Positions 1-64,000 of a stretch of 64,000 bases of DNA are shown in pieces (position 1 is the stretch's first letter; every line of letters begins with the position of its first letter). The stretch comes from Gloeocapsopsis crepidinum LEGE 06123 (lineage in GTDB: Bacteria; Cyanobacteriota; Cyanobacteriia; Cyanobacteriales; Chroococcidiopsidaceae): contig NZ_JADEWN010000006.1 in the NCBI RefSeq assembly GCF_015207655.1, positions 1-64,000 on the forward strand, in the 5' to 3' direction. The notes beneath the pieces are model-generated. The model was not told the DNA's origin and searched no databases. It saw nothing but the letters and a program-made list of their open reading frames with translations. The position numbers and the translations under genes are program-made.

Positions 1-2311
1 GGTTTTCTAGGGCTTCTACAGCGTCGCCGACAGTGTGACAGGGTTGTTGTGTTTTTGTTGAGAGTAACTCGATTTCGGTTGCAGAGAGCTTTTGGCTAAG
101 ATCTGTGGTGAGAGGATCGAAATCTAGTCCCCAAGTTTGGGCGATTGCGCGAGTGAGTCCTATGCGATCGCTACTTGGCATGCGGGCGATCGCAACAATC
201 AAATCGCACAGTTGTCTTCCTTGCGGACACTGACCAAAAACGTGTAAACCATCGCGAATTTGGGATTCTTTCAGTTCACAGAGATAGCCATCAATGTTGC
301 TAATGCTTAATTGTTCATCACTCCCGACACCAAGATCGAGGTAGAGATTTTCTTGCAGAACTAAATTGAGAATGCGATCGCGAATTAGTGTTAACCGCGC
401 CGGATCTAAACTCTGCGCCTCATAATACTCATCTACCAATCCCTCTAACTGCTGCAAAGGTCCATACAATTCTGCACGAGTCAACGGCGGTGTCAGATGG
501 TCTAAAATCACAGCTTGAGCGCGACGCTTAGCTTGCGAGCCTTCACCAGGATCGTTCACAATAAACGGGTACAAATGTGGTAAAGCACCGAATGCTACCT
601 CAGGATAACAACTCTCCGACAAAGCCACACTCTTTCCTGGTAGCCACTCCAAATTGCCATGCTTCCCTACATGAACCACCGCATCAGCACCGAAACATTC
701 TCGTACCCAATAATAAAACGCCAAATAAGCATGAGTAGGCTCCAAATCAGGAGCATGATAATTCAAAGTTGGGTCAACATCATAACCCCGCCCTGGCTGA
801 ATTCCCACAAACACATTACCCAAACTAATCCCAGGAACCGCGATCGCTTCCTCTGTTCCTCTGTGATTCGTTTCCCCCCACCGCCCAGCAATCCCCTGTT
901 GCACCTCCAACGGCAAACTTGCAAAATACTCGCCATACTCCTGCCAACTCACGCTTTGCAACACCGAACGCAATTCCCTACCCTCAGGATCATTCGTCAC
1001 CCCACTCGTCAAGCGCTGCATCAACTCTTCCCCACTCTGCGGCGGATTTTTCACCTGATACCCAGCATCTTGCAAAGCCTGCAAAATCTCAACACAACTT
1101 GCCGGAGTATCCAACCCCACGCCATTCGCTAGACGCCCATCGCGATTCGGATAATTCGCCAAAATCAGCGCAATTCGTCGTTCGTGTGGTGGAGACAACC
1201 GCAACCGCACCCAACTCGCGGCTAAATCTGCAACAAAAGCAATGCGATCGCACCGTGGTTCATAAACAACAACATCCGTTTCTAAATCAGAATTCCACGT
1301 TTGCACAGCTTTAAACGAAACTGCACGGGTAATAATCCGCCCATCCACCTCTGGTAGTGCAACATTCATTGCCATATCGCGCGGTGAAAGCCCTTGAAAT
1401 TGGGCTTCCCAAACATCGACAGAACCACTACTCAAAATTGCCTGCAACACAGGAACATCTAGTTTTTCCCAAAAATCTAATTGCAGCGTTGCTTCTAATC
1501 GCGCTAGTGAAAAACTCGTTGTATTTAGCAATAGTTGAATTTGCGGTTCTTCTTTTGGTTGGAAATAAGAAATAAGCTCATCTTGCACCAAAAGGCGATC
1601 GCGCAAAGAAGACACAAAAATCGGTATAGGTTCTAAATTTCTTTCCCACAATGCTTGACAAAAAGCATCTATTACATTCAAATTACCCGCTAAATAATGC
1701 GCGCGATAAAATAAAATCCCTACTCTAGGCTTTTCCTCTGATCCCCAAGCCCTGATACCCGATCCCTCATAGAAACCCACACGCGGTATAACTTGAGGCT
1801 GCAGCGGATAATAGCTAGTTTCCAAACACGCATCGCAGACAAATTGCAAGCCATTGACAATGTTTTCTACACCGCCTTCACTAAAGTAGCGCCAGATTTG
1901 GTTAACAGCGGTTAAAGAAACTGTAGAATGTTCAATTAGATTAGGATCGAGAACATCGTCTCCAGGAATGACAATCAGCGATGCACCTGTACGCTGTACG
2001 GTTTCCTGTACCACTTCTAAGCCGTAAGCCCAGTAAGATTGTCCTCCAAGTAGCCGTAAAATAATAATTTGAGCTTTTTCTAATACTTCCTCTGCGTAGG
2101 TATCAATTGTCAGTTGTTGCTGCAGCTGTAATAAATTAGCAACCCGCAGTGCAGGAAACCCCACTGGTAGTTTCGAGATCGCGGCTGCTATGGTTTGAAT
2201 ATCAGTATCAGCAGCAGTTAGAAACACGATTGGTGCTGGAGTCTGCTCTAAAAAAATTACGCCTTCTGATTGAGGATTCCAACCTCCTGGTGTGGCATTA
2301 ATACGATGCAT
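1..2311 (-). CDS. cobN: Cobaltochelatase subunit CobN (partial, C-terminus outside window)
   Basis: Large subunit of the ATP-dependent cobaltochelatase that inserts cobalt into the corrin ring during cobalamin synthesis; soluble. Reading the minus strand from ATG at 2309-2311 gives one unbroken frame of about 770 residues running off the left edge, the N-terminal 55-60% of a family usually near 1250-1350 residues. Recognisable stretches are the start MHRINATPGGWNPQSEGVIF, HVGKHGNLEWLPGKS near residues 545-560, and VNDPGEGSQAKRR a little further on, all typical of the CobN/ChlH chelatase family. The N-terminal start matches cyanobacterial CobN better than ChlH. The cobalamin gene cbiD lies further along (19.0-20.1 kb). 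All plus-strand open frames under this stretch are antisense shadows. No cobalamin riboswitch was seen upstream. Confidence 0.95.
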   Translation of the reverse strand, partial: MHRINATPGGWNPQSEGVIFLEQTPAPIVFLTAADTDIQTIAAAISKLPVGFPALRVANLLQLQQQLTIDTYAEEVLEKAQIIILRLLGGQSYWAYGLEVVQETVQRTGASLIVIPGDDVLDPNLIEHSTVSLTAVNQIWRYFSEGGVENIVNGLQFVCDACLETSYYPLQPQVIPRVGFYEGSGIRAWGSEEKPRVGILFYRAHYLAGNLNVIDAFCQALWERNLEPIPIFVSSLRDRLLVQDELISYFQPKEEPQIQLLLNTTSFSLARLEATLQLDFWEKLDVPVLQAILSSGSVDVWEAQFQGLSPRDMAMNVALPEVDGRIITRAVSFKAVQTWNSDLETDVVVYEPRCDRIAFVADLAASWVRLRLSPPHERRIALILANYPNRDGRLANGVGLDTPASCVEILQALQDAGYQVKNPPQSGEELMQRLTSGVTNDPEGRELRSVLQSVSWQEYGEYFASLPLEVQQGIAGRWGETNHRGTEEAIAVPGISLGNVFVGIQPGRGYDVDPTLNYHAPDLEPTHAYLAFYYWVRECFGADAVVHVGKHGNLEWLPGKSVALSESCYPEVAFGALPHLYPFIVNDPGEGSQAKRRAQAVILDHLTPPLTRAELYGPLQQLEGLVDEYYEAQSLDPARLTLIRDRILNLVLQENLYLDLGVGSDEQLSISNIDGYLCELKESQIRDGLHVFGQCPQGRQLCDLIVAIARMPSSDRIGLTRAIAQTWGLDFDPLTTDLSQKLSATEIELLSTKTQQPCHTVGDAVEALEN

Positions 2312-2501
2312 AACGTTGTCTTATAAAATGCATAATGTAGTTTTATATCAGAGGTCAGAGGTCAGGATTAAAAGCTATTTGGAGAATGATTTTGAACCTT
2401 GATAATGTCTTAACCCTATTGACCATTGCTAGATAACTTGCAACAGGAAGAAAAGCTGCCGTGGAGAGCAATTTAGCCAAGATTTAATTAAACCTTAGAG
2501 T

Positions 2502-4460
2502 ATGTTCCATCCTGAAGATTTGAGCTTTCATGGCACTTTGCCTTTGGCAATTTTTGAGCAACTCAGGCAGTTGTTGCATCAGATGGCTCAAGTCGCAGAA
2601 ACAGAAGCTGTGGTGCTGACACAAGACATTCTCTTATCAATTCCTGTTTCTCAGAAGAAGCAGCAATTTATCGTCATCATATCTCAGGGATTTAGTGCGC
2701 TGCTTTTGGGATCTCAAGAGGAACCTGAAAAACCAAACCTTCACAATTCAGTCAAGATGAAAGACTTTAACGATGCTGGAGATTCATCACTACCTAGCGA
2801 ATTTTTACTATCTGCTCAGCAAGAGTCTTCAATTGATGCCACTTTAACATTTGATCAAGATGAGATCGCTCGTTTCTTGCAAAAACTGGGCAGTACTCTT
2901 CAGCACGATTCCCAAGCTTACCAAACTCTGGCTCAGTACTGTCAAAGCTTGCAACCAAATGATGCTAAGTTGCAAAGTTACTTTTCGCTCTTACTATTAT
3001 CTATCTTTACTGAAGAGAAGGCGATCGCACCGCAAACTGAATATCCTTACGTATCTGTCTGTCAACCTGTAGAAAATGCTCTCAAAGAGCAGATTTCTCA
3101 CGAACGGTTGTTAAACCAACTCACAAATCAAATTCGTCAAAGTTTAGATTTATCAGTCATTCTTTCTACAGCAGTTAATCATGTCCGTGATTTTCTGCAA
3201 TTAGATCGCTTAATAATTTATCAGTTTGAACGAGATAGCGCTCGCGACTCGGATAGCCATCAGGAAGGAACTGCTTCATCACAGGTGCTGCACCATAGCA
3301 ATACCTGGCAACATTCTGGGTGTGTGGTGTATGAAGCCCGTGCAGCAGAATCAATCCCCTCTATGTTGAACTACCGCGAAGCAGGTTGTTTTATACCAAG
3401 TTCGCAATGTTGGGATAAGTATCGTAAAGGCTTTACCCTTGCCGTAGACAATATAGAAAAGACATACATTTTGTCACAGTGTCTTTTAGAGTTTTTGCGC
3501 GAGAGCCAAGTAAGGGCAAAGCTAGCAGCACCAATAGTCTTTCAAGAGAAGCTGTGGGGTTTACTCATCGCGCATCAATGTAGCGATCGCAACTGGCGCA
3601 ACAGTGAAAAAAATTTATTACAACGAATTGCCGAACAACTGGCGATCGCTATTCACCAAGCCGAGTTAATGCAATCTTTAACACGAGAAAAGCAATTACT
3701 CGAACAACGAGTCTCAGAACGTACCCAAGCCCTCCAAGATGCTTTAATCGCTGCGCAGGCTGCAAATCGTGCGAAAAGCGAATTTCTGGCGACGATGAGT
3801 CACGAATTGCGATCGCCACTGACAAGTATTATCGGATTATCCGCGACACTATTACGCTGGCCATTGGGTAAATTAACCGAGCGTCAGAGTCAATATTTAC
3901 AAACTATCCACAATAGCGGCGAACATTTACTAGTTCTGATCAATGATATTTTGACATTATCAGAGGTCGAAGCAGGCAAAGCAATTTTAGACAGAAGCGA
4001 GTTTTCCTTGAGATCAATTGCTGAAACTAGCTTGCAATCTTTCATTAGTGTTGCAGCACAGCAAGCTGTTGACCTTAATTTAGATTTGAGAATTGATGCG
4101 TCATGCGATCGCATCACCGCAGATCTTAAGCGCGTGCAACAAATTCTGTGGAATCTTTTAAGTAATGCGGTAAAATTTACTCCAGCTGGAGGACAAGTCA
4201 CATTACGGGCTTGGCTAGAGCAAAACACGGCAGTCTTTCAGGTTGAAGACACAGGCATTGGTATTCCAGAAGAACAGTTATCGCTACTATTTGAGAAATT
4301 TCAGCAGCTAGATACACCCTACTGTCGCCAATATGAAGGAACAGGGCTTGGTTTAGCCCTTACCAAACACTTAGTAGAACTGCATCAAGGGCGCATTGAA
4401 GTCGAATCGGTTGTAGGTAATGGTTCAGTTTTCACAGTTTGGTTGCCAGTGAGTGGCTAG
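2502..4460 (+). CDS. GAF sensor histidine kinase with cyanobacteriochrome-like GAF
   Basis: Two-component sensor kinase, 652 residues, no membrane segment, so probably cytoplasmic. An uncharacterised N-terminal part (about 1-195) is followed by a GAF domain (205-390), a short coiled coil (390-425), HisKA with phospho-acceptor His434 in SHELRSP, and HATPase with N-box NLLSNAVKF (about 550), G1 DTGIGIP and G2 GTGLGLAL. The GAF is close to bilin-binding cyanobacteriochrome GAFs: it keeps LWGLLIAHQC, has Cys327 at the canonical chromophore position and Cys296-Phe297 at the place of the second Cys of the DXCF class. The canonical His is Leu328 and the DXCF Asp is Ala294. Whether it binds a bilin is open. 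No response regulator is adjacent; nanE follows 39 bp downstream. Confidence 0.9.
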   Translation: MFHPEDLSFHGTLPLAIFEQLRQLLHQMAQVAETEAVVLTQDILLSIPVSQKKQQFIVIISQGFSALLLGSQEEPEKPNLHNSVKMKDFNDAGDSSLPSEFLLSAQQESSIDATLTFDQDEIARFLQKLGSTLQHDSQAYQTLAQYCQSLQPNDAKLQSYFSLLLLSIFTEEKAIAPQTEYPYVSVCQPVENALKEQISHERLLNQLTNQIRQSLDLSVILSTAVNHVRDFLQLDRLIIYQFERDSARDSDSHQEGTASSQVLHHSNTWQHSGCVVYEARAAESIPSMLNYREAGCFIPSSQCWDKYRKGFTLAVDNIEKTYILSQCLLEFLRESQVRAKLAAPIVFQEKLWGLLIAHQCSDRNWRNSEKNLLQRIAEQLAIAIHQAELMQSLTREKQLLEQRVSERTQALQDALIAAQAANRAKSEFLATMSHELRSPLTSIIGLSATLLRWPLGKLTERQSQYLQTIHNSGEHLLVLINDILTLSEVEAGKAILDRSEFSLRSIAETSLQSFISVAAQQAVDLNLDLRIDASCDRITADLKRVQQILWNLLSNAVKFTPAGGQVTLRAWLEQNTAVFQVEDTGIGIPEEQLSLLFEKFQQLDTPYCRQYEGTGLGLALTKHLVELHQGRIEVESVVGNGSVFTVWLPVSG

Positions 4461-4499
4461 CTGCTAGTGGCTAGATGTTAGATTTTTTAGAAGTATAAT

Positions 4500-5189
4500 A
4501 TGATACATGAGTTTAACAGTGTAGTTGCAAAGCTTAAGCAAGGTTTAATTGTTTCGTGTCAAGCTCCGGTTGACTCACCGTTGCATGAGCCGATGGTAAT
4601 TGCGGCGATCGCTCAGGCGGCTACGAATCAAGGAGCCGTAGGTGTCAGAATTGATACACCTGAACACATTAGTGCAGTAAGACAGCGCTGTACAGTACCT
4701 ATTATTGGGCTATGGAAACAACAAATACCAGGCTACGACGTGTATATTACGCCGCAGTTCCACCATGCAGTAGCGATCGCCCAAGCTGGAGCAGATATTA
4801 TTGCCATTGACGCCACGCAACGCCAACGCCCAGAGGGAGAAACTCTGACTTCCTTAATTGAACAAATTCATCAAGAACTTGGCAAACCTGTGATGGCAGA
4901 TGTCGATACGATGGAAGCGGCGATCGCTTCTGTCACTGCGGGTGCAGATCTTGTGGGAACGACTCTCTACGGCTACACAAGTGAAACTACACATTTATCT
5001 CCTCCTGGCTTTGAACTCCTGACACAAATGGTAGAAAAACTCGCAGTTCCAGCAATTTGTGAAGGCGGTATTTCTTCTCCCCGAATGGCACGTCAAGCAC
5101 TCGATTTAGGAGCCTACGCTGTAGTTGTCGGTACAGCCATTACTGGAATCGATTCTTTAGTGAAGGCATATCGATCCGCGATCAGCTAG
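4500..5189 (+). CDS. nanE: N-acylglucosamine-6-phosphate 2-epimerase (NanE family)
   Basis: Predicted to interconvert N-acetylmannosamine-6-phosphate and N-acetylglucosamine-6-phosphate. The 229 residues match the usual size and show the TIM-barrel pattern of the family: GLIVSCQAPVDSPLHEP at the N-terminus, GADIIAIDAT (about residues 97-106), VMADVDT (about 135-141), GADLVGTTLYGYT (about 154-166), CEGGIS and ALDLGAYAVVVGTAIT near the end. It follows the kinase gene by 39 bp and may be co-transcribed, but the two share no obvious job. No sialic-acid lyase, kinase or transporter lies nearby, so a role in amino-sugar or cell-wall turnover is more likely than sialate catabolism (inference). Confidence 0.93.
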   Translation: MIHEFNSVVAKLKQGLIVSCQAPVDSPLHEPMVIAAIAQAATNQGAVGVRIDTPEHISAVRQRCTVPIIGLWKQQIPGYDVYITPQFHHAVAIAQAGADIIAIDATQRQRPEGETLTSLIEQIHQELGKPVMADVDTMEAAIASVTAGADLVGTTLYGYTSETTHLSPPGFELLTQMVEKLAVPAICEGGISSPRMARQALDLGAYAVVVGTAITGIDSLVKAYRSAIS

Positions 5190-5197
5190 TGATTAGT

Positions 5198-5293
5198 TAT
5201 GAGTTTTGAGTTATGAGTTTTGAATCTTAAAGATTTTTGGAAAGCGCTCATAGTTGGGAGGCAATTATTTTGAGTTTTGAATTTTGGGTTAGA
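5198..5293. repeat. Degenerate TTTTGAG/GTTATGA heptamer repeats
   Basis: The spacer between two converging genes is made mostly of imperfect heptamers (gagttttgagttatgag, ttttgagttttgaatttt). The same sequence style recurs at 28.84-28.88 kb, 33.3-33.4 kb, 41.7 kb and 63.7-63.85 kb, as is common for short tandem repeats in filamentous and unicellular cyanobacteria. No gene or promoter is visible in it. Confidence 0.7.
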
Positions 5294-5319
5294 AGAATTT
5301 TCTTAACTCAACACTAAAT

Positions 5320-6234
5320 TCATGCTTGTCGTTTCAAAATCACCATATTTTCTCCGACAACTGGGCTACGTGCGAGTAAACTTCCTTGGGGATCGACAAC
5401 TTCTAAGTAAATAAAATCGAGTTCCTTGGCTCGCTGAAACATTTGTGCGGTTAATTTGTCTTGTTGTGATGGCTCTAGATTGTACCAATCAGTCTTTAAT
5501 TTCACAGTGAGACTATTAGCCGGAAAATTAACTTGAAGCGATTGAATCATACCATCACCATAGCGATCGCTAACTTCTGCAACTTGCTTTTCAATTGCTG
5601 CAATCAAACTCTGTTCAGGTGTGGGTTCGATAACAGGTAGCATAGGTTCGATAATTGGCTCAGAAGGTGCTGTTTCTGAGGGGACAGGTGAAGGAATTTC
5701 TGCAACTGCTTGCGGTGGTTCTGGTGCAACTAATTCTGATGGCGCAGGTATTAGCAGAGGTTCTTCTTGTGGTGGTTCTGTAACTGGTTGTGGCGCTTCT
5801 GCAACTGCTTGCGGTGGTATGGTTGGCTCAGGTTCTTCTTGTGGTGGTTCTGGTTCCTCTTGAATAAGTACTGGTGGTACCTCCGCGACTTCTGGCGGTG
5901 GTGACTTCGGTGCTAAGAAAAAGACTGTTGTTCCTACTACAATGACAACAATTCCAGCAATAATACCCGTCAGTGCTGTATCTGATAGTGAAGCATTTCC
6001 AGGTAAGAAATTACGAATTCCAGCTAAAAATTTACTCCATCCGCGTTGCAGTTGCTTCCAGAATGGCGTAGTGGGTACTGTTGGTTCAGTTTCAAGCTTT
6101 GTTACTAATTTTTCTAAGACATTAATTGTCCCACGCAGCACTCTCACACTCTGCTTTTTCACGAACCCTAGATTGGAAGTGACTTGTTCTTGTGGTTGAG
6201 ACGATGGCGGTTGTGGATTGGGTGTTTGTGACAT
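5320..6234 (-). CDS. Single-pass membrane protein with long Pro/Glu-rich linker
   Basis: I do not recognise a named family. The 304-residue protein has a Pro/Gln-rich N-terminal tail, a cytoplasmic stretch of about 80 residues, one hydrophobic segment (ALTGIIAGIVVIVVGTTVFF, about residues 88-108), then about 105 residues dominated by PEP, PPQEEP and PQAV repeats, and a compact C-terminal domain of about 100 residues (from IAAIEKQVAEVSDRYG to the end). The layout suggests a domain held away from the membrane on an extended, negatively charged linker, as in envelope-spanning or cell-wall-associated proteins. ATG at 6232-6234 is preferred over the in-frame GTG one codon upstream. The Gly/Ser-rich plus-strand frames beneath it are antisense to the Pro-rich linker. 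Confidence 0.8.
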   Translation of the reverse strand: MSQTPNPQPPSSQPQEQVTSNLGFVKKQSVRVLRGTINVLEKLVTKLETEPTVPTTPFWKQLQRGWSKFLAGIRNFLPGNASLSDTALTGIIAGIVVIVVGTTVFFLAPKSPPPEVAEVPPVLIQEEPEPPQEEPEPTIPPQAVAEAPQPVTEPPQEEPLLIPAPSELVAPEPPQAVAEIPSPVPSETAPSEPIIEPMLPVIEPTPEQSLIAAIEKQVAEVSDRYGDGMIQSLQVNFPANSLTVKLKTDWYNLEPSQQDKLTAQMFQRAKELDFIYLEVVDPQGSLLARSPVVGENMVILKRQA

Positions 6235-6344
6235 CACTCGCTACTAAGGCAGTAGATTACACATCAATTAAGTTTCATTCTGACGTTGCTGCCTACTCAG
6301 CCTTAATCTATCATTGTGAGGTTTGATTCCCCAAAGGTGTGATT

Positions 6345-7268
6345 ATGCCTCTCAAACGTCGTCAGTTTGTATTTTTCAGTGGTGTTGGTGGTTTCGGTTT
6401 GGCTTTGCTAGGTAAAATGCAGAGTCACAGCAGCGAATACACTTCGTGTAGGCTTCGCCAACGCACTTCTGATTTCAACTTAGTGTCTCAAGCTCAACCA
6501 CTCACATCCGAACCAATTTTACGATTTGTTTCATTAGCCGACACAGGAACTGGTGCCAAAGGGCAATATGCTGTTGCGCAAGCAATGACACAACATCACA
6601 AACAAAATGCTTTTGACTTAGCCATTTTAGCTGGAGACAATATTTATAACGATGGAGAAATTGAGAAAATAGGTGCAGTTTTTGAACGTCCTTATGAACC
6701 CTTGTTACAACAAGGCGTTAAGTTTCGTGCTTGTCTAGGAAATCACGATATTCGTACTGCCAATGGCGATCCTCAAGTCAAATATCCAGGATTTAATATG
6801 CAAGGACGCTACTACACTTTCCGGCATGATGCAGTGCAATTCTTTGCTTTAGACACCAATAAAAATGCTGATTGGAAATTGCAATTACCTTGGCTAGAAA
6901 CTGAACTGAGCCGCAGTGATGCAGCTTGGAAAGTTGTTTTTGGACACGATCCAATTTATTCTTCTGGTCATTACGGCACAAATCAAGAATTCATCAAAAA
7001 CTTAACTCCACTATTTCAAAAATACAATGTGCAGTTATATATCAATGGACACGATCACAATTACGAACGTACTCGTGCAATCAATGGTACAATGTATTTA
7101 ACTTGTGGAGCAGGTGCTGGAGTGCGCCCAGTAGGACGTTCAGAATGGACAAAACATTCTGCTGAAAAATTAAGTTTTGCTGCTTATGAAGTGTATCGCG
7201 ATCGCATCGAAATTTCTGCTATCGATACCAAGCATCAGGTTTTTGATAAAGGTATAGTTCAATTGTAA
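6345..7268 (+). CDS. Tat-exported metallophosphoesterase (purple acid phosphatase type)
   Basis: Secreted phosphatase-like enzyme with a dinuclear metal centre. The metallophosphoesterase motifs occur in order: ADTGTG (metal Asp), LAGDNIYNDG, CLGNHD, a VFGHDPIYSSGHYG segment and INGHDHNYER. About 307 residues. The N-terminus carries a twin Arg in KRRQFVFFSGVGGFGLALLG followed by a hydrophobic stretch, which indicates Tat export. ATG at 6345 with AAAGG seven bases upstream is preferred over GTG at 6339. Residues 32-40 (CRLRQRTSD region) are encoded by a palindromic repeat-like stretch, described separately. Substrate unknown; phosphate scavenging is the obvious guess. Confidence 0.9.
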   Translation: MPLKRRQFVFFSGVGGFGLALLGKMQSHSSEYTSCRLRQRTSDFNLVSQAQPLTSEPILRFVSLADTGTGAKGQYAVAQAMTQHHKQNAFDLAILAGDNIYNDGEIEKIGAVFERPYEPLLQQGVKFRACLGNHDIRTANGDPQVKYPGFNMQGRYYTFRHDAVQFFALDTNKNADWKLQLPWLETELSRSDAAWKVVFGHDPIYSSGHYGTNQEFIKNLTPLFQKYNVQLYINGHDHNYERTRAINGTMYLTCGAGAGVRPVGRSEWTKHSAEKLSFAAYEVYRDRIEISAIDTKHQVFDKGIVQL

Positions 7269-7340
7269 GCACAGAAGCATTTTTATTAGATATTTTGGGA
7301 ACTATAAAGGGTATGAGAATGATAATTAGTTGAGAGTAAA

Positions 7341-7604
7341 GTGTCCCAAGGAGCCAAAGCAAATACATCCGGTAATGTTTTAGAAAAAACTGTTGAAGGA
7401 ACTTTACTAGATCGCGGATATATTCCTACTTGCTATCCAGAACCAACTATTATATTAATTGATGGTGGAGGCATGAAGCCTGGAGCTATTTCTTAGTTAA
7501 AAGCACAAACAAGTTGTTGGTTTGAATCAAAATCTACTTGCAGTTCATACTTTAGTCATACTTTAGCAAGCTTTGTTGCATGGGCTAATAAAAATATCTG
7601 TTAG
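7341..7604 (+). pseudogene. Remnant of a type II restriction endonuclease
   Basis: A GTG start gives SQGAKANTSGNVLEKTVEG, LLDRGY and then TIILIDGGGMKPGAIS before an in-frame TAG at 7494-7496. The next bases read LKAQT, then continue in another frame as QVVGLNQNLLAVHTL, and return to the first frame as ASFVAWANKNI just before the stop at 7602-7604. These pieces look like the start and end of a PD-(D/E)XK-type restriction enzyme. The central part, expected to hold the catalytic Asp and Glu/Lys, is missing between PTCYPEP and TIILIDGG. So there is one nonsense codon, two frameshifts and a large internal deletion. It converges on the dam gene and overlaps its stop codon, as expected of a former restriction-modification pair. 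Confidence 0.75.
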
Positions 7605-8431
7605 ATAGTAATTAATACTTCTGAAATTTTACCCCGCTTGTTAGCATTTGAGTTAATTGCTCTAGCAGCCTTGATTTCATATATTTTGAAATCTTTGTAG
7701 AGTTCTCTTATAAAAGGACAATCCGAGTTAGATTGCATCACTTTTACTCCTCTTTGAGCTAACTCTACACATACATCTTTCAATTTAATCTGATCGTCTT
7801 TATTAAAAGGATCGCGACTGTAAGCAGTAAAGTTGCTAGTATCACTTAGAGGATAATAAGGAGGATCGAAGTACACAAAATCTGTATGATTTTTAGCATA
7901 GTTCAAAACTGCTTCAAACGGTTTTACTTCTACTTGAGCAACTTGTAGTGCTTTCGCTACAACACGCAGTAATTCTGAATTACAAATCTGCGGATTTTTA
8001 TACTTCCCTATTGGCACATTAAATTCACCTTTAGAATTTTCACGGTATAAACCATTGAAGCAAGTTTTATTTAAATAAATTAACCGCGCGGCTCGCTCTA
8101 CAGAATTGTCTGTATTATAAGAGCGCATATAGTAGTAATATTCCTTATTATGTTTTTTTTGATATTGTTCTAATAAAGAAATAACGGCTTCAACATCGTG
8201 TTTTATGCATAAGTATGTATTAATTAACTCAGGATTAATGTCTGAGAGGTCTGCATAACTAAGTGAATAATTATTATATAAGTAGAAAAATACTGCTCCA
8301 CCACCTAAAAAAGGCTCATAGTAATTATTAATTTTCTGTGGAAATAAAGAAGTATATTGCTGAATTAACTTACTTTTTCCACCTGCCCATTTCAGAAAGG
8401 GTTTTGGATAGCTAGATTCTTGATTCAACAT
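7601..8431 (-). CDS. dam: DNA adenine N6-methyltransferase (Dam family, D12 class)
   Basis: Transfers a methyl group from S-adenosylmethionine to adenine N6 in DNA. At 276 residues it has family-typical length and motifs: FLKWAGGKSKLI (residues 12-23), the SAM-binding FLGGGAVFF (41-49) and the catalytic DPPY (189-192), with SNFTAYS following. The family usually methylates GATC, which lies at the centre of the HIP1 repeat abundant here, but this sequence alone does not prove the specificity. The converging restriction-enzyme remnant indicates that it began as the methylase of a restriction-modification system and is now solitary. About 220 bp without a gene precede its start. It appears intact. 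Confidence 0.93.
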   Translation of the reverse strand: MLNQESSYPKPFLKWAGGKSKLIQQYTSLFPQKINNYYEPFLGGGAVFFYLYNNYSLSYADLSDINPELINTYLCIKHDVEAVISLLEQYQKKHNKEYYYYMRSYNTDNSVERAARLIYLNKTCFNGLYRENSKGEFNVPIGKYKNPQICNSELLRVVAKALQVAQVEVKPFEAVLNYAKNHTDFVYFDPPYYPLSDTSNFTAYSRDPFNKDDQIKLKDVCVELAQRGVKVMQSNSDCPFIRELYKDFKIYEIKAARAINSNANKRGKISEVLITI

Positions 8432-8653
8432 TAATAAAAACGCATTTTAAATATTAAAGACAAAATTAAATTTGAGAAATATTTTAATAAGTTCATATTA
8501 TAATGCCGGTAATAGAACAATCACAGGTATTTTTCTTTTTCCATTCTCTGTGTCGGGAGTGGGTCGTTAAAAGAAGTCTTCATAATTAAATCTGATTGTC
8601 ATATAATATTAATCAAATAAGAAACCTATCAAAATTTACCTCAATAACACAAG

Positions 8654-8860
8654 ATGTTTGATGGATTTTGGCAAAACATCTCGCGCTACCCTCGTTATTT
8701 TATTACTATTATCCTGGGTATCTTTTTAAACGCATTTGCACCACTAGCGCCACTATTCAAGCGTCCAGTCACAGCGATCGCACTTATTGGTGTATTGATT
8801 GGGACGATTGTTTTTGTCACATTTACGCTGCGTGCCATGCTAGGGATAGATCCGATTTAA
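8654..8860 (+). CDS. DUF751 family small membrane protein (Ycf33-like)
   Basis: The 68-residue protein starts MFDGFWQNISRYPRYFITI and has two hydrophobic segments (about residues 15-32 and 42-62) separated by LAPLFKRPVTA. This matches the cyanobacterial/plastid DUF751 (Ycf33) family in length and layout. It lies 56 bp upstream of rbfA on the same strand, a neighbourhood I recall from other cyanobacteria, so the two may be co-transcribed. Function not established. Confidence 0.85.
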   Translation: MFDGFWQNISRYPRYFITIILGIFLNAFAPLAPLFKRPVTAIALIGVLIGTIVFVTFTLRAMLGIDPI

Positions 8861-8916
8861 GCGAGAGCGAGAAAGAATAGGTTAAAGACAACATATAGTG
8901 AGGAAGTAGAACAGAA

Positions 8917-9351
8917 ATGGCTACTAGTCGTCGCGTTTCTCGCGTTGCCGAATTAATCAAACGCGAAGTTAGCCAAATGCTAATCCACGATATCAAAGAC
9001 GATCGCGTGGGTGCAGGAATGGTTAGCGTAACTGATGTTGATGTTTCGGGCGATTTACAACACGCCAAAATTTTTGTCAGTATCTATGGTACTGATGAAG
9101 CACGAGCAGAAACAATGGCTGGCTTAAAGTCTGCAACTGGATACGTCCGCAGTGAATTAGGACAAAGAGTCCGCTTGCGGCGAACGCCAGAAATTGTCTT
9201 CCAAGAAGATCGTTCAATTGAGCGCGGTAATAGAGTTTTATCGCTGATTAACCAACTTAATCAAAATCGTCAAATTGATGATGCAGTAGCAACACAAGAG
9301 GATTTCGATCAGTTTGATAGTGAATTCGATACTAAATCCGAGGATACTTAA
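8917..9351 (+). CDS. rbfA: 30S ribosome-binding factor RbfA
   Basis: Assembly factor that binds 30S precursors and helps 16S rRNA 5'-end maturation and cold adaptation. The 144 residues begin [19 protein letters not shown] and include the KH-like core [41 protein letters not shown] and the typical [11 protein letters not shown] short acidic tail ([13 protein letters not shown]) follows. The start ATG lies behind GAGGAAG with normal spacing. Downstream comes a short hairpin repeat and then the GH3 gene on the same strand. Confidence 0.96.
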
Positions 9352-9354
9352 GCG

Positions 9355-9371
9355 ACAGGCAAGACGCCTGT
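9355..9371. repeat. Short hairpin repeat ACAGGC-N5-GCCTGT
   Basis: A 6-bp perfect inverted repeat with a 5-base loop sits immediately after rbfA. It resembles a short dispersed repeat common in cyanobacterial spacers. It overlaps the GTG (9370) that is the longest possible start of the next gene, an argument for starting that gene at ATG 9409. Confidence 0.6.
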
Positions 9372-9408
9372 GCCACTACAGGACATACTTTATTCAACAT
9401 TTACCGTA

Positions 9409-10965
9409 ATGCGATCGCTTCCTGATATCAATAGCCTTTCGTTAGCCGAACAAGTCGCCCAAATGATTGTCGTTCGCGCCTCTGGCTATTTATTCGATCA
9501 TCAAATTCAGTACCCACAGTGGGAACCCCCTGCAGCTAAGTTGCAGTATTGGCTAGAAATTGGTGTTGGTGGTGTCATTTTGTTGGGAGGTAGTGCGGGA
9601 GAAATGACGCTGCGATCGCAACAACTCCAAAATTGGGCAAAATTTCCTTTACTCATTGCCGCAGATATTGAAGAAGGCGTCGGACAACGTTTTTCGGGTG
9701 CTACAGAGTTTCCTCCACCAATGGCACTGAGTGCGATCGCACAGCGAGATCTCAATGCTGCCATACAATACGCATCGCAAATGGGGGCTGTGACTGCGCA
9801 AGAAGCGTTAGCAATTGGCATCAACTGGGTATTAGCACCAGTAGTAGACGTCAATAACAATCCAGCCAACCCTGTAATTAACGTTCGCGCCTTTGGAGAA
9901 ACGCCAGAAATTGTTAGTCAATTAACAACAGCTTTTATTCAAGGCGCTAAAAAATACCCTGTACTCACCGCAGCAAAGCATTTTCCAGGACACGGTGATA
10001 CGGCAACAGATTCTCATCTCGAATTACCTGTCGTTCCACATTCGCCTGAAAGATTAGCAAAAATCGAATTACCACCATTTCAAGCCGCGATCGCTGCTGG
10101 TGTTGATGCTGTCATGAGTGCCCATTTGCTCATTCCCGCTTGGGATAGCGAATATCCAGCAACACTCTCGCCAAAGATATTAACTCAACAATTGCGCAAG
10201 CAGCTGGGATTTGATGGATTAGTTGTGACTGATGCTTTAGTTATGGGAGCGATCGCCAACCGCTACGGAAGTGAAGAAGCTGCAGTATTAGCCGTAGAAG
10301 CGGGAGCAGATATTTTATTAATGCCACCTGAACCCGAAGCCGCAATCCAAGCTGTTTGTCACGCAGTTGAGAGCGATCGCATTTCTTTAGATCGAATTCG
10401 GACTTCAGTAGAGCGCATCTGGCAAGCTAAACAGCAGGTTGAGTATCCTATGCCTACACTACAAGAATTAGCTCAACCCGCAGCATTTGGGATAGTTAAC
10501 AACATTTTGCAAGCAGCACAGGTTATTTATGGTTCTGTCCCTATCAATGTGGATGTGACTTCTGGCGCTTTACGCAACTTAGTAGTTGTGGATAATCTCC
10601 TCAACTGCACTTTTTTAAGTGAGATTAGCCCAGCGATCGCGATTCCGAAACAATTAGGCTATATAACTGAACTGATCGATTGTCATACTTCAGCTACAGC
10701 CTTTGAGAGCAATCAAGCTACTTTGTTACAACTATTCATTCGTGGTAATCCATTTCGAGGTAGTGCTGGTTTAACTCAATTAGCCCAGGACTTATTTAAG
10801 AGATTATTACAATCGGACAATTTACAAGCTTTAATCGTTTACGGTAGTCCCTATGTAGTGCAGGAGTTTTTACCAGCGTTGCCTAAAACGACGCCTTGCT
10901 TATTCTCCTATGGGCAAATACCTGCTGCTCAGTTAACAATCATGAATACGTTATTCAATTTATAA
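9409..10965 (+). CDS. Glycoside hydrolase family 3 enzyme (NagZ-like beta-N-acetylhexosaminidase)
   Basis: Likely cleaves terminal beta-linked sugars, perhaps GlcNAc from peptidoglycan fragments. The GH3 TIM barrel fills the first two thirds: LSLAEQVAQMIVV, ADIEEGVGQRFSGATEFPPPMA, NWVLAPVVDVNNNPANPVIN and RAFGETPE, then the NagZ-type catalytic loop AAKHFPGHGDTATDSHLELP, followed by GVDAVMSAHLL and FDGLVVTDALVMGAI with the nucleophile Asp. About 518 residues with the ATG chosen here, longer than minimal NagZ (about 340). The extra C-terminal 170 residues resemble the second GH3 domain in part. No signal peptide is seen, which suggests cytoplasmic recycling. Confidence 0.9.
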   Translation: MRSLPDINSLSLAEQVAQMIVVRASGYLFDHQIQYPQWEPPAAKLQYWLEIGVGGVILLGGSAGEMTLRSQQLQNWAKFPLLIAADIEEGVGQRFSGATEFPPPMALSAIAQRDLNAAIQYASQMGAVTAQEALAIGINWVLAPVVDVNNNPANPVINVRAFGETPEIVSQLTTAFIQGAKKYPVLTAAKHFPGHGDTATDSHLELPVVPHSPERLAKIELPPFQAAIAAGVDAVMSAHLLIPAWDSEYPATLSPKILTQQLRKQLGFDGLVVTDALVMGAIANRYGSEEAAVLAVEAGADILLMPPEPEAAIQAVCHAVESDRISLDRIRTSVERIWQAKQQVEYPMPTLQELAQPAAFGIVNNILQAAQVIYGSVPINVDVTSGALRNLVVVDNLLNCTFLSEISPAIAIPKQLGYITELIDCHTSATAFESNQATLLQLFIRGNPFRGSAGLTQLAQDLFKRLLQSDNLQALIVYGSPYVVQEFLPALPKTTPCLFSYGQIPAAQLTIMNTLFNL

Positions 10966-10970
10966 CGCTT

Positions 10971-10994
10971 TCTATCAATAGATAGATTTTTTTT
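10971..10994 (+). terminator. Rho-independent terminator after GH3 gene
   Basis: Stem TCTATC / GATAGA with loop AATA, followed directly by eight T, beginning 5 bp after the GH3 stop codon. Confidence 0.75.
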
Positions 10995-11285
10995 AGCGTA
11001 CACTTCTATCTAAAGGTAGTATTTCAGGATGATACTCTATTTAACGCTAGACTAGATTAGCGTAGTTCTACGTTTACTATGGTTTGTCTTAAAAACTTTA
11101 TAAGTGAAATTGTCACGCTTTCTTGACTCTTGCAACATTTATTAATATTATAATAGAAAAGAAGAAACGAAAATAGAAAAAGTATCAGTATAGTAAAATA
11201 CAAAAACTAAAGTTACTGCCAAGATTATCAAGATCGAAATAGAGAGTTGAATACTATATCCCTAATTTTTCCTGGGTTAAAAATC

Positions 11286-11519
11286 ATGAGTGTGAATACA
11301 TTGCCACCTGTTCGGTACTCGTTAGATGTGATTCAAGACGAGGTGCGGCGTTTGGTGCAAAAAGGAGTAATCAGCCGCCAACAACCAATCTACACGTTGT
11401 GCCAGTTTATTCCCCCACGGGAATGGGTTTGTTTGGAAGGAGAACTAGAAAAGTGCGACTTCCTGCTGCGCGATCGCATTGGCGATCTCTTAGGACATGA
11501 GGAATGGGATAACGATTAA
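11286..11519 (+). CDS. DUF4327 family protein
   Basis: A 77-residue cyanobacterial protein of unknown function. Recognisable features are RYSLDVIQDEVRRLVQKG, QQPIYTLCQFIPPREWVCLE, and the ending CDFLLRDRIGDLLGHEEWD, which I recognise as DUF4327. The ATG at 11286 gives the usual N-terminus (MSVNTLPP). An upstream in-frame TTG at 11247 would add 13 residues with no family support. About 290 bp of AT-rich promoter-like DNA lie upstream, including a motif TCTATCTAAAGGTAG at 11005-11019 that recurs at 29.85 kb. Confidence 0.88.
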   Translation: MSVNTLPPVRYSLDVIQDEVRRLVQKGVISRQQPIYTLCQFIPPREWVCLEGELEKCDFLLRDRIGDLLGHEEWDND

Positions 11520-11845
11520 ATCGCTTAAGCTGCTAGAAAAGTAAATATAGAACGTTGCGATCGCTCTATTATCAACTTCAGATAAAGACCACAATAAATA
11601 CATAGAATTTTTCTACATTCTTTGATTGTTTTGCCAAAAAGTAGTTAGGCAGAACAATTTTTTATTTGAGGAGTTTTCATAAAACTAGGTAGACTGCAAC
11701 AGAGTTGTAACGCTGCAGCAGCTTGCCTCACTATCGCCCTTCTAAATGATTTGTGGACGCAAGAACTCCATCAAAAATTAATCATTAACTATCGGCAGCC
11801 TTAATTGGATGTTTAGAACTTAAACAGAAAAACTATAGCTATAAT
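11520..11845. other. Intergenic region without a recognisable gene
   Basis: About 325 bp between DUF4327 and a converging gene. It contains one HIP1 site (near 11560), AT-rich sequence and a good Shine-Dalgarno-like GAGGAGTTTTCAT near 11668-11680 that is not followed by a coding frame. Nothing else is recognised. Confidence 0.6.
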
Positions 11846-12193
11846 TCAACTTACCTGTTCTAAATAAAAATTGAGATCTTCAGTAATTCGAGTTAATTCT
11901 GCTTCAGTAGTAAGACGAATATGAGGATCGCGTAGCGTAATCAACACTTTAGCGGCAAAAGGTGTAGCCCAGATATTGGGATTACAAAAAATCTCTAGAA
12001 AGATTTCGCCAGTGTAACGATATTCTAAAGGCTGTTGTGGAGTAGCTTTAGTGCCAGAAGTGACCTTAGTGCTAACAGCTTTAAGACTTTGCATCAATTG
12101 TGCGATCGCACTTTGTAACTCGCGTGCAGCTTGTGGTGAGAAACTAAAAGAAACAGAACCCTCAACCAAGTTTAAAGTTAGCTTTGGGGACAT
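11846..12193 (-). CDS. Hypothetical protein, 115 residues
   Basis: No family recognised. The sequence looks like a real soluble protein: MSPKLTLNLVEGSVSFSFSP suggests beta strands, ARELQSAIAQLMQSLKAV a helix, and LEYRYTGEIFLEIFCNPNIW and VLITLRDPHIRLTTEAEL further strands and a helix. The mid-part (residues 43-55) is Thr/Lys/Pro-rich and probably a linker. There are no membrane segments and no signal peptide. It stands alone between two plus-strand genes; HIP1-type codon use resembles that of the neighbours. Confidence 0.65.
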   Translation of the reverse strand: MSPKLTLNLVEGSVSFSFSPQAARELQSAIAQLMQSLKAVSTKVTSGTKATPQQPLEYRYTGEIFLEIFCNPNIWATPFAAKVLITLRDPHIRLTTEAELTRITEDLNFYLEQVS

Positions 12194-12358
12194 AAGCGTA
12201 ATTTATCCAAACCTGCTACTTTATATTACCTGTTACAGCGCAGTTTCTTAAATACACAGGCTACTTTCCACCAAAACTTCTAATATATATGTATTAATCA
12301 GACAATTCCTAACTACAACATATAGACAAACAACTACGGAATTACGAATTAGTATTCT

Positions 12359-13279
12359 ATGGTCAGAGATAACCGCGCAACTGTGCGGAAGGTGTTGCTT
12401 ATCACGCTGATACTCAATCTATTGGTGATGTCATTAAAAGCCATAGTAGGTTGGTGGACTGGTTCTCTAAGCTTACAGGCTGATGCATTACACAGTGTGA
12501 CAGATAGTGCCAATAATATTTTAGGGTTAGTTGCCAGTCGCTTTTCTTCTCCACAACCCGATCGCAATCACCCGTACGGACATCTCAAATTTGAAGCCGT
12601 AGGCGCGCTAGGAATTGCTGCGTTTTTAGGTATTGCTTGTTTTGAAATTCTTCAAAGTGCAGTTGAGCGAATTCTCAATGGTGGAGAATCTGTGCAGATA
12701 TCTTCGTCAGAGTTATGGTTACTGTTAATTGTACTCGGAATTAATATCTTTGTTGCCTTCTACGAACGCACTGTCGGTCAACGAGTAGGTAGTCCAATTT
12801 TGATTGCTGATGCTAAACATACAATGAGCGATGTTTGGGTAACAATTACGGTAATTGCTGGATTAGTTGGTATATGGCAAGGAAATATTTTAAATTTGCC
12901 ACAACTGCAATGGTTAGACGTTGCTTTCGCTTTTCCGGTAGCGTTATTAGTATTTAAAAGTGGTTGGTCAGTACTAAAAGAAAACCTACCTTGGCTCGTC
13001 GATGAAATGGCGATCGCACCTGAAGCAATTTATGAACTTGTCATGCAAGTTCCTGGTGTCATTAACTGTCACGATATTGCTTCTAGAGGTGTTGTCGGGC
13101 GACAAGTATTTATTGAAATGCACTTAATTGTCGATGCCATAGACGTCGAAACTGCCCATAAAATAACTGAACAAGTCGAAGCGAAGCTGATAGAAAAATT
13201 TAGCCCTGTACGTATTTCTATTCATATTGAGCCACCAAATTATCAAAGCGATCGCATCGGTTATGAAGCTAAATCATAA
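12359..13279 (+). CDS. Cation diffusion facilitator (CDF) family metal transporter
   Basis: Inner-membrane metal/proton antiporter of the ZitB/FieF type that exports divalent metals such as Zn, Fe, Co or Mn. The 306 residues contain the paired metal-site signatures DALHSVTD (helix 2) and DAKHTMSD (helix 5), the HPYGHLKFE loop after helix 2 and about six hydrophobic helices to residue 205. A cytoplasmic C-terminal domain (VPGVINCHDIASRGVVGRQV... ISIHIEP) follows, as is usual for metal-dependent dimerisation. The metal specificity cannot be read from the DxxxD pattern with confidence. It stands alone, 165 bp from the diverging hypothetical gene. Confidence 0.93.
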   Translation: MVRDNRATVRKVLLITLILNLLVMSLKAIVGWWTGSLSLQADALHSVTDSANNILGLVASRFSSPQPDRNHPYGHLKFEAVGALGIAAFLGIACFEILQSAVERILNGGESVQISSSELWLLLIVLGINIFVAFYERTVGQRVGSPILIADAKHTMSDVWVTITVIAGLVGIWQGNILNLPQLQWLDVAFAFPVALLVFKSGWSVLKENLPWLVDEMAIAPEAIYELVMQVPGVINCHDIASRGVVGRQVFIEMHLIVDAIDVETAHKITEQVEAKLIEKFSPVRISIHIEPPNYQSDRIGYEAKS

Positions 13280-13323
13280 GCTTTGAGTTATTAAGTTGCT
13301 AGAGTGCGATCGCTGCTTAAGAA

Positions 13324-13755
13324 TTAAGTTGCATGTAGTGCTGGAAAGTTTACCAAACCTAATTGTTGCATTAAAGCCATTATGTCAGCTTGCCCCCAAT
13401 GTTCTACAACTTTACCATTGATGACGCGATCAATATGAACGACTGAAAATGCCACTTGCTTTCCTGTCGGGGGAATACTCATAATTTCTGCCAAATGAGT
13501 TCCACGGAATATTCCACGAGTAACAACCTGATCGCCTTCTGCAATGATATCTTTAAACGTGTGGCGACCATCAGGAAAAGCATCACGCATTCTTAGTGCA
13601 TACTCAAAGAAAGCATCATTTCCTTTAAGTTCATAACTTCCCATCACGCAGCTAATAATATCTGGAGAAATTAACGCTTTACCTGTTTCGATATCTCCTC
13701 GATCAAAAGCTTCGTAGGCTTGCAAAACGATAATTTTATTTTGTTCCAACGACAT
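13324..13755 (-). CDS. SnoaL-like ester cyclase family protein
   Basis: A 143-residue single-domain protein of the SnoaL/NTF2-like fold: N-terminal NKIIVLQAYEAFDRGDIE, then the conserved MRDAFPDGRHTFKDIIAEGDQVVTR in two parts, GTHLAEIMSIPPTGKQV and VEHWGQADIMALMQQLG. These proteins are common in environmental bacteria and mostly uncharacterised; the polyketide-cyclase activity of the founding member should not be assumed. A Crp-type regulator gene ends 69 bp upstream on the same strand, so the two may form a small operon. Confidence 0.85.
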   Translation of the reverse strand: MSLEQNKIIVLQAYEAFDRGDIETGKALISPDIISCVMGSYELKGNDAFFEYALRMRDAFPDGRHTFKDIIAEGDQVVTRGIFRGTHLAEIMSIPPTGKQVAFSVVHIDRVINGKVVEHWGQADIMALMQQLGLVNFPALHAT

Positions 13756-13824
13756 TGCCGGTTCTTTTTGAAGGGTTCTCTTGCAAATTTACTTTGCAAA
13801 GCTCGTGACTCGCATTGACTTGGG

Positions 13825-14400
13825 TTAAGATTTTTTCTGGTAAATTCTCCGCTTCAATCGACTGAGTGATTCTGGCTCTATACCGAGATATGATGCTAAA
13901 TAATATTGAGGTATGCGCTGCAATTCGGATTCGGTTTGAATAAGGTTAAGATAGCGCTGTTCGGGTGAGTCTCTAAAAAGAGAAAGCAATTTATCTCGTA
14001 GCATAAACGCAAGATTCTCTGCATGAAGTCTCAAAAATTTTTGACCGTCAGGTAATTCTTCAAAAGCGTTAAATACTTGATGATTGACGATCAGAACTTC
14101 AGAATCTTCAATCGCCTGACACGAGAAACACGCAGGTTTTTGTTTGCGAAAATTTTCATAATCACCTACAGGTCGGTGTTCAGGGTGAAAAAACAGCGTA
14201 AACTCTTTTCCATCTTTTATAAAAAAGGTTCTCAGAAAACCTTTTAGTGTGAAACCAACAAAGTCACAAATATCATTTTCCTGAAACAGAAATTCTCCCT
14301 TTTTAATTATTTTTGGTTTTAGAAGCGGATCAATGCGCATAACATCAATTTTGAAGTCAGGCGAAAGCTGCTGAATAAATTCATAAAATGGTTCATACAT
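13825..14400 (-). CDS. Crp/Fnr-type cyclic-nucleotide-binding-domain regulator
   Basis: The 191-residue protein has an N-terminal cNMP-binding-like barrel (KKGEFLFQENDICDFVGFTLKGFLRTFF, ... VGDYENF) and a short C-terminal helix-turn-helix region (PEQRYLNLIQTE, RIPQYYLASYLGIEPESLSRLKRRI). The ending YLGIEPESLSRLRR is typical of the short Crp-like family common in Bacteroidetes and found sporadically in cyanobacteria, which suggests possible transfer. Residues that would bind cAMP are not obvious. It probably controls the SnoaL-like gene downstream (inference from adjacency). Confidence 0.85.
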   Translation of the reverse strand: MYEPFYEFIQQLSPDFKIDVMRIDPLLKPKIIKKGEFLFQENDICDFVGFTLKGFLRTFFIKDGKEFTLFFHPEHRPVGDYENFRKQKPACFSCQAIEDSEVLIVNHQVFNAFEELPDGQKFLRLHAENLAFMLRDKLLSLFRDSPEQRYLNLIQTESELQRIPQYYLASYLGIEPESLSRLKRRIYQKKS

Positions 14401-14545
14401 TGAGCTTATACTACCAACATATCTACAAAGCTTCCACCAATACCTAAAAATATAAGTTTCTAATAAAAGTTCCCGTTCTACCTACCGCTAGTAACCTTTT
14501 GGACTCAATGAAGAGACTCCATACAGTCAGTGTCCTACGGGATTG

Positions 14546-14920
14546 TTAGACATCTGGCACTAACGGTAAACGACGAATACGAATGCGGTTTGGTTCAACC
14601 GTAATAGCTGCTCCTCGTTCTAAGTCCTCTTTGCATTCTGCGATTACTATCAACAAAAGATTCATGAGTGCCTGAGCACGTAATCTTTCAATCCGAATAC
14701 GAATGACTGAAGGAGTGATTGAGAAATCAAGTGCCAGCAGTGTATGAAAATCTGCGTCAAGAGTAGCAACAATACGCCCCTCGTTTCTGGCTCTCTGGAT
14801 GATGTCTGCATCTTCAGCTTCAGACATCCCGATCTCACTAACATGGATAGTGTTGATGCCTGCGTCACATAACAACGCTGCCGCCGAGAGTGGTAATCCC
14901 TGATCAAGCAACAGTTTCAT
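14546..14920 (-). CDS. DUF5615 PIN-like protein (putative toxin)
   Basis: Putative ribonuclease-type partner of a toxin-antitoxin-like pair. MKLLLDQGLPLSAAALL at the start, HVSEIGMSEAEDADIIQRA, and VATLDADFHTLLALD are the PIN-like acidic motifs of DUF5615. The start at 14920 gives this canonical N-terminus and overlaps the upstream DUF433 gene by 17 bp. The longer frame from 14968 adds 16 residues read from inside the DUF433 gene and is unlikely. About 124 residues. Activity not demonstrable from sequence. Confidence 0.85.
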   Translation of the reverse strand: MKLLLDQGLPLSAAALLCDAGINTIHVSEIGMSEAEDADIIQRARNEGRIVATLDADFHTLLALDFSITPSVIRIRIERLRAQALMNLLLIVIAECKEDLERGAAITVEPNRIRIRRLPLVPDV

Positions 14921-15146
14921 AGTAGTTAGGAAGCTCGATGATGCGATCGTCCAAGTAGGAAGAGGCAAAAATCAGGGCTTGTCGGATGTCTTCATCCTCT
15001 AGTTCTGGAAACTCTTGATGTAATTCTTCTCGATCAGGATAAGTTGCTAGTAGCTCAATCACCCGACGAACCGTAAGGCGAAGATTACGAATGCAGGGTT
15101 GCCCATTCATCCGTTTTGGATTGCTCGTAATACGATCTAGTCTCAT
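14904..15146 (-). CDS. DUF433 domain antitoxin-like protein
   Basis: An 80-residue protein with the DUF433 signature: RITSNPKRMNGQPCIRNLRL, TVRRVIELLATYPDREELHQEFP and LEDEDIRQALIFASSYLDD. DUF433 proteins are winged-helix-like and nearly always precede a DUF5615 PIN-like gene, exactly the arrangement here, with a 17-bp overlap. This supports a type II toxin-antitoxin-like module. It borders a stretch of broken genes, the kind of accessory patch in which such modules are often found. Confidence 0.87.
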   Translation of the reverse strand: MRLDRITSNPKRMNGQPCIRNLRLTVRRVIELLATYPDREELHQEFPELEDEDIRQALIFASSYLDDRIIELPNYYETVA

Positions 15147-15223
15147 TAGAGGAATTCCAACGTTTCATTATTGTCTTAACCTTCAATGAGGATAAGTTAT
15201 GTCTACAATACAAGCTTACATAT

Positions 15224-15391
15224 TCATTCTTCACTATCATATTTAGCACAATAGTCTTTGATAGTGGCAAACACGATATCATGACCGCGATCGCGCAAAT
15301 CTAGACCAAGTGCAATGAATGGATGTAGATCGCCCAGGACTTTATGGTAGTTGAGATAATTCGGCTCATGGTTGATGCTAGGAAAACTCAT
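15224..15391 (-). pseudogene. N-terminal fragment of a UGT/GT28-type glycosyltransferase
   Basis: An open frame of 55 residues contains GDLHPFIALGLDLRDRGHDI followed by VFATIKDY, the hallmark first beta-alpha unit of macrolide/sterol-type glycosyltransferases (GT1/GT28). The following roughly 350 residues of such enzymes are absent, since the frame ends in KYDSEE-stop. The start is also abnormal (SINHEPNYLNYHKVL instead of the usual beta strand). A degraded fragment. Confidence 0.6.
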
Positions 15392-15466
15392 GATTTCAGT
15401 TTAAGCTCGACTTTTGCATCTCACCGACAATTTTCAAGTTGCGATCTTACCCGCAACTCAAGCGAC

Positions 15467-15550
15467 GTAACGTCTCTGTTGAGCAGCTATCAGCGATCTT
15501 TGCATCCACACCAAGATCTTCGATAGTCCGCTCCAACAGGCTTGTTATGC
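15467..15550 (-). repeat. Integron attC-like imperfect palindrome
   Basis: Outer boxes TAAC (15468-15471) and GTTA (15544-15547) pair. Unpaired 5-base spacers follow, then TGTTG/CAACA with a single extra base (C15533), AGC/GCT, a small internal loop, CTATC/GATAG and finally GATCTT/AAGATC around a terminal loop. This is the folded architecture of integron attC sites: R boxes, unpaired spacer, L boxes with an extrahelical base, and a variable stem. On the minus strand it begins GCATAACAAG and contains GGAGCGGAC, closely resembling common cassette attC ends, and finishes GTTACGT (6/7 match to GTTRRRY). It lies about 100 bp downstream of the broken gene at 15647-16011. No integrase gene is seen in the window. 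Confidence 0.55.
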
Positions 15551-15646
15551 TGCGTTCTTGTTACCTCAATGTTCTAGACACAACATCAATTCAATGGCTT
15601 TCTGTCGAACGAACGAAACAAGTACATCGATACGAAGTTCGATGCG

Positions 15647-16011
15647 CTACTTTTCGTCGAGGGCGTATGCCTTCCAAGTCATCAAGAACCCGATTGCGAA
15701 TAGGATACCTTCGACAATCATGAAGAAGAGCGAACTCGCGTTGCTAGATGCCTGTCGGTAGATGCTAGCAGCGAACATTCGGAGCAGTCCGAGAGCCAGC
15801 AAGACGTGACCAACACAGTCCAGTCACGTTGCTATAAGTTATGCCACCGCACAATCGCCAAACCCGCGACGAACATGAGGACTCCAGAGAGGTAGATGAC
15901 TGGTGGGATCTGTTCGTTGTAGAGGTGTGGTTGAACAAGCGGAAACTCCGAAGCAACCATTACTATCAGGGTTGGACCCAGCAGTCCTCCTATCCGCTTC
16001 GAGTTCGTCAT
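15647..16011 (-). pseudogene. Broken small multi-pass membrane protein gene (possible integron cassette gene)
   Basis: ATG at 16009-16011 behind GAGAGG opens MTNSKRIGGLLGPTLIVMVA, then PPVIYLSGVLMFVAGLAIVR and WHN. An in-frame TAG two codons later (probably a former Trp) and a frameshift about 35 bases further on interrupt it. In the new frame it continues LALGLLRMFAAS, then SSLFFMIVEGILFAIGFLMTW and ALDEK-stop at 15647. Repaired, this would be about 120 residues with four membrane helices. I recall similar small proteins beginning with a GALLGPTL-type segment, but no function. An attC-like hairpin follows downstream. Confidence 0.65.
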
Positions 16012-16109
16012 GCCACACCTCTCGATACTAATTGGACTAAAAAAACAATAAGCTTTAACTACTGTCCCCACCGAGGACTAAGCGGCATAATTATTTATTA
16101 GACGGAAAG

Positions 16110-16236
16110 TAGACCTCCTGCGCTAATACTTAAAATTGTCATGTTGAGCGTAGCGAAATATCTCCTGAGATGCTTCACTGCACTGCGTTTCGTTCAGAAT
16201 GACATCGATGATTTTTTGATTCATGCAGGAGGTCTA
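16110..16236. repeat. MITE-like element with 12-bp terminal inverted repeats
   Basis: TAGACCTCCTGC at 16110-16121 is repeated in inverse at 16225-16236. Nested inside is a second inverted pair, GTCATGTTGAGCG (from 16138) and CGTTCAGAATGAC (to 16203), of a type widely dispersed in cyanobacteria. It has no coding capacity. The outer end reappears at 41615-41640 as GTAGACCTCCTGTATGAATC, so the element family is present more than once in this window. Confidence 0.7.
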
Positions 16237-16486
16237 GTTTCTATGTAATCTTTTTCTAAATAGAGATATGTAAGCATTACACCCCTTTGCTGTCAGAATA
16301 TACAGAAATTTTCTTTTTTACGCCGCTATTTGGATATGATCCAGATTTTTTCTGCATAATCCTTTTATAAAGGAACATTATGTAGAATTCTTCCATGTCT
16401 TCCTTGGTGCTATCAAGAATTTTTCTGTATAACATCTTCATTTTCATTTATAGTATTAAATGAAATTCTTCTGTATAACACCTTAG
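16237..16486. other. AT-rich spacer with repeated TTCTGTATAACA motif
   Basis: TTCTGTATAACA occurs twice, beginning about 16423 and 16470, with weaker copies (TTCTGCATAATCC and TTATGTAGAATTC) upstream near 16350-16390. The repeats lie just beyond the 3' end of the methyltransferase gene. No gene is visible. Confidence 0.5.
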
Positions 16487-17236
16487 TTATATATCAACAC
16501 GGCGACCCACGATGATTGGTTGGTGAAGTATTCCGTCTAAACGTTGGACATCGGTAAAGCCTACTTCTCTAAATAGAAACATTAGCCGCTCTACGGTAAT
16601 CGCATAATAACGAGATAAGCCAGCAGTAACGCTAGCAGGAATGCCTTGCTTTACCTCACGCACAAAATACATCGCAACGTCGTAAGCATTGTTACTCCAA
16701 TCACGAGTTTGAAACACAAAATAGCGATCGCTTTTGTCATCACGAAACCCATACGACCACATTTGCGGAGATGATCGATCCTCATCTTCAAGATACTCGC
16801 GCAGGCTCACGATCGCCACTCCATCTTGTCGCAAACACTGGTAGAAACCCTGAAGCGCAACGCGAATCTCATCTTCCCCAGGAAGGTGTGGCAAGGAGTT
16901 ATCGGCACTTAAAACAACATCAAATCCAGAACCATGCGTTTGGGCGCACTGACGCATATCTGCTACTTTGAAGGTCATTTCGAGTCCGCGTGACAATGCT
17001 TCTTTATGTGCCCGTGCAACGGCTGCTGCTGATAAATCAGATGCTGTAACGTTGTGTCCTAAAGTGGCGAGTCCTATTGCTTGGGTTCCAATACCACAGG
17101 AAACATCAAGAATCGATTGTGAGGCTGCACCCACGAAATTGCTAATTACACCGTTGAGTGCAGTTCCCTGCTTTGCGATCGCTTCATTCCAGTTGGGGTA
17201 AACAAGGTGATAAAGACTAGCAATGTCGTCATACAT
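16487..17236 (-). CDS. Class I SAM-dependent methyltransferase
   Basis: The Rossmann-fold methyltransferase starts MYDDIASLYHLVYPNWNEAI, has SAM-binding motif I as SILDVSCGIGTQAIGLA, acidic motif TASDLS, motif LSADNSLPHL and later VAIVSLREYLEDED. About 249 residues from ATG at 17236. The longer frame from 17296 would overlap the 3' end of guaA and adds 20 residues unlike the family. Substrate unknown; the opening and the LSADNSLPHL region resemble small-molecule (glycine/sarcosine-type) methyltransferases only distantly. It lies 46 bp downstream of guaA on the same strand. Confidence 0.85.
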   Translation of the reverse strand: MYDDIASLYHLVYPNWNEAIAKQGTALNGVISNFVGAASQSILDVSCGIGTQAIGLATLGHNVTASDLSAAAVARAHKEALSRGLEMTFKVADMRQCAQTHGSGFDVVLSADNSLPHLPGEDEIRVALQGFYQCLRQDGVAIVSLREYLEDEDRSSPQMWSYGFRDDKSDRYFVFQTRDWSNNAYDVAMYFVREVKQGIPASVTAGLSRYYAITVERLMFLFREVGFTDVQRLDGILHQPIIVGRRVDI

Positions 17237-17282
17237 ATCAATTTCGCCTACAAGTAGGTTGGGAACCGTACAACAATATTGA

Positions 17283-18887
17283 TTACTCCCACTCAATCGT
17301 TCCTGGTGGCTTGGAAGTGATATCGTAAACGACGCGATTCACGCCGCGAACTTCGTTCACAATGCGGTTAGAAATTGTCTCTAGCAAGTCATAAGGAACT
17401 CGCGCCCAATCCGCAGTCATCCCATCTTCGCTGGAAACCAAACGTAAAACAATCGGATACGCATAGGTACGCTGATCGCCCATCACGCCAACACTACGAA
17501 TTGGTAATAAGACTGCGAACGCTTGCCATAATTGATTGTAGATATTATTGCGGTTGATCTCTTGACGGACAATTAAATCAGCATCGCGTAAGATTTCCAA
17601 GCGCTCTTCTGTCACTTCGCCTAAAATCCGAATGGCTAAACCTGGACCTGGAAATGGCTGTCGTTGCACAATTTCATCAGGTAAACCAACCGATCGCCCA
17701 ACTTTGCGCACTTCATCTTTAAATAATTTACGCAGTGGTTCGACAAGCTTAAATCTTAAGTCTTTGGGTAAGCCGCCGACGTTGTGGTGACTCTTAATTT
17801 TGACTGCGACACGTTCCCCTGTTTTGGGATCGACATTGGTATCTGCCGATTCAATCACATCAGGATACAAAGTTCCTTGTGCTAGATAATCAAAAGGTCC
17901 TAAGCGCTTGGAAGCATCTTCAAAGGCTTTGATAAATTCGTGTCCAATGCGACGGCGTTTTTCTTCGGGATCGGTGACACCGGAAATTGCCGCTAAAAAG
18001 CGATCGCGTGCCTTGACATGCTCTACTGGAATATGAAACTGTTCTTGAAATAACTTGACTAACCGCTCTGGCTCTAGCTTACGCATAAAGCCTTGGTCAA
18101 TAAAGACACACGTCAACTGATCGCCGATTGCTTTGTGAAGTAAAAACGCTAACGTCGAGGAATCCACCCCACCAGAAAGCGCTAGCAATACCCGCTTATC
18201 ACCAACTTTGGCACGAATTTCGCGAATTGCTTCATCGACGAAAGCTTCCGTTGTCCATGTCGGTTCGCAGTCGCAGATGTGATAAACAAAGTTACGAATC
18301 AACGCCATTCCGCCTAGTGAATGCACGACTTCTGGATGAAACTGTACACCATAAAACTTTTTTTCATGGTGGGCGATCGCTGCGCAAGAAGTATTCTCCG
18401 TGTGCGCTAAAACCTCAAATCCTTCTGGCAATGCGGTACACGAGTCCCCATGACTCATCCACATGATTGTGCCGTCTTCGACATTTGTCAGTAAGTCTGT
18501 TGGATCGTCAATTAAGAGTGATGCTTTACCATACTCACCCCGTTCAGCACGAACGACATTTCCACCGAGTTGATTCACCATCAACTGCATTCCGTAGCAG
18601 ACACCAAGAATGGGAATACCCAACTCCCAAATTTGGGGATCGCATTGCGGAGCGCCGACGTCGTAAACTGAATTAGGACCACCAGAAAGAATTATTCCTT
18701 TGGGGTTAAGTTGCTGTAATTGCTCAGCAGTGGTGCGGTAAGAAATCACCTCTGAATAAACTTGTGTTTCCCGAATGCGACGGGCAATCAGTTCAGAGTA
18801 TTGAGAGCCGAAGTCCAAGATGATAATCATTTGGCGATCCAGCTGCTTTGAAGTCGTTTGAGGCGGTGTTTGTGTCTGGATAGTCAC
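17283..18887 (-). CDS. guaA: GMP synthase (glutamine-hydrolysing)
   Basis: Converts XMP to GMP with glutamine and ATP. The 534-residue protein has the class I amidotransferase domain ([33 protein letters not shown] with the nucleophile Cys; [11 protein letters not shown]), the ATP-pyrophosphatase domain with the P-loop [16 protein letters not shown], and the C-terminal dimerisation domain with [16 protein letters not shown] and the ending KPPGTIEWE. Full length and intact. It sits between cbiD upstream and a methyltransferase gene downstream, all on the minus strand; the cbiD-guaA adjacency is familiar from cyanobacteria. Confidence 0.98.
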
Positions 18888-19028
18888 AGATGGATTCCCG
18901 ATGAAGAAGGTTTGCAGCGGCGAAGGTTAAAAATTTCTATCTTGGTAGTACGTACTATTAAACACCTACCAGACGATAGATCCCTAAAAAGCTATTATAT
19001 GGATACTAAAATATATATTTTTCTTAAG

Positions 19029-20126
19029 TTAACACAAATGTGTTAATAAAGTGCTACCGATTTCACTTTTGACAATAACTTGGCGATCGCGGTCAAACAT
19101 CACTGAACCAACCTGAAGTTGGCGAGTACTTTGTTTAAAAATGTATTCTTGAGCGCGTCGATCAATGCTGTGAGCGATCGCACTATAAACAATATTTACC
19201 CAATCGCTACCTGCTTGTGCATCTACATCTTGTAAATACTTCAGTGCAGCTTCTGCTGTAGAACTTGTAAACAAAGTTTGTAGCACTAGTGTTGGTACAC
19301 CTGCATTTGCAGCATACGCAGTCAGAATTTCGCGACGTCCATCCGCAAGGTGGTGATGTGTATGAAAAATTCCGCCTGCAAGTTTCATTAACTTCCCGTG
19401 ATAACCAAATAGTAAAATAGCTGGGACTTGCTGTACTGCTGCTTCCACAAGTAAAGGTCCAAGCCAATTCGCAGTTTTCACTAATCGCTCAGGATCAATT
19501 CCCAACTGAGTTGCTAAATCCAAGCCATTTTCACCGATACAAAACACCAAACAATCAAAGTGACGTTTTGCCTGTAATTCCTCGCGAAAGGCTTCTAGTT
19601 GTCCAGGAGCGCTCAATGGTTGAGCAATTCCAGTCGTTCCCAGTAAAGAGAGTCCTTCGACAACACCAAACGCAGCATTTGACGTCCGTTCAGCTAATTG
19701 TCTTCCTTCGGGAAGAATAATCGTGACAGTGATTTTTTCGCCTGGTTGTAGTAACTGCGCTAAATTTTCTTGGAACAATTGCTGTGCATAGCTATAAATA
19801 GCTGCTTCCCCTGTTGCATCCAGCTTGCCAATTCCTTCACCGCCTCGGATAGCGATCGCTTGCCCTTCCTCACGCTGTTCTACCAATGCCCAAATCGGCG
19901 TATTCCGAGTTAAATCGAGGTTATCACCAGGATCGCTGCGAGTGATTGCCAACGCACCTTGATGAACACCTGAAACTTGCTCAATCGGAATTTCTACAAT
20001 TTCTGCAGGATGAATAAGATTAACGTCAACCGAAGTCATGACTTGCTTTTTGTGCAGCCAATGCAAAGCGGCGATCGCCGCTGCACAAGCAAAAACTGGC
20101 AAAGTATATCCGGAACGAAAGAGCAT
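19029..20126 (-). CDS. cbiD: Cobalt-precorrin-5B (C1)-methyltransferase CbiD
   Basis: Anaerobic-route cobalamin enzyme that methylates C1 of the corrin precursor. The 365-residue protein begins MLFRSGYTLPVFACAAAIAA and carries the family motifs GGEGIGKLDATGEAAI, TSNAAFGVVEGLSLLGTTGI, CIGENGLDLATQLGI and GYHGKLMKLAGGIFHTHHH. Full length. With the partial cobN at the left edge it shows that the organism makes cobalamin (in cyanobacteria usually pseudocobalamin). It is separated from guaA by 141 bp. Confidence 0.95.
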   Translation of the reverse strand: MLFRSGYTLPVFACAAAIAALHWLHKKQVMTSVDVNLIHPAEIVEIPIEQVSGVHQGALAITRSDPGDNLDLTRNTPIWALVEQREEGQAIAIRGGEGIGKLDATGEAAIYSYAQQLFQENLAQLLQPGEKITVTIILPEGRQLAERTSNAAFGVVEGLSLLGTTGIAQPLSAPGQLEAFREELQAKRHFDCLVFCIGENGLDLATQLGIDPERLVKTANWLGPLLVEAAVQQVPAILLFGYHGKLMKLAGGIFHTHHHLADGRREILTAYAANAGVPTLVLQTLFTSSTAEAALKYLQDVDAQAGSDWVNIVYSAIAHSIDRRAQEYIFKQSTRQLQVGSVMFDRDRQVIVKSEIGSTLLTHLC

Positions 20127-20467
20127 TTTTGGTTAAGAAAGACTAAGTAGACTAGAGGCAATTTTAAGATGTGTGTTAACCCCTGAAAGCTTGTTTTTCT
20201 CTATTCACTAGCTACTAGCTACTCATCAACACCACTTGCTACAAGTCGGCGAAGCGCGATAGCACAGTGGCTCCTCCTCGCCTTTTCTTCCAAAGATTTG
20301 TAATTGTAACTAACGAAAGAGGGAATAACATCTTTATTTTTTGTTTCAATAGATTGAGAAACGTATCTTACTGAGGACTGTTGTTGAGCTATTCTTAACC
20401 AGCTTATCCTGCGAAAGAACTACTCTAAATCAGTCCGCGATCGCTGTATAAGCTTGGATGATGCCTA
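20127..20467. other. Intergenic region between divergent cbiD and MFS genes
   Basis: About 340 bp with short imperfect repeats (actagctactagctact near 20207-20223). A stretch AAGTCGGCGAAGCGCGATAG near 20241 is of the palindromic short-repeat type. Promoters for both flanking genes should lie here, but I could not assign boxes. No riboswitch-like B12 box seen. Confidence 0.5.
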
Positions 20468-21934
20468 GTGGAAACCATCTCTCCTCCTACCGTAGAAATT
20501 AGAGAAGACCATTACTCGTTAGTGGTAGCGCCAGGCGAACTACCGCCTAAAATTTCTCCGCAAGAAATTCGGACGAGTCTCAAAGCGTCAACCCTGGATG
20601 GGGTTTTTGCAGCGATTTTCTCTAGTATTACCAGTGGCGTCTTGCTTACCAATTTTTTATTGCAACTGGGAGCAAGTTCTGTAGAGATTGGGATGCTCTC
20701 ATCAATTCCGATGATAGTCAATTTACTACAACCTTTAGGAGCTTACTTTGCAGACAGAACCACAAGCCGCCATAACTATTGCTTGGGTATTTTTGGTGTA
20801 TCTCGGCTACTTTGGTTAATTTTGGTGATAGGCATTGGTTGGGTATGTTGGTCAGGAAGCAATCTACATCAACTTGTCAGTTGGACACTAGGTATGATCC
20901 TAGTAACGCACATCCTCAACGCCCTAGGTAGTTCTTGTTGGGTAAGTTGGATGGCAGCGTTAGTTCCTCATCGCCTACGCGGACGCTATTTTGGCTTTCG
21001 CAATAGCGCAAGTAGCCTCACGACTTTATTAAGTGTACCAATCTTCGGTTTCGCAGTTTCAGCATGGCCCAATAGCAGTATCCAAGGTTACGGAATAGTG
21101 CTATTGCTAGGTATCGTTGCTGGGTTAATTAGTTTGGGATGTCAGTTTTTTATGGCAGATGTAAATCCATTACAGCCTAGAGATGCTGCTTCTTATCGAG
21201 CTAAGGCAAAAGCTGCAGAAACTCTGAATGTAGTTGATGATAGTTCCCGTTTACAGCCTAGTATTTTTCAAGACGCTAATTTTTTAAAATTTTTAATCTA
21301 CTTTGGCTTGTGGACATTTGCTGTTAACTTAAGTGCACCGTTTTTTAATTTGTATCTGTTAGATAATTTACATTTAGATTTAAGTTGGGTTACAACTTAC
21401 ACGAGTTTGACGGCTGGAGCAAATCTCGTCATGCTGGTGTTGTGGGGCAAGATGGCGGATCGCGTAGGCAATCGTCCACTGTTACTTCTGGTAGGAATTT
21501 TAGCTGCAATTACACCAATATTCTGGCTAGGGGCTAGTGCTGACTCGCTTTCGCGCTGGCTGTGGTTGCCCTTAATTCATATATTCAGCGGGGGAACCTG
21601 GGCAGCGATTGATTTGTGTAGCAACAATATTCAGATGGAAGTTGCCCCTGTTGAACACCCTTCTAAATATTTTGCGATCGCAGCAGCAATATCTGGAGTT
21701 TGCGGTGCTTTTGGCACAACCACTGGCGGCTTTCTGGCGCAGTTGTCTGTCATTGGTGGCTTACCTGGGTTATTTGCACTTTCAGTTTTAGTCCGCTTAA
21801 TTGCGCTATTTCCGCTCGTTTTTGTCCGCGAACCTCGCAGTCAATCGGTTCTCAAAATCGTCCGCAATATCTTTCCCTTTAAGCAACATCTGACTCCTGT
21901 TCCTGCTATAGAAATTAGCGATCGTTCAGAATAG
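20468..21934 (+). CDS. MFS transporter
   Basis: Major-facilitator membrane carrier, 488 residues with about 12 hydrophobic helices. An N-terminal cytoplasmic tail of 45 residues precedes TSGVLLTNFLLQLGASSVEIG. The helix 2-3 loop contains GAYFADRTTSRHNY, and the second half starts at DANFLKFLIYFGLWTFAVNL with GKMADRVGNRPLLLLVG repeating the loop motif. The GTG start at 20468 is used, since no ATG lies close. The moaA gene follows 71 bp downstream. Substrate unknown. Confidence 0.88.
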   Translation: METISPPTVEIREDHYSLVVAPGELPPKISPQEIRTSLKASTLDGVFAAIFSSITSGVLLTNFLLQLGASSVEIGMLSSIPMIVNLLQPLGAYFADRTTSRHNYCLGIFGVSRLLWLILVIGIGWVCWSGSNLHQLVSWTLGMILVTHILNALGSSCWVSWMAALVPHRLRGRYFGFRNSASSLTTLLSVPIFGFAVSAWPNSSIQGYGIVLLLGIVAGLISLGCQFFMADVNPLQPRDAASYRAKAKAAETLNVVDDSSRLQPSIFQDANFLKFLIYFGLWTFAVNLSAPFFNLYLLDNLHLDLSWVTTYTSLTAGANLVMLVLWGKMADRVGNRPLLLLVGILAAITPIFWLGASADSLSRWLWLPLIHIFSGGTWAAIDLCSNNIQMEVAPVEHPSKYFAIAAAISGVCGAFGTTTGGFLAQLSVIGGLPGLFALSVLVRLIALFPLVFVREPRSQSVLKIVRNIFPFKQHLTPVPAIEISDRSE

Positions 21935-22005
21935 AAATAATGGTAACTAGCGATTAGCGCTAAGCTAACAGCTAATAACGAACAGCTAACAGCTTATTGG
22001 CAACT

Positions 22006-22992
22006 ATGAATGCAGTAGACTACCTCCGGATCAGCTTAATCGATCGCTGTAACTTCCGGTGTCAATACTGTATGCCGGAGGGTGCTGAATTAGATTATGT
22101 TTTGCGGCAACAGCTATTAACTGACGAGGAACTACTTAGCTTGATTCAGGAGGTATTTATTCCCGTCGGATTTACGCGGTTTCGGTTAACAGGTGGAGAA
22201 CCGTTACTGCGTCCTGGTGTAGTAGAAATTGTCCGCGCGATCGCTGCTTTTCCTCAAACTCAAGACCTGGCAATGACAACCAACGGGTTTTTACTTGCAA
22301 GCATGGCACAGGCTCTCTACGATGCTGGACTGCGGCGGATTAATATTAGTTTAGATTCCCTCGATCCCGACACTTTCGACCAAATTATTGGCAATCGCGG
22401 TCGTTCGCGCTGGCAACAAGTCTGGCAAGGCATTCGAACTGCGTATCAAGTTGGTTTTGATCCTTTAAAGCTGAATGTCGTTGTCATTCCTGGTGTCAAC
22501 GATCGCGAAGTTCTAGATCTTGCTGCTTTGACTATTGACCGTGAATGGCACGTCCGCTTCATTGAATTTATGCCGATTGGTAATTTCCACCTCTTTGGCG
22601 ATCGCGGTTGGATTGCTTCCGCAGAACTCCGCCAACAAATTCGCGATGCTTTTGGCTTGACCGAATCACAAGTGCGTGGTAATGGTCCAGCAGACGTTTT
22701 TCAAATTCCTGGTGCTAAAGGAACATTAGGATTTATTAGTCAGATGTCAGAATGTTTTTGCGATCGCTGCAACCGCATGCGGCTTTCTGCTGATGGTTGG
22801 TTACGTCCGTGCTTGCTCAACGAAGGCAATCAAATCGACCTTAAAACACCCTTACGCACTGGCACAGAAATGGCACAGTTGCGCAAAGAAGTACGCCAAC
22901 TTTTAGCAATTAAACCAGAAATTAACTTCAAGCAACGTGAATCAGGGACGATTGGCGCTTACAGCCGTACAATGTCTCAAATTGGCGGTTAA
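22006..22992 (+). CDS. moaA: GTP 3',8-cyclase MoaA
   Basis: Radical-SAM enzyme for the first step of molybdenum cofactor synthesis (GTP to 3',8-cyclo-GTP). It shows the first cluster motif [32 protein letters not shown], the second-cluster [20 protein letters not shown] and the essential C-terminal Gly-Gly in MSQIGG. 328 residues from ATG 22006; an upstream in-frame TTG (21997) would add three residues. No other moa genes are nearby; it is preceded by a repeat-like spacer of agctaacagctaat units. Confidence 0.96.
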
Positions 22993-23029
22993 CTCAATTT
23001 TAGATTTTGGATTGACTGCGATTATTGAA

Positions 23030-23153
23030 AACCTAGCGGTTAAAACCGCAGCTAATCAGACAAAACCTACCTTCGTAGGTTTCTCAGACACTAATTTTTG
23101 TTAGTCCACGAAGGTGGACTTTGCTTTTAAGCCGCGACTTTAGTCGCTAGGTT
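23030..23153. repeat. Nested inverted-repeat element (AACCTAGCG ends)
   Basis: AACCTAGCG (23030-23038) and CGCTAGGTT (23145-23153) bound the element. Inside are further hairpins: GGTTAAAACC, CCTACCTTCGTAGG and AGTCCACGAAGGTGGACT. This is a noncoding palindromic repeat of a type widespread in cyanobacterial spacers. It lies between convergent moaA and rpsD and may also act as a transcription barrier. Confidence 0.75.
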
Positions 23154-23156
23154 GAT

Positions 23157-23180
23157 AATCCAAAATCCAAAATCCAAAAT
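23157..23180. repeat. AATCCAA heptamer tandem repeat
   Basis: Three to four near-perfect copies of a heptamer (aatccaa/aatccaaa register) directly before the rpsD stop codon. Confidence 0.75.
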
Positions 23181-23182
23181 TT

Positions 23183-23791
23183 TTATGCTTGACGTGAGTA
23201 GTACTCAACGACCAACAATTCATTAACCTGTAGCGCCACCCACTCACGCTCAACCAAGCTGTTAACTTTACCTTCGAGTTTATTTTTGTCAAACTCCAAA
23301 TGGCTAGGAAGGTTTGCTAGTCCTGGATATTGTAGGTTAGCTTCTACTAACTTACGTGAAGCTTCGCGATCTCTAACTTTAATCTCGTCGCCTGGACGAC
23401 ATTGATAACTTGCAATATCAACAACTCGACCGTTGACTGTAATATGACCGTGATTCACCAGTTGCCGCGCAGCAGGAATCGTAGGAGCCATTCCCATGCG
23501 GAAAACAGTGTTATCAAGACGCATTTCTAATAGTTGTAAAAGCACTTGTCCGGTTGAACCAGTCACTCTTCTGGCGCGGCGGACGTAGCGTAGCAACTGT
23601 TTTTCTGTTAAACCGTAATTAAAACGAAGCTTCTGCTTCTCTTCTAGACGAACAGCATATTCAGAACGTTTCTTGCGATTCTGTCCGTGCTGCCCTGGTG
23701 GATATGAACGACGGGCGCTTTTACGAGTTAATCCTGGTAACTCTCCTAAACGACGTACAACTCTTAATCGTGGTCCTCTGTATCGGGACAT
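23183..23791 (-). CDS. rpsD: 30S ribosomal protein S4
   Basis: Primary 16S rRNA-binding protein that nucleates 30S assembly. The 202 residues start [20 protein letters not shown], contain the plastid/cyanobacterial [30 protein letters not shown], and the S4 RNA-binding domain [19 protein letters not shown] and [17 protein letters not shown]. Full length. As in many cyanobacteria it is a single gene outside the large ribosomal clusters. Confidence 0.98.
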
Positions 23792-23965
23792 GGGTTCCTC
23801 TTTACTACCTTGTCAAACTTCTCCCAAATTGACCATTATAAATCTGTAATAATCATATTGGCAAAGTTTGGAGTAAATTCAACTCTATCAAATGCCGCTG
23901 CAGACTGTAATATAGCGGAAAATAAAGTTTTATCGCTGTAGAATACTGAATTAAGTAAAGGTGAT

Positions 23966-24571
23966 ATGGCAAGAAGAAAGCACATCCAAATCGCTACTAC
24001 CCCACTCGCGATCGCAGTACTTGCAATGACTAGTGTTCCTAGTGTTGCCGCAACAATTACGACTTCTTACCGCAATAGTTTTCGCGTTTGTACTGCCCGC
24101 CTCCTAAGTGTTGGTATTACCGATGTCGCAGCAGCTAATGCTTGTGCCACAGCACTAAATCCTCGGGAGCTATCTAGCTGTGTATTAAGCATTGATCAAC
24201 GCACAGAAATTGCTGCAGCTGATGCTTTGGCGACGTGTAGACAGGTAAGAAGTCAAGATGAGTTAGCCACCTGTGTTGTCGGCATTAGTCAGACTAGCGA
24301 AGAACAACCTGCTAATGTTTTAGACTATTGCGGTCGCAGCTTGTTACCAGTACGCTTTGCTGAGTGTGTTGTTGGTTTACGCAGTGAAATTAATTTTACG
24401 CCTGTTCAAGCAATGGATAGTTGTATCGATGCTAGCGATCCTTTAGGAAACCTTTCCCCAACATTCATCCCAGAAAGCCAAACGCCTGCGATTCAAACGT
24501 CTCCAGAACCCGTTACCCCAGTACCACCAGCACAACCTTCTCCCCTACCAACTACGCCAGTGACTCCGTGA
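23966..24571 (+). CDS. Secreted protein with 31-residue cysteine-periodic repeats
   Basis: No family recognised. The 201-residue protein has an N-terminal signal peptide (basic MARRKH, hydrophobic TPLAIAVLAMTSVPSVA, cut around residue 29) and a Pro/Thr/Ser-rich tail (165-201). Between them are eight Cys at residues 42, 60, 72, 91, 103, 122, 134 and 153. Spacings alternate 18/19 and 12, so the unit is 31 residues with two Cys. Each unit has an Ala-rich helix ending in Cys, then a segment like ELSSCVLSI, ELATCVVGI or RFAECVVGL. This suggests disulphide-braced helical hairpins in the periplasm or outside the cell. Confidence 0.8.
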   Translation: MARRKHIQIATTPLAIAVLAMTSVPSVAATITTSYRNSFRVCTARLLSVGITDVAAANACATALNPRELSSCVLSIDQRTEIAAADALATCRQVRSQDELATCVVGISQTSEEQPANVLDYCGRSLLPVRFAECVVGLRSEINFTPVQAMDSCIDASDPLGNLSPTFIPESQTPAIQTSPEPVTPVPPAQPSPLPTTPVTP

Positions 24572-24734
24572 GTTAGAGCTTCGGTGCAGGGGAGCAGAGG
24601 AAGAATACTGTTTTCTATACAACTCAAATCTCATAACTAATCACTCACCCCTCACCCCTCTCCTACAAGCTCTACCCCAGGAATGAACATAAGCGGCGGT
24701 GAGACAGTGATAATAAATACCAAAAAGCCTTTGG

Positions 24735-25985
24735 TTGTGCAATCGTAGGTGGGTTTACACAGAAGACTTGAAGGAGGATACTATTATTACACAACTTTCA
24801 CCCAGCGTTATTCCTGATAGTTGGCACGAACCAGCAATTACAGAAATATTATCGCGGGTTGTAGATATTGCTGATTTTGCGTTCAGTAATGCTGCTGCGG
24901 TAGATTGTCACGGAGCCTTCCCCGCGAAAGAATTTGAACTGATTGCGCAAGCGGGGTTATTAACCGCACCGCTACCTCGCGAATTGGGCGGACTAGGCTT
25001 AGGTACACAAGCAGGTGGAACGCTACCATTACTGCTGTTACTTAAACAACTAGGTCGTGGTAATTTATCTGTTGGTCGCGTTTATGAAGGTCACGTTAAT
25101 GCACTACAACTGATCAACACATTTGGAACTCCAAAACAAATTGAAAGCTTTGCTGTAGCCGCACGCGATCGCCATAAAATCTTTGGTGTTTGGAATGCTG
25201 AAGCCGCTGATGGGGTCAAAGTCATTCCTTTAGACAATGGCAATTGTCGGCTGGAAGGTTCTAAAACCTTTGCTTCGGGTTGTGGTTTTGTCGAACGTCC
25301 GTTTGTGAATGGAGTACTACCAGATGGTAGTTGGCAAATGTGTATTGTGCCAATGGATGAAGTTCAGACAATTGTCGATCCTTCTTGGTGGCAACCTTCA
25401 GGAATGCGGGCATCGGCTAGTTACAAAGTAGATTTTACAGGTGTGGAACTCGATCCACTCTACATCATTGGCAATCCTGGCGATTACTTCCGTCAACCGT
25501 GGTTGACAGGAGGTGTGATTCGTTTTGCTGCGGTGCAACTTGGTGGTGCTGAAGCTTTATTTAATTTGACGCGGGAATACCTACACTCACTCAATCGGAC
25601 TCAAGATCCTTACCAAGAAGAACGCCTAGGACAAATGGCGATCGCCATCGAAAGTGGTCATCTTTGGTTACGCGGTGCAGCAACTTTAGTCGATGAGTAC
25701 GCGCCTGTATTTGGTGGCTATGCTTCGGATGAGCATCCCCAAGCAAGCACAATTGTTGCCTATGGCAATATGGTACGCACTGCGATTGAGCAAATCTGTA
25801 TGAATGTCATTCAACTATGCGAACGCTGTGTTGGTACTCGCGGATTACTGCCACCACAACCAATAGAACGCGTCATCCGTGACTTGACTTTGTACCTGCG
25901 ACAACCTGCGTTTGATGCAGCAATCGCCAATATCGGGCAATATGCGCTATCTAGTGAAACCGCAAGTTCGCTATGGACGCTATGA
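24735..25985 (+). CDS. Acyl-CoA-dehydrogenase-fold flavoenzyme
   Basis: Flavoprotein of the acyl-CoA dehydrogenase superfamily, up to 416 residues. Recognisable parts are the N-terminal helical domain with GLLTAPLPRELGGLGLGTQ (74-92), the beta domain with GVWNAEAADGVKVIP and EGSKTFASGCGFV (174-186), and a C-terminal helical domain ending VGTRGLLPPQPIERVIRDL (366-384). The ending resembles ACAD-fold hydroxylases and sugar N-oxygenases as much as true dehydrogenases, so the reaction is open. The start is uncertain: the frame opens at TTG 24735, but a perfect AAGGAGG (24771-24777) lies inside it, 5-8 bases before two ATT codons. The stop overlaps the next start as ATGA. First gene of a three-gene operon facing a glycosyltransferase. 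Confidence 0.85.
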   Translation: MCNRRWVYTEDLKEDTIITQLSPSVIPDSWHEPAITEILSRVVDIADFAFSNAAAVDCHGAFPAKEFELIAQAGLLTAPLPRELGGLGLGTQAGGTLPLLLLLKQLGRGNLSVGRVYEGHVNALQLINTFGTPKQIESFAVAARDRHKIFGVWNAEAADGVKVIPLDNGNCRLEGSKTFASGCGFVERPFVNGVLPDGSWQMCIVPMDEVQTIVDPSWWQPSGMRASASYKVDFTGVELDPLYIIGNPGDYFRQPWLTGGVIRFAAVQLGGAEALFNLTREYLHSLNRTQDPYQEERLGQMAIAIESGHLWLRGAATLVDEYAPVFGGYASDEHPQASTIVAYGNMVRTAIEQICMNVIQLCERCVGTRGLLPPQPIERVIRDLTLYLRQPAFDAAIANIGQYALSSETASSLWTL

Positions 25986-26734
25986 CTTCAATCGTGCCGC
26001 AACCATTATTAGCTCATCCAGAACAAATACCACTACGTCCAGCAAAGGCGATCGCTGACTTTGGTTCTACACTCATCGTCGCACCGCACCCTGATGATGA
26101 ATCGCTCGGTTGTGGTGGTGCGATCGCTTTATTACAGCAGCTTAGTATCTCCGTAGAGGTACTTGTAATGAGTGATGGAACTCAATCGCATCCCAACTCA
26201 CGTCGCTACCCAGCACCAGCCTTAAGAGACTTACGTGAAAGTGAAACTCGCACAGCACTTTCGATACTTGGTGTTAACGCAGTCACATTTTTCCGCCTCC
26301 AAGACGGCGCTGTTCCTCATAGGAATGCCTCAGATTTTGATACGGCTGTGGCTTGCTTACGCGACTATTTATCAAGCCGTAATTTCAAATCGCTCTTTTT
26401 ACCTTGGCGGTACGATCCACACCCCGATCACCGTGCGACTTGGGAACTACTGACAGCCGCAATTTATACTGCAAATTTATCTGTGCGCCAAATTGAATAT
26501 TTGATTTGGGATTGGGATCCCTTGCAACGCAAAGATGCAACACTACCTGGAAATGTTGAGCCGTGGCGGTTGGACATTAGTACAGTAATCGATTTAAAAC
26601 AACAGGCGATCGCAGCATATCGTTCGCAAACAACAGATTTAATTGACGACGACCCTGAAGGTTTTCGTTTGACACCTCAAATGCTGGCACACTTTGCCCA
26701 TTCTTGGGAACTTTACTTGGAGCAGACGCAATGA
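25982..26734 (+). CDS. PIG-L family deacetylase
   Basis: Zinc-dependent N-deacetylase of the LmbE/PIG-L family, which removes acetyl groups from N-acetylglucosamine-type sugars. With the ATG at 25982 (overlapping the upstream TGA as ATGA) it has about 250 residues. The zinc motif is APHPDDESLGCGG (HPDD at 36-39) and the third ligand is the His of HPDH (about 147-150) in RYDPHPDHRATWELL. SDGTQSHPNS and LRESETRTALSILGV are further family landmarks. No signal peptide, so cytoplasmic. It is translationally coupled on both sides; the context suggests an amino-sugar substrate carried by a lipid or nucleotide (inference). Confidence 0.92.
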   Translation: MTSIVPQPLLAHPEQIPLRPAKAIADFGSTLIVAPHPDDESLGCGGAIALLQQLSISVEVLVMSDGTQSHPNSRRYPAPALRDLRESETRTALSILGVNAVTFFRLQDGAVPHRNASDFDTAVACLRDYLSSRNFKSLFLPWRYDPHPDHRATWELLTAAIYTANLSVRQIEYLIWDWDPLQRKDATLPGNVEPWRLDISTVIDLKQQAIAAYRSQTTDLIDDDPEGFRLTPQMLAHFAHSWELYLEQTQ

Positions 26735-27327
26735 ATCAACCAAAGCCACACATGAACTCACTGCAACCTCAATACTTTAACGATCTCTACACTGCTGATG
26801 AAGATCCGTGGCAATTTGAAACAAGTGAGTACGAAGCGCACAAGTATGCAAATACCTTAGCTGTACTACCTAAACAACGCTATCGCTGTGCACTCGAAAT
26901 TGGTTGTTCAATTGGTGTCCTCACCTCGCGTTTAGCTGAACGCTGCGATTTCCTCTTATCAATTGATGCATCGGAAATTGCCTTGAATCGAGCGATTAAA
27001 CGCTGTCAGTACTTATCCCACGTTGAGTTTCAATTGATGCAGGTTCCTCGCGATTATCCACCGCAGACTTTCGATTTGACCTTAGTTTCTGAAGTTGGTT
27101 ATTACTTATCTTGGGATGATTTAAGAAAAACGCAAAAATTGATCCTAGAGCATCTAGAATCAGGAGGGCATCTGCTTCTCGTCCATTGGACACTATATGC
27201 AGAAGATTACCCTTTATGGGGCGATGAAGTTCATGACTCGTTTATGGAACTAACTGATTCGCACTTGCGGCATTTGCGAGGACTGCGGGAAGATCAATAT
27301 CGGCTTGACTTGTTCGAGCGAATTTAA
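26731..27327 (+). CDS. NodS-like SAM-dependent methyltransferase
   Basis: Class I methyltransferase whose layout matches the NodS (nodulation N-methyltransferase) family: DLYTADEDPWQFETSEYE at the N-terminus, motif I ALEIGCSIGVLTSRLA, LLSIDASEIAL, FDLTLVSEVGYYLSWDDL and GGHLLLVHWT. 198 residues from ATG 26731, which overlaps the PIG-L stop as ATGA; the upstream frame from 26704 lies inside PIG-L. NodS methylates the free amine of a deacetylated chitooligosaccharide, so a deacetylase immediately upstream fits an N-methylation step. Its 3' end overlaps the opposed glycosyltransferase gene by 78 bp. Confidence 0.9.
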   Translation: MNQPKPHMNSLQPQYFNDLYTADEDPWQFETSEYEAHKYANTLAVLPKQRYRCALEIGCSIGVLTSRLAERCDFLLSIDASEIALNRAIKRCQYLSHVEFQLMQVPRDYPPQTFDLTLVSEVGYYLSWDDLRKTQKLILEHLESGGHLLLVHWTLYAEDYPLWGDEVHDSFMELTDSHLRHLRGLREDQYRLDLFERI

Positions 27328-28539
27328 ATGAGTTACTGCTTTACGTAAACTGCTTAAACGCAATCGGAGATCGGCGATCGCCTGAGAAATTTCTTGGTAA
27401 GCATCTCGCTCTAATTCAACTGTTTTTTCTTTGGTTCGTTCTAGCAATAAACCAAAAGTAGGTGAATGGGATAGTTCTTCGGTTAACCAAGAAAGGGAAA
27501 CTTTCCATTCATGCGCACATTGTGCAATTTCATATTTGTTTAATTGTTGATGAATACGCGATCGCATCCATAACATCCGTAACTTACGACGTGCTTGCAA
27601 CCGTTGCTCGCTGATTGCTGCCGATTCTACAATAAATGGCTGATGCTGGTGTCCCATCACTGCCCATTCACGTAACTGATTTGCTAAGCCATTTTTGGCA
27701 CGTCCTGTTTGTCGTGCTGAGGTAATCACTTTCACAGCTGGACTATGACGAAACCTCGCATCTACACGTACCAGTGCTTGATAAAAAGCGACATCTTCCG
27801 GCGTACGTACTGCAGGCATACCACCTACACGAGCGTACATTTGCGCTGTAACGGCTAAACTTGCACCATAATGCTGATAATGCCGAGGCCAACATTCGCA
27901 CGGTTCAGGATCGAGATATGTTTCGAGTTCGCTTAGTAAATAGCGATAGCCTACCTCACGCAAGTGACACAATCGCGCATAGGGTTCTAAATAACTGCGT
28001 TCTGCACGGTCTGTAATAATCCTCCCGCCGACTGCATCCGCACCATGAGTTATTTCTTGTATAGTTGCAGCAATCCAAGTCGGTGCTACGCGAGTATCGC
28101 CATCGGTTGAAGCAATGATACCGCGCTTGCGTCCGATACTCATCAAGCGACGATATGCTTCGTGCATCAATATACGTCGTACTTTACCAATATAAGCTTC
28201 GGGCTTGGATAAGGTCATTTCTACTACGTGCAGTGCTAACGATGAATGTTGCTGGGCAAATTTACGAGCGATCGCTGCAGAGTCATCACAGCAGTTATTT
28301 GCAAGCAGAATAATCTCGTAACGGCTGTAGTGTAGTGGTTTTCCTTGTAGATCGATTTGATGTGCTAAGGCATTGAGTGTAGCTACTAAGTGTTCAGCTT
28401 CATCTCGTACTGGTACAACGACACATATTTCACATTCTGCAGCAGGAGGCGTAGTTACTAAAGGCTCAACTGATGCTCCCTGAAACGCTGAATTTGCGTG
28501 GGCTGCTGTTTGCGTTCCAAAACGCTCAATCCCCAGCAT
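27250..28539 (-). CDS. Family 2 glycosyltransferase
   Basis: GT-A-fold glycosyltransferase, 429 residues. The nucleotide-sugar site is shown by CVVVPVRDEAEHLVATLNAL (about 37-56), then LLANNCCDDSAAIARKFA, and the DxD-type GIIASTDGDTRVAPTWI (about 139-155) followed by GGRIITDRAERSYLEPYARL. The C-terminal 150 residues are helical and basic and no membrane helices are evident, unlike processive GT2 enzymes such as NodC. It is transcribed toward the ACAD/PIG-L/methyltransferase operon and overlaps the last gene by 78 bp. I recall the same four families side by side in unrelated bacteria, so a shared pathway is likely. Confidence 0.9.
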   Translation of the reverse strand: MLGIERFGTQTAAHANSAFQGASVEPLVTTPPAAECEICVVVPVRDEAEHLVATLNALAHQIDLQGKPLHYSRYEIILLANNCCDDSAAIARKFAQQHSSLALHVVEMTLSKPEAYIGKVRRILMHEAYRRLMSIGRKRGIIASTDGDTRVAPTWIAATIQEITHGADAVGGRIITDRAERSYLEPYARLCHLREVGYRYLLSELETYLDPEPCECWPRHYQHYGASLAVTAQMYARVGGMPAVRTPEDVAFYQALVRVDARFRHSPAVKVITSARQTGRAKNGLANQLREWAVMGHQHQPFIVESAAISEQRLQARRKLRMLWMRSRIHQQLNKYEIAQCAHEWKVSLSWLTEELSHSPTFGLLLERTKEKTVELERDAYQEISQAIADLRLRLSSLRKAVTHLNSLEQVKPILIFPQSSQMPQVRIS

Positions 28540-28836
28540 ATTAATTTATTCCTATACCAAAAGCAATTGCTTCAGTGTATCTATCTCTACTATTTTTTGA
28601 ATCTACTTTTAAGCTGATTTTGTGATATTGAAAACGCCAACATTAAGTAGTTCCTACTACAACTAATCCACACCTTTTTGCCTTATTGGTTTAAAATTTG
28701 GGCGTAAAAAATGTCAGAATAATTGTTTATTAACCGTTTGCATAACAAGATAAATCGTATTTTGCCAAAATACGTATTGCCAGACGTATCAAGCATAAGT
28801 GAAGTTTATTTATACTTTATTCCAACCCCATTACCA

Positions 28837-29703
28837 ATGACTAATTCAAAACTCAAAACTCAAAACTCAAAACTCTTTAAGACTTCAATTAAACTGCTTG
28901 TACTCGATATCGATGGCACGATCGCCGGAGAATCAAACACAATTCGCCCTGCTGTACGTCAGGCGATCCAAGCAGCAAAAGCCAAGGGCATTGAAGTTGC
29001 ACTAGCTACAGGTCGAATGTATTGCTCTGCCTTACGCTTTCATCAAGATATTGGCTCGACAATGCCATTACTAGCTTACCAAGGAGCCTGGATTCAAGAT
29101 CCCCACACGCAAAAAATTCACCGTCATTTATCTGTTGCAAAAGCAACAGCGTACCAGTTGTTAGATTACTTTGAGCAACCCCAACTGCGATCGCAATTAT
29201 CAGTTCACTTTTATATCAACGATCGCCTCTATGTGCGCGAACTCACATCAGAAACTCAACTCTACTCAGAACGTTCTGGGATTGAACCAATCGCTGTTGG
29301 TGACTTGCGTCAAGTTCTTGCAGATGAACCTACAAAGGTGCTTGCACTCAGTGATGATGTTGCCTTAATCGATCGTCTTTTAGGAAGCTTGCGGCAGCGC
29401 TATACGCCCGCTGAACTGTACATGACAAAATCCGTTGCGACTTTTTTTGAAGCAACCAATCCCCTAGTAAACAAAGCAGCAGCCGTACGTTACTTAGCAG
29501 AAGAATGCTTAGGTATCCAAGCTGCAAATGTCATGACAATTGGTGATAATTTCAATGATGTGGAGATGCTTACATATGCTGGTGTTGGTGTTGCAATGGG
29601 TAATGCACCGACAGCAGTTAAAAATATTGCCCACTGGGTAGCGCCGAGTGTTGAAGAAGATGGTGCAGCAGCAGCAATTGAAGAATTTATTTTGCTTAGG
29701 TAA
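28837..29703 (+). CDS. HAD superfamily hydrolase (Cof subfamily)
   Basis: Predicted sugar-phosphate or flavin-phosphate phosphatase. HAD motif I is LLVLDIDGTIAGESNTI, motif II LATGRMYCSA, and motifs III/IV are the Lys in NPLVNKAAAVRYLAE and GDNFNDVEMLTYAGVGVAMG. The type IIB cap lies between. About 288 residues from ATG 28837. That start is inside a heptamer repeat, so the first 14 codons encode SKLKTQNSKL-like repeat sequence; the 38 residues further upstream look noncoding. Single gene followed by hairpins. Confidence 0.9.
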   Translation: MTNSKLKTQNSKLFKTSIKLLVLDIDGTIAGESNTIRPAVRQAIQAAKAKGIEVALATGRMYCSALRFHQDIGSTMPLLAYQGAWIQDPHTQKIHRHLSVAKATAYQLLDYFEQPQLRSQLSVHFYINDRLYVRELTSETQLYSERSGIEPIAVGDLRQVLADEPTKVLALSDDVALIDRLLGSLRQRYTPAELYMTKSVATFFEATNPLVNKAAAVRYLAEECLGIQAANVMTIGDNFNDVEMLTYAGVGVAMGNAPTAVKNIAHWVAPSVEEDGAAAAIEEFILLR

Positions 29704-29715
29704 GACATTTTATCG

Positions 29716-29774
29716 GGGTAGTACCCTCAAACACAGAAAGAGTACCGACGACTGGCCGTGTTTCGTCTCGGTAC
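29716..29774. repeat. Two hairpins downstream of the HAD gene
   Basis: GGGTAGTACCC at 29716-29726 is a short palindrome. GTACCGACGA (29742-29751) pairs with TCGTCTCGGTAC (29763-29774) with a two-base bulge and an 11-base loop. No T-run follows, so a classical terminator is not supported. The rest of the spacer to 29964 shows no gene, only the motif TCTATCTAAAGGTAG at 29851-29865. Confidence 0.5.
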
Positions 29775-29964
29775 CCTGACTGGTTCGCTCCTCACACACT
29801 TGCAATATTATATGAACTCTATCTATTTGTCACTGCTTTGCCCAAAATTTTCTATCTAAAGGTAGAAGTTACCAATGTCATATCAGAAGAGTAGAAAGTT
29901 TATGTAATTAGTGTTTACGATTTACAGTCTCTGGCAATATGTTCTGATCCCTACAAATTCTGCC

Positions 29965-30816
29965 TTATAGTTCGGTTGGTGCGTAAACGCCTAACTTATC
30001 GTTTAGGAATACAGCTAGAAGACTTTGAGTTAATGACGTTAAACCCAACCGCGCCCGTGCTAGAAGTAGGTTATTTTGTTTGACTTCACCCCAGATCCGA
30101 CAGTGAGTATAGAAGTTTTGCCAAGATTGACATAAATTTAGTGTTATTTTTTCCCACTGTGCTTTTGACTCGGTACTGGGATAATATAAGTTATCAAATA
30201 GCATTAATAATTGCTTGATTAAAGCTTGCTCAGTTGGGTGACAACAAAGAAGGCGTTGTTGAGAATCAAGAAAAGAAATTAGCGTCTGTTCTGAAACAAC
30301 AGGAAAGATATTTTCGGCAGACTCTACTCGCGATCGTAGTGTAATTAATCCTTCTTGTGCAGCTAGCTGTAGAACTGAGCAACAACGAGCATGGGTATAC
30401 TGAAGAGTAAATGACAGCGAAGCACCACTGCCTTTTTGCGAGCAATATTTTTCTATTCTTGGAGGGTTAATAGTGAAGTACTGTAGCCAACTGCCAACAG
30501 TGAGATCTGTTAGTTCTAAATAAATTAAACCTGGTGGTGCTACATGAGTTACGATCGAGGTTGAGCTAACAGCATTTTCTGTAGTGTCAATCAAGTGCAT
30601 CATCATCGTCGCAATTTGCATTGCCGGAAGCTTTTGTACTGTACTTAACTGCAAAGCGATCGCCCAGATATACGTAATTTGATTGTTTTTTAAGTTCCAG
30701 GAAAGATTAATTTTTGGTTTTGCGTACAACTTTTGATTCAGCAAGTATAAATCGAGAGCTATTTGCAGTTGCTGCAATAATACGTGTTTAATTGTGCAGT
30801 ATTTAGGAGATAACAA
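29965..30816 (-). CDS. DALR anticodon-binding-domain protein (ArgS paralogue without catalytic core)
   Basis: The 283-residue protein ends in a DALR-type helical domain like the C-terminus of arginyl-tRNA synthetase: SLSFTLQYTHARCCSVLQLA, LIKQLLMLFDNLYY, WQNFYTHCRIW and RLGLTSLTQSLLAVFLNDKL. The N-terminal 135 residues are family-specific. There is no HIGH or KMSK motif, so it cannot aminoacylate. It may bind tRNA or have become structural; similar DALR-only proteins are known as conserved genes in cyanobacteria. It is divergent from the Crp-type regulator across a 523-bp spacer. Confidence 0.75.
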   Translation of the reverse strand: MLSPKYCTIKHVLLQQLQIALDLYLLNQKLYAKPKINLSWNLKNNQITYIWAIALQLSTVQKLPAMQIATMMMHLIDTTENAVSSTSIVTHVAPPGLIYLELTDLTVGSWLQYFTINPPRIEKYCSQKGSGASLSFTLQYTHARCCSVLQLAAQEGLITLRSRVESAENIFPVVSEQTLISFLDSQQRLLCCHPTEQALIKQLLMLFDNLYYPSTESKAQWEKITLNLCQSWQNFYTHCRIWGEVKQNNLLLARARLGLTSLTQSLLAVFLNDKLGVYAPTEL

Positions 30817-31339
30817 TTGATTCCACGCGTAAATTTTAGTTCAAAATTCAACCACAATCATTTTATGATTTCAAACACATTTTTTCTCGTCGCTAGTGCA
30901 GATATTCAGCTTTGTTCAACCATCACTTCTATCTAAATCAGTTTCATTCGATACTAAAATTTTACTGATATTGTCATGTGATAAAAAAGACCTAAAAATG
31001 TGACGAAGATCACTGACAAAATAACAATCGAGGGTGGATAGTCCTGGCAATGTGTATCACTGTATGTGCTGACATTTCTTGTGTTGACATTGTTTCAATT
31101 TTGCCAAACTTTATGTTGTTTTAATATTGAACTACGCGATCGCCAAAAGAAAAAACTGCAAAACTTAGTAAATATTAAGTAACATCTAATACTAGGATTG
31201 TTTTGTAAGACCTATAAAACAAATGTAGAGTTAAGCTAACTAGTAGCCGATAATTACACTGGTCTGTTAGGTGCTCTTGAGAGCGTTAACATATCAGTAA
31301 CGGCTGCATCTTGTTGTAACGTTTTCGGCTAAAAGCCAA
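30817..31339. other. Long divergent promoter region, no gene seen
   Basis: 523 bp between the DALR gene and the Crp-type regulator gene. It contains CACTTCTATCTAAA at 30924-30937 (shared with 11.0 kb), CTGACATTTCTTGTGTTGACATTG near 31070 and GTAGCCGATAATTAC near 31244, a near miss for an NtcA box (spacing 9 instead of 8). The length suggests a regulated or long-leader transcript. Confidence 0.45.
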
Positions 31340-32086
31340 ATGCTTCGACTTATGCATTCTCCATCTATGCAGTCCCCAACATTTCCAGAAACACCAAGAC
31401 CGTTTTTAACTTGGCAACGAATTCTCGACTGGGCGCAAGAACACTACCGAGTTCGCTCTTTTAATAAAGATGAGCGAATTCCTGCAAGACCAGGGCTACT
31501 GTACTTAGTACAACGTGGTGCGATTAGACTTGTGGGTACTGCCCAGGTTAGTGCCACCGCCAGTCAGCTTACCTCTCGCAGAGTTAACCGCACCCCTGAA
31601 GAAGCTTTCTTAGGCTTTGTTGGTGCTGGACAGCCCTTTGAAATTGTTGCTCAATCGCCGTTTACACTCCAAGCATACGCTCATGTCGATCAAACTTCTG
31701 TAGTTTGGATGTATTGGCACGATTTAGATAATTGGCCACATTTCCGGCGTGAAGTTCTCGATGCCTTTCGTTACCAACATCAACGAAAATTATTGTGGCT
31801 GAGTGCTTTGGGGCAAAGGCGAACAATTGATCGCCTGCTCGGATTTCTTACACTGTTAGTTGAAGAGTATGGTGAACCTTCCTTCAGTCCAGAAGATCCC
31901 GAATTACTTCGTGGTTATTGCTTACCATTTCCGCTTACCCATGCTCAAATTGGCAGTGCAATTGGTTCTACACGAGTCACTGTGACTCGCCTGATGGGTA
32001 AACTACGTCAGCGAGGTTTGTTAATTACTCAGGGAGATAACTTGATTTGTTTACCAGCAGATTCAGTCAATATCGCCAAGAGGTAA
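31340..32086 (+). CDS. Crp/Fnr family transcriptional regulator, NtcA-like recognition helix
   Basis: The 248-residue regulator has an N-terminal beta-barrel sensor region (about 30-140, with RPGLLYLVQRGAIRLVG and FLGFVGAGQPFEIVAQSPF), a dimerisation helix and a winged helix. The recognition helix AIGSTRVTVTRLMGKLRQRG is almost the NtcA one, but the barrel lacks NtcA's sequence, so it is a paralogue that may read GTA-N8-TAC-like sites. A 14-residue insertion after residue 66 (VSATASQLTSRRVN) is unusual. Starts at 31340, 31355 or 31370 are all possible. Cyanobacteria commonly carry this second type; effector unknown. Confidence 0.85.
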   Translation: MLRLMHSPSMQSPTFPETPRPFLTWQRILDWAQEHYRVRSFNKDERIPARPGLLYLVQRGAIRLVGTAQVSATASQLTSRRVNRTPEEAFLGFVGAGQPFEIVAQSPFTLQAYAHVDQTSVVWMYWHDLDNWPHFRREVLDAFRYQHQRKLLWLSALGQRRTIDRLLGFLTLLVEEYGEPSFSPEDPELLRGYCLPFPLTHAQIGSAIGSTRVTVTRLMGKLRQRGLLITQGDNLICLPADSVNIAKR

Positions 32087-32124
32087 CATGCCTATATGCA
32101 TAAACATCGTACATAGCCTCTATG

Positions 32125-33174
32125 TCAGCGAATTCTGACAAAACCAGTTTGCTCGATGAGTTCTTGTCCTTGCGTTGTTAAAAGAAAATTAGCATAAGCA
32201 TCTCCGGCTTGCTCGTCACTTTGACCGTTTTGCTTGATGACAACAAACAAGTTACGCGTGATTGGATATTGACCAGTTTGAAAAGCTTCAAGATTGAGGC
32301 TATTACGCGACTTTGGGCATTGAGATAAAGGAACAAAGGGTTCTTGGTAGGGTGGAATAAATTCACCTGACCCACGCCCTAAAGGTAGAGATTTAATAGT
32401 ACACTGCGGAACAACTTCTGGTGCAGAGGCATAATAAATACCACCAGGAGTCACCGCTAATCTGCGCAACGCTTGAGTCGTGTCAGGAACAAATTCTACA
32501 TTTGAGCCGAATGATTGATTTGCCAAAATATCTTGGACAAAAAACTCAACAGTGCCACCGTCGCTGATCTGCCGAGAAAAAGGTAGTATAGGTAAATTAG
32601 GACCGCCTACTTGATTCCAATTGGCAATCTTGCCAGTGTAGATTGAGCGAACTTGGTCGATTGTGAGTCCTGGAATATCCAAATTAGGGTTAACAGCGAT
32701 CGCTAATCCATCAATTGCCACTGGAATTTGTTGCAAACCAAATCCGCGTTGTTGGGCACGTGCAATTTCTTGATCGAGCAGTGGTCTAGAAGACTGTGAG
32801 AAGGCAATTGTACCGTCAATAAGCATCCGAATGCCACTTGCTGAACCTGGTGTATCGCTTGTCGGGTTAACATAACGCAAGCGGAACTCTGGTCGTGCTG
32901 CTTGAATTGCAGAGTCAACGGCTAAGCGAATCGGTGCCCAAGTTGTACTACCACCATAGTTAAACAATCCGTTGGGAACATTTTGTACTGAGGCAAAATT
33001 TGTCCTGTCAGATCCAATAGGCGGCGAATTATCATCTTCTGATGGTGTTGTGATTCTACTGAAGTCAATATCAATACCTGATCGATTGGCAAACCACCAC
33101 AAACTACCACCTATTACTGCAAGTGTAATGAAGAGAGCCGACACTAAAACAGCGGTTTCATTTTTTTGAGACAT
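32125..33174 (-). CDS. PstS-like phosphate-binding-type protein, membrane-anchored
   Basis: Substrate-binding protein of the PstS family, 349 residues. One N-terminal membrane segment (AVLVSALFITLAVIGGSLWWF) anchors it. The binding domain has the phosphate-loop equivalent YGGSTTWAPI, then IAFSQSSRPLLDQEIARA, IPVAIDGLAIAVNPNL, IYTGKIANWNQVGGPNLPI and FSRQISDGGTVEFF. No permease or ATPase genes are adjacent. A Ser/Thr kinase gene lies upstream on the same strand, separated by a repeat-rich 270-bp spacer, so a role as extracytoplasmic sensor linked to the kinase is possible (inference). Confidence 0.88.
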   Translation of the reverse strand: MSQKNETAVLVSALFITLAVIGGSLWWFANRSGIDIDFSRITTPSEDDNSPPIGSDRTNFASVQNVPNGLFNYGGSTTWAPIRLAVDSAIQAARPEFRLRYVNPTSDTPGSASGIRMLIDGTIAFSQSSRPLLDQEIARAQQRGFGLQQIPVAIDGLAIAVNPNLDIPGLTIDQVRSIYTGKIANWNQVGGPNLPILPFSRQISDGGTVEFFVQDILANQSFGSNVEFVPDTTQALRRLAVTPGGIYYASAPEVVPQCTIKSLPLGRGSGEFIPPYQEPFVPLSQCPKSRNSLNLEAFQTGQYPITRNLFVVIKQNGQSDEQAGDAYANFLLTTQGQELIEQTGFVRIR

Positions 33175-33263
33175 AAGATTTGATCAGGCGATCCTGAGAA
33201 TTAAACTTAATTCAAAATTTAAGCTCTAAAATTCAAAATGGCATCAGCAATACGCCCAAAGCT

Positions 33264-33424
33264 TAGCGAATGAATTCGTTGCTACATAGACAAAGTCCAT
33301 CAATTTAGAGTGATGAGTGATGAGTGTTGAGTTATGAGTTAAGAAAATTCAAAATGATTGCCTCCGGCACCTTTCTTCGCTTTCCAAAACTTAAAACTCA
33401 AAACTATGCTTGAGTAGCCCCGAA
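33264..33424 (+). repeat. Interspersed repeat, copy A (inverse copy at 41.66-41.77 kb)
   Basis: Intergenic sequence running from GCGAATGAATTC to ATGCTTGAGTAGCCCC. Its reverse complement is found at 41659-41768 with the same order of parts: the -ctactcaagcatagtttt- end, heptamers, -cactctaaatt-, -ggactttag-, -attcattcgc-. The middle differs in length. It overlaps no gene. Confidence 0.7.
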
Positions 33425-33446
33425 GGGAGTCGGAGGGCATCTTAAA

Positions 33447-34817
33447 TTAAAAAATTAAAGAAAGCAGTTTGTATATTAAACGAAATATTGCTGCAAAAGC
33501 GATCGCTGCTGCGCCTGTGACTAAGGCAACAAGCAATATATTTGGAACTGTCTGTCCACCTTGCAATGCTGGAATAAACAAAATGATGGCCAGCGTAATA
33601 CCGATCAAAATTAATAAATCTTTCATATCAGCCCAGCGTCGCGTCTGGGCAAAAATAAGTATCCCTAAAATGAATGTAGTTACAGCTAATGTGATGGGTA
33701 GCGAATTGAGTAAGTTGTAGATAGCAATTCCAAATAAACCCCCCTCAAATCCACTTAATCCTGCACCTGAGAGCAACTCCAATGTCGAAAATGCGCTTTG
33801 GCGTGATGGTGATTGATTTGACTGAGGTACTGCCTTAGCGGTACTAGGAGGCGGAGATACAGGTGGTGCCGTCGCTGAGGCGATCGCAGCTAATACGTCT
33901 TGGGCAGACTGAAAGCGTTGATTAGGTGTTACTAACAGCATTCGATCGAGAATGTCAGCGATCGCTGATGGAACACTAACGTGCGATCGCCAATTCCAGC
34001 AATTGTTGTAAGCATCAAACAATTCAGCAGGTTCTTTGCCTGTGAGTAAGATGACAGCAGTCACTGCTAAGGCATACAAATCAGTTGATGGGTAAACATT
34101 CCCGCCAGACATTTGTTCGGGTGGTGCGTATCCCTGTGAATAAATTCCTGTCGAACCTTTGACGGCAACTGCACTGGTAACTTGTTTAACTGCACCAAAA
34201 TCGAGCAAATAAAGCCGCCCATTGCGATGGCGCATAATATTGGAAGGTTTGATATCGCGATGAATTGAACCGTGTTCGTGAACAAATTGCAGCACAGGGA
34301 GAATTCCCCGCAGTAATTCCACCACATCACTAGCAGAAAACTTGCCTTTTTCTTGTAATTCCTCCTCTAAATTTTTGCCATCAATGTATTCCTGTACTAA
34401 ATAAAAAAACTTGTCTTGCGAGTTGGCTTGTAAACTCGGAACTGTTAATTCAAAAAACGCATACAAATTGGGAATTTGGTCGTGTTGGTTGCCTAATTCC
34501 TCCAAAACTTCGGCTTCCCGTTCAAACAATTGATGGGCAACTTGTAGCTGAGTTTGAGTTAAGTTGCCAGAAGGCTGAAATTGCTTAACAACACAGCGGC
34601 GCATTCCTGGAGTATAGCGATCGCGGGCTAAGAATGCTGCGCCAAAACCGCCTTTGCCGAGTAGTTTTAAAGGTAGATAGCGTCCGACTAAGATCAACGG
34701 CATCCCGCAAGCAGTGCAGTATTTTTGTTGAATCGTTTTGAGGGTAGCGCTATCGTCTAAATCCGCAAAAAAATTTTGGGGACGAGGACAACCAGAACGG
34801 GTGCAGAAGACTTCCAT
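33447..34817 (-). CDS. Eukaryotic-type Ser/Thr protein kinase with N-terminal zinc ribbon and C-terminal membrane helices
   Basis: 456 residues. Four Cys (5, 10, 34, 37) form an N-terminal zinc-ribbon-like module typical of cyanobacterial kinases. The kinase domain (about 46-310) has the G-loop LLGKGGFGAAFLARD, catalytic SIHRDIKPSNIM and DFG in YLLDFGAVK, plus QGYAPPEQM and STDLYALAVTAVILLTG. A Pro-rich linker (about 315-345) leads to three or four membrane helices (about 365-456). Complete and probably active. It lies upstream of the PstS-like gene on the same strand and downstream of rbcR. Confidence 0.93.
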   Translation of the reverse strand: MEVFCTRSGCPRPQNFFADLDDSATLKTIQQKYCTACGMPLILVGRYLPLKLLGKGGFGAAFLARDRYTPGMRRCVVKQFQPSGNLTQTQLQVAHQLFEREAEVLEELGNQHDQIPNLYAFFELTVPSLQANSQDKFFYLVQEYIDGKNLEEELQEKGKFSASDVVELLRGILPVLQFVHEHGSIHRDIKPSNIMRHRNGRLYLLDFGAVKQVTSAVAVKGSTGIYSQGYAPPEQMSGGNVYPSTDLYALAVTAVILLTGKEPAELFDAYNNCWNWRSHVSVPSAIADILDRMLLVTPNQRFQSAQDVLAAIASATAPPVSPPPSTAKAVPQSNQSPSRQSAFSTLELLSGAGLSGFEGGLFGIAIYNLLNSLPITLAVTTFILGILIFAQTRRWADMKDLLILIGITLAIILFIPALQGGQTVPNILLVALVTGAAAIAFAAIFRLIYKLLSLIF

Positions 34818-34869
34818 GAATCCAAGTTGGGGCTAAAGATTGTTTTAACGCCAAATCCCCATCATGCAA

Positions 34870-35880
34870 CTATCCTCCAGCTGAGCTTGGCGTGACTTCT
34901 TCTTCATCAAAATCAGGTACGATTGGTCGTTGCGATTTCAACACATCCTTATTCCAGCCTGGTTTAGCAAATTGCGGTAAGATTTCGTTAATGAATGCTT
35001 CTGCGGCTTTGGAGCGGTAACGGTTCGGGTTAACAATGACCGACAATGTCCGCTTGACTACAACGCCTTCAATATTGGCACAGTGCAACCCTCCCATTTG
35101 CAATTCTTTAGCGATCGCGGTGATCGATACAAAGGCAGCACCCAGCCCTGATTGCACGGCATTTTTGATCGCTTCAATTGAATTGAGTTCCATTTCAATT
35201 TTGAGACGACGCGTATCAATATCACAGCGCGTTAGTACTTGGTCTATTACCTTACGAATTGTTGATTGTGAGTCAAGGGCAATAAATTGTAGCTTGTAAA
35301 GATCGTCTTTGTAGATTGTGTCTAGCTTCGCAAAGGGATGAGACATCGGTAAAATCAATGCTAGCTCATCTTCCGCATAAGGAATAATTTCTAGCGAGTC
35401 TTGCAATTCACTTGGTACTTCGCCGCCAATAATAGCAAGATCGACTTGCCCGTTAGCTACACTCCAAGCTGTACGCCTTGTGGAATGAACGTGCAACTGA
35501 ACTGCTACATCAGGATACTGTTTTCGGAACAAACCAATCATCCGTGGCAAAAGGTAAGTTCCTGTCGTTTGCGAGGCACCAACAATCAACGTACCACCTT
35601 GGAGGTTTTGGAGGTCTTCAATAGCGCGACAGGTTTCCTGGCAAAGCGTGAGAATTTTCTCACCATAGCTAAGGAGGAGATAACCTGCTTCTGTTAGTTG
35701 TGCTCGGCGTCCTCCTCTGTCGAACAAAGGAACATCCAGCTGTCGCTCTAAGTTTTGTACTTGGAGACTCACAGCAGGCTGCGAGACGTAGAGACTATCA
35801 GCGGCACGCTTGAAGCTCCCTTCGGCAGCGATCGCTTTGAGAATGCGTAACTGATCTAAAGTAAACGGAAGGTCAGACAT
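34870..35880 (-). CDS. rbcR: LysR-type transcriptional regulator RbcR
   Basis: Regulator of RuBisCO and other carbon-metabolism genes in cyanobacteria and plastids. From ATG 35880 it begins [20 protein letters not shown], then [20 protein letters not shown] and [20 protein letters not shown] (winged helix), and [20 protein letters not shown] of the effector domain. It is nearly identical in style to known cyanobacterial RbcR proteins. About 336 residues. The longer frame from 35997 adds 39 residues with no family support. It is divergent from the NnrU gene and near ndhF/ndhD, a conserved neighbourhood. Confidence 0.92.
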
Positions 35881-36084
35881 ACTGCTAAACCCACGAAGAT
35901 GAAAGGAGACTTCAGGCAACCAATCTAGAGCGGTCATACCTAGATGGTTCATAGCCTGCTTGTTAAGGGGACTTAATCTAGAATTTGACACTATCACAAC
36001 TCATTCTGATTAAGTCGATCCTGTTGAATACTTTGTGCTATTGGTTGTACTGCACGCTAGTTTTCTTCTCACAACTTTATTTAC

Positions 36085-36798
36085 ATGATTTTCGCTTGGT
36101 TGACGCCCAGTCATTTCATTATGCTGAGTCTTTTAGTCGGATTTGCGATCGCCCACAGTGGTTTAGCTGCATTACGACCTTGGGCAGAAAAACGCATTGG
36201 TGCGCGACTTTATCGCGTTGTCTTTGCTTTGGTAAGTTTGCCATTGGCAGTTATCTTAATCATTTACTTTATCAATCACAGGTACGATGGTTGGCAATTG
36301 TGGCAAGTTCAAGGGGTTTTGGGGATAAAATCAGTCGTTTGGGTGTTGTCAGCTATTTCTTTTTTATTCCTTTATCCAGCTACGTTCAATCTACTAGAAA
36401 TTGCCGCCATTCAGAAACCCCAAGTTCATCTTTATGAAAGTGGCATTATTCGGATTACGCGTCATCCGCAAATGGTAGGTCAAATTATTTGGTGCATTGC
36501 CCATACCTTGTGGTTGGGAACAACATTTACACTCGTGACTTCTGTAGGACTTGTCTTGCATCATTTATTTGGAGTCTGGCATGGCGATCGCCGCTTAACA
36601 AATCGTTACGGAAAAGCTTTTACTAGCGTTAAAGATCGGACATCCATAATTCCTTTTCTGGCAATTGTCCAAGGCAAACAAACGCTTAAACTTCAAGAAT
36701 TTTTCCGACCTGCCTACCTAGGTGTTGCCGTTTTTGTCCTCTTACTGTGGTTGTCTCATCCACTTTTAATTCAAGCAACTGGTCAAGTCAATTGGTAA
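36085..36798 (+). CDS. NnrU family protein (possible 15-cis-zeta-carotene isomerase)
   Basis: Integral membrane protein of 237 residues with six or more helices, starting MIFAWLTPSHFIMLSLLVGF and containing AHSGLAALRPWAEKRIGARLYRV split across helices 1-2, SGIIRITRHPQMVGQIIW and LHHLFGVWHGDRRL. NnrU proteins are homologous to plant Z-ISO, a haem-containing isomerase in the carotenoid pathway; the His residues in AHSG, TRHPQ and HHLFGVWHGDRR are candidate haem ligands. Assignment to Z-ISO activity is by family only. Confidence 0.85.
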   Translation: MIFAWLTPSHFIMLSLLVGFAIAHSGLAALRPWAEKRIGARLYRVVFALVSLPLAVILIIYFINHRYDGWQLWQVQGVLGIKSVVWVLSAISFLFLYPATFNLLEIAAIQKPQVHLYESGIIRITRHPQMVGQIIWCIAHTLWLGTTFTLVTSVGLVLHHLFGVWHGDRRLTNRYGKAFTSVKDRTSIIPFLAIVQGKQTLKLQEFFRPAYLGVAVFVLLLWLSHPLLIQATGQVNW

Positions 36799-37124
36799 GG
36801 TAAGCTTTCTTAATGAGGAATCTTGCTTACTAATAGCGATCGCTAAACACGCGTATTTTAGAATGTTATTTGCTTGAGTGCGAATTTGTCAAAACCCTTG
36901 CAACAATTGATCCCACTATTCTACCTATAAAATGTAAATTGAAAATTTTAGCTTACCAATTGATCCCAAATTGATGTAGCATGGTTCAAATCGGCTACTA
37001 AAAATTAGCAGTTAGTCAGTTGTCAAAGACAACTATTGTCAAATTTTTAATACATCCTTTTTCGACTGCTAAGGTCAGGTAGCTAATTTAATAATAAAAT
37101 TCGATAAATTTACTTAGAGGAATT
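36799..37124. other. Intergenic region upstream of thioredoxin-like gene
   Basis: 325 bp. It contains the direct repeat CAATTGATCCCA (near 36903 and 36957) and a 17-bp hairpin AGTTGTCAAAGACAACT at 37018-37034. The thioredoxin start is preceded by a good GAGGAATT. No gene recognised. Confidence 0.5.
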
Positions 37125-37520
37125 ATGGTGTTGTCGGTTAATGAGCAGACATTTACTCAAGAAGTTTTAGCATCTCCTATTCCTGTTCTTGTGCATTTTT
37201 GGGCACCTTGGTGTGGTCTGTGCCGCAACATCGAACCTTTACTATCACAATTTCAATCTCAGTGTGGTCATCGAATTAAAGTTGTTGGCATCAACGCTGA
37301 CGAAAACTTCAAACTTGCTAACTCCTTTCGTCTCACCACACTACCAACATTAATCCTGCTCGAAGATGGTCATCCTCAGCGACGATGGGACACTTTACGC
37401 GGGCGGGAAGAACTGCGTGCAGAACTAGAGAAAATTCAACTTTTCTACGAAAATAAACTTTGTTCTCTTGCAGGCGTAAGCTCATCTTTTACTTCTGAGT
37501 GGGAGTGTCGTTTAGCTTAA
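37125..37520 (+). CDS. Thioredoxin family protein
   Basis: 131 residues; thioredoxin fold with the active site FWAPWCGLCRNIEPLL (Cys at about 28 and 31, WCGLC in place of WCGPC), then VVGINADENFKLANSFRLTTLPTLILLEDG with the cis-Pro. An extended C-terminus (about 25 residues with two further Cys) is not part of the core. The Pro-to-Leu change in the active site usually shifts redox potential and suggests a specialised thioredoxin. Monocistronic, upstream of ndhF. Confidence 0.9.
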   Translation: MVLSVNEQTFTQEVLASPIPVLVHFWAPWCGLCRNIEPLLSQFQSQCGHRIKVVGINADENFKLANSFRLTTLPTLILLEDGHPQRRWDTLRGREELRAELEKIQLFYENKLCSLAGVSSSFTSEWECRLA

Positions 37521-37797
37521 GCAAAAAGATCTGGGGGAGACTAGGAGTTACTCGGAATCAGTGTTAAGCATAAAACAGTAGAGAGTTAAGAAAATTCCTC
37601 AATTCAGAAGTCAAAACTCATAACTATTCACTAACTACTACTCACCAACCACTCATCAGTCGCTTTGCTCAAAACTGATAGCTATTTTTAGAATCCCACG
37701 GATATTTCAGTCAAGTGGGCTATTTTATGATAAAACCCTTATGTCACAATTGTTAACAGTTTGGTCACAATAGAAAAGAATTATATAGGCGTCAGTG

Positions 37798-39882
37798 ATG
37801 GAAGCAATCTATCAGTATGCCTGGCTCGTTCCGGTGTTACCTTTGGTCGGGGCAATGCTGGTCGGTCTTGGGTTAATCTCGTTCAATCAGGTGACGAACC
37901 GCGCGCGGCAATTAAATGCGGTGTTTGTCGTCTCCTTGCTAGGTGCCGCAATGTTTCTATCAGTGGCATTGCTTGTCAGTCAATTTCAAGGACACGCGCC
38001 TTATATCCGCACGTTAGAATGGGCAGCCGCAGGAAACTTTCACCTGACAATGGGCTATACCATTGACCACCTCACAGCCCTGATGTTGGTGATTGTCACC
38101 ACAGTGGCTTTTTTGGTGATGGTATACACCGACGGCTACATGGCTCACGATCCAGGATATGTACGCTTTTACGCATATCTGAGTCTATTTAGCTCATCGA
38201 TGTTGGGCTTAGTTGTTAGCCCAAACATTGTGCAGATTTACATTTTTTGGGAACTGGTAGGTATGTGTTCGTACCTACTTGTAGGCTTTTGGTACGATCG
38301 CCAAGCAGCAGCAGATGCGTGTCAGAAAGCATTTGTCACTAACCGCGTCGGTGACTTTGGTTTATTACTGGGCATTTTAGGGCTGTACTGGGCAACTGGT
38401 AGCTTTGAATTTGAGGCAATCGGCGATCGCCTGCAAATACTAGTAGAAACAGGTTCACTGAGTGGTCTGCTTGCCGGATTATTCGCAATTTTGGTTTTCT
38501 TAGGTCCTGTTGCTAAATCGGCTCAATTTCCACTGCACGTCTGGCTGCCGGATGCAATGGAAGGTCCAACTCCAATCTCGGCACTAATCCACGCAGCGAC
38601 AATGGTTGCAGCTGGAGTATTTTTAATTGCGCGGATGTACCCAGTTTTTGAAGGGATACCCGCAGCAATGAATGTCATTGCTTTTACAGGTGCCTTTACT
38701 GCGTTTTTAGGGGCAACGATCGCCATTACGCAAAACGACATTAAAAAAGGCTTAGCCTACTCCACGATTTCCCAATTGGGATATATGGTGATGGCAATGG
38801 GTGTTGGTGCATACAGCGCAGGGTTATTCCACCTCATGACTCACGCCTATTTCAAAGCAATGCTGTTTCTTGGTTCAGGTTCTGTCATTCACGGCATGGA
38901 AGCTGTTGTTGGACACGATCCAGCCTTGGCACAAGATATGCGGATGATGGGAGGACTGCGGAAATTCATGCCAATTACCGCAATTACCTTTTTGATTGGT
39001 ACGTTAGCCATCAGTGGTATTCCACCATTTGCCGGTTTTTGGTCTAAAGATGAAATCCTAGGTTCTGCCTTTGCGGCAAATCCTTTTCTATGGTTTGTCG
39101 GTTGGGCAACTGCTGGAATTACAGCTTTCTATATGTTTCGGATGTATTTTTCCACATTTGAAGGCAAATTCCGTGGTAATCAATCTGAAATTCGCCAAAA
39201 GCTGAAATCTGCCGCAGCTAATACATTAATGAGTCCTTCTCCCCTTGCGCCTAACTTTGGTCCTGGGGCTATGGATACCAGAGAACTAGCAGCTTTATCT
39301 GACGATTCTCACGGTCATGGACATAGCGAACATCCCCATGAATCACCGCGGACAATGACGCTACCACTGATTGCCCTGGCAATTCCTTCTATCCTGATTG
39401 GTTTAGTGGGAACGCCTTATGCTAACTACTTTGAGGAGTTTATCTATCCTCCGAGTGAAACCCTAGCAGAAGTGATGGAAAAAGTTGCCGAGTTCGATCA
39501 AACAGAATTTTTCATCATGGCAGGCAGTTCGGTAGGTATTTCCTTGATTGGAATTACCCTAGCGTCCTTAATGTACTTGTTCGGTAAGATCGATCCAGCA
39601 GCGATCGCTTCTTCAATCAAACCACTTTATGAACTTTCTCTCAACAAGTGGTACTTTGATGACATTTACCACCGTTTCTTTGTGTTAGGTAGTCGCCGCT
39701 TAGCGCGACAAGTCATGGAAGTTGACTACCGTGTTGTAGATGGTGCAGTTAACTTAACAGGCTTCTTCACACTCATTAGCGGTGAAGGATTGAAATACCT
39801 AGAAAATGGTCGCGCTCAATTCTATGCCCTGATTGTATTTGGGGCTGTGTTAGGCTTGGTGATTGTTTTTGGTGTGACGTAA
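37798..39882 (+). CDS. ndhF: NDH-1 subunit 5 (NdhF, respiratory/cyclic type)
   Basis: Proton-pumping membrane subunit of the photosynthetic NDH-1 complex. The roughly 694-residue protein begins MEAIYQYAWLVPVLPLVGAM and contains FWELVGMCSYLLVGFWYDR, FPLHVWLPDAMEGPTPISALIHAATMV (in two overlapping parts), AYSTISQLGYMVMAMGVG, MTHAYFKAMLFLGSGSVIHG and ISGIPPFAGFWSKDEIL. A His-rich loop (HGHGHSEHPHES, about 503-514) precedes the C-terminal lateral helix region. ATG 37798 is preferred over GTG 37795. It forms a pair with ndhD 94 bp downstream, the usual ndhF1-ndhD1 unit. Confidence 0.96.
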   Translation: MEAIYQYAWLVPVLPLVGAMLVGLGLISFNQVTNRARQLNAVFVVSLLGAAMFLSVALLVSQFQGHAPYIRTLEWAAAGNFHLTMGYTIDHLTALMLVIVTTVAFLVMVYTDGYMAHDPGYVRFYAYLSLFSSSMLGLVVSPNIVQIYIFWELVGMCSYLLVGFWYDRQAAADACQKAFVTNRVGDFGLLLGILGLYWATGSFEFEAIGDRLQILVETGSLSGLLAGLFAILVFLGPVAKSAQFPLHVWLPDAMEGPTPISALIHAATMVAAGVFLIARMYPVFEGIPAAMNVIAFTGAFTAFLGATIAITQNDIKKGLAYSTISQLGYMVMAMGVGAYSAGLFHLMTHAYFKAMLFLGSGSVIHGMEAVVGHDPALAQDMRMMGGLRKFMPITAITFLIGTLAISGIPPFAGFWSKDEILGSAFAANPFLWFVGWATAGITAFYMFRMYFSTFEGKFRGNQSEIRQKLKSAAANTLMSPSPLAPNFGPGAMDTRELAALSDDSHGHGHSEHPHESPRTMTLPLIALAIPSILIGLVGTPYANYFEEFIYPPSETLAEVMEKVAEFDQTEFFIMAGSSVGISLIGITLASLMYLFGKIDPAAIASSIKPLYELSLNKWYFDDIYHRFFVLGSRRLARQVMEVDYRVVDGAVNLTGFFTLISGEGLKYLENGRAQFYALIVFGAVLGLVIVFGVT

Positions 39883-39976
39883 TGAGGAGTGAGGGGTGAG
39901 GGGCGAGGGGCGAGTAAAGAGTTAAAACCCTAAGTTCCCTACTTCCTACTCCCTACTCCCTACTCCCTAGTTAACT

Positions 39977-41551
39977 ATGAATACCGCTAATTTTCCCTGG
40001 CTGACGACGATAATTTTGTTGCCGATCGCCGCGTCACTTTTGATTCCCTTTCTACCAGATAAAGATGGTAAAACAGTACGCTGGTACTCCCTAGTCGTGG
40101 GATTGATCGATTTTGCACTGATTGTTTGGACGTTTTATTCTCAGTATGATTTTACTAATCCCAATTTACAGCTAGTGGAAAGTTACCCCTGGGTGCCGCA
40201 GCTAGATTTAAATTGGTCTGTAGGCGTAGACGGCTTGTCAATGCCTTTAGTCATTCTAACTGGGTTTATTACAACGCTCGCAATGCTAGCGGCTTGGCCT
40301 GTTACTCTCAAGCCGCGCTTGTTTTACTTTTTGATGCTGGCAATGTACGGCGGTCAGATTGCAGTATTTGCTGTTCAGGACTTGCTGCTGTTTTTCCTGG
40401 TATGGGAACTCGAACTTATTCCCGTATATCTGTTGCTGGCAATTTGGGGCGGTAAAAAGCGGCAGTACGCAGCCACAAAATTCATTTTGTACACGGCGGG
40501 TGGTTCGCTGTTTATTTTGGTTGCTGCCCTGACAATGGCATTCTATGGCAATACTGTGACGTTTGATATGCGGGCGATCGCTGCCAAAGACTATGCCTTG
40601 AATTTTCAGTTATGGGTGTATGCAGCTTTCTTGATTGCCTACGCGGTAAAACTCCCCATTTTTCCACTACACACCTGGCTACCAGATGCCCACGGTGAAG
40701 CGACCGCCCCAGTACATATGTTACTGGCAGGAATTCTTCTGAAAATGGGCGGCTATGCTTTAATTCGGATGAATGCCGGAATGCTACCCGATGCTCATGC
40801 TTATTTTGCTCCAGTGTTGGTTATTCTGGGAGTTGTCAACATTATCTACGCTGCACTGACATCATTTGCCCAGCGTAACCTCAAGCGAAAAATTGCTTAC
40901 TCTTCGATTTCCCACATGGGGTTTGTTGTTATTGGTATTGCCTCATTCACTGACTTGGGCTTGAATGGTGCAATCTTACAAATGATCTCTCACGGCATGA
41001 TTGGTGCAAGTCTATTCTTCCTAGTTGGAGCAACCTACGATCGCACTCACACTCTGATGTTAGATGAGATGGGTGGTGTTGGACAGAAAATGCGGAAGAT
41101 GTTCGCTATGTGGACAACTTGTGCAATGGCTTCCTTGGCTTTACCTGGAATGAGTGGTTTTGTTGCAGAGTTGATGGTATTCGTCGGCTTTGCTAATAGC
41201 GATGCCTACAGCCCGACGTTTAAAATCATCATCGTCTTTCTGATGGCAGTTGGTGTAATTTTAACGCCAATTTACTTACTATCAATGCTCCGCGAGATCT
41301 TCTACGGACCTGAAAATAAGGAATTGGTTTCTCATGAAGCCTTGATTGATGCAGAACCACGAGAAGTGTTTATCATTGCTTGTTTGTTAGTGCCAATTAT
41401 TGGAATTGGTTTATATCCTAAGATCCTGACTCAAGTCTACGACGCTACAACAATTCAGTTAACTGAAAGGTTGCGTGATTCTGTGCCTACTCTTGTTTCT
41501 CAAGAAGTGCCTACTTTGTCATTCCGTGCACCAGCTATTAGTAATAAGTAA
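39977..41551 (+). CDS. ndhD: NDH-1 subunit 4 (NdhD)
   Basis: Antiporter-like subunit of NDH-1, 524 residues. Typical stretches are [110 protein letters not shown] and [16 protein letters not shown]. Pairing with ndhF and sequence style point to the NdhD1 class used in respiration and cyclic electron flow rather than CO2-uptake D3/D4. The ndhF-ndhD spacer is filled with GAGGGGCGAGGGGCG and TACTCCC repeats. Confidence 0.96.
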
Positions 41552-41586
41552 CAAACAAGGTTTCAAAAACTAAAATACGATTGCTC

Positions 41587-41614
41587 AGGCAGGTTGTCAA
41601 AACCTGTCTTTTTT
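41587..41614 (+). terminator. Rho-independent terminator after ndhD
   Basis: AGGCAGGTT (41587-41595) pairs with AACCTGTCT (41601-41609) around a five-base loop and is followed by a T-run, 36 bp after the ndhD stop. Confidence 0.8.
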
Positions 41615-41640
41615 GTAGACCTCCTGTATGAATCATAGAT
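41615..41640. repeat. Single end of the MITE-like repeat seen at 16.1 kb
   Basis: GTAGACCTCCTGTATGAATC matches, with one change, the reverse complement of the right end of the element at 16110-16236. Only this end is present here; no partner inverted repeat follows. Confidence 0.6.
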
Positions 41641-41658
41641 ACCCTTCAACTGAAGTCA

Positions 41659-41768
41659 GGGCTACTCAAGCATAGTTTTAAGTTTTGAATTTTAAATTTT
41701 CTTAACTCATAACTCAACACTCTAAATTGGTGGACTTTAGTTTATTTGGTAGTAAATTCATTCGCACT
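41659..41768 (-). repeat. Interspersed repeat, copy B (inverse copy at 33.26-33.42 kb)
   Basis: Reverse complement of the repeat in the spacer between the PstS-like and kinase genes, from GGCTACTCAAGCATAG to ATTCATTCGCA. The remaining spacer to 41972 is AT-rich with no gene and probably holds the promoter of the kinase/regulator pair. Confidence 0.7.
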
Positions 41769-41972
41769 CGCATTTTAATGACTAATCGCTCTTCTGCTGT
41801 CATTTTTAACAAGTATCAGCAATTTCTCTGAACCAGAAGAAATTTATCTCCTAGTTTTCTCGGATTACAGCCAGCCTATCTACAGAATACGATTGAGCGG
41901 ATGATATCAATTTTTTAAGATATTTGTTCACCTTGCTTCAAAGCAGCATAAGGCATAATCAGAGGTAACACA

Positions 41973-44162
41973 ATGCTTGTAGGTAGAGATAAACAGTCGC
42001 TAGATGAGCAACATATACTAGCAGTACAAGATAGTTTAACTCACCCACCTCATATTTATCCCGATGACTCTCACTTGCTAGACTCTATACATAAAAACAA
42101 TTACGTTGGCAAGCAAACACTAGAAGAACGCATTCTTGAACTTGAACAAGCTAATCAGCAATTAAAAATAGAAAACATAGATTTACGGCGTGCAGAAGAA
42201 GAAGTCCTTTTTTTACAAAGGATGACACAAGCAATTAGTGAAGCTACAGACTTTCATTCAGCACTAGGAATTGCTTTACAAAAGGTGTGCGACTTCACAG
42301 GTTGGAAATTTGGTGAGGCGTGGATTCCTAAAACAAATTCTCATGTCTTAGAGTACAGTCCTGCTTGGTATGGTGTTAGCCCAGAATTAGAAAAATTTAG
42401 AACATTAAGTCAAACATTTACTTTTTCATTAGGAGTCGGTATTCCAGGACGTGTTTGGGAATCAAAGCATCCAGAGTGGATTCAGGATGTTTCTAATGTA
42501 TCTGAAACAGTTTGTCAACGTTGTCAACTTGTTAGAGAAGTTGGATTCAAGGCGGGAGTAGGTATTCCAATTATTAACCGCAATGAAGTGTTAGCGATCC
42601 TCATCTTTTTCATGTTTGAGGCTTATGAGGAGGATCAACGACTTGTTGAAATCATCTCAACAGTAGCTATTCAATTAGGCTCTTTGATTCAACGCAAACA
42701 AGCAGAAGAAGCTTTACGTTCTAGTGTGGCAACAAACCGAGCCTTAATCAATGCCTTACCAGATCTACTACTGCGGATCAACAAGGAAGGATACTTTGTT
42801 AACTTTAAAGCAGCAAAAAATGAAAGTTTAGTTATACCTGACAATAATTTTGTTGGCAAGCATTTATGTGAAGTGCTTTCTTCAGAAATTGCTTTGCCCG
42901 CAATGACGTGTATCGAAAAAGCTTTAGCAACAGGAGAACTTCAAGTTTTTGAATCACAAACATTTGTAGATAATCTTTTGCGGTACTACGAATTTAGAAT
43001 CGTAGTTAGTGCAGAAAATGAAGTGATGGTGATTGTTCGTGATATTACTGAAACTAAGCTATTTTTAGATTTATTACAGCAACAAGAACGCCAGCTAAAA
43101 GCAATTTTAAATAATATTCCTGGTAGTGCTTGGCTTAAAGATAACGAAAGTAGATATATTGCTGTTAATGAACCCTTGCTGAAGTTATTTAATAAAAAAT
43201 TAGAAGAGGTTGTCGGTAAGACAGATTACGACTTATTTCCCCCTGATTTGGCTCAAAAATGTATTGATGACGATCGCGAAGTTTTAGCGACTGGCAAAAG
43301 AAAATATTTTGAAGAATTTTCAGTTAATCCAGATGGTAGTGAGATTTGGTTTGAAACTATCAAAACACCAATTCATAACGAAAATAACGAAATTATTGGC
43401 ACAACCGGAATTGCTTACGATATTACAGAACGTAAAAGAATCGAGCGCGACACATTCAATGCTTTGAAAAAAGAGAGAGAACTAAGTGAACTCAAATCAC
43501 GCTTTGTCACTATGACGTCTCATGAATTTCGTACTCCATTAGCAACAATTCTCTCTTCAGCAGAATTATTAGAATATTATAGTCATAAATGGAGTGAGGA
43601 TAAAAAGCTTAGTCATATTCATAAAATTCAGTCTGCTGTTAACCACATGACTAGTTTGTTGAATGATGTTTTATTAATTGGCAAAGCTGAAGCAGGTAAA
43701 TTAGAGTTTAATCCACAGCCATTAGATATAATTCAGTTTTGCTCCAGCTTAGTAGAAGAATTGCAAATTAGTACTACAGAACATCAGATTATTTTTCAAG
43801 CTCAATATCAAAACTTAATAGTTTGCTTGGATGAAAAGTTATTAAGGCACATCTTAACAAATTTATTGTCAAATGCTATTAAATATTCGCCGCAAGGTTG
43901 TCTTGTTCATTTTGACTTGATTTGTCAAAAAGATGAGCTAGTTTTTGTTATTCAAGATGAAGGTATTGGAATTCCTAAGCTAGACCAAGAGCAACTATTT
44001 AACTCTTTTCATCGAGCTAGTAATGTAGGTGTCATTTCGGGTACTGGTCTAGGTTTAGCAATTGTGAAAAAGTCTGTTGATTTACATGGAGGTCAAATTA
44101 CTGTTGACAGTGAAGTAAATAGAGGAACAACCTTTACGGTAACACTACCATTAAATCCTTAG
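41973..44162 (+). CDS. GAF-PAS-PAS sensor histidine kinase
   Basis: 729 residues, no membrane helix. Order: variable N-terminus (1-45), coiled coil LEERILELEQANQQLKIEN (about 49-80), GAF (about 85-240, including VGIPGRVWESKHPEWIQDVS), a first PAS (about 255-360), a second PAS (about 372-490, ending TTGIAYDITERKR), HisKA with His517 in TSHEFRTPL, and HATPase with NLLSNAIKYSP, DEGIGIP and GTGLGLAIVKK. The GAF lacks the chromophore Cys context of cyanobacteriochromes. The response-regulator gene follows after 12 bp and is the likely cognate partner. Confidence 0.93.
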   Translation: MLVGRDKQSLDEQHILAVQDSLTHPPHIYPDDSHLLDSIHKNNYVGKQTLEERILELEQANQQLKIENIDLRRAEEEVLFLQRMTQAISEATDFHSALGIALQKVCDFTGWKFGEAWIPKTNSHVLEYSPAWYGVSPELEKFRTLSQTFTFSLGVGIPGRVWESKHPEWIQDVSNVSETVCQRCQLVREVGFKAGVGIPIINRNEVLAILIFFMFEAYEEDQRLVEIISTVAIQLGSLIQRKQAEEALRSSVATNRALINALPDLLLRINKEGYFVNFKAAKNESLVIPDNNFVGKHLCEVLSSEIALPAMTCIEKALATGELQVFESQTFVDNLLRYYEFRIVVSAENEVMVIVRDITETKLFLDLLQQQERQLKAILNNIPGSAWLKDNESRYIAVNEPLLKLFNKKLEEVVGKTDYDLFPPDLAQKCIDDDREVLATGKRKYFEEFSVNPDGSEIWFETIKTPIHNENNEIIGTTGIAYDITERKRIERDTFNALKKERELSELKSRFVTMTSHEFRTPLATILSSAELLEYYSHKWSEDKKLSHIHKIQSAVNHMTSLLNDVLLIGKAEAGKLEFNPQPLDIIQFCSSLVEELQISTTEHQIIFQAQYQNLIVCLDEKLLRHILTNLLSNAIKYSPQGCLVHFDLICQKDELVFVIQDEGIGIPKLDQEQLFNSFHRASNVGVISGTGLGLAIVKKSVDLHGGQITVDSEVNRGTTFTVTLPLNP

Positions 44163-44174
44163 GAATTAAGTTAA

Positions 44175-44849
44175 ATGAAAAAGATTTTAGTTATTGAAGA
44201 TGAGCCAGATGTTAGAGCTAATATCATTGAGTTGCTCGAAGCAGAAGATTTTCATGTTGTTGGTGCAGAAAATGGTTTTTTTGGTGCAATGTGGGCACAG
44301 GAATATTTACCTGACTTAATTATTTGTGATGTAAGAATGCCAGAACTTAATGGATATGATGTTCTTACAGCATTACGCCAAGATTCTGTAACAGCTACAA
44401 TTCCCTTCATTTTTCTAACAGCAAATGCCGATCGCGCTGATATGCGGCGGGGAATGGATTTAGGAGCAGATGATTATTTAACCAAGCCCTTTACTCGGAC
44501 AGAATTATTAAATACGATCGCTTCGCGATTTGCCAAGCAGGAAATTGTGATGCAGCAGTATCATAACGAACGCCAACGGGCTGATTCTTTGAAACAAAAA
44601 GTTCAAGAATTAGAAAAGTATGCTAATTCTAAAACCAATATTGTTCCAAAACTTAATATGGCAATGTCTCTAGTCAAAAACTTACCTCCAGGTTCTCAAC
44701 GCGATCGCTGTTTACAAATTCTGCGTCAAGTCTGTGAAGAAGAAATTAGCATCCTCAACAATACTCCTTCTTTGCAAAAACTTATGTCTCCTGAGAATAT
44801 CGATTTTCTACGCCAATTTAATTTGGTTTCTAATATCAAATTCGGTTGA
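44175..44849 (+). CDS. Response regulator with helical C-terminal extension
   Basis: Receiver domain of about 120 residues with phospho-acceptor Asp52 in LIICDVRMPELNGYDV, the acidic pair EDE near the start, FLTANADRADMRRGMD with the conserved Thr, and Lys in YLTKPFTRTEL. The remaining 100 residues hold a coiled coil (QYHNERQRADSLKQKVQELE) and a helical end without a recognisable DNA-binding or enzymatic domain. It probably acts by protein contact. Placed 12 bp behind the GAF-PAS kinase gene, so one operon. Confidence 0.92.
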   Translation: MKKILVIEDEPDVRANIIELLEAEDFHVVGAENGFFGAMWAQEYLPDLIICDVRMPELNGYDVLTALRQDSVTATIPFIFLTANADRADMRRGMDLGADDYLTKPFTRTELLNTIASRFAKQEIVMQQYHNERQRADSLKQKVQELEKYANSKTNIVPKLNMAMSLVKNLPPGSQRDRCLQILRQVCEEEISILNNTPSLQKLMSPENIDFLRQFNLVSNIKFG

Positions 44850-45011
44850 TTAGTGATGATAAAAATGAGATTAAAAGTGGCTATTGATTAGTTAATTACT
44901 AGCAAAAGTGTCATTTTACTGCTAGTCTGATTGGTTAACTGGAGATGATATAATTAGTAGAAACTTGGGATTTTAACATAATAAAGCTTAGGAGTTCCGC
45001 TTCAGGTTATT

Positions 45012-45045
45012 GGCACTACGTCTTCTTAAGATCTAGTGCCTTTTT
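45012..45045 (+). terminator. Rho-independent terminator
   Basis: GGCACTA (45012-45018) pairs with TAGTGCC (45034-45040), with an inner TCTT/AAGA stem, followed by five T. It lies 163 bp after the response regulator and before the converging beta-helix gene. Confidence 0.8.
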
Positions 45046-45158
45046 GTATTTCTAATTACTCAGCTTAAACAAGACTTAGATGCGATCGCCAAAGCCTTTT
45101 TGGTTAATGACTAGTAACTAACCACTAGCTACTAGTCACTTCCAGTTTTTAGAACTAC

Positions 45159-46895
45159 CTAAATTTGCTCTACTGTCCCTTTTAAACCACGACTATTGAG
45201 TAATTGTAAAACTTCGTTAGCATTTGCGCGATCGCCAAAGGCTCCTACCTGCATAAAAACCTTACCATTCGCAAACGTCCGAAAAGCTCCAGGAACAAGC
45301 GATCGTACCAAGTCTTGCTTACTCTTATTTTCAGCTTCTACAATCACTCGATAACGCAAACCTAAAGCTGATTCGCGAGTGGGTGGAAGTGGTGGAGTAC
45401 CAAGCGCAGGCGCTGTTCTTGGTAATGTTATCTTTGGTAAATTACGCGGGTTTCCTATCGGAATGTTGCCACTAGGAACAGGAAGTAAATCTGCTTCGGT
45501 AATTTGTGCAGACTGCAACACTGGGACGCTTATAGTACCAGGATTAGGATTTGCTGGTGGCGGGAGGATAGTTGCAGAAGTTGTCGGTGGCGGTACAGTA
45601 ATGGCGATCGCAGTATCCGAACCTGACGCTGGAGGTAACTGTGGAGGATTGGCGCGATTGTTTATATTCGCTGGGGGTACAGGAATCGCGATTGAGTTTG
45701 TAGGAGTTGTTGTAACTACTGGTGCAATTGTTGTCGCAGTTGTATTCGGTTGTACTACTCGCGGTGGCGTCTGAGGGATTGCCACTAAATCGACCTTACC
45801 TGATAAATCAAGATTACCAATTGTACGAGCGTTAGCAGCTAAAGTATTACCGAACGCTGGAATTGTCTGACGCGCCGCCTTGCTATTAATATCGTAACCG
45901 CCATTTTGGCGAAATATGTTGCCTCCTGGTTGCGTAGCAGTGCCTAAATCAGGTTGACTAGAAGCGATCGCTACAACACCATCTTCAATGTTGCTCTCAA
46001 TTGTATTATTTCTGAGGATTGGTTGAGCTTGAGCTTGTACCACTACTCCCGCACGATTTTGTGTAATGCGATTACCAACTAATAATGGCGCGGCTTTCTG
46101 TGAAATATTGATACCAAACCCAGTTTTTTCAAAGATATTCTCGCGGATTTCCGGTCGAGAGATGCCATAGATAGTAATACCGTTTGCCCCATTTTGATGA
46201 AAGTAATTGTTGCGAATGAGGGGTGTACTATTACCCGTTACCGAAATACCGTCATGGGTACTACTAGTAAATGTATTATTGATAATCGTGGGATGACTCG
46301 ACTCGATCCACAAACCATAACCCCGTGGATGAGAATTAGTGATTGTGACACCTGTCAGCGTAGCTTGGTTTGCTCCTAGAATCGTCACATTTTGCCGTGC
46401 AAAAGTAGGGCTGAGGAAAACACCGCCACCTTGGATAATAATATTACTGCCACGAGTTTGCGGATCGCCTTGAATTGATACGCCTGATTTAAGCTGAAGT
46501 GGAAAAGTTTCTCCAGTTTCGGCGCTGTATTTACCGCTTGCTAGCATAATAACGCTGTTCGGCAAAGCTACCTTTAGTGCTTGAGTAATTGTTTTAAATG
46601 GGGCGCGATCGCTACCATCGGCTTGAGCAGTATTTTCTATATTAGGGTTGACATATATCACTTTCGCTGGAGATGTCTGATTAGGACGCGATGCCAAGTG
46701 TAATAGTGGCAATTCTGACGATAAACCAATATCACTGGCAACAAGTAAAGTGATACTTGCTAAACCAACCGCGATTGTATTGGAACTTAAGTAAGAAATA
46801 TTAGCTATGCTCAAAATAAGTCTATTTACATTGCTACAGGGAGCAAATTCAAGATAGGTATCAAGGCGGGTTAAATTCACGGCACTCCTCCGCAT
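45159..46895 (-). CDS. DUF1565 right-handed beta-helix protein with C-terminal SPOR-like domain
   Basis: Predicted envelope protein of about 578 residues. An N-terminal hydrophobic segment (about 40-60) serves as signal or anchor. The DUF1565 beta-helix (about 78-345) begins VIYVNPNIENTAQADGSDRA, has PFKTITQALKVA, and then coils of the pattern PTIINNTF, PLIRNNYF, PEIRENIF, PILRNNTIESN. A long Pro/Thr-rich linker (about 350-505) leads to a C-terminal SPOR-like repeat (KVFMQVGAFGDRANANEVLQ, LLNSRGLKGTVEQI). SPOR domains bind denuded peptidoglycan, so the beta-helix may be displayed on or near the wall. ATG 46895 is preferred over GTG 46898. Confidence 0.87.
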   Translation of the reverse strand: MRRSAVNLTRLDTYLEFAPCSNVNRLILSIANISYLSSNTIAVGLASITLLVASDIGLSSELPLLHLASRPNQTSPAKVIYVNPNIENTAQADGSDRAPFKTITQALKVALPNSVIMLASGKYSAETGETFPLQLKSGVSIQGDPQTRGSNIIIQGGGVFLSPTFARQNVTILGANQATLTGVTITNSHPRGYGLWIESSHPTIINNTFTSSTHDGISVTGNSTPLIRNNYFHQNGANGITIYGISRPEIRENIFEKTGFGINISQKAAPLLVGNRITQNRAGVVVQAQAQPILRNNTIESNIEDGVVAIASSQPDLGTATQPGGNIFRQNGGYDINSKAARQTIPAFGNTLAANARTIGNLDLSGKVDLVAIPQTPPRVVQPNTTATTIAPVVTTTPTNSIAIPVPPANINNRANPPQLPPASGSDTAIAITVPPPTTSATILPPPANPNPGTISVPVLQSAQITEADLLPVPSGNIPIGNPRNLPKITLPRTAPALGTPPLPPTRESALGLRYRVIVEAENKSKQDLVRSLVPGAFRTFANGKVFMQVGAFGDRANANEVLQLLNSRGLKGTVEQI

Positions 46896-47045
46896 CACTT
46901 TGGGAATATCAAAGTCAAGGGTGATGACAACGGCGACTTCGACGTTAATCTATGCTGCTTCTTATACAGCCGATGTCGCAGAAAATCAATGGCATTAAAC
47001 ACTTCTTTTTGCAATAAAGTTAAATCACACTCAAATTGCTGAAAT

Positions 47046-48176
47046 ATGAATGCTGGCTGGTACGATGAAAACAATAATGGGTTTGTTCCAATGGTCGAAT
47101 TACATAACCAAAGAGGACAAGTGCAACCAGCCGTTTGCCGTATCTTGGACGCAAATTTAGACCGCGCCCGTGAAGGATTGCGCATAATTGAAGAATGGTG
47201 TCGCTTTGGTTTGAATAATGCCCAGTTGAGTGGTGAATGCAAACAACTACGGCAAGAACTCGCAACTTGGCATAATCCAGAATTACGTGCAGCGCGAGAT
47301 ACACCTAGCGATCCTGGCACGCAACTGACACATCCACAAGAACAACAACGCACTGATTTAAAATCTTTGCTTCAAGCAAACTTTTGTCGTGTGGAAGAAG
47401 CTTTGCGAGTTTTAGAAGAATATGGCAAGCTTTATCATCCGCAGATGGGCAGTGCATTTAAGCACATGCGGTATCGTGTTTATATACTAGAAAGCCAGTT
47501 TCTCGGTTACGAACGTCATCAACAACTTTTGCGATCGCAGTTGTATCTTGTCACCTCTCCAGCAAACGACTTGTTGTCAGTTGTAGAAGCTGCCCTAGCC
47601 GGAGGACTGACTTTAGTACAATATCGAGACAAAAATACTAAAGATGGCGATCGCCTGGCACATGCTCAGCAATTATGTCAATTGTGTCACAAATATAGTG
47701 CGTTATTTCTGGTCAACGATCGCGTAGACCTTGCCTTAGCAGTGGAAGCTGATGGCGTCCATCTCGGACAGCAAGATTTGCCCATCAAAGTAGCGCGACA
47801 GCTATTAGGACCGCATAAAATCATCGGCTGCTCTACCACAAATGCAGAAGAAATGCAACGCGCAATTCAAGGCGGTGCTGATTATATTGGTGTAGGTCCT
47901 GTTTACGAAACACCAACCAAAGCAGATAAGCCAGCCGCAGGATTAGAGTATGTACGCTACGCAGCCCAGCATAGCCCCGTTCCTTGGTTCGCCATTGGTG
48001 GAATTGACGTAAACAATATTAATGATGTCATCTCCGCCGGTGCTGAACGCGTGGCAGTCGTGAGAGCGATCGTGGAAGCTGAACAACCCACCTTGGTTAC
48101 TCAATATTTCATATCTCAACTTACTCGTGTCCATATTCGCAACAATAAACCAGAATTGAGTCAGTCGTATGTCTGA
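47046..48176 (+). CDS. thiE: Thiamine-phosphate synthase ThiE with cyanobacterial N-terminal domain
   Basis: Joins the thiazole and pyrimidine moieties to thiamine phosphate. The 376-residue protein has an N-terminal helical domain of about 170 residues specific to cyanobacteria (CRILDANLDRAREGLRIIEE, DTPSDPGTQLTH, NFCRVEEALRVLEEYGKL) and a C-terminal ThiE TIM barrel (LYLVTS, GGLTLVQYRDKNTKDGDRL, LVNDRVDLALAVEADGVHLG, IIGCSTTNAEEM, DYIGVGPVYETPTKAD, WFAIGGIDVNN). ATG 47046 or 47091 may be used. It overlaps thiS by 8 bp, so the two are translationally coupled. The minus-strand frame 46895-47353 beneath it is a shadow. Confidence 0.96.
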   Translation: MNAGWYDENNNGFVPMVELHNQRGQVQPAVCRILDANLDRAREGLRIIEEWCRFGLNNAQLSGECKQLRQELATWHNPELRAARDTPSDPGTQLTHPQEQQRTDLKSLLQANFCRVEEALRVLEEYGKLYHPQMGSAFKHMRYRVYILESQFLGYERHQQLLRSQLYLVTSPANDLLSVVEAALAGGLTLVQYRDKNTKDGDRLAHAQQLCQLCHKYSALFLVNDRVDLALAVEADGVHLGQQDLPIKVARQLLGPHKIIGCSTTNAEEMQRAIQGGADYIGVGPVYETPTKADKPAAGLEYVRYAAQHSPVPWFAIGGIDVNNINDVISAGAERVAVVRAIVEAEQPTLVTQYFISQLTRVHIRNNKPELSQSYV

Positions 48177-48381
48177 TCGCATCACATTGGAAGTCAACGG
48201 CGAAACGCGTACCTGTGCGGCTGATTCTCAACTTCCAGACGTCCTGCACCAACTAGGCTATAACCCTCGCTTAGTTGCAGTAGAGTACAATGGTGAAATT
48301 CTCCACCGTCAGTATTGGTCAGAAACTCAAGTTAAAGGAGGCGATCGCCTAGAAGTCGTCACAATTGTGGGTGGTGGTTAA
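48169..48381 (+). CDS. thiS: Sulfur carrier protein ThiS
   Basis: Ubiquitin-like carrier that delivers sulfur to the thiazole of thiamine through its C-terminal Gly-Gly thiocarboxylate. 70 residues: ITLEVNGETRTCAADSQLPD, VAVEYNGEILHRQYW and the ending VKGGDRLEVVTIVGGG. It overlaps thiE and is probably translated by coupling. No thiG or thiO nearby. Confidence 0.95.
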   Translation: MSDRITLEVNGETRTCAADSQLPDVLHQLGYNPRLVAVEYNGEILHRQYWSETQVKGGDRLEVVTIVGGG

Positions 48382-48713
48382 ACGAGTGACTAGTGGGAGT
48401 GTGGGAGCATTGTAGTGTGGGAGTGTGGGAGAGATTTAATTATTATTGTTTTTTACTACTCTACTACCCGCCTACCCCCTGTCCCTCTATAAGGTACGGT
48501 ATTCATATCCGGTAATCCACCCTCAGGTTGCTGCTAGAGGCATAAAAGAAGCGATACATTAAGGGAGTAGCTTGTGTAGATAAATTTAGCAAAGAAAGAA
48601 TACATTGCTCTACTTTGCAGATTATGTCTCAGGCTATCGGCTGGTGTTATGAATAAACATAAAATATCTTCATAGGATATAGCAAAGCCGATATTGTCTT
48701 TTAGGCACATACT
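48382..48713. other. Intergenic region with GTGGGAGT tandem repeats
   Basis: About 330 bp. GTGGGAGTGTGGGAG occurs twice near 48403-48432, in the same style as the simple G-rich repeats behind ndhF. The remainder is the presumed promoter of the DUF1517 gene; no gene found. Confidence 0.55.
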
Positions 48714-49685
48714 ATGCTCAAGAAACTGCTTTCAGCCATGAAACCGCTTGTAAAACCCCTTTTTCTCTTTGGGCTTGTTGCAGCCTTAGCGTTGGGTCAC
48801 TCTGATGCAGCCTTGGCAGCACGAAGTGGAGGTCGCATCGGCGGCGGTTCATTCAATCGACCAGCCCCCAGCCGTCCTTATACTCCCCCTGGTGGAGGTG
48901 GTGGAGGATATTATGCTCCTTATCCAGGAGGCGGATTTGGTTTTCCCTTCTTACTTCCTTTCTTTGGAATCGGCGGCTTCGGCAGTATATTTTCAATCTT
49001 GATATTTTTTGCGATCGCCAACTTCCTGCTGCAATCGTTCCGTCGTGCTAGTAGTGGTGGCGAGTCAGGATATGATACTGGATACAACAGCAATCCTAAT
49101 GTCTCGATTGCCGAGTTACAAGTAGGCTTGTTAGCGCAAGCACGCGGGTTGCAAGAAGATCTCAACCGCATTGCAGAAACTGCTGATACAAATTCCCCCG
49201 CAGGTCGCGCAGCAGTATTACAAGAAGCAAGCCTAGCATTACTACGCCATCCCGAATATTGGGCGTACGCTGGTAGTAGAAATGGTCAAGCACGGTTAAA
49301 TGCAGCTGAGGCTGAATTTAATCGCCTATCTCTTGCTGAACGTAGCAAGTTTAGCGAAGAAACACTTTCTAACGTCAACAATCAGCTTAGAGGTACAGAT
49401 TCCAGAGGAGTTTTACCAGGTGCTGATCAAGATAACCCCACTCGTCTAATGACCGAAGGTCCTGGAGAATATATTGTTGTTACGCTACTAGCAGCAACCT
49501 TAGGTAACTTTCAAATGCCGCAAATTAATAGTGCAGAGGATCTGCGTCAAGCATTACGAGTTCTTGGTGCTGTTCCTAGCGATCGCTTGTTGGCAATTGA
49601 AGTTTTGTGGACTCCCCAAGCAGCAGGTGATACCTTAAGCTCGGACGACCTATTAGCAAAATATGCCGACTTGAAAATGGTTTAG
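48714..49685 (+). CDS. DUF1517 family membrane protein
   Basis: 323 residues. An N-terminal signal or anchor segment (PLFLFGLVAALALGHSDAALA) is followed by a Gly/Pro/Tyr-rich loop (GGRIGGGSFNRPAPSRPYTP, GGGGGGYYAPYPGGGFG), a second membrane helix (about 85-110) and a soluble DUF1517 domain (VSIAELQVGLLAQARGLQED to the end, with EYIVVTLLAATLG). Plant DUF1517 proteins of thylakoids and envelope, such as FLAP1, are implicated in acclimation to fluctuating light; the cyanobacterial function is not settled. Monogenic, with a bidirectional terminator downstream. Confidence 0.88.
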   Translation: MLKKLLSAMKPLVKPLFLFGLVAALALGHSDAALAARSGGRIGGGSFNRPAPSRPYTPPGGGGGGYYAPYPGGGFGFPFLLPFFGIGGFGSIFSILIFFAIANFLLQSFRRASSGGESGYDTGYNSNPNVSIAELQVGLLAQARGLQEDLNRIAETADTNSPAGRAAVLQEASLALLRHPEYWAYAGSRNGQARLNAAEAEFNRLSLAERSKFSEETLSNVNNQLRGTDSRGVLPGADQDNPTRLMTEGPGEYIVVTLLAATLGNFQMPQINSAEDLRQALRVLGAVPSDRLLAIEVLWTPQAAGDTLSSDDLLAKYADLKMV

Positions 49686-49723
49686 ATTGTGTAGCAACAA
49701 TCCTTTAATAGATAGATCTATAA

Positions 49724-49749
49724 GGGGACTAATAATTAGTCCCCTTTTT
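49724..49749. terminator. Bidirectional terminator between DUF1517 gene and hemL
   Basis: GGGGACTAAT / ATTAGTCCCC form a 10-bp perfect stem around one central A (effective loop 3-5). It is preceded by A's and followed by five T, serving both converging genes. Confidence 0.9.
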
Positions 49750-49757
49750 ATTGGTAT

Positions 49758-51056
49758 TTAGAGACTTGACATGACTTCTTCAGCCGCAGCCAACGTCTTG
49801 TTGACATCCTCTTCAGTATGGGCAACAGAAGTAAATCCTGCCTCAAATTGAGATGGTGCTAAATAAATACCATGTTCGAGCATTCCTCGGTGAAAACGGC
49901 TGAACTTATCTAGATCTGAGTGTTTTGCGTCTTCGTAATTGTGGACAGGTCCAGCAGTAAAGAACAAGCCAAACATCCCACTAATTTGACCGCCACAGGC
50001 TGCATGACCTGTTTTTTTGGCAATTTCTAGTAACCCGTCACTCAGTTTTTTGGTGATTTGATCTAAGTACTGATATGTCCCTGGTTTTTGCAAGAGTTCG
50101 AGGGTTTTAATGCCTGCTGTCATCGCCAGGGGATTGCCTGATAGCGTTCCAGCTTGATATACAGGTCCTGCGGGTGCAATCATTGACATAATCTCTCGAC
50201 GACCGCCGTAGGCTCCTACAGGTAAACCACCACCGATAATTTTACCTAAAGTCGTCAAGTCAGGAGTCACATTAAATCTTTCTTGGGCGCCACCATAGGC
50301 GATCCGAAAGCCAGTCATAACTTCATCAAATACAAGTAATGCGCCGTACTCTTGAGTTAGTTCGCGTAAACCCTCCAGAAAACCTGCATCTGGGGTAATA
50401 AAACCAGCATTGCCGACAACAGGCTCTAAAATAATACCAGCAATTTCATCAGGGTTTTCGGCAAATAAGGCTTTGACAGCTTCTAGGTCATTGTAAGGAG
50501 CTGTTAAAGTATTGCTAGTCGTTGATTTAGGCACTCCTGGAGAATCAGGTAAACCTAAGGTAGCAACCCCTGACCCAGCTTTGACCAGAAACATATCAGC
50601 ATGACCGTGATAACAGCCTTCAAACTTGATAACTTTGTCACGTCCGGTAAAAGCCCGCATTAACCGCAGCACTGCCATACAAGCTTCAGTGCCAGAGTTA
50701 ACAAATCTTACCATCTCAATGCTGGGAACCGCATCAATGACCATTTCGGCAAGTACATTTTCTAACGCACAGGGCGCTCCGAAACTTGTGCCTTTTTCTA
50801 GTACCTCATGTAACGCTGCTAACACATCTGGATGGGCATGACCGCAGATGGCAGGTCCCCAAGTGCCTACATAATCGATATACTGGTTGCCATCAACATC
50901 CCAAATGTAAGCTCCTTTAACCCGTTCAAATACTATCGGCTGCCCTCCGACAGATTTAAAGGCTCGAACTGGTGAACTGACACCCCCAGGCATTAAGTTC
51001 TGTGCTGCTGCAAAAATTTCTTCTGATTTGGTTGTTTTAATCGTGGTCTTAACCAA
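49758..51056 (-). CDS. hemL: Glutamate-1-semialdehyde 2,1-aminomutase
   Basis: PLP enzyme making 5-aminolevulinate for haem and chlorophyll. 432 residues, full length: [24 protein letters not shown]-type [59 protein letters not shown] and the PLP lysine in [18 protein letters not shown]. As in other phototrophs using the C5 pathway, the enzyme is essential. It stands alone, with a shared terminator at its 3' side and a divergent ChaB-like gene at its 5' side. Confidence 0.98.
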
Positions 51057-51167
51057 GATTCTCTCCTTAGTGAGATGTCTAAACGTCTATCTTTGGACGG
51101 TGGTACGTGTTATTTGAAAGTCCTATGTTATCAAGTATTCCCATCCGGAATATCGGAAAATAAAATT

Positions 51168-51356
51168 ATGTTATATCAAACAAATCAAGACTTACCTTTA
51201 GAAATCCGTACGGGTTTTTCTGAAACTACTCAGGACTTATATCGCGCTGCATATAACTGTGCAATTCATTGGTATGGTGATACTGCAAAAGCCCATAAGG
51301 TTGCTTTAAGTGCTGTGAGAATGCACTCTGCTAGAACTATGAGCGTACTTGTTTAA
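51168..51356 (+). CDS. ChaB-like small protein
   Basis: 62 residues from ATG 51168: MLYQTNQDLPLEIRTGFSE, TQDLYRAAYNCAIHWYGD and AHKVALSAVRMHSAR. The pattern (Tyr near the start, DLP, an AYN/AFN helix, and a final Ala-x-x-Ala-Val-Arg helix) is that of the ChaB family, small acidic or basic helical proteins whose role is poorly defined. The open frame upstream to 51075 would add 31 residues lacking family support. Confidence 0.72.
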   Translation: MLYQTNQDLPLEIRTGFSETTQDLYRAAYNCAIHWYGDTAKAHKVALSAVRMHSARTMSVLV

Positions 51357-51483
51357 GCTTCTTCTTCTGGCTAAGCTATTTGCTTTAGCCAAAGCAATTA
51401 ATGATTCAACTTCGTTACCCACCTGTCCCATACATTAAATGATATCTTGAACGGGTAGATATTGCCTGTACAAGATAGTTTTT

Positions 51484-52131
51484 ATGTCTGTTGATAAAGA
51501 AATATTAAATGAAGCTATACCTGTAGAAAAAATTCACTACGATCGCCGAGGATTAGTGCCTGCAATTGTCCAAGATTATTTGGATGGCACTGTATTGATG
51601 ATGGCTTGGATGAATCGCGAGTCGCTACAAAAAACGATGGAAACCGGAGAAACCTGGTTTTGGAGTCGTTCTCGTGCTCAACTGTGGCACAAAGGAGCAA
51701 CTTCAGGTCATATTCAAAAAGTGCGATCGCTGCGTTATGACTGTGATAGCGATGCCTTGCTCGTTAGCGTTGAACAAATCGGCGATGTTGCTTGTCACAC
51801 TGGAGAACGCAGTTGTTTCCACCGTATCGATGGGCAGGTTGTGGCTCCTCCTGCAGATACTTTGTCGCAGCTTTTTGCTGTAATTTGCGATCGCCGCGAT
51901 TATCCCACGGAAGATTCTTATACTTGTAAGCTTTTAGCTAACGGAGATAACAAGATCTTGAAAAAGCTAGGTGAGGAAACCGCTGAAGTTGTCATGGCTT
52001 GTAAAGATGATGAACCAGATGCGATTGCGGCTGAAGTCGCTGATTTGTTTTATCACACACTTGTGGCTTTAGCGCATCACAAAGTTGAACTAAAAGACGT
52101 TTATCGCAAGCTACAAGAACGCCGCCGTTAA
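51484..52131 (+). CDS. hisI: Bifunctional phosphoribosyl-AMP cyclohydrolase / phosphoribosyl-ATP pyrophosphatase
   Basis: HisIE fusion catalysing steps 2 and 3 of histidine synthesis. 215 residues. The cyclohydrolase part (about 20-118) has [39 protein letters not shown] and the zinc-binding [14 protein letters not shown]...CHTGERSCF region. The pyrophosphatase part (about 125-215) has [32 protein letters not shown] and [20 protein letters not shown]. Intact. Standalone gene; a good GTATAAG-like promoter could not be assigned. Confidence 0.96.
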
Positions 52132-52304
52132 TTTTAGCTTTAGTTAAGAAGTCAAGGTAAATTGTCTTTTGATATATGGTATTATTGATTTATGAAATAA
52201 TAGAAATATAAGCTTTTTTAAAAATAAAGAATAGATTTTCATTATAAAGAGATTATATCAGAAATCTCAAGTAATATCTAGCCCAACTTTTCCAAAAACT
52301 TTCT

Positions 52305-53567
52305 TTATTTTTTCTGAAAGCCTTGGTAAACAATTTGGTTGAGATAATACAAAATAGCAATTGTGAGTAGAACACTAGCAGCCAAACCAAGCCAGTAGTT
52401 GTAGGCAAAAACAGGCGATTGATCTAAAGCCCAACCGCCCAAAGGCGGACCGATGAAATAGCCAGCTGCCCAGCAAAGGGAACTCATAGAAAAGTAAACT
52501 CCGCGTTGAGATTCAGGAGCTAATTCTGTCACCAAAGCAGCAGCAGAAGGAGTATAAGAAACAATTGCTAAACCGAATATACCTAGTGAAACTACAGCCC
52601 AAAATAAGTGATTGACAGGAGTAATACCAGTAAACCAAACACAGATAAAACCCACTGCCCAAATCAAAGCAGAAACAATGAGAGCATGGGGATGTGTAAA
52701 GTGCTTTAAAATACGAGCAATTGGTAATTGAAACAAAATTGCGATCGCCATGTGCCAAGCAAACAAAACACTGAGGATTGATTCAGTAAATCCTTGCGTC
52801 GCACCAGAAGCCACGAAGTTTCTCAAATAGAGTGGTAATGTGCTGTGGAGTTGAGAGGTGTAAGTTGTGAAAATGATATTCACTAGAACATAAACAAGCA
52901 AACGGCGATCGCTTAGTGCTATAGCCCAACTACTTTTGGCAGATAATTCAGACACAGATGCTTGGGGTTGATAATCTTTAATCGCCAAGTAGATGACGAC
53001 GAAAAACACCATAAAAGAAGTAGAGTCAATTAAAAACAGCGCGCGATATGCCCCAGTTGCACCAACTAGTGCGCCACCAAAAACGATTCCTGTTCCTAAA
53101 CCTAAGTTATCTGCGAGTCGTGTCAAGGCGTATGCTTCGCGTCGATTTGCAGGTGTTGTTAAATCGGCAACAACTGCCTCAGTTGCAGGCCAATACAAAC
53201 CTTGTCCCAATCCGACAAGTAAATTACCAAGAATCAGAATTGGGAAAGTGACTGTTGTTGCTAAGACTAAAGAAGCGATCGCCGCAACAGCCGCAGAAAG
53301 GAGTAAAGTGCGACGGCGTCCCCACTTGGGAGAATCAGACAAGGAACCACCTAGGATGCGTCCAAAAATACCAGAAATCGAAGCACTACCTAGAGCAAAA
53401 CCTACCGCAGTAGCTGAAAAACCCACCTGATTCACAAAAAAGATGGGGGCATAAAATAGTGTAAAACCTGTACCGATTTCTGATAAAAAACGACCAAAAC
53501 CAAGAATCCAGACTTGTGGATCGAGTTGTGGCAGCCACGAGGATAACTGTTGCGGAAGAAACTTCAT
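52305..53567 (-). CDS. MFS transporter
   Basis: 420-residue carrier with 12 predicted helices: VWILGFGRFLSEIGTGFTLF, the helix 2-3 loop GRILGGSLSDSPKWGRRRTL, VGLGQGLYWPATEAVVADLT, and a second half starting LLVYVLVNIIFTTYTSQLHS. The sequence resembles multidrug-type MFS exporters (DHA1-like). Siderophore exporters of this family exist, and the gene lies directly before the iron-uptake locus but on the opposite strand, so a link is only possible. Substrate unknown. Confidence 0.88.
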   Translation of the reverse strand: MKFLPQQLSSWLPQLDPQVWILGFGRFLSEIGTGFTLFYAPIFFVNQVGFSATAVGFALGSASISGIFGRILGGSLSDSPKWGRRRTLLLSAAVAAIASLVLATTVTFPILILGNLLVGLGQGLYWPATEAVVADLTTPANRREAYALTRLADNLGLGTGIVFGGALVGATGAYRALFLIDSTSFMVFFVVIYLAIKDYQPQASVSELSAKSSWAIALSDRRLLVYVLVNIIFTTYTSQLHSTLPLYLRNFVASGATQGFTESILSVLFAWHMAIAILFQLPIARILKHFTHPHALIVSALIWAVGFICVWFTGITPVNHLFWAVVSLGIFGLAIVSYTPSAAALVTELAPESQRGVYFSMSSLCWAAGYFIGPPLGGWALDQSPVFAYNYWLGLAASVLLTIAILYYLNQIVYQGFQKK

Positions 53568-53597
53568 TTAATTAGGAACGAGGGGCGAGGGGCACAG

Positions 53598-53717
53598 ATA
53601 TTAATTTTAGAACGTGGTCGAATTGTGGAATATGGCGATCGCCAGGGTTTAGCCAATAATCCCAACTCCCATTTTGCTCAATTGTTGCAGACGGGTTTGA
53701 CAGATGTATTAGTCTGA
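53598..53717 (+). pseudogene. C-terminal fragment of an ABC exporter ATPase
   Basis: Forty codons read ILILERGRIVEYGDRQGLAN, NPNSHFAQLLQTG and LTDVLV-stop. This is the end of an ABC-exporter nucleotide-binding domain, from just after the H-loop. Nothing of the preceding protein remains; the fragment begins right after GAGGGGCGAGGGGC repeats. Confidence 0.7.
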
Positions 53718-53718
53718 G

Positions 53719-53936
53719 GGGCAATATAAAACAAGATGGCAACAACCCTAAGCTGTATTTGATTGATAGCTTTTCCTGGATTTTGATCTACGGTCTACCT
53801 GCTGTACCTGGCTTGATTAAGCGCGAATTTTTCAACGCACTCACAGGTTCTTCCTAACTTGGTTTGTCCCCTATGGCTGTCATTGTCCTGTTGTTAGTCG
53901 TAGGCGCTGGACAAACTGTTGTCCTACAATTGCAGC
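53719..53936 (+). pseudogene. N-terminal membrane fragment of a second ABC exporter
   Basis: PKLYLIDSFSWILIYGLPAV, PGLIKREFFNALTGSS, then TAA (53855-53857) in frame, and continuing in the same frame LGLSPMAVIVLLLVVGAGQT and VVLQLQ before all similarity ends. This is the first transmembrane part of an exporter of the cyanobacterial siderophore/peptide type. No ATG start survives. It follows the first exporter fragment directly, so two exporter genes once stood in tandem here. Confidence 0.7.
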
Positions 53937-54117
53937 CAACGCTGAGATACACCTATTACTCTTGCAATCGCTGCCAAGGCAAGGCGTTCGAGCAACAACT
54001 TATTCATTAATTGGCGAGTTGCCTTATCAATCGGCTGTCGGCTTGCTTTCTCTACAAACTAGTCCGCAGTTTTGGCAGCAGAATCGGGGTTTATTAGCTT
54101 ACCATTACTATGCATAA
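53932..54117 (+). pseudogene. Unidentified C-terminal coding fragment
   Basis: An open stretch reads AANAEIHLLLLQSLPRQGVR, ATTYSLIGELPYQSAVGLLS and ends QNRGLLAYHYYA-stop. Composition looks protein-like, but there is no start and I cannot name the family. It is fused to the exporter fragment just upstream and probably is the tail of another deleted gene of the same locus. Confidence 0.4.
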
Positions 54118-54186
54118 CTACCCATCCTTTTTGAGAAATATTCTTTAAATGCTGCTAGCCTAGTTGTAAATATTATCTTTAAGAGC

Positions 54187-55179
54187 GTGCAACTAGAGAT
54201 GGCTGGTGCTTTATTAATCAAAAGTATGGATGCAATATTTGAAGAGACAGCTATCAACGGTAATCAGCCTTATCGAACTAAAAATGACATTGTTTTGAAA
54301 TATTCAGAGTCTATTGGTAAAGGATATTGGCAGCGAGCTTTCCTACCAGATGGCATTTCTATAGATATTGAAAATAATGAATTCCTAAACCATATTATCT
54401 TGGAGGAACCAGACGACGAGGGATGGCCGGAAATAGGGTTTCGTTTATCGGGAAACCGTAAATTGTATTCAGGCGAGGTGATGCAAGGTGGTCAAAACTT
54501 CTTGTGCTTGTCGGATGTCGGACGCGGAGGTATAACAGAATGGGCTGGTAATCAACGACACTTGAAAGTTGACATCAACCTCACGCCTGAAATGTGGGCA
54601 ATGTTGATTCATCAACACTCACAATACTTATCTCCACACCAGCAACTTCCTCTTTTTGGGGCTAAAAATGCACCACACTACGAATTACGAACCACTACAC
54701 CTGTAATGCAATCGGTACTATACCAAATTCTCAATTGTCCCTATCGAGATTTTATCCGAGATATTTATCTACAAAGTAAAGCACTGGAACTTGTGGCATT
54801 GTGGCTGGGACAAGAACTCAATTATCGTCAGGTAAAGCTGTCTACGGTCAAACTTTCCCCAGATGATATAGAACGTATTTACTATGCCAAAGATATCCTT
54901 ATTACTAACTTACATCATCCACCAACATTGCTAGAACTAGCACGTCAAGTTGCTATTAATCAAAGGAAACTGAAGCAAGGTTTTCGTCAGATATTTGGGA
55001 CTACAGTTTTTGGCTACCTGCATGATTATCGCATGGAACAAGCTAAACAAATGTTGACAGAACAAAAATTGACTGTTGCCCAAGTTGCCCATGCTGTTGG
55101 CTATTCTCACCTGAGTCACTTTGCATCTGCCTTTAGAAAGAAATTTGGGGTAAATCCCAGTGCTTACCGACAAAAATAG
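54187..55179 (+). CDS. AraC family regulator of siderophore uptake (PchR-like)
   Basis: 330 residues. The N-terminal ligand domain (about 30-200) resembles PchR-type siderophore sensors. The two helix-turn-helix repeats at the C-terminus read LLELARQVAINQRKLKQGFR, FGYLHDYRMEQAKQML and VAQVAHAVGYSHLSHFASAF, RKKFGVNPSAYRQK. Start GTG 54187, with ATG alternatives at 54199 and 54226. It likely activates the TonB receptor gene downstream in response to iron-siderophore. A perfect 21-bp tandem repeat overlaps its stop codon, well placed as a binding site. Confidence 0.92.
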   Translation: MQLEMAGALLIKSMDAIFEETAINGNQPYRTKNDIVLKYSESIGKGYWQRAFLPDGISIDIENNEFLNHIILEEPDDEGWPEIGFRLSGNRKLYSGEVMQGGQNFLCLSDVGRGGITEWAGNQRHLKVDINLTPEMWAMLIHQHSQYLSPHQQLPLFGAKNAPHYELRTTTPVMQSVLYQILNCPYRDFIRDIYLQSKALELVALWLGQELNYRQVKLSTVKLSPDDIERIYYAKDILITNLHHPPTLLELARQVAINQRKLKQGFRQIFGTTVFGYLHDYRMEQAKQMLTEQKLTVAQVAHAVGYSHLSHFASAFRKKFGVNPSAYRQK

Positions 55180-55213
55180 TTCGTCTATGGATAAAAATAG
55201 TTCGTCTATGGAT
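55172..55213 (+). promoter_or_regulatory. Perfect 21-bp tandem direct repeat upstream of the TonB receptor gene
   Basis: AAAAATAGTTCGTCTATGGAT occurs at 55172-55192 and again without gap at 55193-55213 (21 bases per copy). The AraC-type stop codon is inside the first copy. A two-turn spacing suits an AraC-family dimer; a recent duplication is the alternative. Confidence 0.6.
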
Positions 55214-55279
55214 AGACTCAGTACCTACAAAACCATAAAGATATTTGCAAGATAGTTGAAAACTATTCTTAACTAGCAG

Positions 55280-57934
55280 GTGAAAACTTTATTTGTCATT
55301 TGCTTGCTGATGTCATGTAACTGTGGTTTTGGTGTGAGTACTGTGAATCGACAACTTTTTTATAGCATTTGCTTGACAGGCATTGTATCTGCGTTGATTG
55401 TGCAATCTGCGTCTGCTGAGGTGGTTCAGCCGAAATCAAGCGTTTCGCAAAATATTACGCGCAGAGGACTACGTGAACGTCTTGTGAATCAAGCTGAATT
55501 GCTTTCTCAAGTACCTAATTCCCCGACACTGGTGGAAGTGACAGGAGTGGAAGCTACTCCCACAGATAAAGGTGTGGAGGTAATTTTACAATCAACTCAA
55601 GGACAACAGTTACAAATCACCAATCGCAGTGCCGATAATAACTTTATCGCTGATATTCCTAATGCTCAATTGCGTTTACCCAGTGGTGATGGATTCACAT
55701 TTCGTTCTCAAAAACCAGTTGGAGGGATTACGGAAATAACGGTAACAAACTTTGATGCTAATACTATACGAGTCACAGCGATAGGTGAGGCGGGATTACC
55801 CACAGTGGAGTTATTTGATAGTGATGAAGGTCTGATTTTTGGCTTCACACCAGTTGTATCCTCTGCCCAGACTCCACAATTACCAGCAGAAGAACCAGAA
55901 ACTGAAACTCAAACTCAAACAGAACAACCATCAACTCAAACTGATGAGCCAATTGAATTGGTAGTAACGGGTGAGCAAGACGGATACAGTGTACCCAATG
56001 CCACAACTGCGACGAGGACTGATACACCCTTGCGTGACATTCCCCAATCGATTCAAGCGGTTCCCCGACAGGTGCTAGACGACCAACAGGTGATTCGAGC
56101 CTCAGAAGCATTGCGTAATGTCAGTGGTGTGCAAAGGGGAAATACAGTTGGTGGCACATCCGAGGTGTTTAACATTAACATTCGCGGATTTCAACAATTT
56201 GGAGGGAATCTCCGCGATGGCTTTAACAATAGAAACTTTTTTTCTACTGTAGAAACGGCAAATTTGGAACGGATAGAAGTCCTCAAAGGACCGGCTTCTG
56301 TACTCTATGGTAATTTAGACCCTGGTGGTGTGATTAACTTCGTTACAAAGCAACCGCTTTTAGAGCCTTTTTATGCTGCGGGATTGCAGGTTGGAAGTTT
56401 TGGTTTAGTGCGACCAACCCTTGATTTATCAGGCCCCTTAAACCCAGAGCGAACAGTACTCTATCGATTAAACGCAGCTTATGAGAGAGGCGGAAATTTT
56501 CGGAACTTTGACACAGATGTCGAGCGATTCTTTATTTCACCTGTTATTGCATGGAATATTAGCGATCGCACTGACTTAACTCTTGAATTAGAATACGTAA
56601 ATGATCGTCGTCCATTTGATCGGGGATTGGTTGCTTTTGGAACAGGCATTGCTAATATTCCCTTTGATCGAGTTTTGGGTGAACCAGACGACTTCAATGA
56701 AAGAACAAATTTGTCAGCAGGATATCGATTGGAGCATCGTTTCAATGATGACTGGAAAATTCGCAATCGGTTTAGGTACTCTTTCTCTGACCAAACCAGG
56801 AATCGGCTCGAACCGGGCAGGCTCAACGAAACCACTGGGGAACTAGGTAGAGAATTTGCTGAGGGTGAATCTACAATAAGAAATTATGAATTGCAAATCG
56901 ATCTAGAGGGAAATTTTGCTACGGGATCAATCCAGCACACCCTGCTATTTGGCGTTGATTTATCTTGGCAAAATTACGGAGGAGTAGAGCGTTTTGAACC
57001 CGCTCCTAGCATTAATATCTTTAATCCTGTTTATGGAATCGCTCCCCGACCTAGCCGAGATGAATTTTCAGATGTATTTCCTTTGGGGTCTCAAACTAAT
57101 GCTCTTGGCTTTTTTCTGCAAGATCAAATTACCCTAGCCGACAACTTAAAACTACTGGTAGGTGGACGTTTTGACAATATCGATCAAAGCTCTCCTTCTG
57201 ATGAACGGCAAGATCAAGCCTTTAGTCCGCGAGTTGGCATCGTCTATCAACCGATAGAGCCAATTTCTCTATATACCAGTTTCAGTAGGTCATTTCAACC
57301 TAACTTTGGAAATCGTGCAGATGGTTCGCTGCTTGAACCCGTGCGTGGTACGCAGTACGAAGTAGGTGTTAGAGGTGAGTTTCTCGACGGTAGCTTGATT
57401 ACAAATCTGGCTGCCTACGAAATTACCAGGAGTAATCTTGCAGTTACTGATCCAGATAATCCAAATTTCTCCATTCCATCAGGAGAGCAAAGAAGCCGGG
57501 GTATTGAGTTGGATGTTACAGGACAAATTCTTCCAGGATGGAATATTATTGCATCCTACGCCTACACCGATGCCAGAGTTACCAAAGATGACAATCTACA
57601 GCCAGGTAATTTACTTGATGGTGTGCCGTTTAATTCAGCCAGTTTGTGGTCAACTTATGAGATTCAAACAGGTAATTTCCAAGGCTTAGGATTTGGCTTA
57701 GGTTTATTTTATGTGGGTGAACGCCAAGGTGATTTGAATAACTCTTTTCAAGTGCCTAGCTATGTACGTACTGATGCCAGTATATTTTATCGACGAAATA
57801 ACTGGCGGGCTGGCATTAATATTAATAACCTTTTCAATGTCGATTATATCGACGCTCCTGGTGATCGCCGGAGTCGCGTTGAAGGTCCTGGTGCGCCGTT
57901 TACAGTCAGAGGAACGGTATCAGTGGAGTTTTAG
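55280..57934 (+). CDS. TonB-dependent siderophore receptor with N-terminal AMIN domain
   Basis: Outer-membrane importer of ferric siderophore, up to 884 residues. An N-terminal signal peptide (SICLTGIVSALIVQSASA) is followed by an AMIN-like beta domain (about 70-195, VEVTGVEATPTDKGVEVILQ), an acidic Gln/Thr linker, a TonB box region IELVVTG, the plug (about 240-350: LRDIPQSIQAVPRQVLDDQQ, EALRNVSGVQRGN, ERIEVLKGPASVLYGNLDPG, GVINFVTK) and the 22-strand barrel ending FTVRGTVSVEF with terminal Phe. A start at GTG 55343 would give a cleaner signal peptide. The AMIN fusion is typical of cyanobacterial receptors. Intact, part of the iron locus. Confidence 0.95.
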   Translation: MKTLFVICLLMSCNCGFGVSTVNRQLFYSICLTGIVSALIVQSASAEVVQPKSSVSQNITRRGLRERLVNQAELLSQVPNSPTLVEVTGVEATPTDKGVEVILQSTQGQQLQITNRSADNNFIADIPNAQLRLPSGDGFTFRSQKPVGGITEITVTNFDANTIRVTAIGEAGLPTVELFDSDEGLIFGFTPVVSSAQTPQLPAEEPETETQTQTEQPSTQTDEPIELVVTGEQDGYSVPNATTATRTDTPLRDIPQSIQAVPRQVLDDQQVIRASEALRNVSGVQRGNTVGGTSEVFNINIRGFQQFGGNLRDGFNNRNFFSTVETANLERIEVLKGPASVLYGNLDPGGVINFVTKQPLLEPFYAAGLQVGSFGLVRPTLDLSGPLNPERTVLYRLNAAYERGGNFRNFDTDVERFFISPVIAWNISDRTDLTLELEYVNDRRPFDRGLVAFGTGIANIPFDRVLGEPDDFNERTNLSAGYRLEHRFNDDWKIRNRFRYSFSDQTRNRLEPGRLNETTGELGREFAEGESTIRNYELQIDLEGNFATGSIQHTLLFGVDLSWQNYGGVERFEPAPSINIFNPVYGIAPRPSRDEFSDVFPLGSQTNALGFFLQDQITLADNLKLLVGGRFDNIDQSSPSDERQDQAFSPRVGIVYQPIEPISLYTSFSRSFQPNFGNRADGSLLEPVRGTQYEVGVRGEFLDGSLITNLAAYEITRSNLAVTDPDNPNFSIPSGEQRSRGIELDVTGQILPGWNIIASYAYTDARVTKDDNLQPGNLLDGVPFNSASLWSTYEIQTGNFQGLGFGLGLFYVGERQGDLNNSFQVPSYVRTDASIFYRRNNWRAGININNLFNVDYIDAPGDRRSRVEGPGAPFTVRGTVSVEF

Positions 57935-58281
57935 ATTGAACTAAATCAGGATTTCACAATACCCAATGGTGTCCAACGACAATGCTATGTACTGATTAAA
58001 AAGCAAAACCATAGCATTTTTTAGTCTTATGAGATACAACTTTTTTAATCTTATGAGATACAACATTGACTTCACCCCGATAAAGCTATGCTTTACAGCA
58101 ACCGCCAAGGCGTTTAGGACATGACAAAATCCCAAAACCATTATTCAATTTTGGCTTTTAATTTCCCCTCTCCTTAGTAAGGAGAGGGGTTAGGGGTGAG
58201 GTTTTTATATGTATCTCATGCACCTAGTAAACGCTACACTTTCTCAATACTCCAAAAAATCAATTTATATCAGTTAAATAA
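57935..58281. other. Intergenic region between receptor and binding-protein genes
   Basis: About 350 bp with no gene. Contains the direct repeat CTTATGAGATACAAC (about 58026 and 58051) and a 12-bp perfect hairpin CCCCTCTCCTTA / TAAGGAGAGGGG at 58165-58189, a widespread cyanobacterial repeat that may also terminate transcription (T-run near 58202). Confidence 0.6.
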
Positions 58282-59265
58282 ATGAAGTATTGGTTCAGAC
58301 ATCTTAAACTATTGCTACTTTCAATATGTTCACTAATTTTAGTAGTCGCCTGCAATAGTAGTACACCTCAACTAAATACCAATCAAACACTCACAAGCAG
58401 ACCTTCAGATTGTCGGGTAATTAATCATGACGGGGGAGAAACAGAAATTTGCGGACAACCCGAAAAAATTGTGGCATTTGGTCCACCCATATTAGATATT
58501 TTGTTATCTTTAGGAGTGCAAGCCGCAGGTTATTCGGAAGTGGATTTACTCAACAAAAAAGTATTTGATAATCCTAGTGAGCAGATTCCTTATCTAGGGC
58601 ATTTAGTGACAAATCGACCTGTAAATTTAGGCGATCGCAATAATCCCTCGCTAGAAACATTTGTGCAACTTCAACCTGATTTAATTATAGGTGAAGCGTA
58701 TCATATCAAGGAAAAATACAAATTATTCTCCAGCATTGCACCAACAGCATTTTTTGTAAATGAAGGAGAATCAGATTGGAAAACCACTATTAAGGCAATT
58801 GCACCAGCCCTAAACCGAGAAGAACAGGCACAACAAGTAATTACATCCCATAATCAACTGATAGAAACAGCTAAAAAACAATTAGCACCAGTGATATCAG
58901 GACAAACTATTATTGTTCTAGGCTGGTCAAGAGTTACCAAGCAATCATTTATTTTTCCGGACACTTTTATTACCAGGTTGTTAAAAGATTTAGGCTTTAA
59001 AACTGTTTTAGGAGCAGCCAACAGACCTAGAACATCAATTGAAGCTATAGCAAACCTGAAAACCGATCACATTTTAGTGTTGCCGTCTGGGGATAACACC
59101 ATCGATAATGCGAAACAGGACTGGGAAAAAAATCCGATTCTGAGTTTAATTCCCGCAGTCCAAGCTGGAAACATTCATTTTATGGACTATCAACTCAGTC
59201 GCATTCGGGGACCAATTTCGGCTGAAATATTTATCAATCAAATTCTTCAACTGTTGCAAACTTAA
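58282..59265 (+). CDS. Iron-siderophore ABC transporter substrate-binding lipoprotein
   Basis: FecB/FhuD-type periplasmic binding protein, 327 residues. The signal peptide ends in a lipobox (LILVVACNSS, Cys about 24). The mature part has GGETEICGQPEKIVAFGPPI, LDILLSLGVQAAGYSEVDL, SLETFVQLQPDLIIGEAYHI, FLGF-like LLKDLGFKTVLGAANRPRTS and FMDYQLSRIRGPISAEIF. It would accept ferric siderophore from the TonB receptor. The cognate FecC/D-type permease and ATPase genes are absent from this locus and must be elsewhere if present. Confidence 0.93.
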   Translation: MKYWFRHLKLLLLSICSLILVVACNSSTPQLNTNQTLTSRPSDCRVINHDGGETEICGQPEKIVAFGPPILDILLSLGVQAAGYSEVDLLNKKVFDNPSEQIPYLGHLVTNRPVNLGDRNNPSLETFVQLQPDLIIGEAYHIKEKYKLFSSIAPTAFFVNEGESDWKTTIKAIAPALNREEQAQQVITSHNQLIETAKKQLAPVISGQTIIVLGWSRVTKQSFIFPDTFITRLLKDLGFKTVLGAANRPRTSIEAIANLKTDHILVLPSGDNTIDNAKQDWEKNPILSLIPAVQAGNIHFMDYQLSRIRGPISAEIFINQILQLLQT

Positions 59266-59299
59266 AATATACCTACCGTTTTCTGTATTAGAAGTAATC

Positions 59300-60301
59300 A
59301 TGAATATCTCAACCCAAAAGACTCACAACAATTGCCGTTTTTGTTCCGAGATTTCTCAAGCTAACGGTGAAGATCCCATTGGTTCAGCGAACAACGCCGA
59401 ACAATACTTCATTATCGAAGCGGCACAACCTTGGCCAAATAACATTTGGATGGAACCTAACTCCATACCACAGGGTGTATTAGACCCATTAAAATTTATT
59501 TGGGAAAATGGTGGGACAATTCGACCACTTGCGATCGCACCAGATAAAGAATACTCCCATCCAGATTATACTCGTGTATTCTACTATCGCCGACCAGCAA
59601 AATTGTTTGCCCAATTTGAGAAACAAGAATTTATTGTACCTCATGCTTTACTGGGTTCTTTGGCATTAGCTTTACTTAAAAATCCCGAAGAATTACCAAA
59701 CTTTGAGCAATATCGTCAACAAACAAACCACATTCGAGAAATACTTGTTTGCAACCACGGCAATGTTGATGCAGCTTGTAGCAGATTTGGTTATCCGCTT
59801 TATCAAAAATTACGTTCTGAATACGCGACTGCAAATAACAATAACTTACGTTTTTGGCGATGTAGTCATTTTGGTGGACACGAGTTTGCACCTACCTTAG
59901 TTGATTTACCTCAAGGACAATATTGGGGTCATTTAAAGCCAGAAATTTTAGATTTATTAGTCCGACGTAATGGTTCAGTCACAGAACTGTATCCCTACTA
60001 TCGAGGCTGGGGGGGCTTATCTTTCTTTGAACAAATTGCCGAACGAGAAATTTGGATGCTTGAAGGTTGGAAATGGCTGGAATATTATAAAGCAGGTCAA
60101 GTTTTAGCCAGTGATGAAATTAATCAAGAATGGGCTAATGTTCGCATTGATTACACCACAGCCGATGGAAATATCAGCAGTGCATATCAAGCCAGGGTGG
60201 AGGTGAAAGGCTCAGTTATGACAGCCTGGAAATCAGGAGAAAACCCTACTTTAGAGGAAGTAAAGCAGTATCAAGTTAGTAGTCTAGTGAAATTGGCATG
60301 A
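59300..60301 (+). CDS. Sucrase/ferredoxin-like [2Fe-2S] thioredoxin-fold protein
   Basis: 333 residues of the sucrase-ferredoxin family. It contains CRFCSEISQANGEDPIGSAN, the thioredoxin-fold iron-sulfur region REILVCNHGNVDAACSRFGY, WRCSHFGGHEFAPTLVDLPQ and GQYWGHLKPE. The conserved Cys and His of CNHG...C and CSHFGGH are candidate cluster ligands. Members next to siderophore genes may reduce imported ferric siderophores (inference from context). It starts 34 bp after the binding protein gene. Its stop codon overlaps a remnant exporter start (ATGATG), evidence that an ABC exporter gene once followed directly. Confidence 0.9.
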   Translation: MNISTQKTHNNCRFCSEISQANGEDPIGSANNAEQYFIIEAAQPWPNNIWMEPNSIPQGVLDPLKFIWENGGTIRPLAIAPDKEYSHPDYTRVFYYRRPAKLFAQFEKQEFIVPHALLGSLALALLKNPEELPNFEQYRQQTNHIREILVCNHGNVDAACSRFGYPLYQKLRSEYATANNNNLRFWRCSHFGGHEFAPTLVDLPQGQYWGHLKPEILDLLVRRNGSVTELYPYYRGWGGLSFFEQIAEREIWMLEGWKWLEYYKAGQVLASDEINQEWANVRIDYTTADGNISSAYQARVEVKGSVMTAWKSGENPTLEEVKQYQVSSLVKLA

Positions 60302-60382
60302 TGAAAATTGGACTACCGCAATACTGGAATTTACTTGTTGATTATCTTAAGCCGCAAAAGGGCAGGTTTTCAAGTTTGCGAT
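60301..60382 (+). pseudogene. 5' remnant of an ABC exporter gene, copy 1
   Basis: Starts ATG 60301 with MKIGLPQYWNLLVDYLKPQK then GRF, typical of the first residues of cyanobacterial ABC exporter half-transporters. A one-base deletion then puts it out of frame (SSLRYV instead of KFAIA). The same 82-83 bp recur at 61384, flanking the Rpn gene. Confidence 0.7.
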
Positions 60383-60476
60383 ACGTCGCTACATCATTGA
60401 GCGAATCGCTTTTGATACTGCGATAACTACTACTTTTGTTGCTCAGTTTGCGGTAAGCGTAGCTATGCCATCAGGC

Positions 60477-61307
60477 TTATCGCGCAGCTTTTCTAACTTC
60501 TGCAACATCTAATTCTAGTGCTTGTGCTACCTGTTCTAAAGTCAACCCCAACTTCAATAACCGAGGTACTGCTTCAAGTTTACCCTCAAGTTTGCCCTCA
60601 AGTTTACCCTCAAGTTTACCCTCAAGTTTACCTTCAATGCGCCCCTTACGCTCTCCGTCTTCCAAGCCTTCTTGGTAAACCCTGGTTTGTTTCAAATCAC
60701 CTAATCCTAACATTGCTTGAATCTCCGCTTGACTCTTGTGAGGAAACTTATAAACAATGATTGTCTCTATTAATTCTACTAATTTTCTCCTGACCTGTTC
60801 ATCAGGAACTTGTCTACTTCTGTCAATTAAACTCCGAGCTTTTACACTCGCCTGTTCTGGTGGTTCCACTACCAATGTGAGAGTTCCTAAACCAATTGAT
60901 TGATTAGTTAATCTCAACTCGTCTAGGTAAATGACTTGCACTCGTTGACTTTCAAAAAATTCCCAATAGCGCATCGGTACACCAGGATCGAGGCGGCGAC
61001 TCATCCAAATCACAGTTCCCCTCCAATCGTTGCGTATTTCTGTCTTATCCAAATACATAAAAATTTCCGTGAGGAGGCGGGAATAAAGTTCGGGATCAGG
61101 TTGAAACTGAAATTCAGTGAAATGAATAGGACGTTTTAAATCTAGTTGTTTGGGTAAAAATGCCCCATCAATCCGAAAATTTGTTTGCTTGACTTCTACT
61201 GATAAAAATTCATACGCTTCCGCTTCCACTGGAGACTGACCGAGTAATTCAAAGAAAACGCCAGGAAAAGTTTTGAACAGTCGATAGAGAATTGAATCAG
61301 TTTTCAC
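60477..61307 (-). CDS. Rpn family recombination-promoting nuclease/putative transposase (DUF2887 type)
   Basis: 276 residues. PD-(D/E)XK-type nuclease family whose E. coli members promote RecA-independent recombination. It starts MKTDSILYRLFKTFPGVFFE, has the core region FRIDGAFLP (Asp), HFTEFQFQPDPELYSRLLTE (E-x-Q motif) and VIWMSRRLDPGVPMRYW, and a helical part DLKQTRVYQEGLEDGERKGR. A run of EGKL units (five copies) leads to the C-terminal LGLTLEQVAQALELDVAEV. Intact. It lies between two copies of an exporter-derived repeat. Confidence 0.9.
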   Translation of the reverse strand: MKTDSILYRLFKTFPGVFFELLGQSPVEAEAYEFLSVEVKQTNFRIDGAFLPKQLDLKRPIHFTEFQFQPDPELYSRLLTEIFMYLDKTEIRNDWRGTVIWMSRRLDPGVPMRYWEFFESQRVQVIYLDELRLTNQSIGLGTLTLVVEPPEQASVKARSLIDRSRQVPDEQVRRKLVELIETIIVYKFPHKSQAEIQAMLGLGDLKQTRVYQEGLEDGERKGRIEGKLEGKLEGKLEGKLEGKLEAVPRLLKLGLTLEQVAQALELDVAEVRKAAR

Positions 61308-61383
61308 ACACTAAAAAAAGCTAGATAGCTAAATCAATATATCAAAATATTTCGCAATAAATAGGCATAATTAAGCATACGAT

Positions 61384-61491
61384 ATGAAAATTGGACTACA
61401 GCAATACTGCAACTTACTTGTAGATTATTTTCAACCCCAAAAGAAAAGGGTTTTCAAGTTTGCGATCGCCTACAGTATTCTACTTGCTTAG
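61384..61491 (+). pseudogene. 5' remnant of an ABC exporter gene, copy 2
   Basis: MKIGLQQYCNLLVDYFQPQK, KRVFKFAIAYSILLA then TAG (61489-61491). The same start as copy 1 at 60301, but keeping frame a little longer. Both copies are 5' ends only, and the rest of the exporter is missing. Confidence 0.7.
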
Positions 61492-61530
61492 ACTTGTACA
61501 ATTACCCTACTCCCCGTTTTCATTTGAAAG

Positions 61531-62302
61531 TTATTGTAGCCACTGAACTAATTCATCCATAGTCACAAAAGACAGCAGTGCTTCACCCAATTCCTCCAAC
61601 CGATTACTAGGTAAGTTTTGTATTTGTTGCTGAGTTGCTGGGTCAAGTAAGCCAAACTTGTACGTTAGTAAGTGGATAATTAAAACTGCTTCCCCTTGTT
61701 GCAAACCTTGTTGCAAGCCCTGCTGCAAACGCTGCTGTAAGCCTTCTTGTAGAATTTCTTGATAAATCACTGATTCTTTCATAATGTCCTCGCGAAACAG
61801 ACTTCTAATCAAGTTTTTATCAAACCTCAGCCCTGCCAATATCTGCGTATTTGCTACTAAATTGCGGCGTTCGTCGGTCGATTCAATACTAACGACTCTG
61901 GTGGCGGCTTGCTGTATTCATGAAGGCAGGAGGCAGAAGGTAGAAGGAACTTATGCTTAAAAAATTGGGATTGAAGCGAAGCAAGGACGCCTTGTATTTC
62001 TGGCTCGTGCATCTTGATACAAATTTTCTACTTTAATGAGCTTTTGATCCACAACTAAAATTTTTATTAATATTCTCAGCCTTTTGCCTTCTACCTTCTG
62101 CCTTTCTTTGTAAAGTTTGAAATTCTAGATGTAGGATGTGGTTGGAGGTTTGCAATAACGTCATTGAATCGGCACGAATTGGTTCTAAACTTAATTCGGT
62201 TTTGAGTACCTGGATATCAGATACTTGAGATGACAATAGCCAACGCACAAAATTTTGGGGATAAAGTTGAGCTAGATATTTGCAAATATTGTCATAAGCC
62301 AA
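61531..62302 (-). pseudogene. Disrupted Rpn family nuclease gene
   Basis: N-terminal piece from 62302: MAYDNICKYLAQLYPQNFVR, WLLSSQVSDIQVLKTELSLE, then ILHLEFQTLQ, where similarity stops at about 62115. C-terminal piece: IQQAATRVVSIESTDERRNL, VANTQILAGLRFDKNLIRSL, FREDIMKESVIYQEILQEGL, QQ-GLQ repeats and an ending MDELVQWLQ at 61531. About 100 residues of the nuclease core are missing, replaced by a MITE-like sequence (61931-62103). Second Rpn-type locus, less than 1 kb from the intact one but of a different subfamily. Confidence 0.8.
61931..62103. repeat. MITE-like element with 17-bp inverted repeats inside the Rpn pseudogene
   Basis: AGGCAGAAGGTAGAAGG (61931-61947) and its exact inverse CCTTCTACCTTCTGCCT (62087-62103) enclose about 140 bp of noncoding sequence. 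Further matching bases extend outward in part (GAAGGCAGG on the left, TTTCTTTG on the right). It sits at the break between the two halves of the pseudogene. Confidence 0.7.
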
Positions 62303-62320
62303 TCGCGATGTACCTTTATT

Positions 62321-63085
62321 TTGAAACTAGAAGCTGTGTCACCATTTTTATTCGTAACCGACTTAGATAATACCCTCGTAGGCGATGACGAAGCCCTATC
62401 AACACTCAATGATAAATTGAGTCAGCATCGCCAGGAACATGGAACAAAGATCGTTTATGCTACAGGGCGATCGCCAGAACTATACCGCCTACTGACAAGC
62501 GAAAAGACTCTTCTTGAACCTGATGCTTTGATTACTTCAGTGGGAACTGAAATATACCTCAACGGTAGCGACACTCCTGACTCTGGATGGAGTACAAAAA
62601 TTGCTCAAGGCTGGAATCGCGATTCGATTGTGGCGGCAAGTGCGCATTTTGCTGATTTAGTTCCGCAACCTGATTCAGAACAGCGTCCGTTTAAAGTCAG
62701 CTTTTTCTTAACTCAATCCGTTTTTGGTGAAGTGATTCCCCAACTAGAAACTTTGTTGCAAAACCGAGGGTTAGATGTCAAGCTGATCTACAGCACAGGT
62801 CAAGATTTAGATATTTTGCCGCGCAACAGCGATAAAGGGCTAGCAGTGCAATTTCTGCGTCAACAATGGGAAATGTCCCCCGAACAAACTGTTGTGTGTG
62901 GTGACTCTGGCAATGATATTGCTTTATTTTCTAGTGGACAAGAACGCGGAGTCATTGTCGGAAACGCGAGTGCAGAACTTTTAGAGTGGCATAATGCTAA
63001 TCCGGTTGACTATCGCTATCTAGCGCAAGCAGCGTGTGCGGGTGGTATTTTAGAAGGCTTACATTATTTTGGGTTCTTGGGATGA
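62321..63085 (+). CDS. spp: Sucrose-phosphate phosphatase
   Basis: Dephosphorylates sucrose-6-phosphate in the compatible-solute pathway. The HAD-type motifs are [18 protein letters not shown] (motif I, DLDNT), [10 protein letters not shown] (motif II), [17 protein letters not shown] (Lys) and [16 protein letters not shown] (motif IV). 254 residues from TTG 62321, or 249 from GTG 62336. The stop overlaps the ruvA start as ATGA, so the two are coupled, although their roles are unrelated. Sucrose synthesis fits a desiccation- or salt-exposed cyanobacterium. Confidence 0.93.
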
Positions 63086-63708
63086 TTAGTTATCTCAAAG
63101 GTGCGATCGTTGGTGTAGACAAAAGCAATAGCAATCGTGTCATTCTCACTTTAGATGTGAATCAGGTAGGTTATGACTTGCAAATTCCGGCGCGTTTTGT
63201 TGAGGAATTACCAGCAATTGGGGAAACAGTACAAGTGTTTACGCATCTACAAATGCGAGAAGAACAGCCCTTGCTATATGGTTTTGGTTCAGCCGCGCAG
63301 CGCGATTTGTTTCGTCAGCTAATTAGTGTCAGTGGTATTGGCGCCCAACTCGCGATCGCGCTACTAGATACATTAGATCTACCTGACTTAGTGCAAGCTA
63401 TTGTGAGTGGCAACACGCAGTTACTGATTCAAGCGCCAGGTGTTGGTGGCAGAACAGCAGAACGCATTTCTTTGGAGTTAAAAAAGAAGCTAGCTGATTG
63501 GCGCACGACTGCTGGAGTTGTTGCTATGACTTCTGGAGGACCTCCACCTGCAATTTTTGAAGATGTGCAAATGACACTATTAGCTTTAGGTTACAGTGCC
63601 AGTGAAGTTTCTCAAGCAATTACTGCGGTGAGTGACAGTGCGATTCTACAGCAAAACGCTAATGCTGAGGAATGGATTCGCCAGGCGATCGCGCATTTAA
63701 GCGGTTGA
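63082..63708 (+). CDS. ruvA: Holliday junction DNA helicase subunit RuvA
   Basis: Binds Holliday junctions and targets RuvB. From ATG 63082 it starts [20 protein letters not shown] (OB-fold domain) and has [33 protein letters not shown] and [20 protein letters not shown] (helix-hairpin-helix pair), and a C-terminal RuvB-binding domain ([20 protein letters not shown]). 208 residues, full length. The longer frame from 63034 lies inside the phosphatase gene. ATGA overlap with the upstream gene. Confidence 0.96.
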
Positions 63709-63718
63709 AAGCATAGTA

Positions 63719-63860
63719 GTTAGTGAATAGTTTTGAGTTTTGAATTGTGAATTTTGAGTTGAAGAAGTAGGAGTTTTGAGTTTTGAATTGTGAATTGAAG
63801 AATTTTTTTAACTCTCTTAAACTCAACACTTCACGACTCATAACTCATAACTCTCTTAAA
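63719..63860. repeat. Heptamer-type tandem repeats (GAGTTTTGAATTGTGAATT)
   Basis: AGTTTTGAGTTTTGAATTGTGAATT occurs in two near copies (about 63728 and 63773; written here as units TTTTGAG, TTTTGAA, TTGTGAA), followed by complementary AACTCATAACTCATAACTC. Same repeat style as at 5.2 kb and 28.85 kb. The strands could fold back on each other into a loose hairpin. Confidence 0.7.
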
Positions 63861-63880
63861 CTTCCTGACCTCTGCTATAT

Positions 63881-64000
63881 CTAGCCGCTAGCGCCTACTA
63901 GTTGTGCTTGCTGATAGTCTTGCTGCAGCTTACGATACATTTCCTCGCGGCGGTCGTATAAGCGTTTTAATGAACGAGGTTTGCACTGGTTGATGACATA
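63881..64000 (-). CDS. C-terminal 39 residues of an unidentified protein (cut by window edge)
   Basis: The minus strand reads YVINQCKPRSLKRLYDRREE then MYRKLQQDYQQAQLVGASG and a stop at 63881-63883. The charged, helical composition and the codon use look like a genuine gene end, but the fragment is too short to assign a family. The gene converges on ruvA across the heptamer-repeat spacer. Confidence 0.55.
   Translation of the reverse strand, partial: YVINQCKPRSLKRLYDRREEMYRKLQQDYQQAQLVGASG

Follow-up and report, generated by a model that had tools for sequence, protein, structure and literature searches.

In the cyanobacterium Gloeocapsopsis crepidinum LEGE 06123, four neighbouring genes encoding a flavoenzyme with the acyl-CoA dehydrogenase (ACAD) fold, a PIG-L deacetylase, a NodS-like methyltransferase and a family-2 glycosyltransferase (GT2) constitute one compact, horizontally moving biosynthetic module, which is found in at least seven phyla (Cyanobacteria, Deinococcota, Pseudomonadota, Bacteroidota, Actinomycetota, Verrucomicrobiota, and Eremiobacterota). 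The function proposed for this module, with a probability of roughly 55%, is the synthesis of an N-methyl-aminosugar glycoside through transfer by the GT2, deacetylation, N-methylation, and oxygenation by the flavoenzyme.

The window is the whole stretch of 64,000 nucleotides that was analysed; according to the ORF calls, the ACAD-fold, PIG-L, and NodS-like genes form one plus-strand operon, and the GT2 gene is opposed and convergent (Table 1). All four gene products give Pfam matches above cut-off. The stop of the ACAD-fold gene overlaps the ATG of the PIG-L gene in an ATGA (25982-25985), the PIG-L stop overlaps the methyltransferase ATG in the same way (26731-26734), and the methyltransferase and GT2 genes overlap tail to tail by 78 bp (27250-27327), a layout already given in a preliminary description and borne out by the ORF coordinates.

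Table 1. Coordinates of the four genes and of the Shine-Dalgarno motif in the window.
Feature	Position	Strand	Remarks
ACAD-fold ORF	24735-25985	+	frame opens with TTG 24735; start probably at ATT 24783 or 24786
Shine-Dalgarno AAGGAGG	24771..24777	+	read directly; Shine-Dalgarno at homologous place in relatives
PIG-L ORF	25973-26734; gene 25982..26734 from ATG 25982	+	ORF call, Pfam
NodS-like methyltransferase ORF	26704-27327; gene 26731..27327 from ATG 26731	+	ORF call, Pfam
GT2 gene	27250-28539	-	ORF call, Pfam

The TTG that opens the ACAD-fold frame is probably not the real start and one of the two ATT codons is likelier, since AAGGAGG stands before these codons and the same pattern recurs in cyanobacterial orthologues. 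Shine-Dalgarno motifs are found at the homologous place in five orthologues (L017, L018, L020, L084, and L101). In three other cyanobacteria an ATT follows the Shine-Dalgarno at nearly the same point, and two of these three orthologues are devoid of any ATG, GTG, or TTG to use. In the AlphaFold2 model of the TTG-started form, residues 1-26 are disordered.

The distribution of the quartet was evaluated in GTDB genomes, where the ACAD-fold gene has 373 relatives; 80 of their loci were added to those already collected. All four genes are present in 54 of the 73 loci with enough flank (66/95 over all loci), and the four-gene loci cover 13 taxon groups with 8 gene orders and frequent ATGA overlaps. 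The families of the quartet reach all 13 of these groups, while the next real family, an ABC ATPase, reaches 7; no fifth conserved gene emerged from the neighbour families at the collected loci, the apparent further ones being mostly antisense shadows of the core genes or large superfamilies. The grouping is beyond chance because the same four families are co-located across seven phyla. The preliminary description had placed them side by side in unrelated bacteria, which these counts substantiate, and in the neighbourhood search their co-occurrence did not prove rare outside close relatives. Among 194 cyanobacterial genomes, all four genes occur in the same five genomes and only in those; when adjacency is lost, the PIG-L gene is located elsewhere in the genome in 17 of 18 cases, as is the GT2 gene (17/18). 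The distances of the genes are correlated (Mantel rho 0.61-0.81 versus a null maximum of 0.19), and the quartet is frequently plasmid-borne, with hosts including Deinococcus radiodurans, Methylobacterium, and Nostoc relatives.

Phages gave no match to the ACAD-fold gene. For the methyltransferase there are matches in two records labelled "Acinetobacter phage" (232 and 306 kb), where an LmbE gene lies next to it; these records are possibly bacterial sequence. No description of the quartet or of its product was found in full-text searches of open-access papers. The candidates considered proved to be other systems: the matches on Sinorhizobium pSymB concern a PIG-L-like gene only, the DLP3 phage has a PIG-L gene with sugar genes but no ACAD, the aminoglycoside cluster of Rickettsia buchneri has a PIG-L gene with other enzymes, and a stratospheric Curtobacterium and Acinetobacter Tol 5 have catabolic ACADs only.

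The motifs of the glycosyltransferase and of the deacetylase are intact. The GT2 matches PF00535 (Glycos_transf_2) with 35 bits, above cut-off, and its model (pLDDT 89.8) is a soluble GT-A domain plus helices, in which the residues of the DxD metal motif (D146, D148) and the ED residues (E248, D249) are invariant in 39 sequences; its structural neighbours are of the GT-A type (WrtF, RmlT, TarS, and TarP), and no 19-residue window exceeds a Kyte-Doolittle mean of 1.3. The PIG-L protein matches PF02585 with 84.4 bits (cut-off 28.2) and retains the zinc/catalytic motifs PHPDDE and PHxDH, with H145, D147, and H148 invariant, in 29 relatives; its PDB relatives, diacetylchitobiose deacetylase and BshB-type enzymes, act on GlcNAc glycosides. 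The methyltransferase matches PF05401 (NodS) with 61.9 bits (cut-off 24) and is a relative of NodS, not an equivalog, scoring 72.8 bits against the cut-off of 300 of NF041650. The closest solved relative is 4isc (174 bits by profile), a putative methyltransferase without assigned function, and NodS itself (3ofj) is matched with 102 bits, in an alignment that takes in the DPW motif at the N terminus.

Variants of the module tie it to sugar N-deacetylation and N-methylation: the PIG-L and methyltransferase genes are fused in one case (L084), a CE4 deacetylase of NodB type, its TFDDGP motif intact, lies beside the other three genes on a Rubrobacter plasmid, and in three Deinococcus the ACAD-fold enzyme carries a fused glycosidase-like domain. 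That Rubrobacter plasmid, a single case, carries no PIG-L gene. The preliminary description had envisaged a deacetylated, N-methylated or N-oxidised glycan or lipid; its sugar-amine chemistry agrees with the PIG-L motifs, the kinship to NodS, and the L084 and Rubrobacter variants, whereas the acyl-chain role that it offered for the ACAD-fold enzyme is not supported, the catalytic Glu of dehydrogenases being missing. The other role that it offered, amino-sugar N-oxygenase, is a candidate function.

The flavoenzyme is assigned to PF02771/PF08028 (Acyl-CoA_dh_N/_dh_2), and its AlphaFold2 model (pLDDT 89.5) has DszC, TdsC, and MsuC as nearest folds. The match to 3x0y has a Z-score of 42.4 (rmsd 2.2 over 365 residues), followed by ACADs with Z about 40-41 and by the nitrososynthases KijD3 (39.5) and DnmZ (39.0), the gap between monooxygenases and dehydrogenases being only 1.5-2 units. 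By profile score the family is nearer to the S-oxygenases DszC (103 bits) and MsuC (91) than to the nitrososynthases KijD3 (73) and DnmZ (67), with 74 bits for the best ACAD; it is below the cut-off of the DszC equivalog NF043015 (63.9 bits versus 850). The dehydrogenase base is lost from both known positions (MCAD E376 and IVD E254): RDLxxYLRQP, with R389-Q390 invariant (50/50), replaces RDAxxxxIYEG, and an invariant Gly occupies the alternative position. Dehydrogenation of an acyl chain is unlikely, owing to this absence and to the profile closest to DszC/MsuC monooxygenases, and the enzyme is probably not a dehydrogenase. Oxygenation stays putative because the flavoenzyme also misses His391 of DszC, which helps form the hydroperoxyflavin and aligns with R389/Q390; His92 of DszC aligns with Arg115, not with the invariant His120, so that the two His positions are Arg and Arg/Gln in this family. 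The conserved set includes no flavin reductase gene; a Pyr_redox_2 gene lies within it in Rubrobacter only.

In the pathway that we infer, including its donor, acceptor, order of steps, methylation site, oxygenation, and physiological role, the soluble GT2 would put an N-acetylhexosamine, probably GlcNAc, on a widely available acceptor; the PIG-L enzyme would take off the N-acetyl group, the NodS-like enzyme would methylate the freed amine with SAM, and the ACAD-fold flavoenzyme would oxygenate the aminoglycoside, most plausibly at nitrogen, with reduced flavin drawn from a house-keeping reductase. The outcome would be an N-methyl-aminosugar glycoside, either small and soluble or linked to a lipid, that may aid survival of drying, light, and oxidants. 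Frequent neighbours are catalase or Mn-catalase, trehalose genes (otsBA), and Ku/LigD, in an uncorrected tally and with stress genes crowding many plasmids; Dps, a ferritin-like protein, and CsbD are also encoded nearby. A more specific version is advanced tentatively, in which a new subfamily of ACAD-fold amino-sugar oxygenases, spread over these phyla and present in D. radiodurans, makes a plasmid-borne stress metabolite, an N-methylated and N-oxygenated aminosugar glycoside such as a radical-trapping nitrone or hydroxylamine. Since the module is compact and self-contained and some of its hosts are tractable in the laboratory (D. radiodurans, Methylobacterium, and Nostoc relatives), its product could be found by deleting or expressing the four genes, and its identity would settle whether many proteins annotated as acyl-CoA dehydrogenases are amino-sugar oxygenases.

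A possible, though doubtful, alternative is that the quartet yields no free small molecule and adds one N-methylated aminosugar to a surface or lipid-linked oligosaccharide built by other glycosyltransferases, as suggested by the extra GT4, GT28-like, and GT7C-type genes that sphingomonads and Methylobacterium share with the module and by the GT4 and UDP-galactopyranose mutase genes adjoining it in Deinococcus. However, the loci show no conserved flippase, polymerase, or exporter, all four proteins are without membrane segments, and the same quartet is found in hosts of very different envelopes, which makes a universal acceptor more likely. That the ACAD-fold enzyme really dehydrogenates acyl groups, its target being the fatty chain of a glycolipid which the other three enzymes make, would accord with the Pfam and annotation names and with a fold matching ACADs at Z about 40; it is nevertheless very improbable, given the replacement of IYEG by the invariant RQ(P) and of the alternative Glu by Gly, and the loci have no conserved gene for an acyltransferase, an acyl carrier, or ETF.

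It is also unlikely that the GT and PIG-L enzymes make a glucosaminide elaborated into a redox buffer of low molecular weight, similar in type to bacillithiol or mycothiol, with the DszC-like enzyme acting on sulfur. These two activities correspond to the first half of bacillithiol synthesis (PMC6282198), the neighbourhoods are rich in catalase, and the flavoenzyme is nearest to S-oxygenases, but no BshC/MshC-type cysteine ligase recurs at the loci searched, the GT2 is of another family than BshA, the BshB1 score is far under the equivalog cut-off (TIGR04001, 68.9 bits versus 182.5), and in bacillithiol NmbA places its methyl group on the nitrogen of cysteine rather than on the sugar (PMC6282198). 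A lipochitooligosaccharide signal like the Nod factor is scarcely credible: the parallel drawn earlier stands for the grouping of a GT2, an N-deacetylase (of NodB type in Rubrobacter), and a NodS-like methyltransferase, but it is loose, as the GT2 is soluble and its alignments are to GT-A enzymes outside the membrane, not to the NodC-type membrane synthase alone, the conserved set has no acyltransferase of NodA type, and many hosts, e.g., Deinococcus, Hymenobacter, and Acinetobacter, are not symbionts.

The proposed N-methyl-aminosugar pathway has counterparts in several known systems. The Nod-factor enzymes NodC, NodB, and NodS are likewise a GT2, a sugar N-deacetylase, and a NodS-family N-methyltransferase acting on GlcNAc-derived substrates; NodC is a membrane-spanning synthase, whereas the module has a soluble GT2, PIG-L in place of NodB in most hosts, and an extra ACAD-fold flavoenzyme. 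The synthesis of bacillithiol and N-methyl-bacillithiol (BshA, BshB, and NmbA) also combines cytosolic GlcNAc transfer, PIG-L deacetylation, and a SAM N-methyltransferase, and differs from the quartet in its GT family, its cysteine ligase, and its lack of the flavoenzyme. The nitrososynthases KijD3, ORF36, and DnmZ are ACAD-fold flavoenzymes too and N-oxygenate amino sugars, their substrates being dTDP-amino sugars. The class-D FMN monooxygenases DszC, TdsC, and MsuC are the best match of the flavoenzyme by both profile and structure; at the position of S163 of DszC the Ser is kept in 45 of 50 sequences, with Thr in 5, and the EGH.N motif is invariant in the ACAD-fold family of the module and specific to it.

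The four genes of the preliminary description (the quartet), encoding an ACAD-fold flavoenzyme, a PIG-L deacetylase, a NodS-like methyltransferase and a family-2 glycosyltransferase (GT2), are present in the window, on contig 111 of a cyanobacterial genome, according to ORF calls and Pfam matches. A tblastn search of plasmids brought up annotated loci that carry the whole quartet in Deinococcus, Novosphingobium, Sulfitobacter, Komagataeibacter, Bradyrhizobium, Paracoccus, Roseivivax, Jiella, Sphingomonas and Acinetobacter; D. gobiensis, D. radiodurans, Roseomonas, Pandoraea and Kitasatospora have at least three of the four genes. GTDB genomes were scanned using aligned ACAD-fold sequences (373 relatives, 80 loci kept), and the quartet was called when profiles of the four proteins all matched within 6 kb. 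All four genes are found in 54 of the 73 loci with enough flank (66/95 overall) and, by neighbour clustering, each family is present in all 13 taxon groups. No other real neighbour family exceeds 7 groups, and those that come to this number (ABC ATPase, histidine kinase, SDR) are without exception huge superfamilies. The linkage is maintained and not merely inherited, because gene order varies (eight arrangements; neither the side nor the strand of GT2 is fixed) while overlaps of 1–4 bp among the ACAD, PIG-L and methyltransferase genes recur across loci. Across 65 loci, pairwise distances correlate between the four proteins (Mantel rho 0.61–0.81; null maximum 0.19). The side-by-side occurrence of these families in unrelated bacteria, as given in the preliminary description, is borne out, and the guess of a widespread undescribed pathway is strongly supported.

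Among 194 cyanobacterial genomes, the same five hold all four genes, with none elsewhere at comparable score: ACAD-fold at least 603 bits (next value 163), PIG-L at least 298 (next 186), GT2 at least 472 (no other genome above threshold) and methyltransferase at least 295 (one further genome at 227). Where the ACAD gene lacks a quartet neighbour, mostly in Methylobacterium, a strong PIG-L and a strong GT2 are each encoded elsewhere in 17/18 genomes. In D. radiodurans all four genes lie on one replicon, with GT2 176 kb away and a helicase gene separating PIG-L from the methyltransferase. An extended version with extra GT4, GT28-like and GT7C-type glycosyltransferases is common to sphingomonads and Methylobacterium (L011, L102, L117), being split in the latter between at least two genome places. 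In two records named 'Acinetobacter phage MD-2021a' (CAKLQH020000004.1, CAKLQF020000002.1) the methyltransferase adjoins an LmbE gene; given their size, 232 and 306 kb, these may be bacterial sequence.

Coordinates of the features within each locus
Locus	Feature	Positions	Remark
Window	Shine-Dalgarno sequence, then AUU apparent start of ACAD-fold gene	24771-24789	
Window	ATGA overlap, ACAD-fold/PIG-L	25982-25985	
Window	ATGA overlap, PIG-L/methyltransferase	26731-26734	
Window	Convergent overlap, methyltransferase/GT2	27250-27327	78 bp
Window	Stand-alone DALR protein	29965-30816	minus strand, 283 residues
L009	Deinococcus ACAD-fold fusion	6780-9143	
L103	Deinococcus ACAD-fold fusion	8762-11101	
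L104	Deinococcus ACAD-fold fusion	8702-11050	
L072	Stand-alone relative of the glycosidase-like domain	5339-6577	
L084	PIG-L/methyltransferase fusion, Gloeobacterales	3172-4518	
L107	Rubrobacter indicoceani plasmid gene row	9069-13720	

Methyltransferase and GT2 ends overlap in the window and in 39 of 55 adjacent pairs, in several phyla, mostly tail-to-tail by 35–98 bp. After a Shine-Dalgarno sequence, AUU is also the apparent start of the ACAD-fold gene in the cyanobacterial loci L017, L018 and L020, and AUC in L084 and L101; no ATG, GTG or TTG is present upstream of the conserved domain in L017 and L020. AUU starts are rare, being otherwise known from infC and pcnB. The flanking genes look unrelated: upstream are what we take, from reading translations, to be GuaA-like, MoaA-like and ribosomal S4-like proteins, and downstream Pfam matches a HAD hydrolase and the DALR protein, which has an arginyl-tRNA-synthetase-type anticodon-binding domain without the catalytic part.

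The flavoenzyme is modelled by AlphaFold2 as a confident ACAD fold (pLDDT 89.5). Its best profile matches are DszC (103 bits), TdsC, MsuC (91) and a flavin-containing monooxygenase (88), above the best acyl-CoA dehydrogenase (74) and nitrososynthases (73–67); structure comparison agrees by a small margin (Z 42.5–41 vs 41–39). In two of the same genomes, canonical ACADs end in RDAxxxxIYEG/IFEG, whose Glu acts as catalytic base, as is established for MCAD E376 and SCAD E368. The family has RDLxxYLRQP there (R389 and Q390 in 50/50), with no Glu within reach, and in the place of isovaleryl-CoA dehydrogenase's alternative base there is an invariant Gly. Since neither position holds Glu, a dehydrogenase mechanism is unlikely, and the proposed acyl-chain role is disfavoured. 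DszC Ser163 is matched by Ser181 (Ser in 45/50, Thr in 5), whereas the position of DszC His391, assigned to hydroperoxyflavin formation by a computational study cited in PMC11134501, is Arg/Gln. The flavoenzyme therefore belongs to an as yet unassigned subfamily near the class-D monooxygenases; genomic context and nitrososynthase precedent suggest that it may be an N-oxygenase.

Three rearrangements, independent of one another, speak for sugar-amine chemistry. PIG-L and methyltransferase are fused in a Gloeobacterales genome; on a Rubrobacter plasmid without PIG-L, a CE4 NodB-type deacetylase (TFDDGP motif intact, signal peptide not evident) adjoins the other three genes; and in three Deinococcus the ACAD-fold protein is fused to a glycosidase-like domain. 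The plasmid row comprises the deacetylase, a divergent ACAD-fold gene, the methyltransferase, a Pyr_redox_2 reductase (candidate electron donor for the flavoenzyme) and GT2. The Deinococcus domain is N-terminal, of ~390 residues, resembles clan-A glycosidases (NEIS, AETG motifs) and by itself matches no Pfam family; a stand-alone relative lies in L072, and a relative at the same locus gives a match to GH1.

A KatE-type catalase lies within 10 kb in 9 of the 95 scanned loci, and Mn-catalase, Dps, universal stress protein, otsBA, Ku/LigD, ferritin-like protein, spore photoproduct lyase and CsbD are often found at this distance. Among the hosts are Deinococcus, Methylobacterium, Hymenobacter, isolates from lichens and leaves, and terrestrial cyanobacteria. 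From these neighbours and hosts, taken as raw counts, we read a possible role in dry-surface or oxidative stress.

Overall, GT2 glycosylation, PIG-L deacetylation, N-methylation and oxygenation by the flavoenzyme would form one scheme, with a probability of roughly 0.55. PIG-L has intact motifs, and its solved relatives are of the diacetylchitobiose and GlcNAc-malate deacetylase type. GT2 (pLDDT 89.8) has a GT-A fold with DxD and ED motifs and no membrane segment, being closest to WrtF, RmlT, TarS and TarP. The structure nearest to the methyltransferase is the orphan 4isc; NodS is the named family that comes closest to it and has the same N-terminal DPW motif, but the protein's score is well short of the cut-off for the NodS equivalog. 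Beyond two steps the proposed analogy with Nod-factor synthesis fails; for those two only, it holds.
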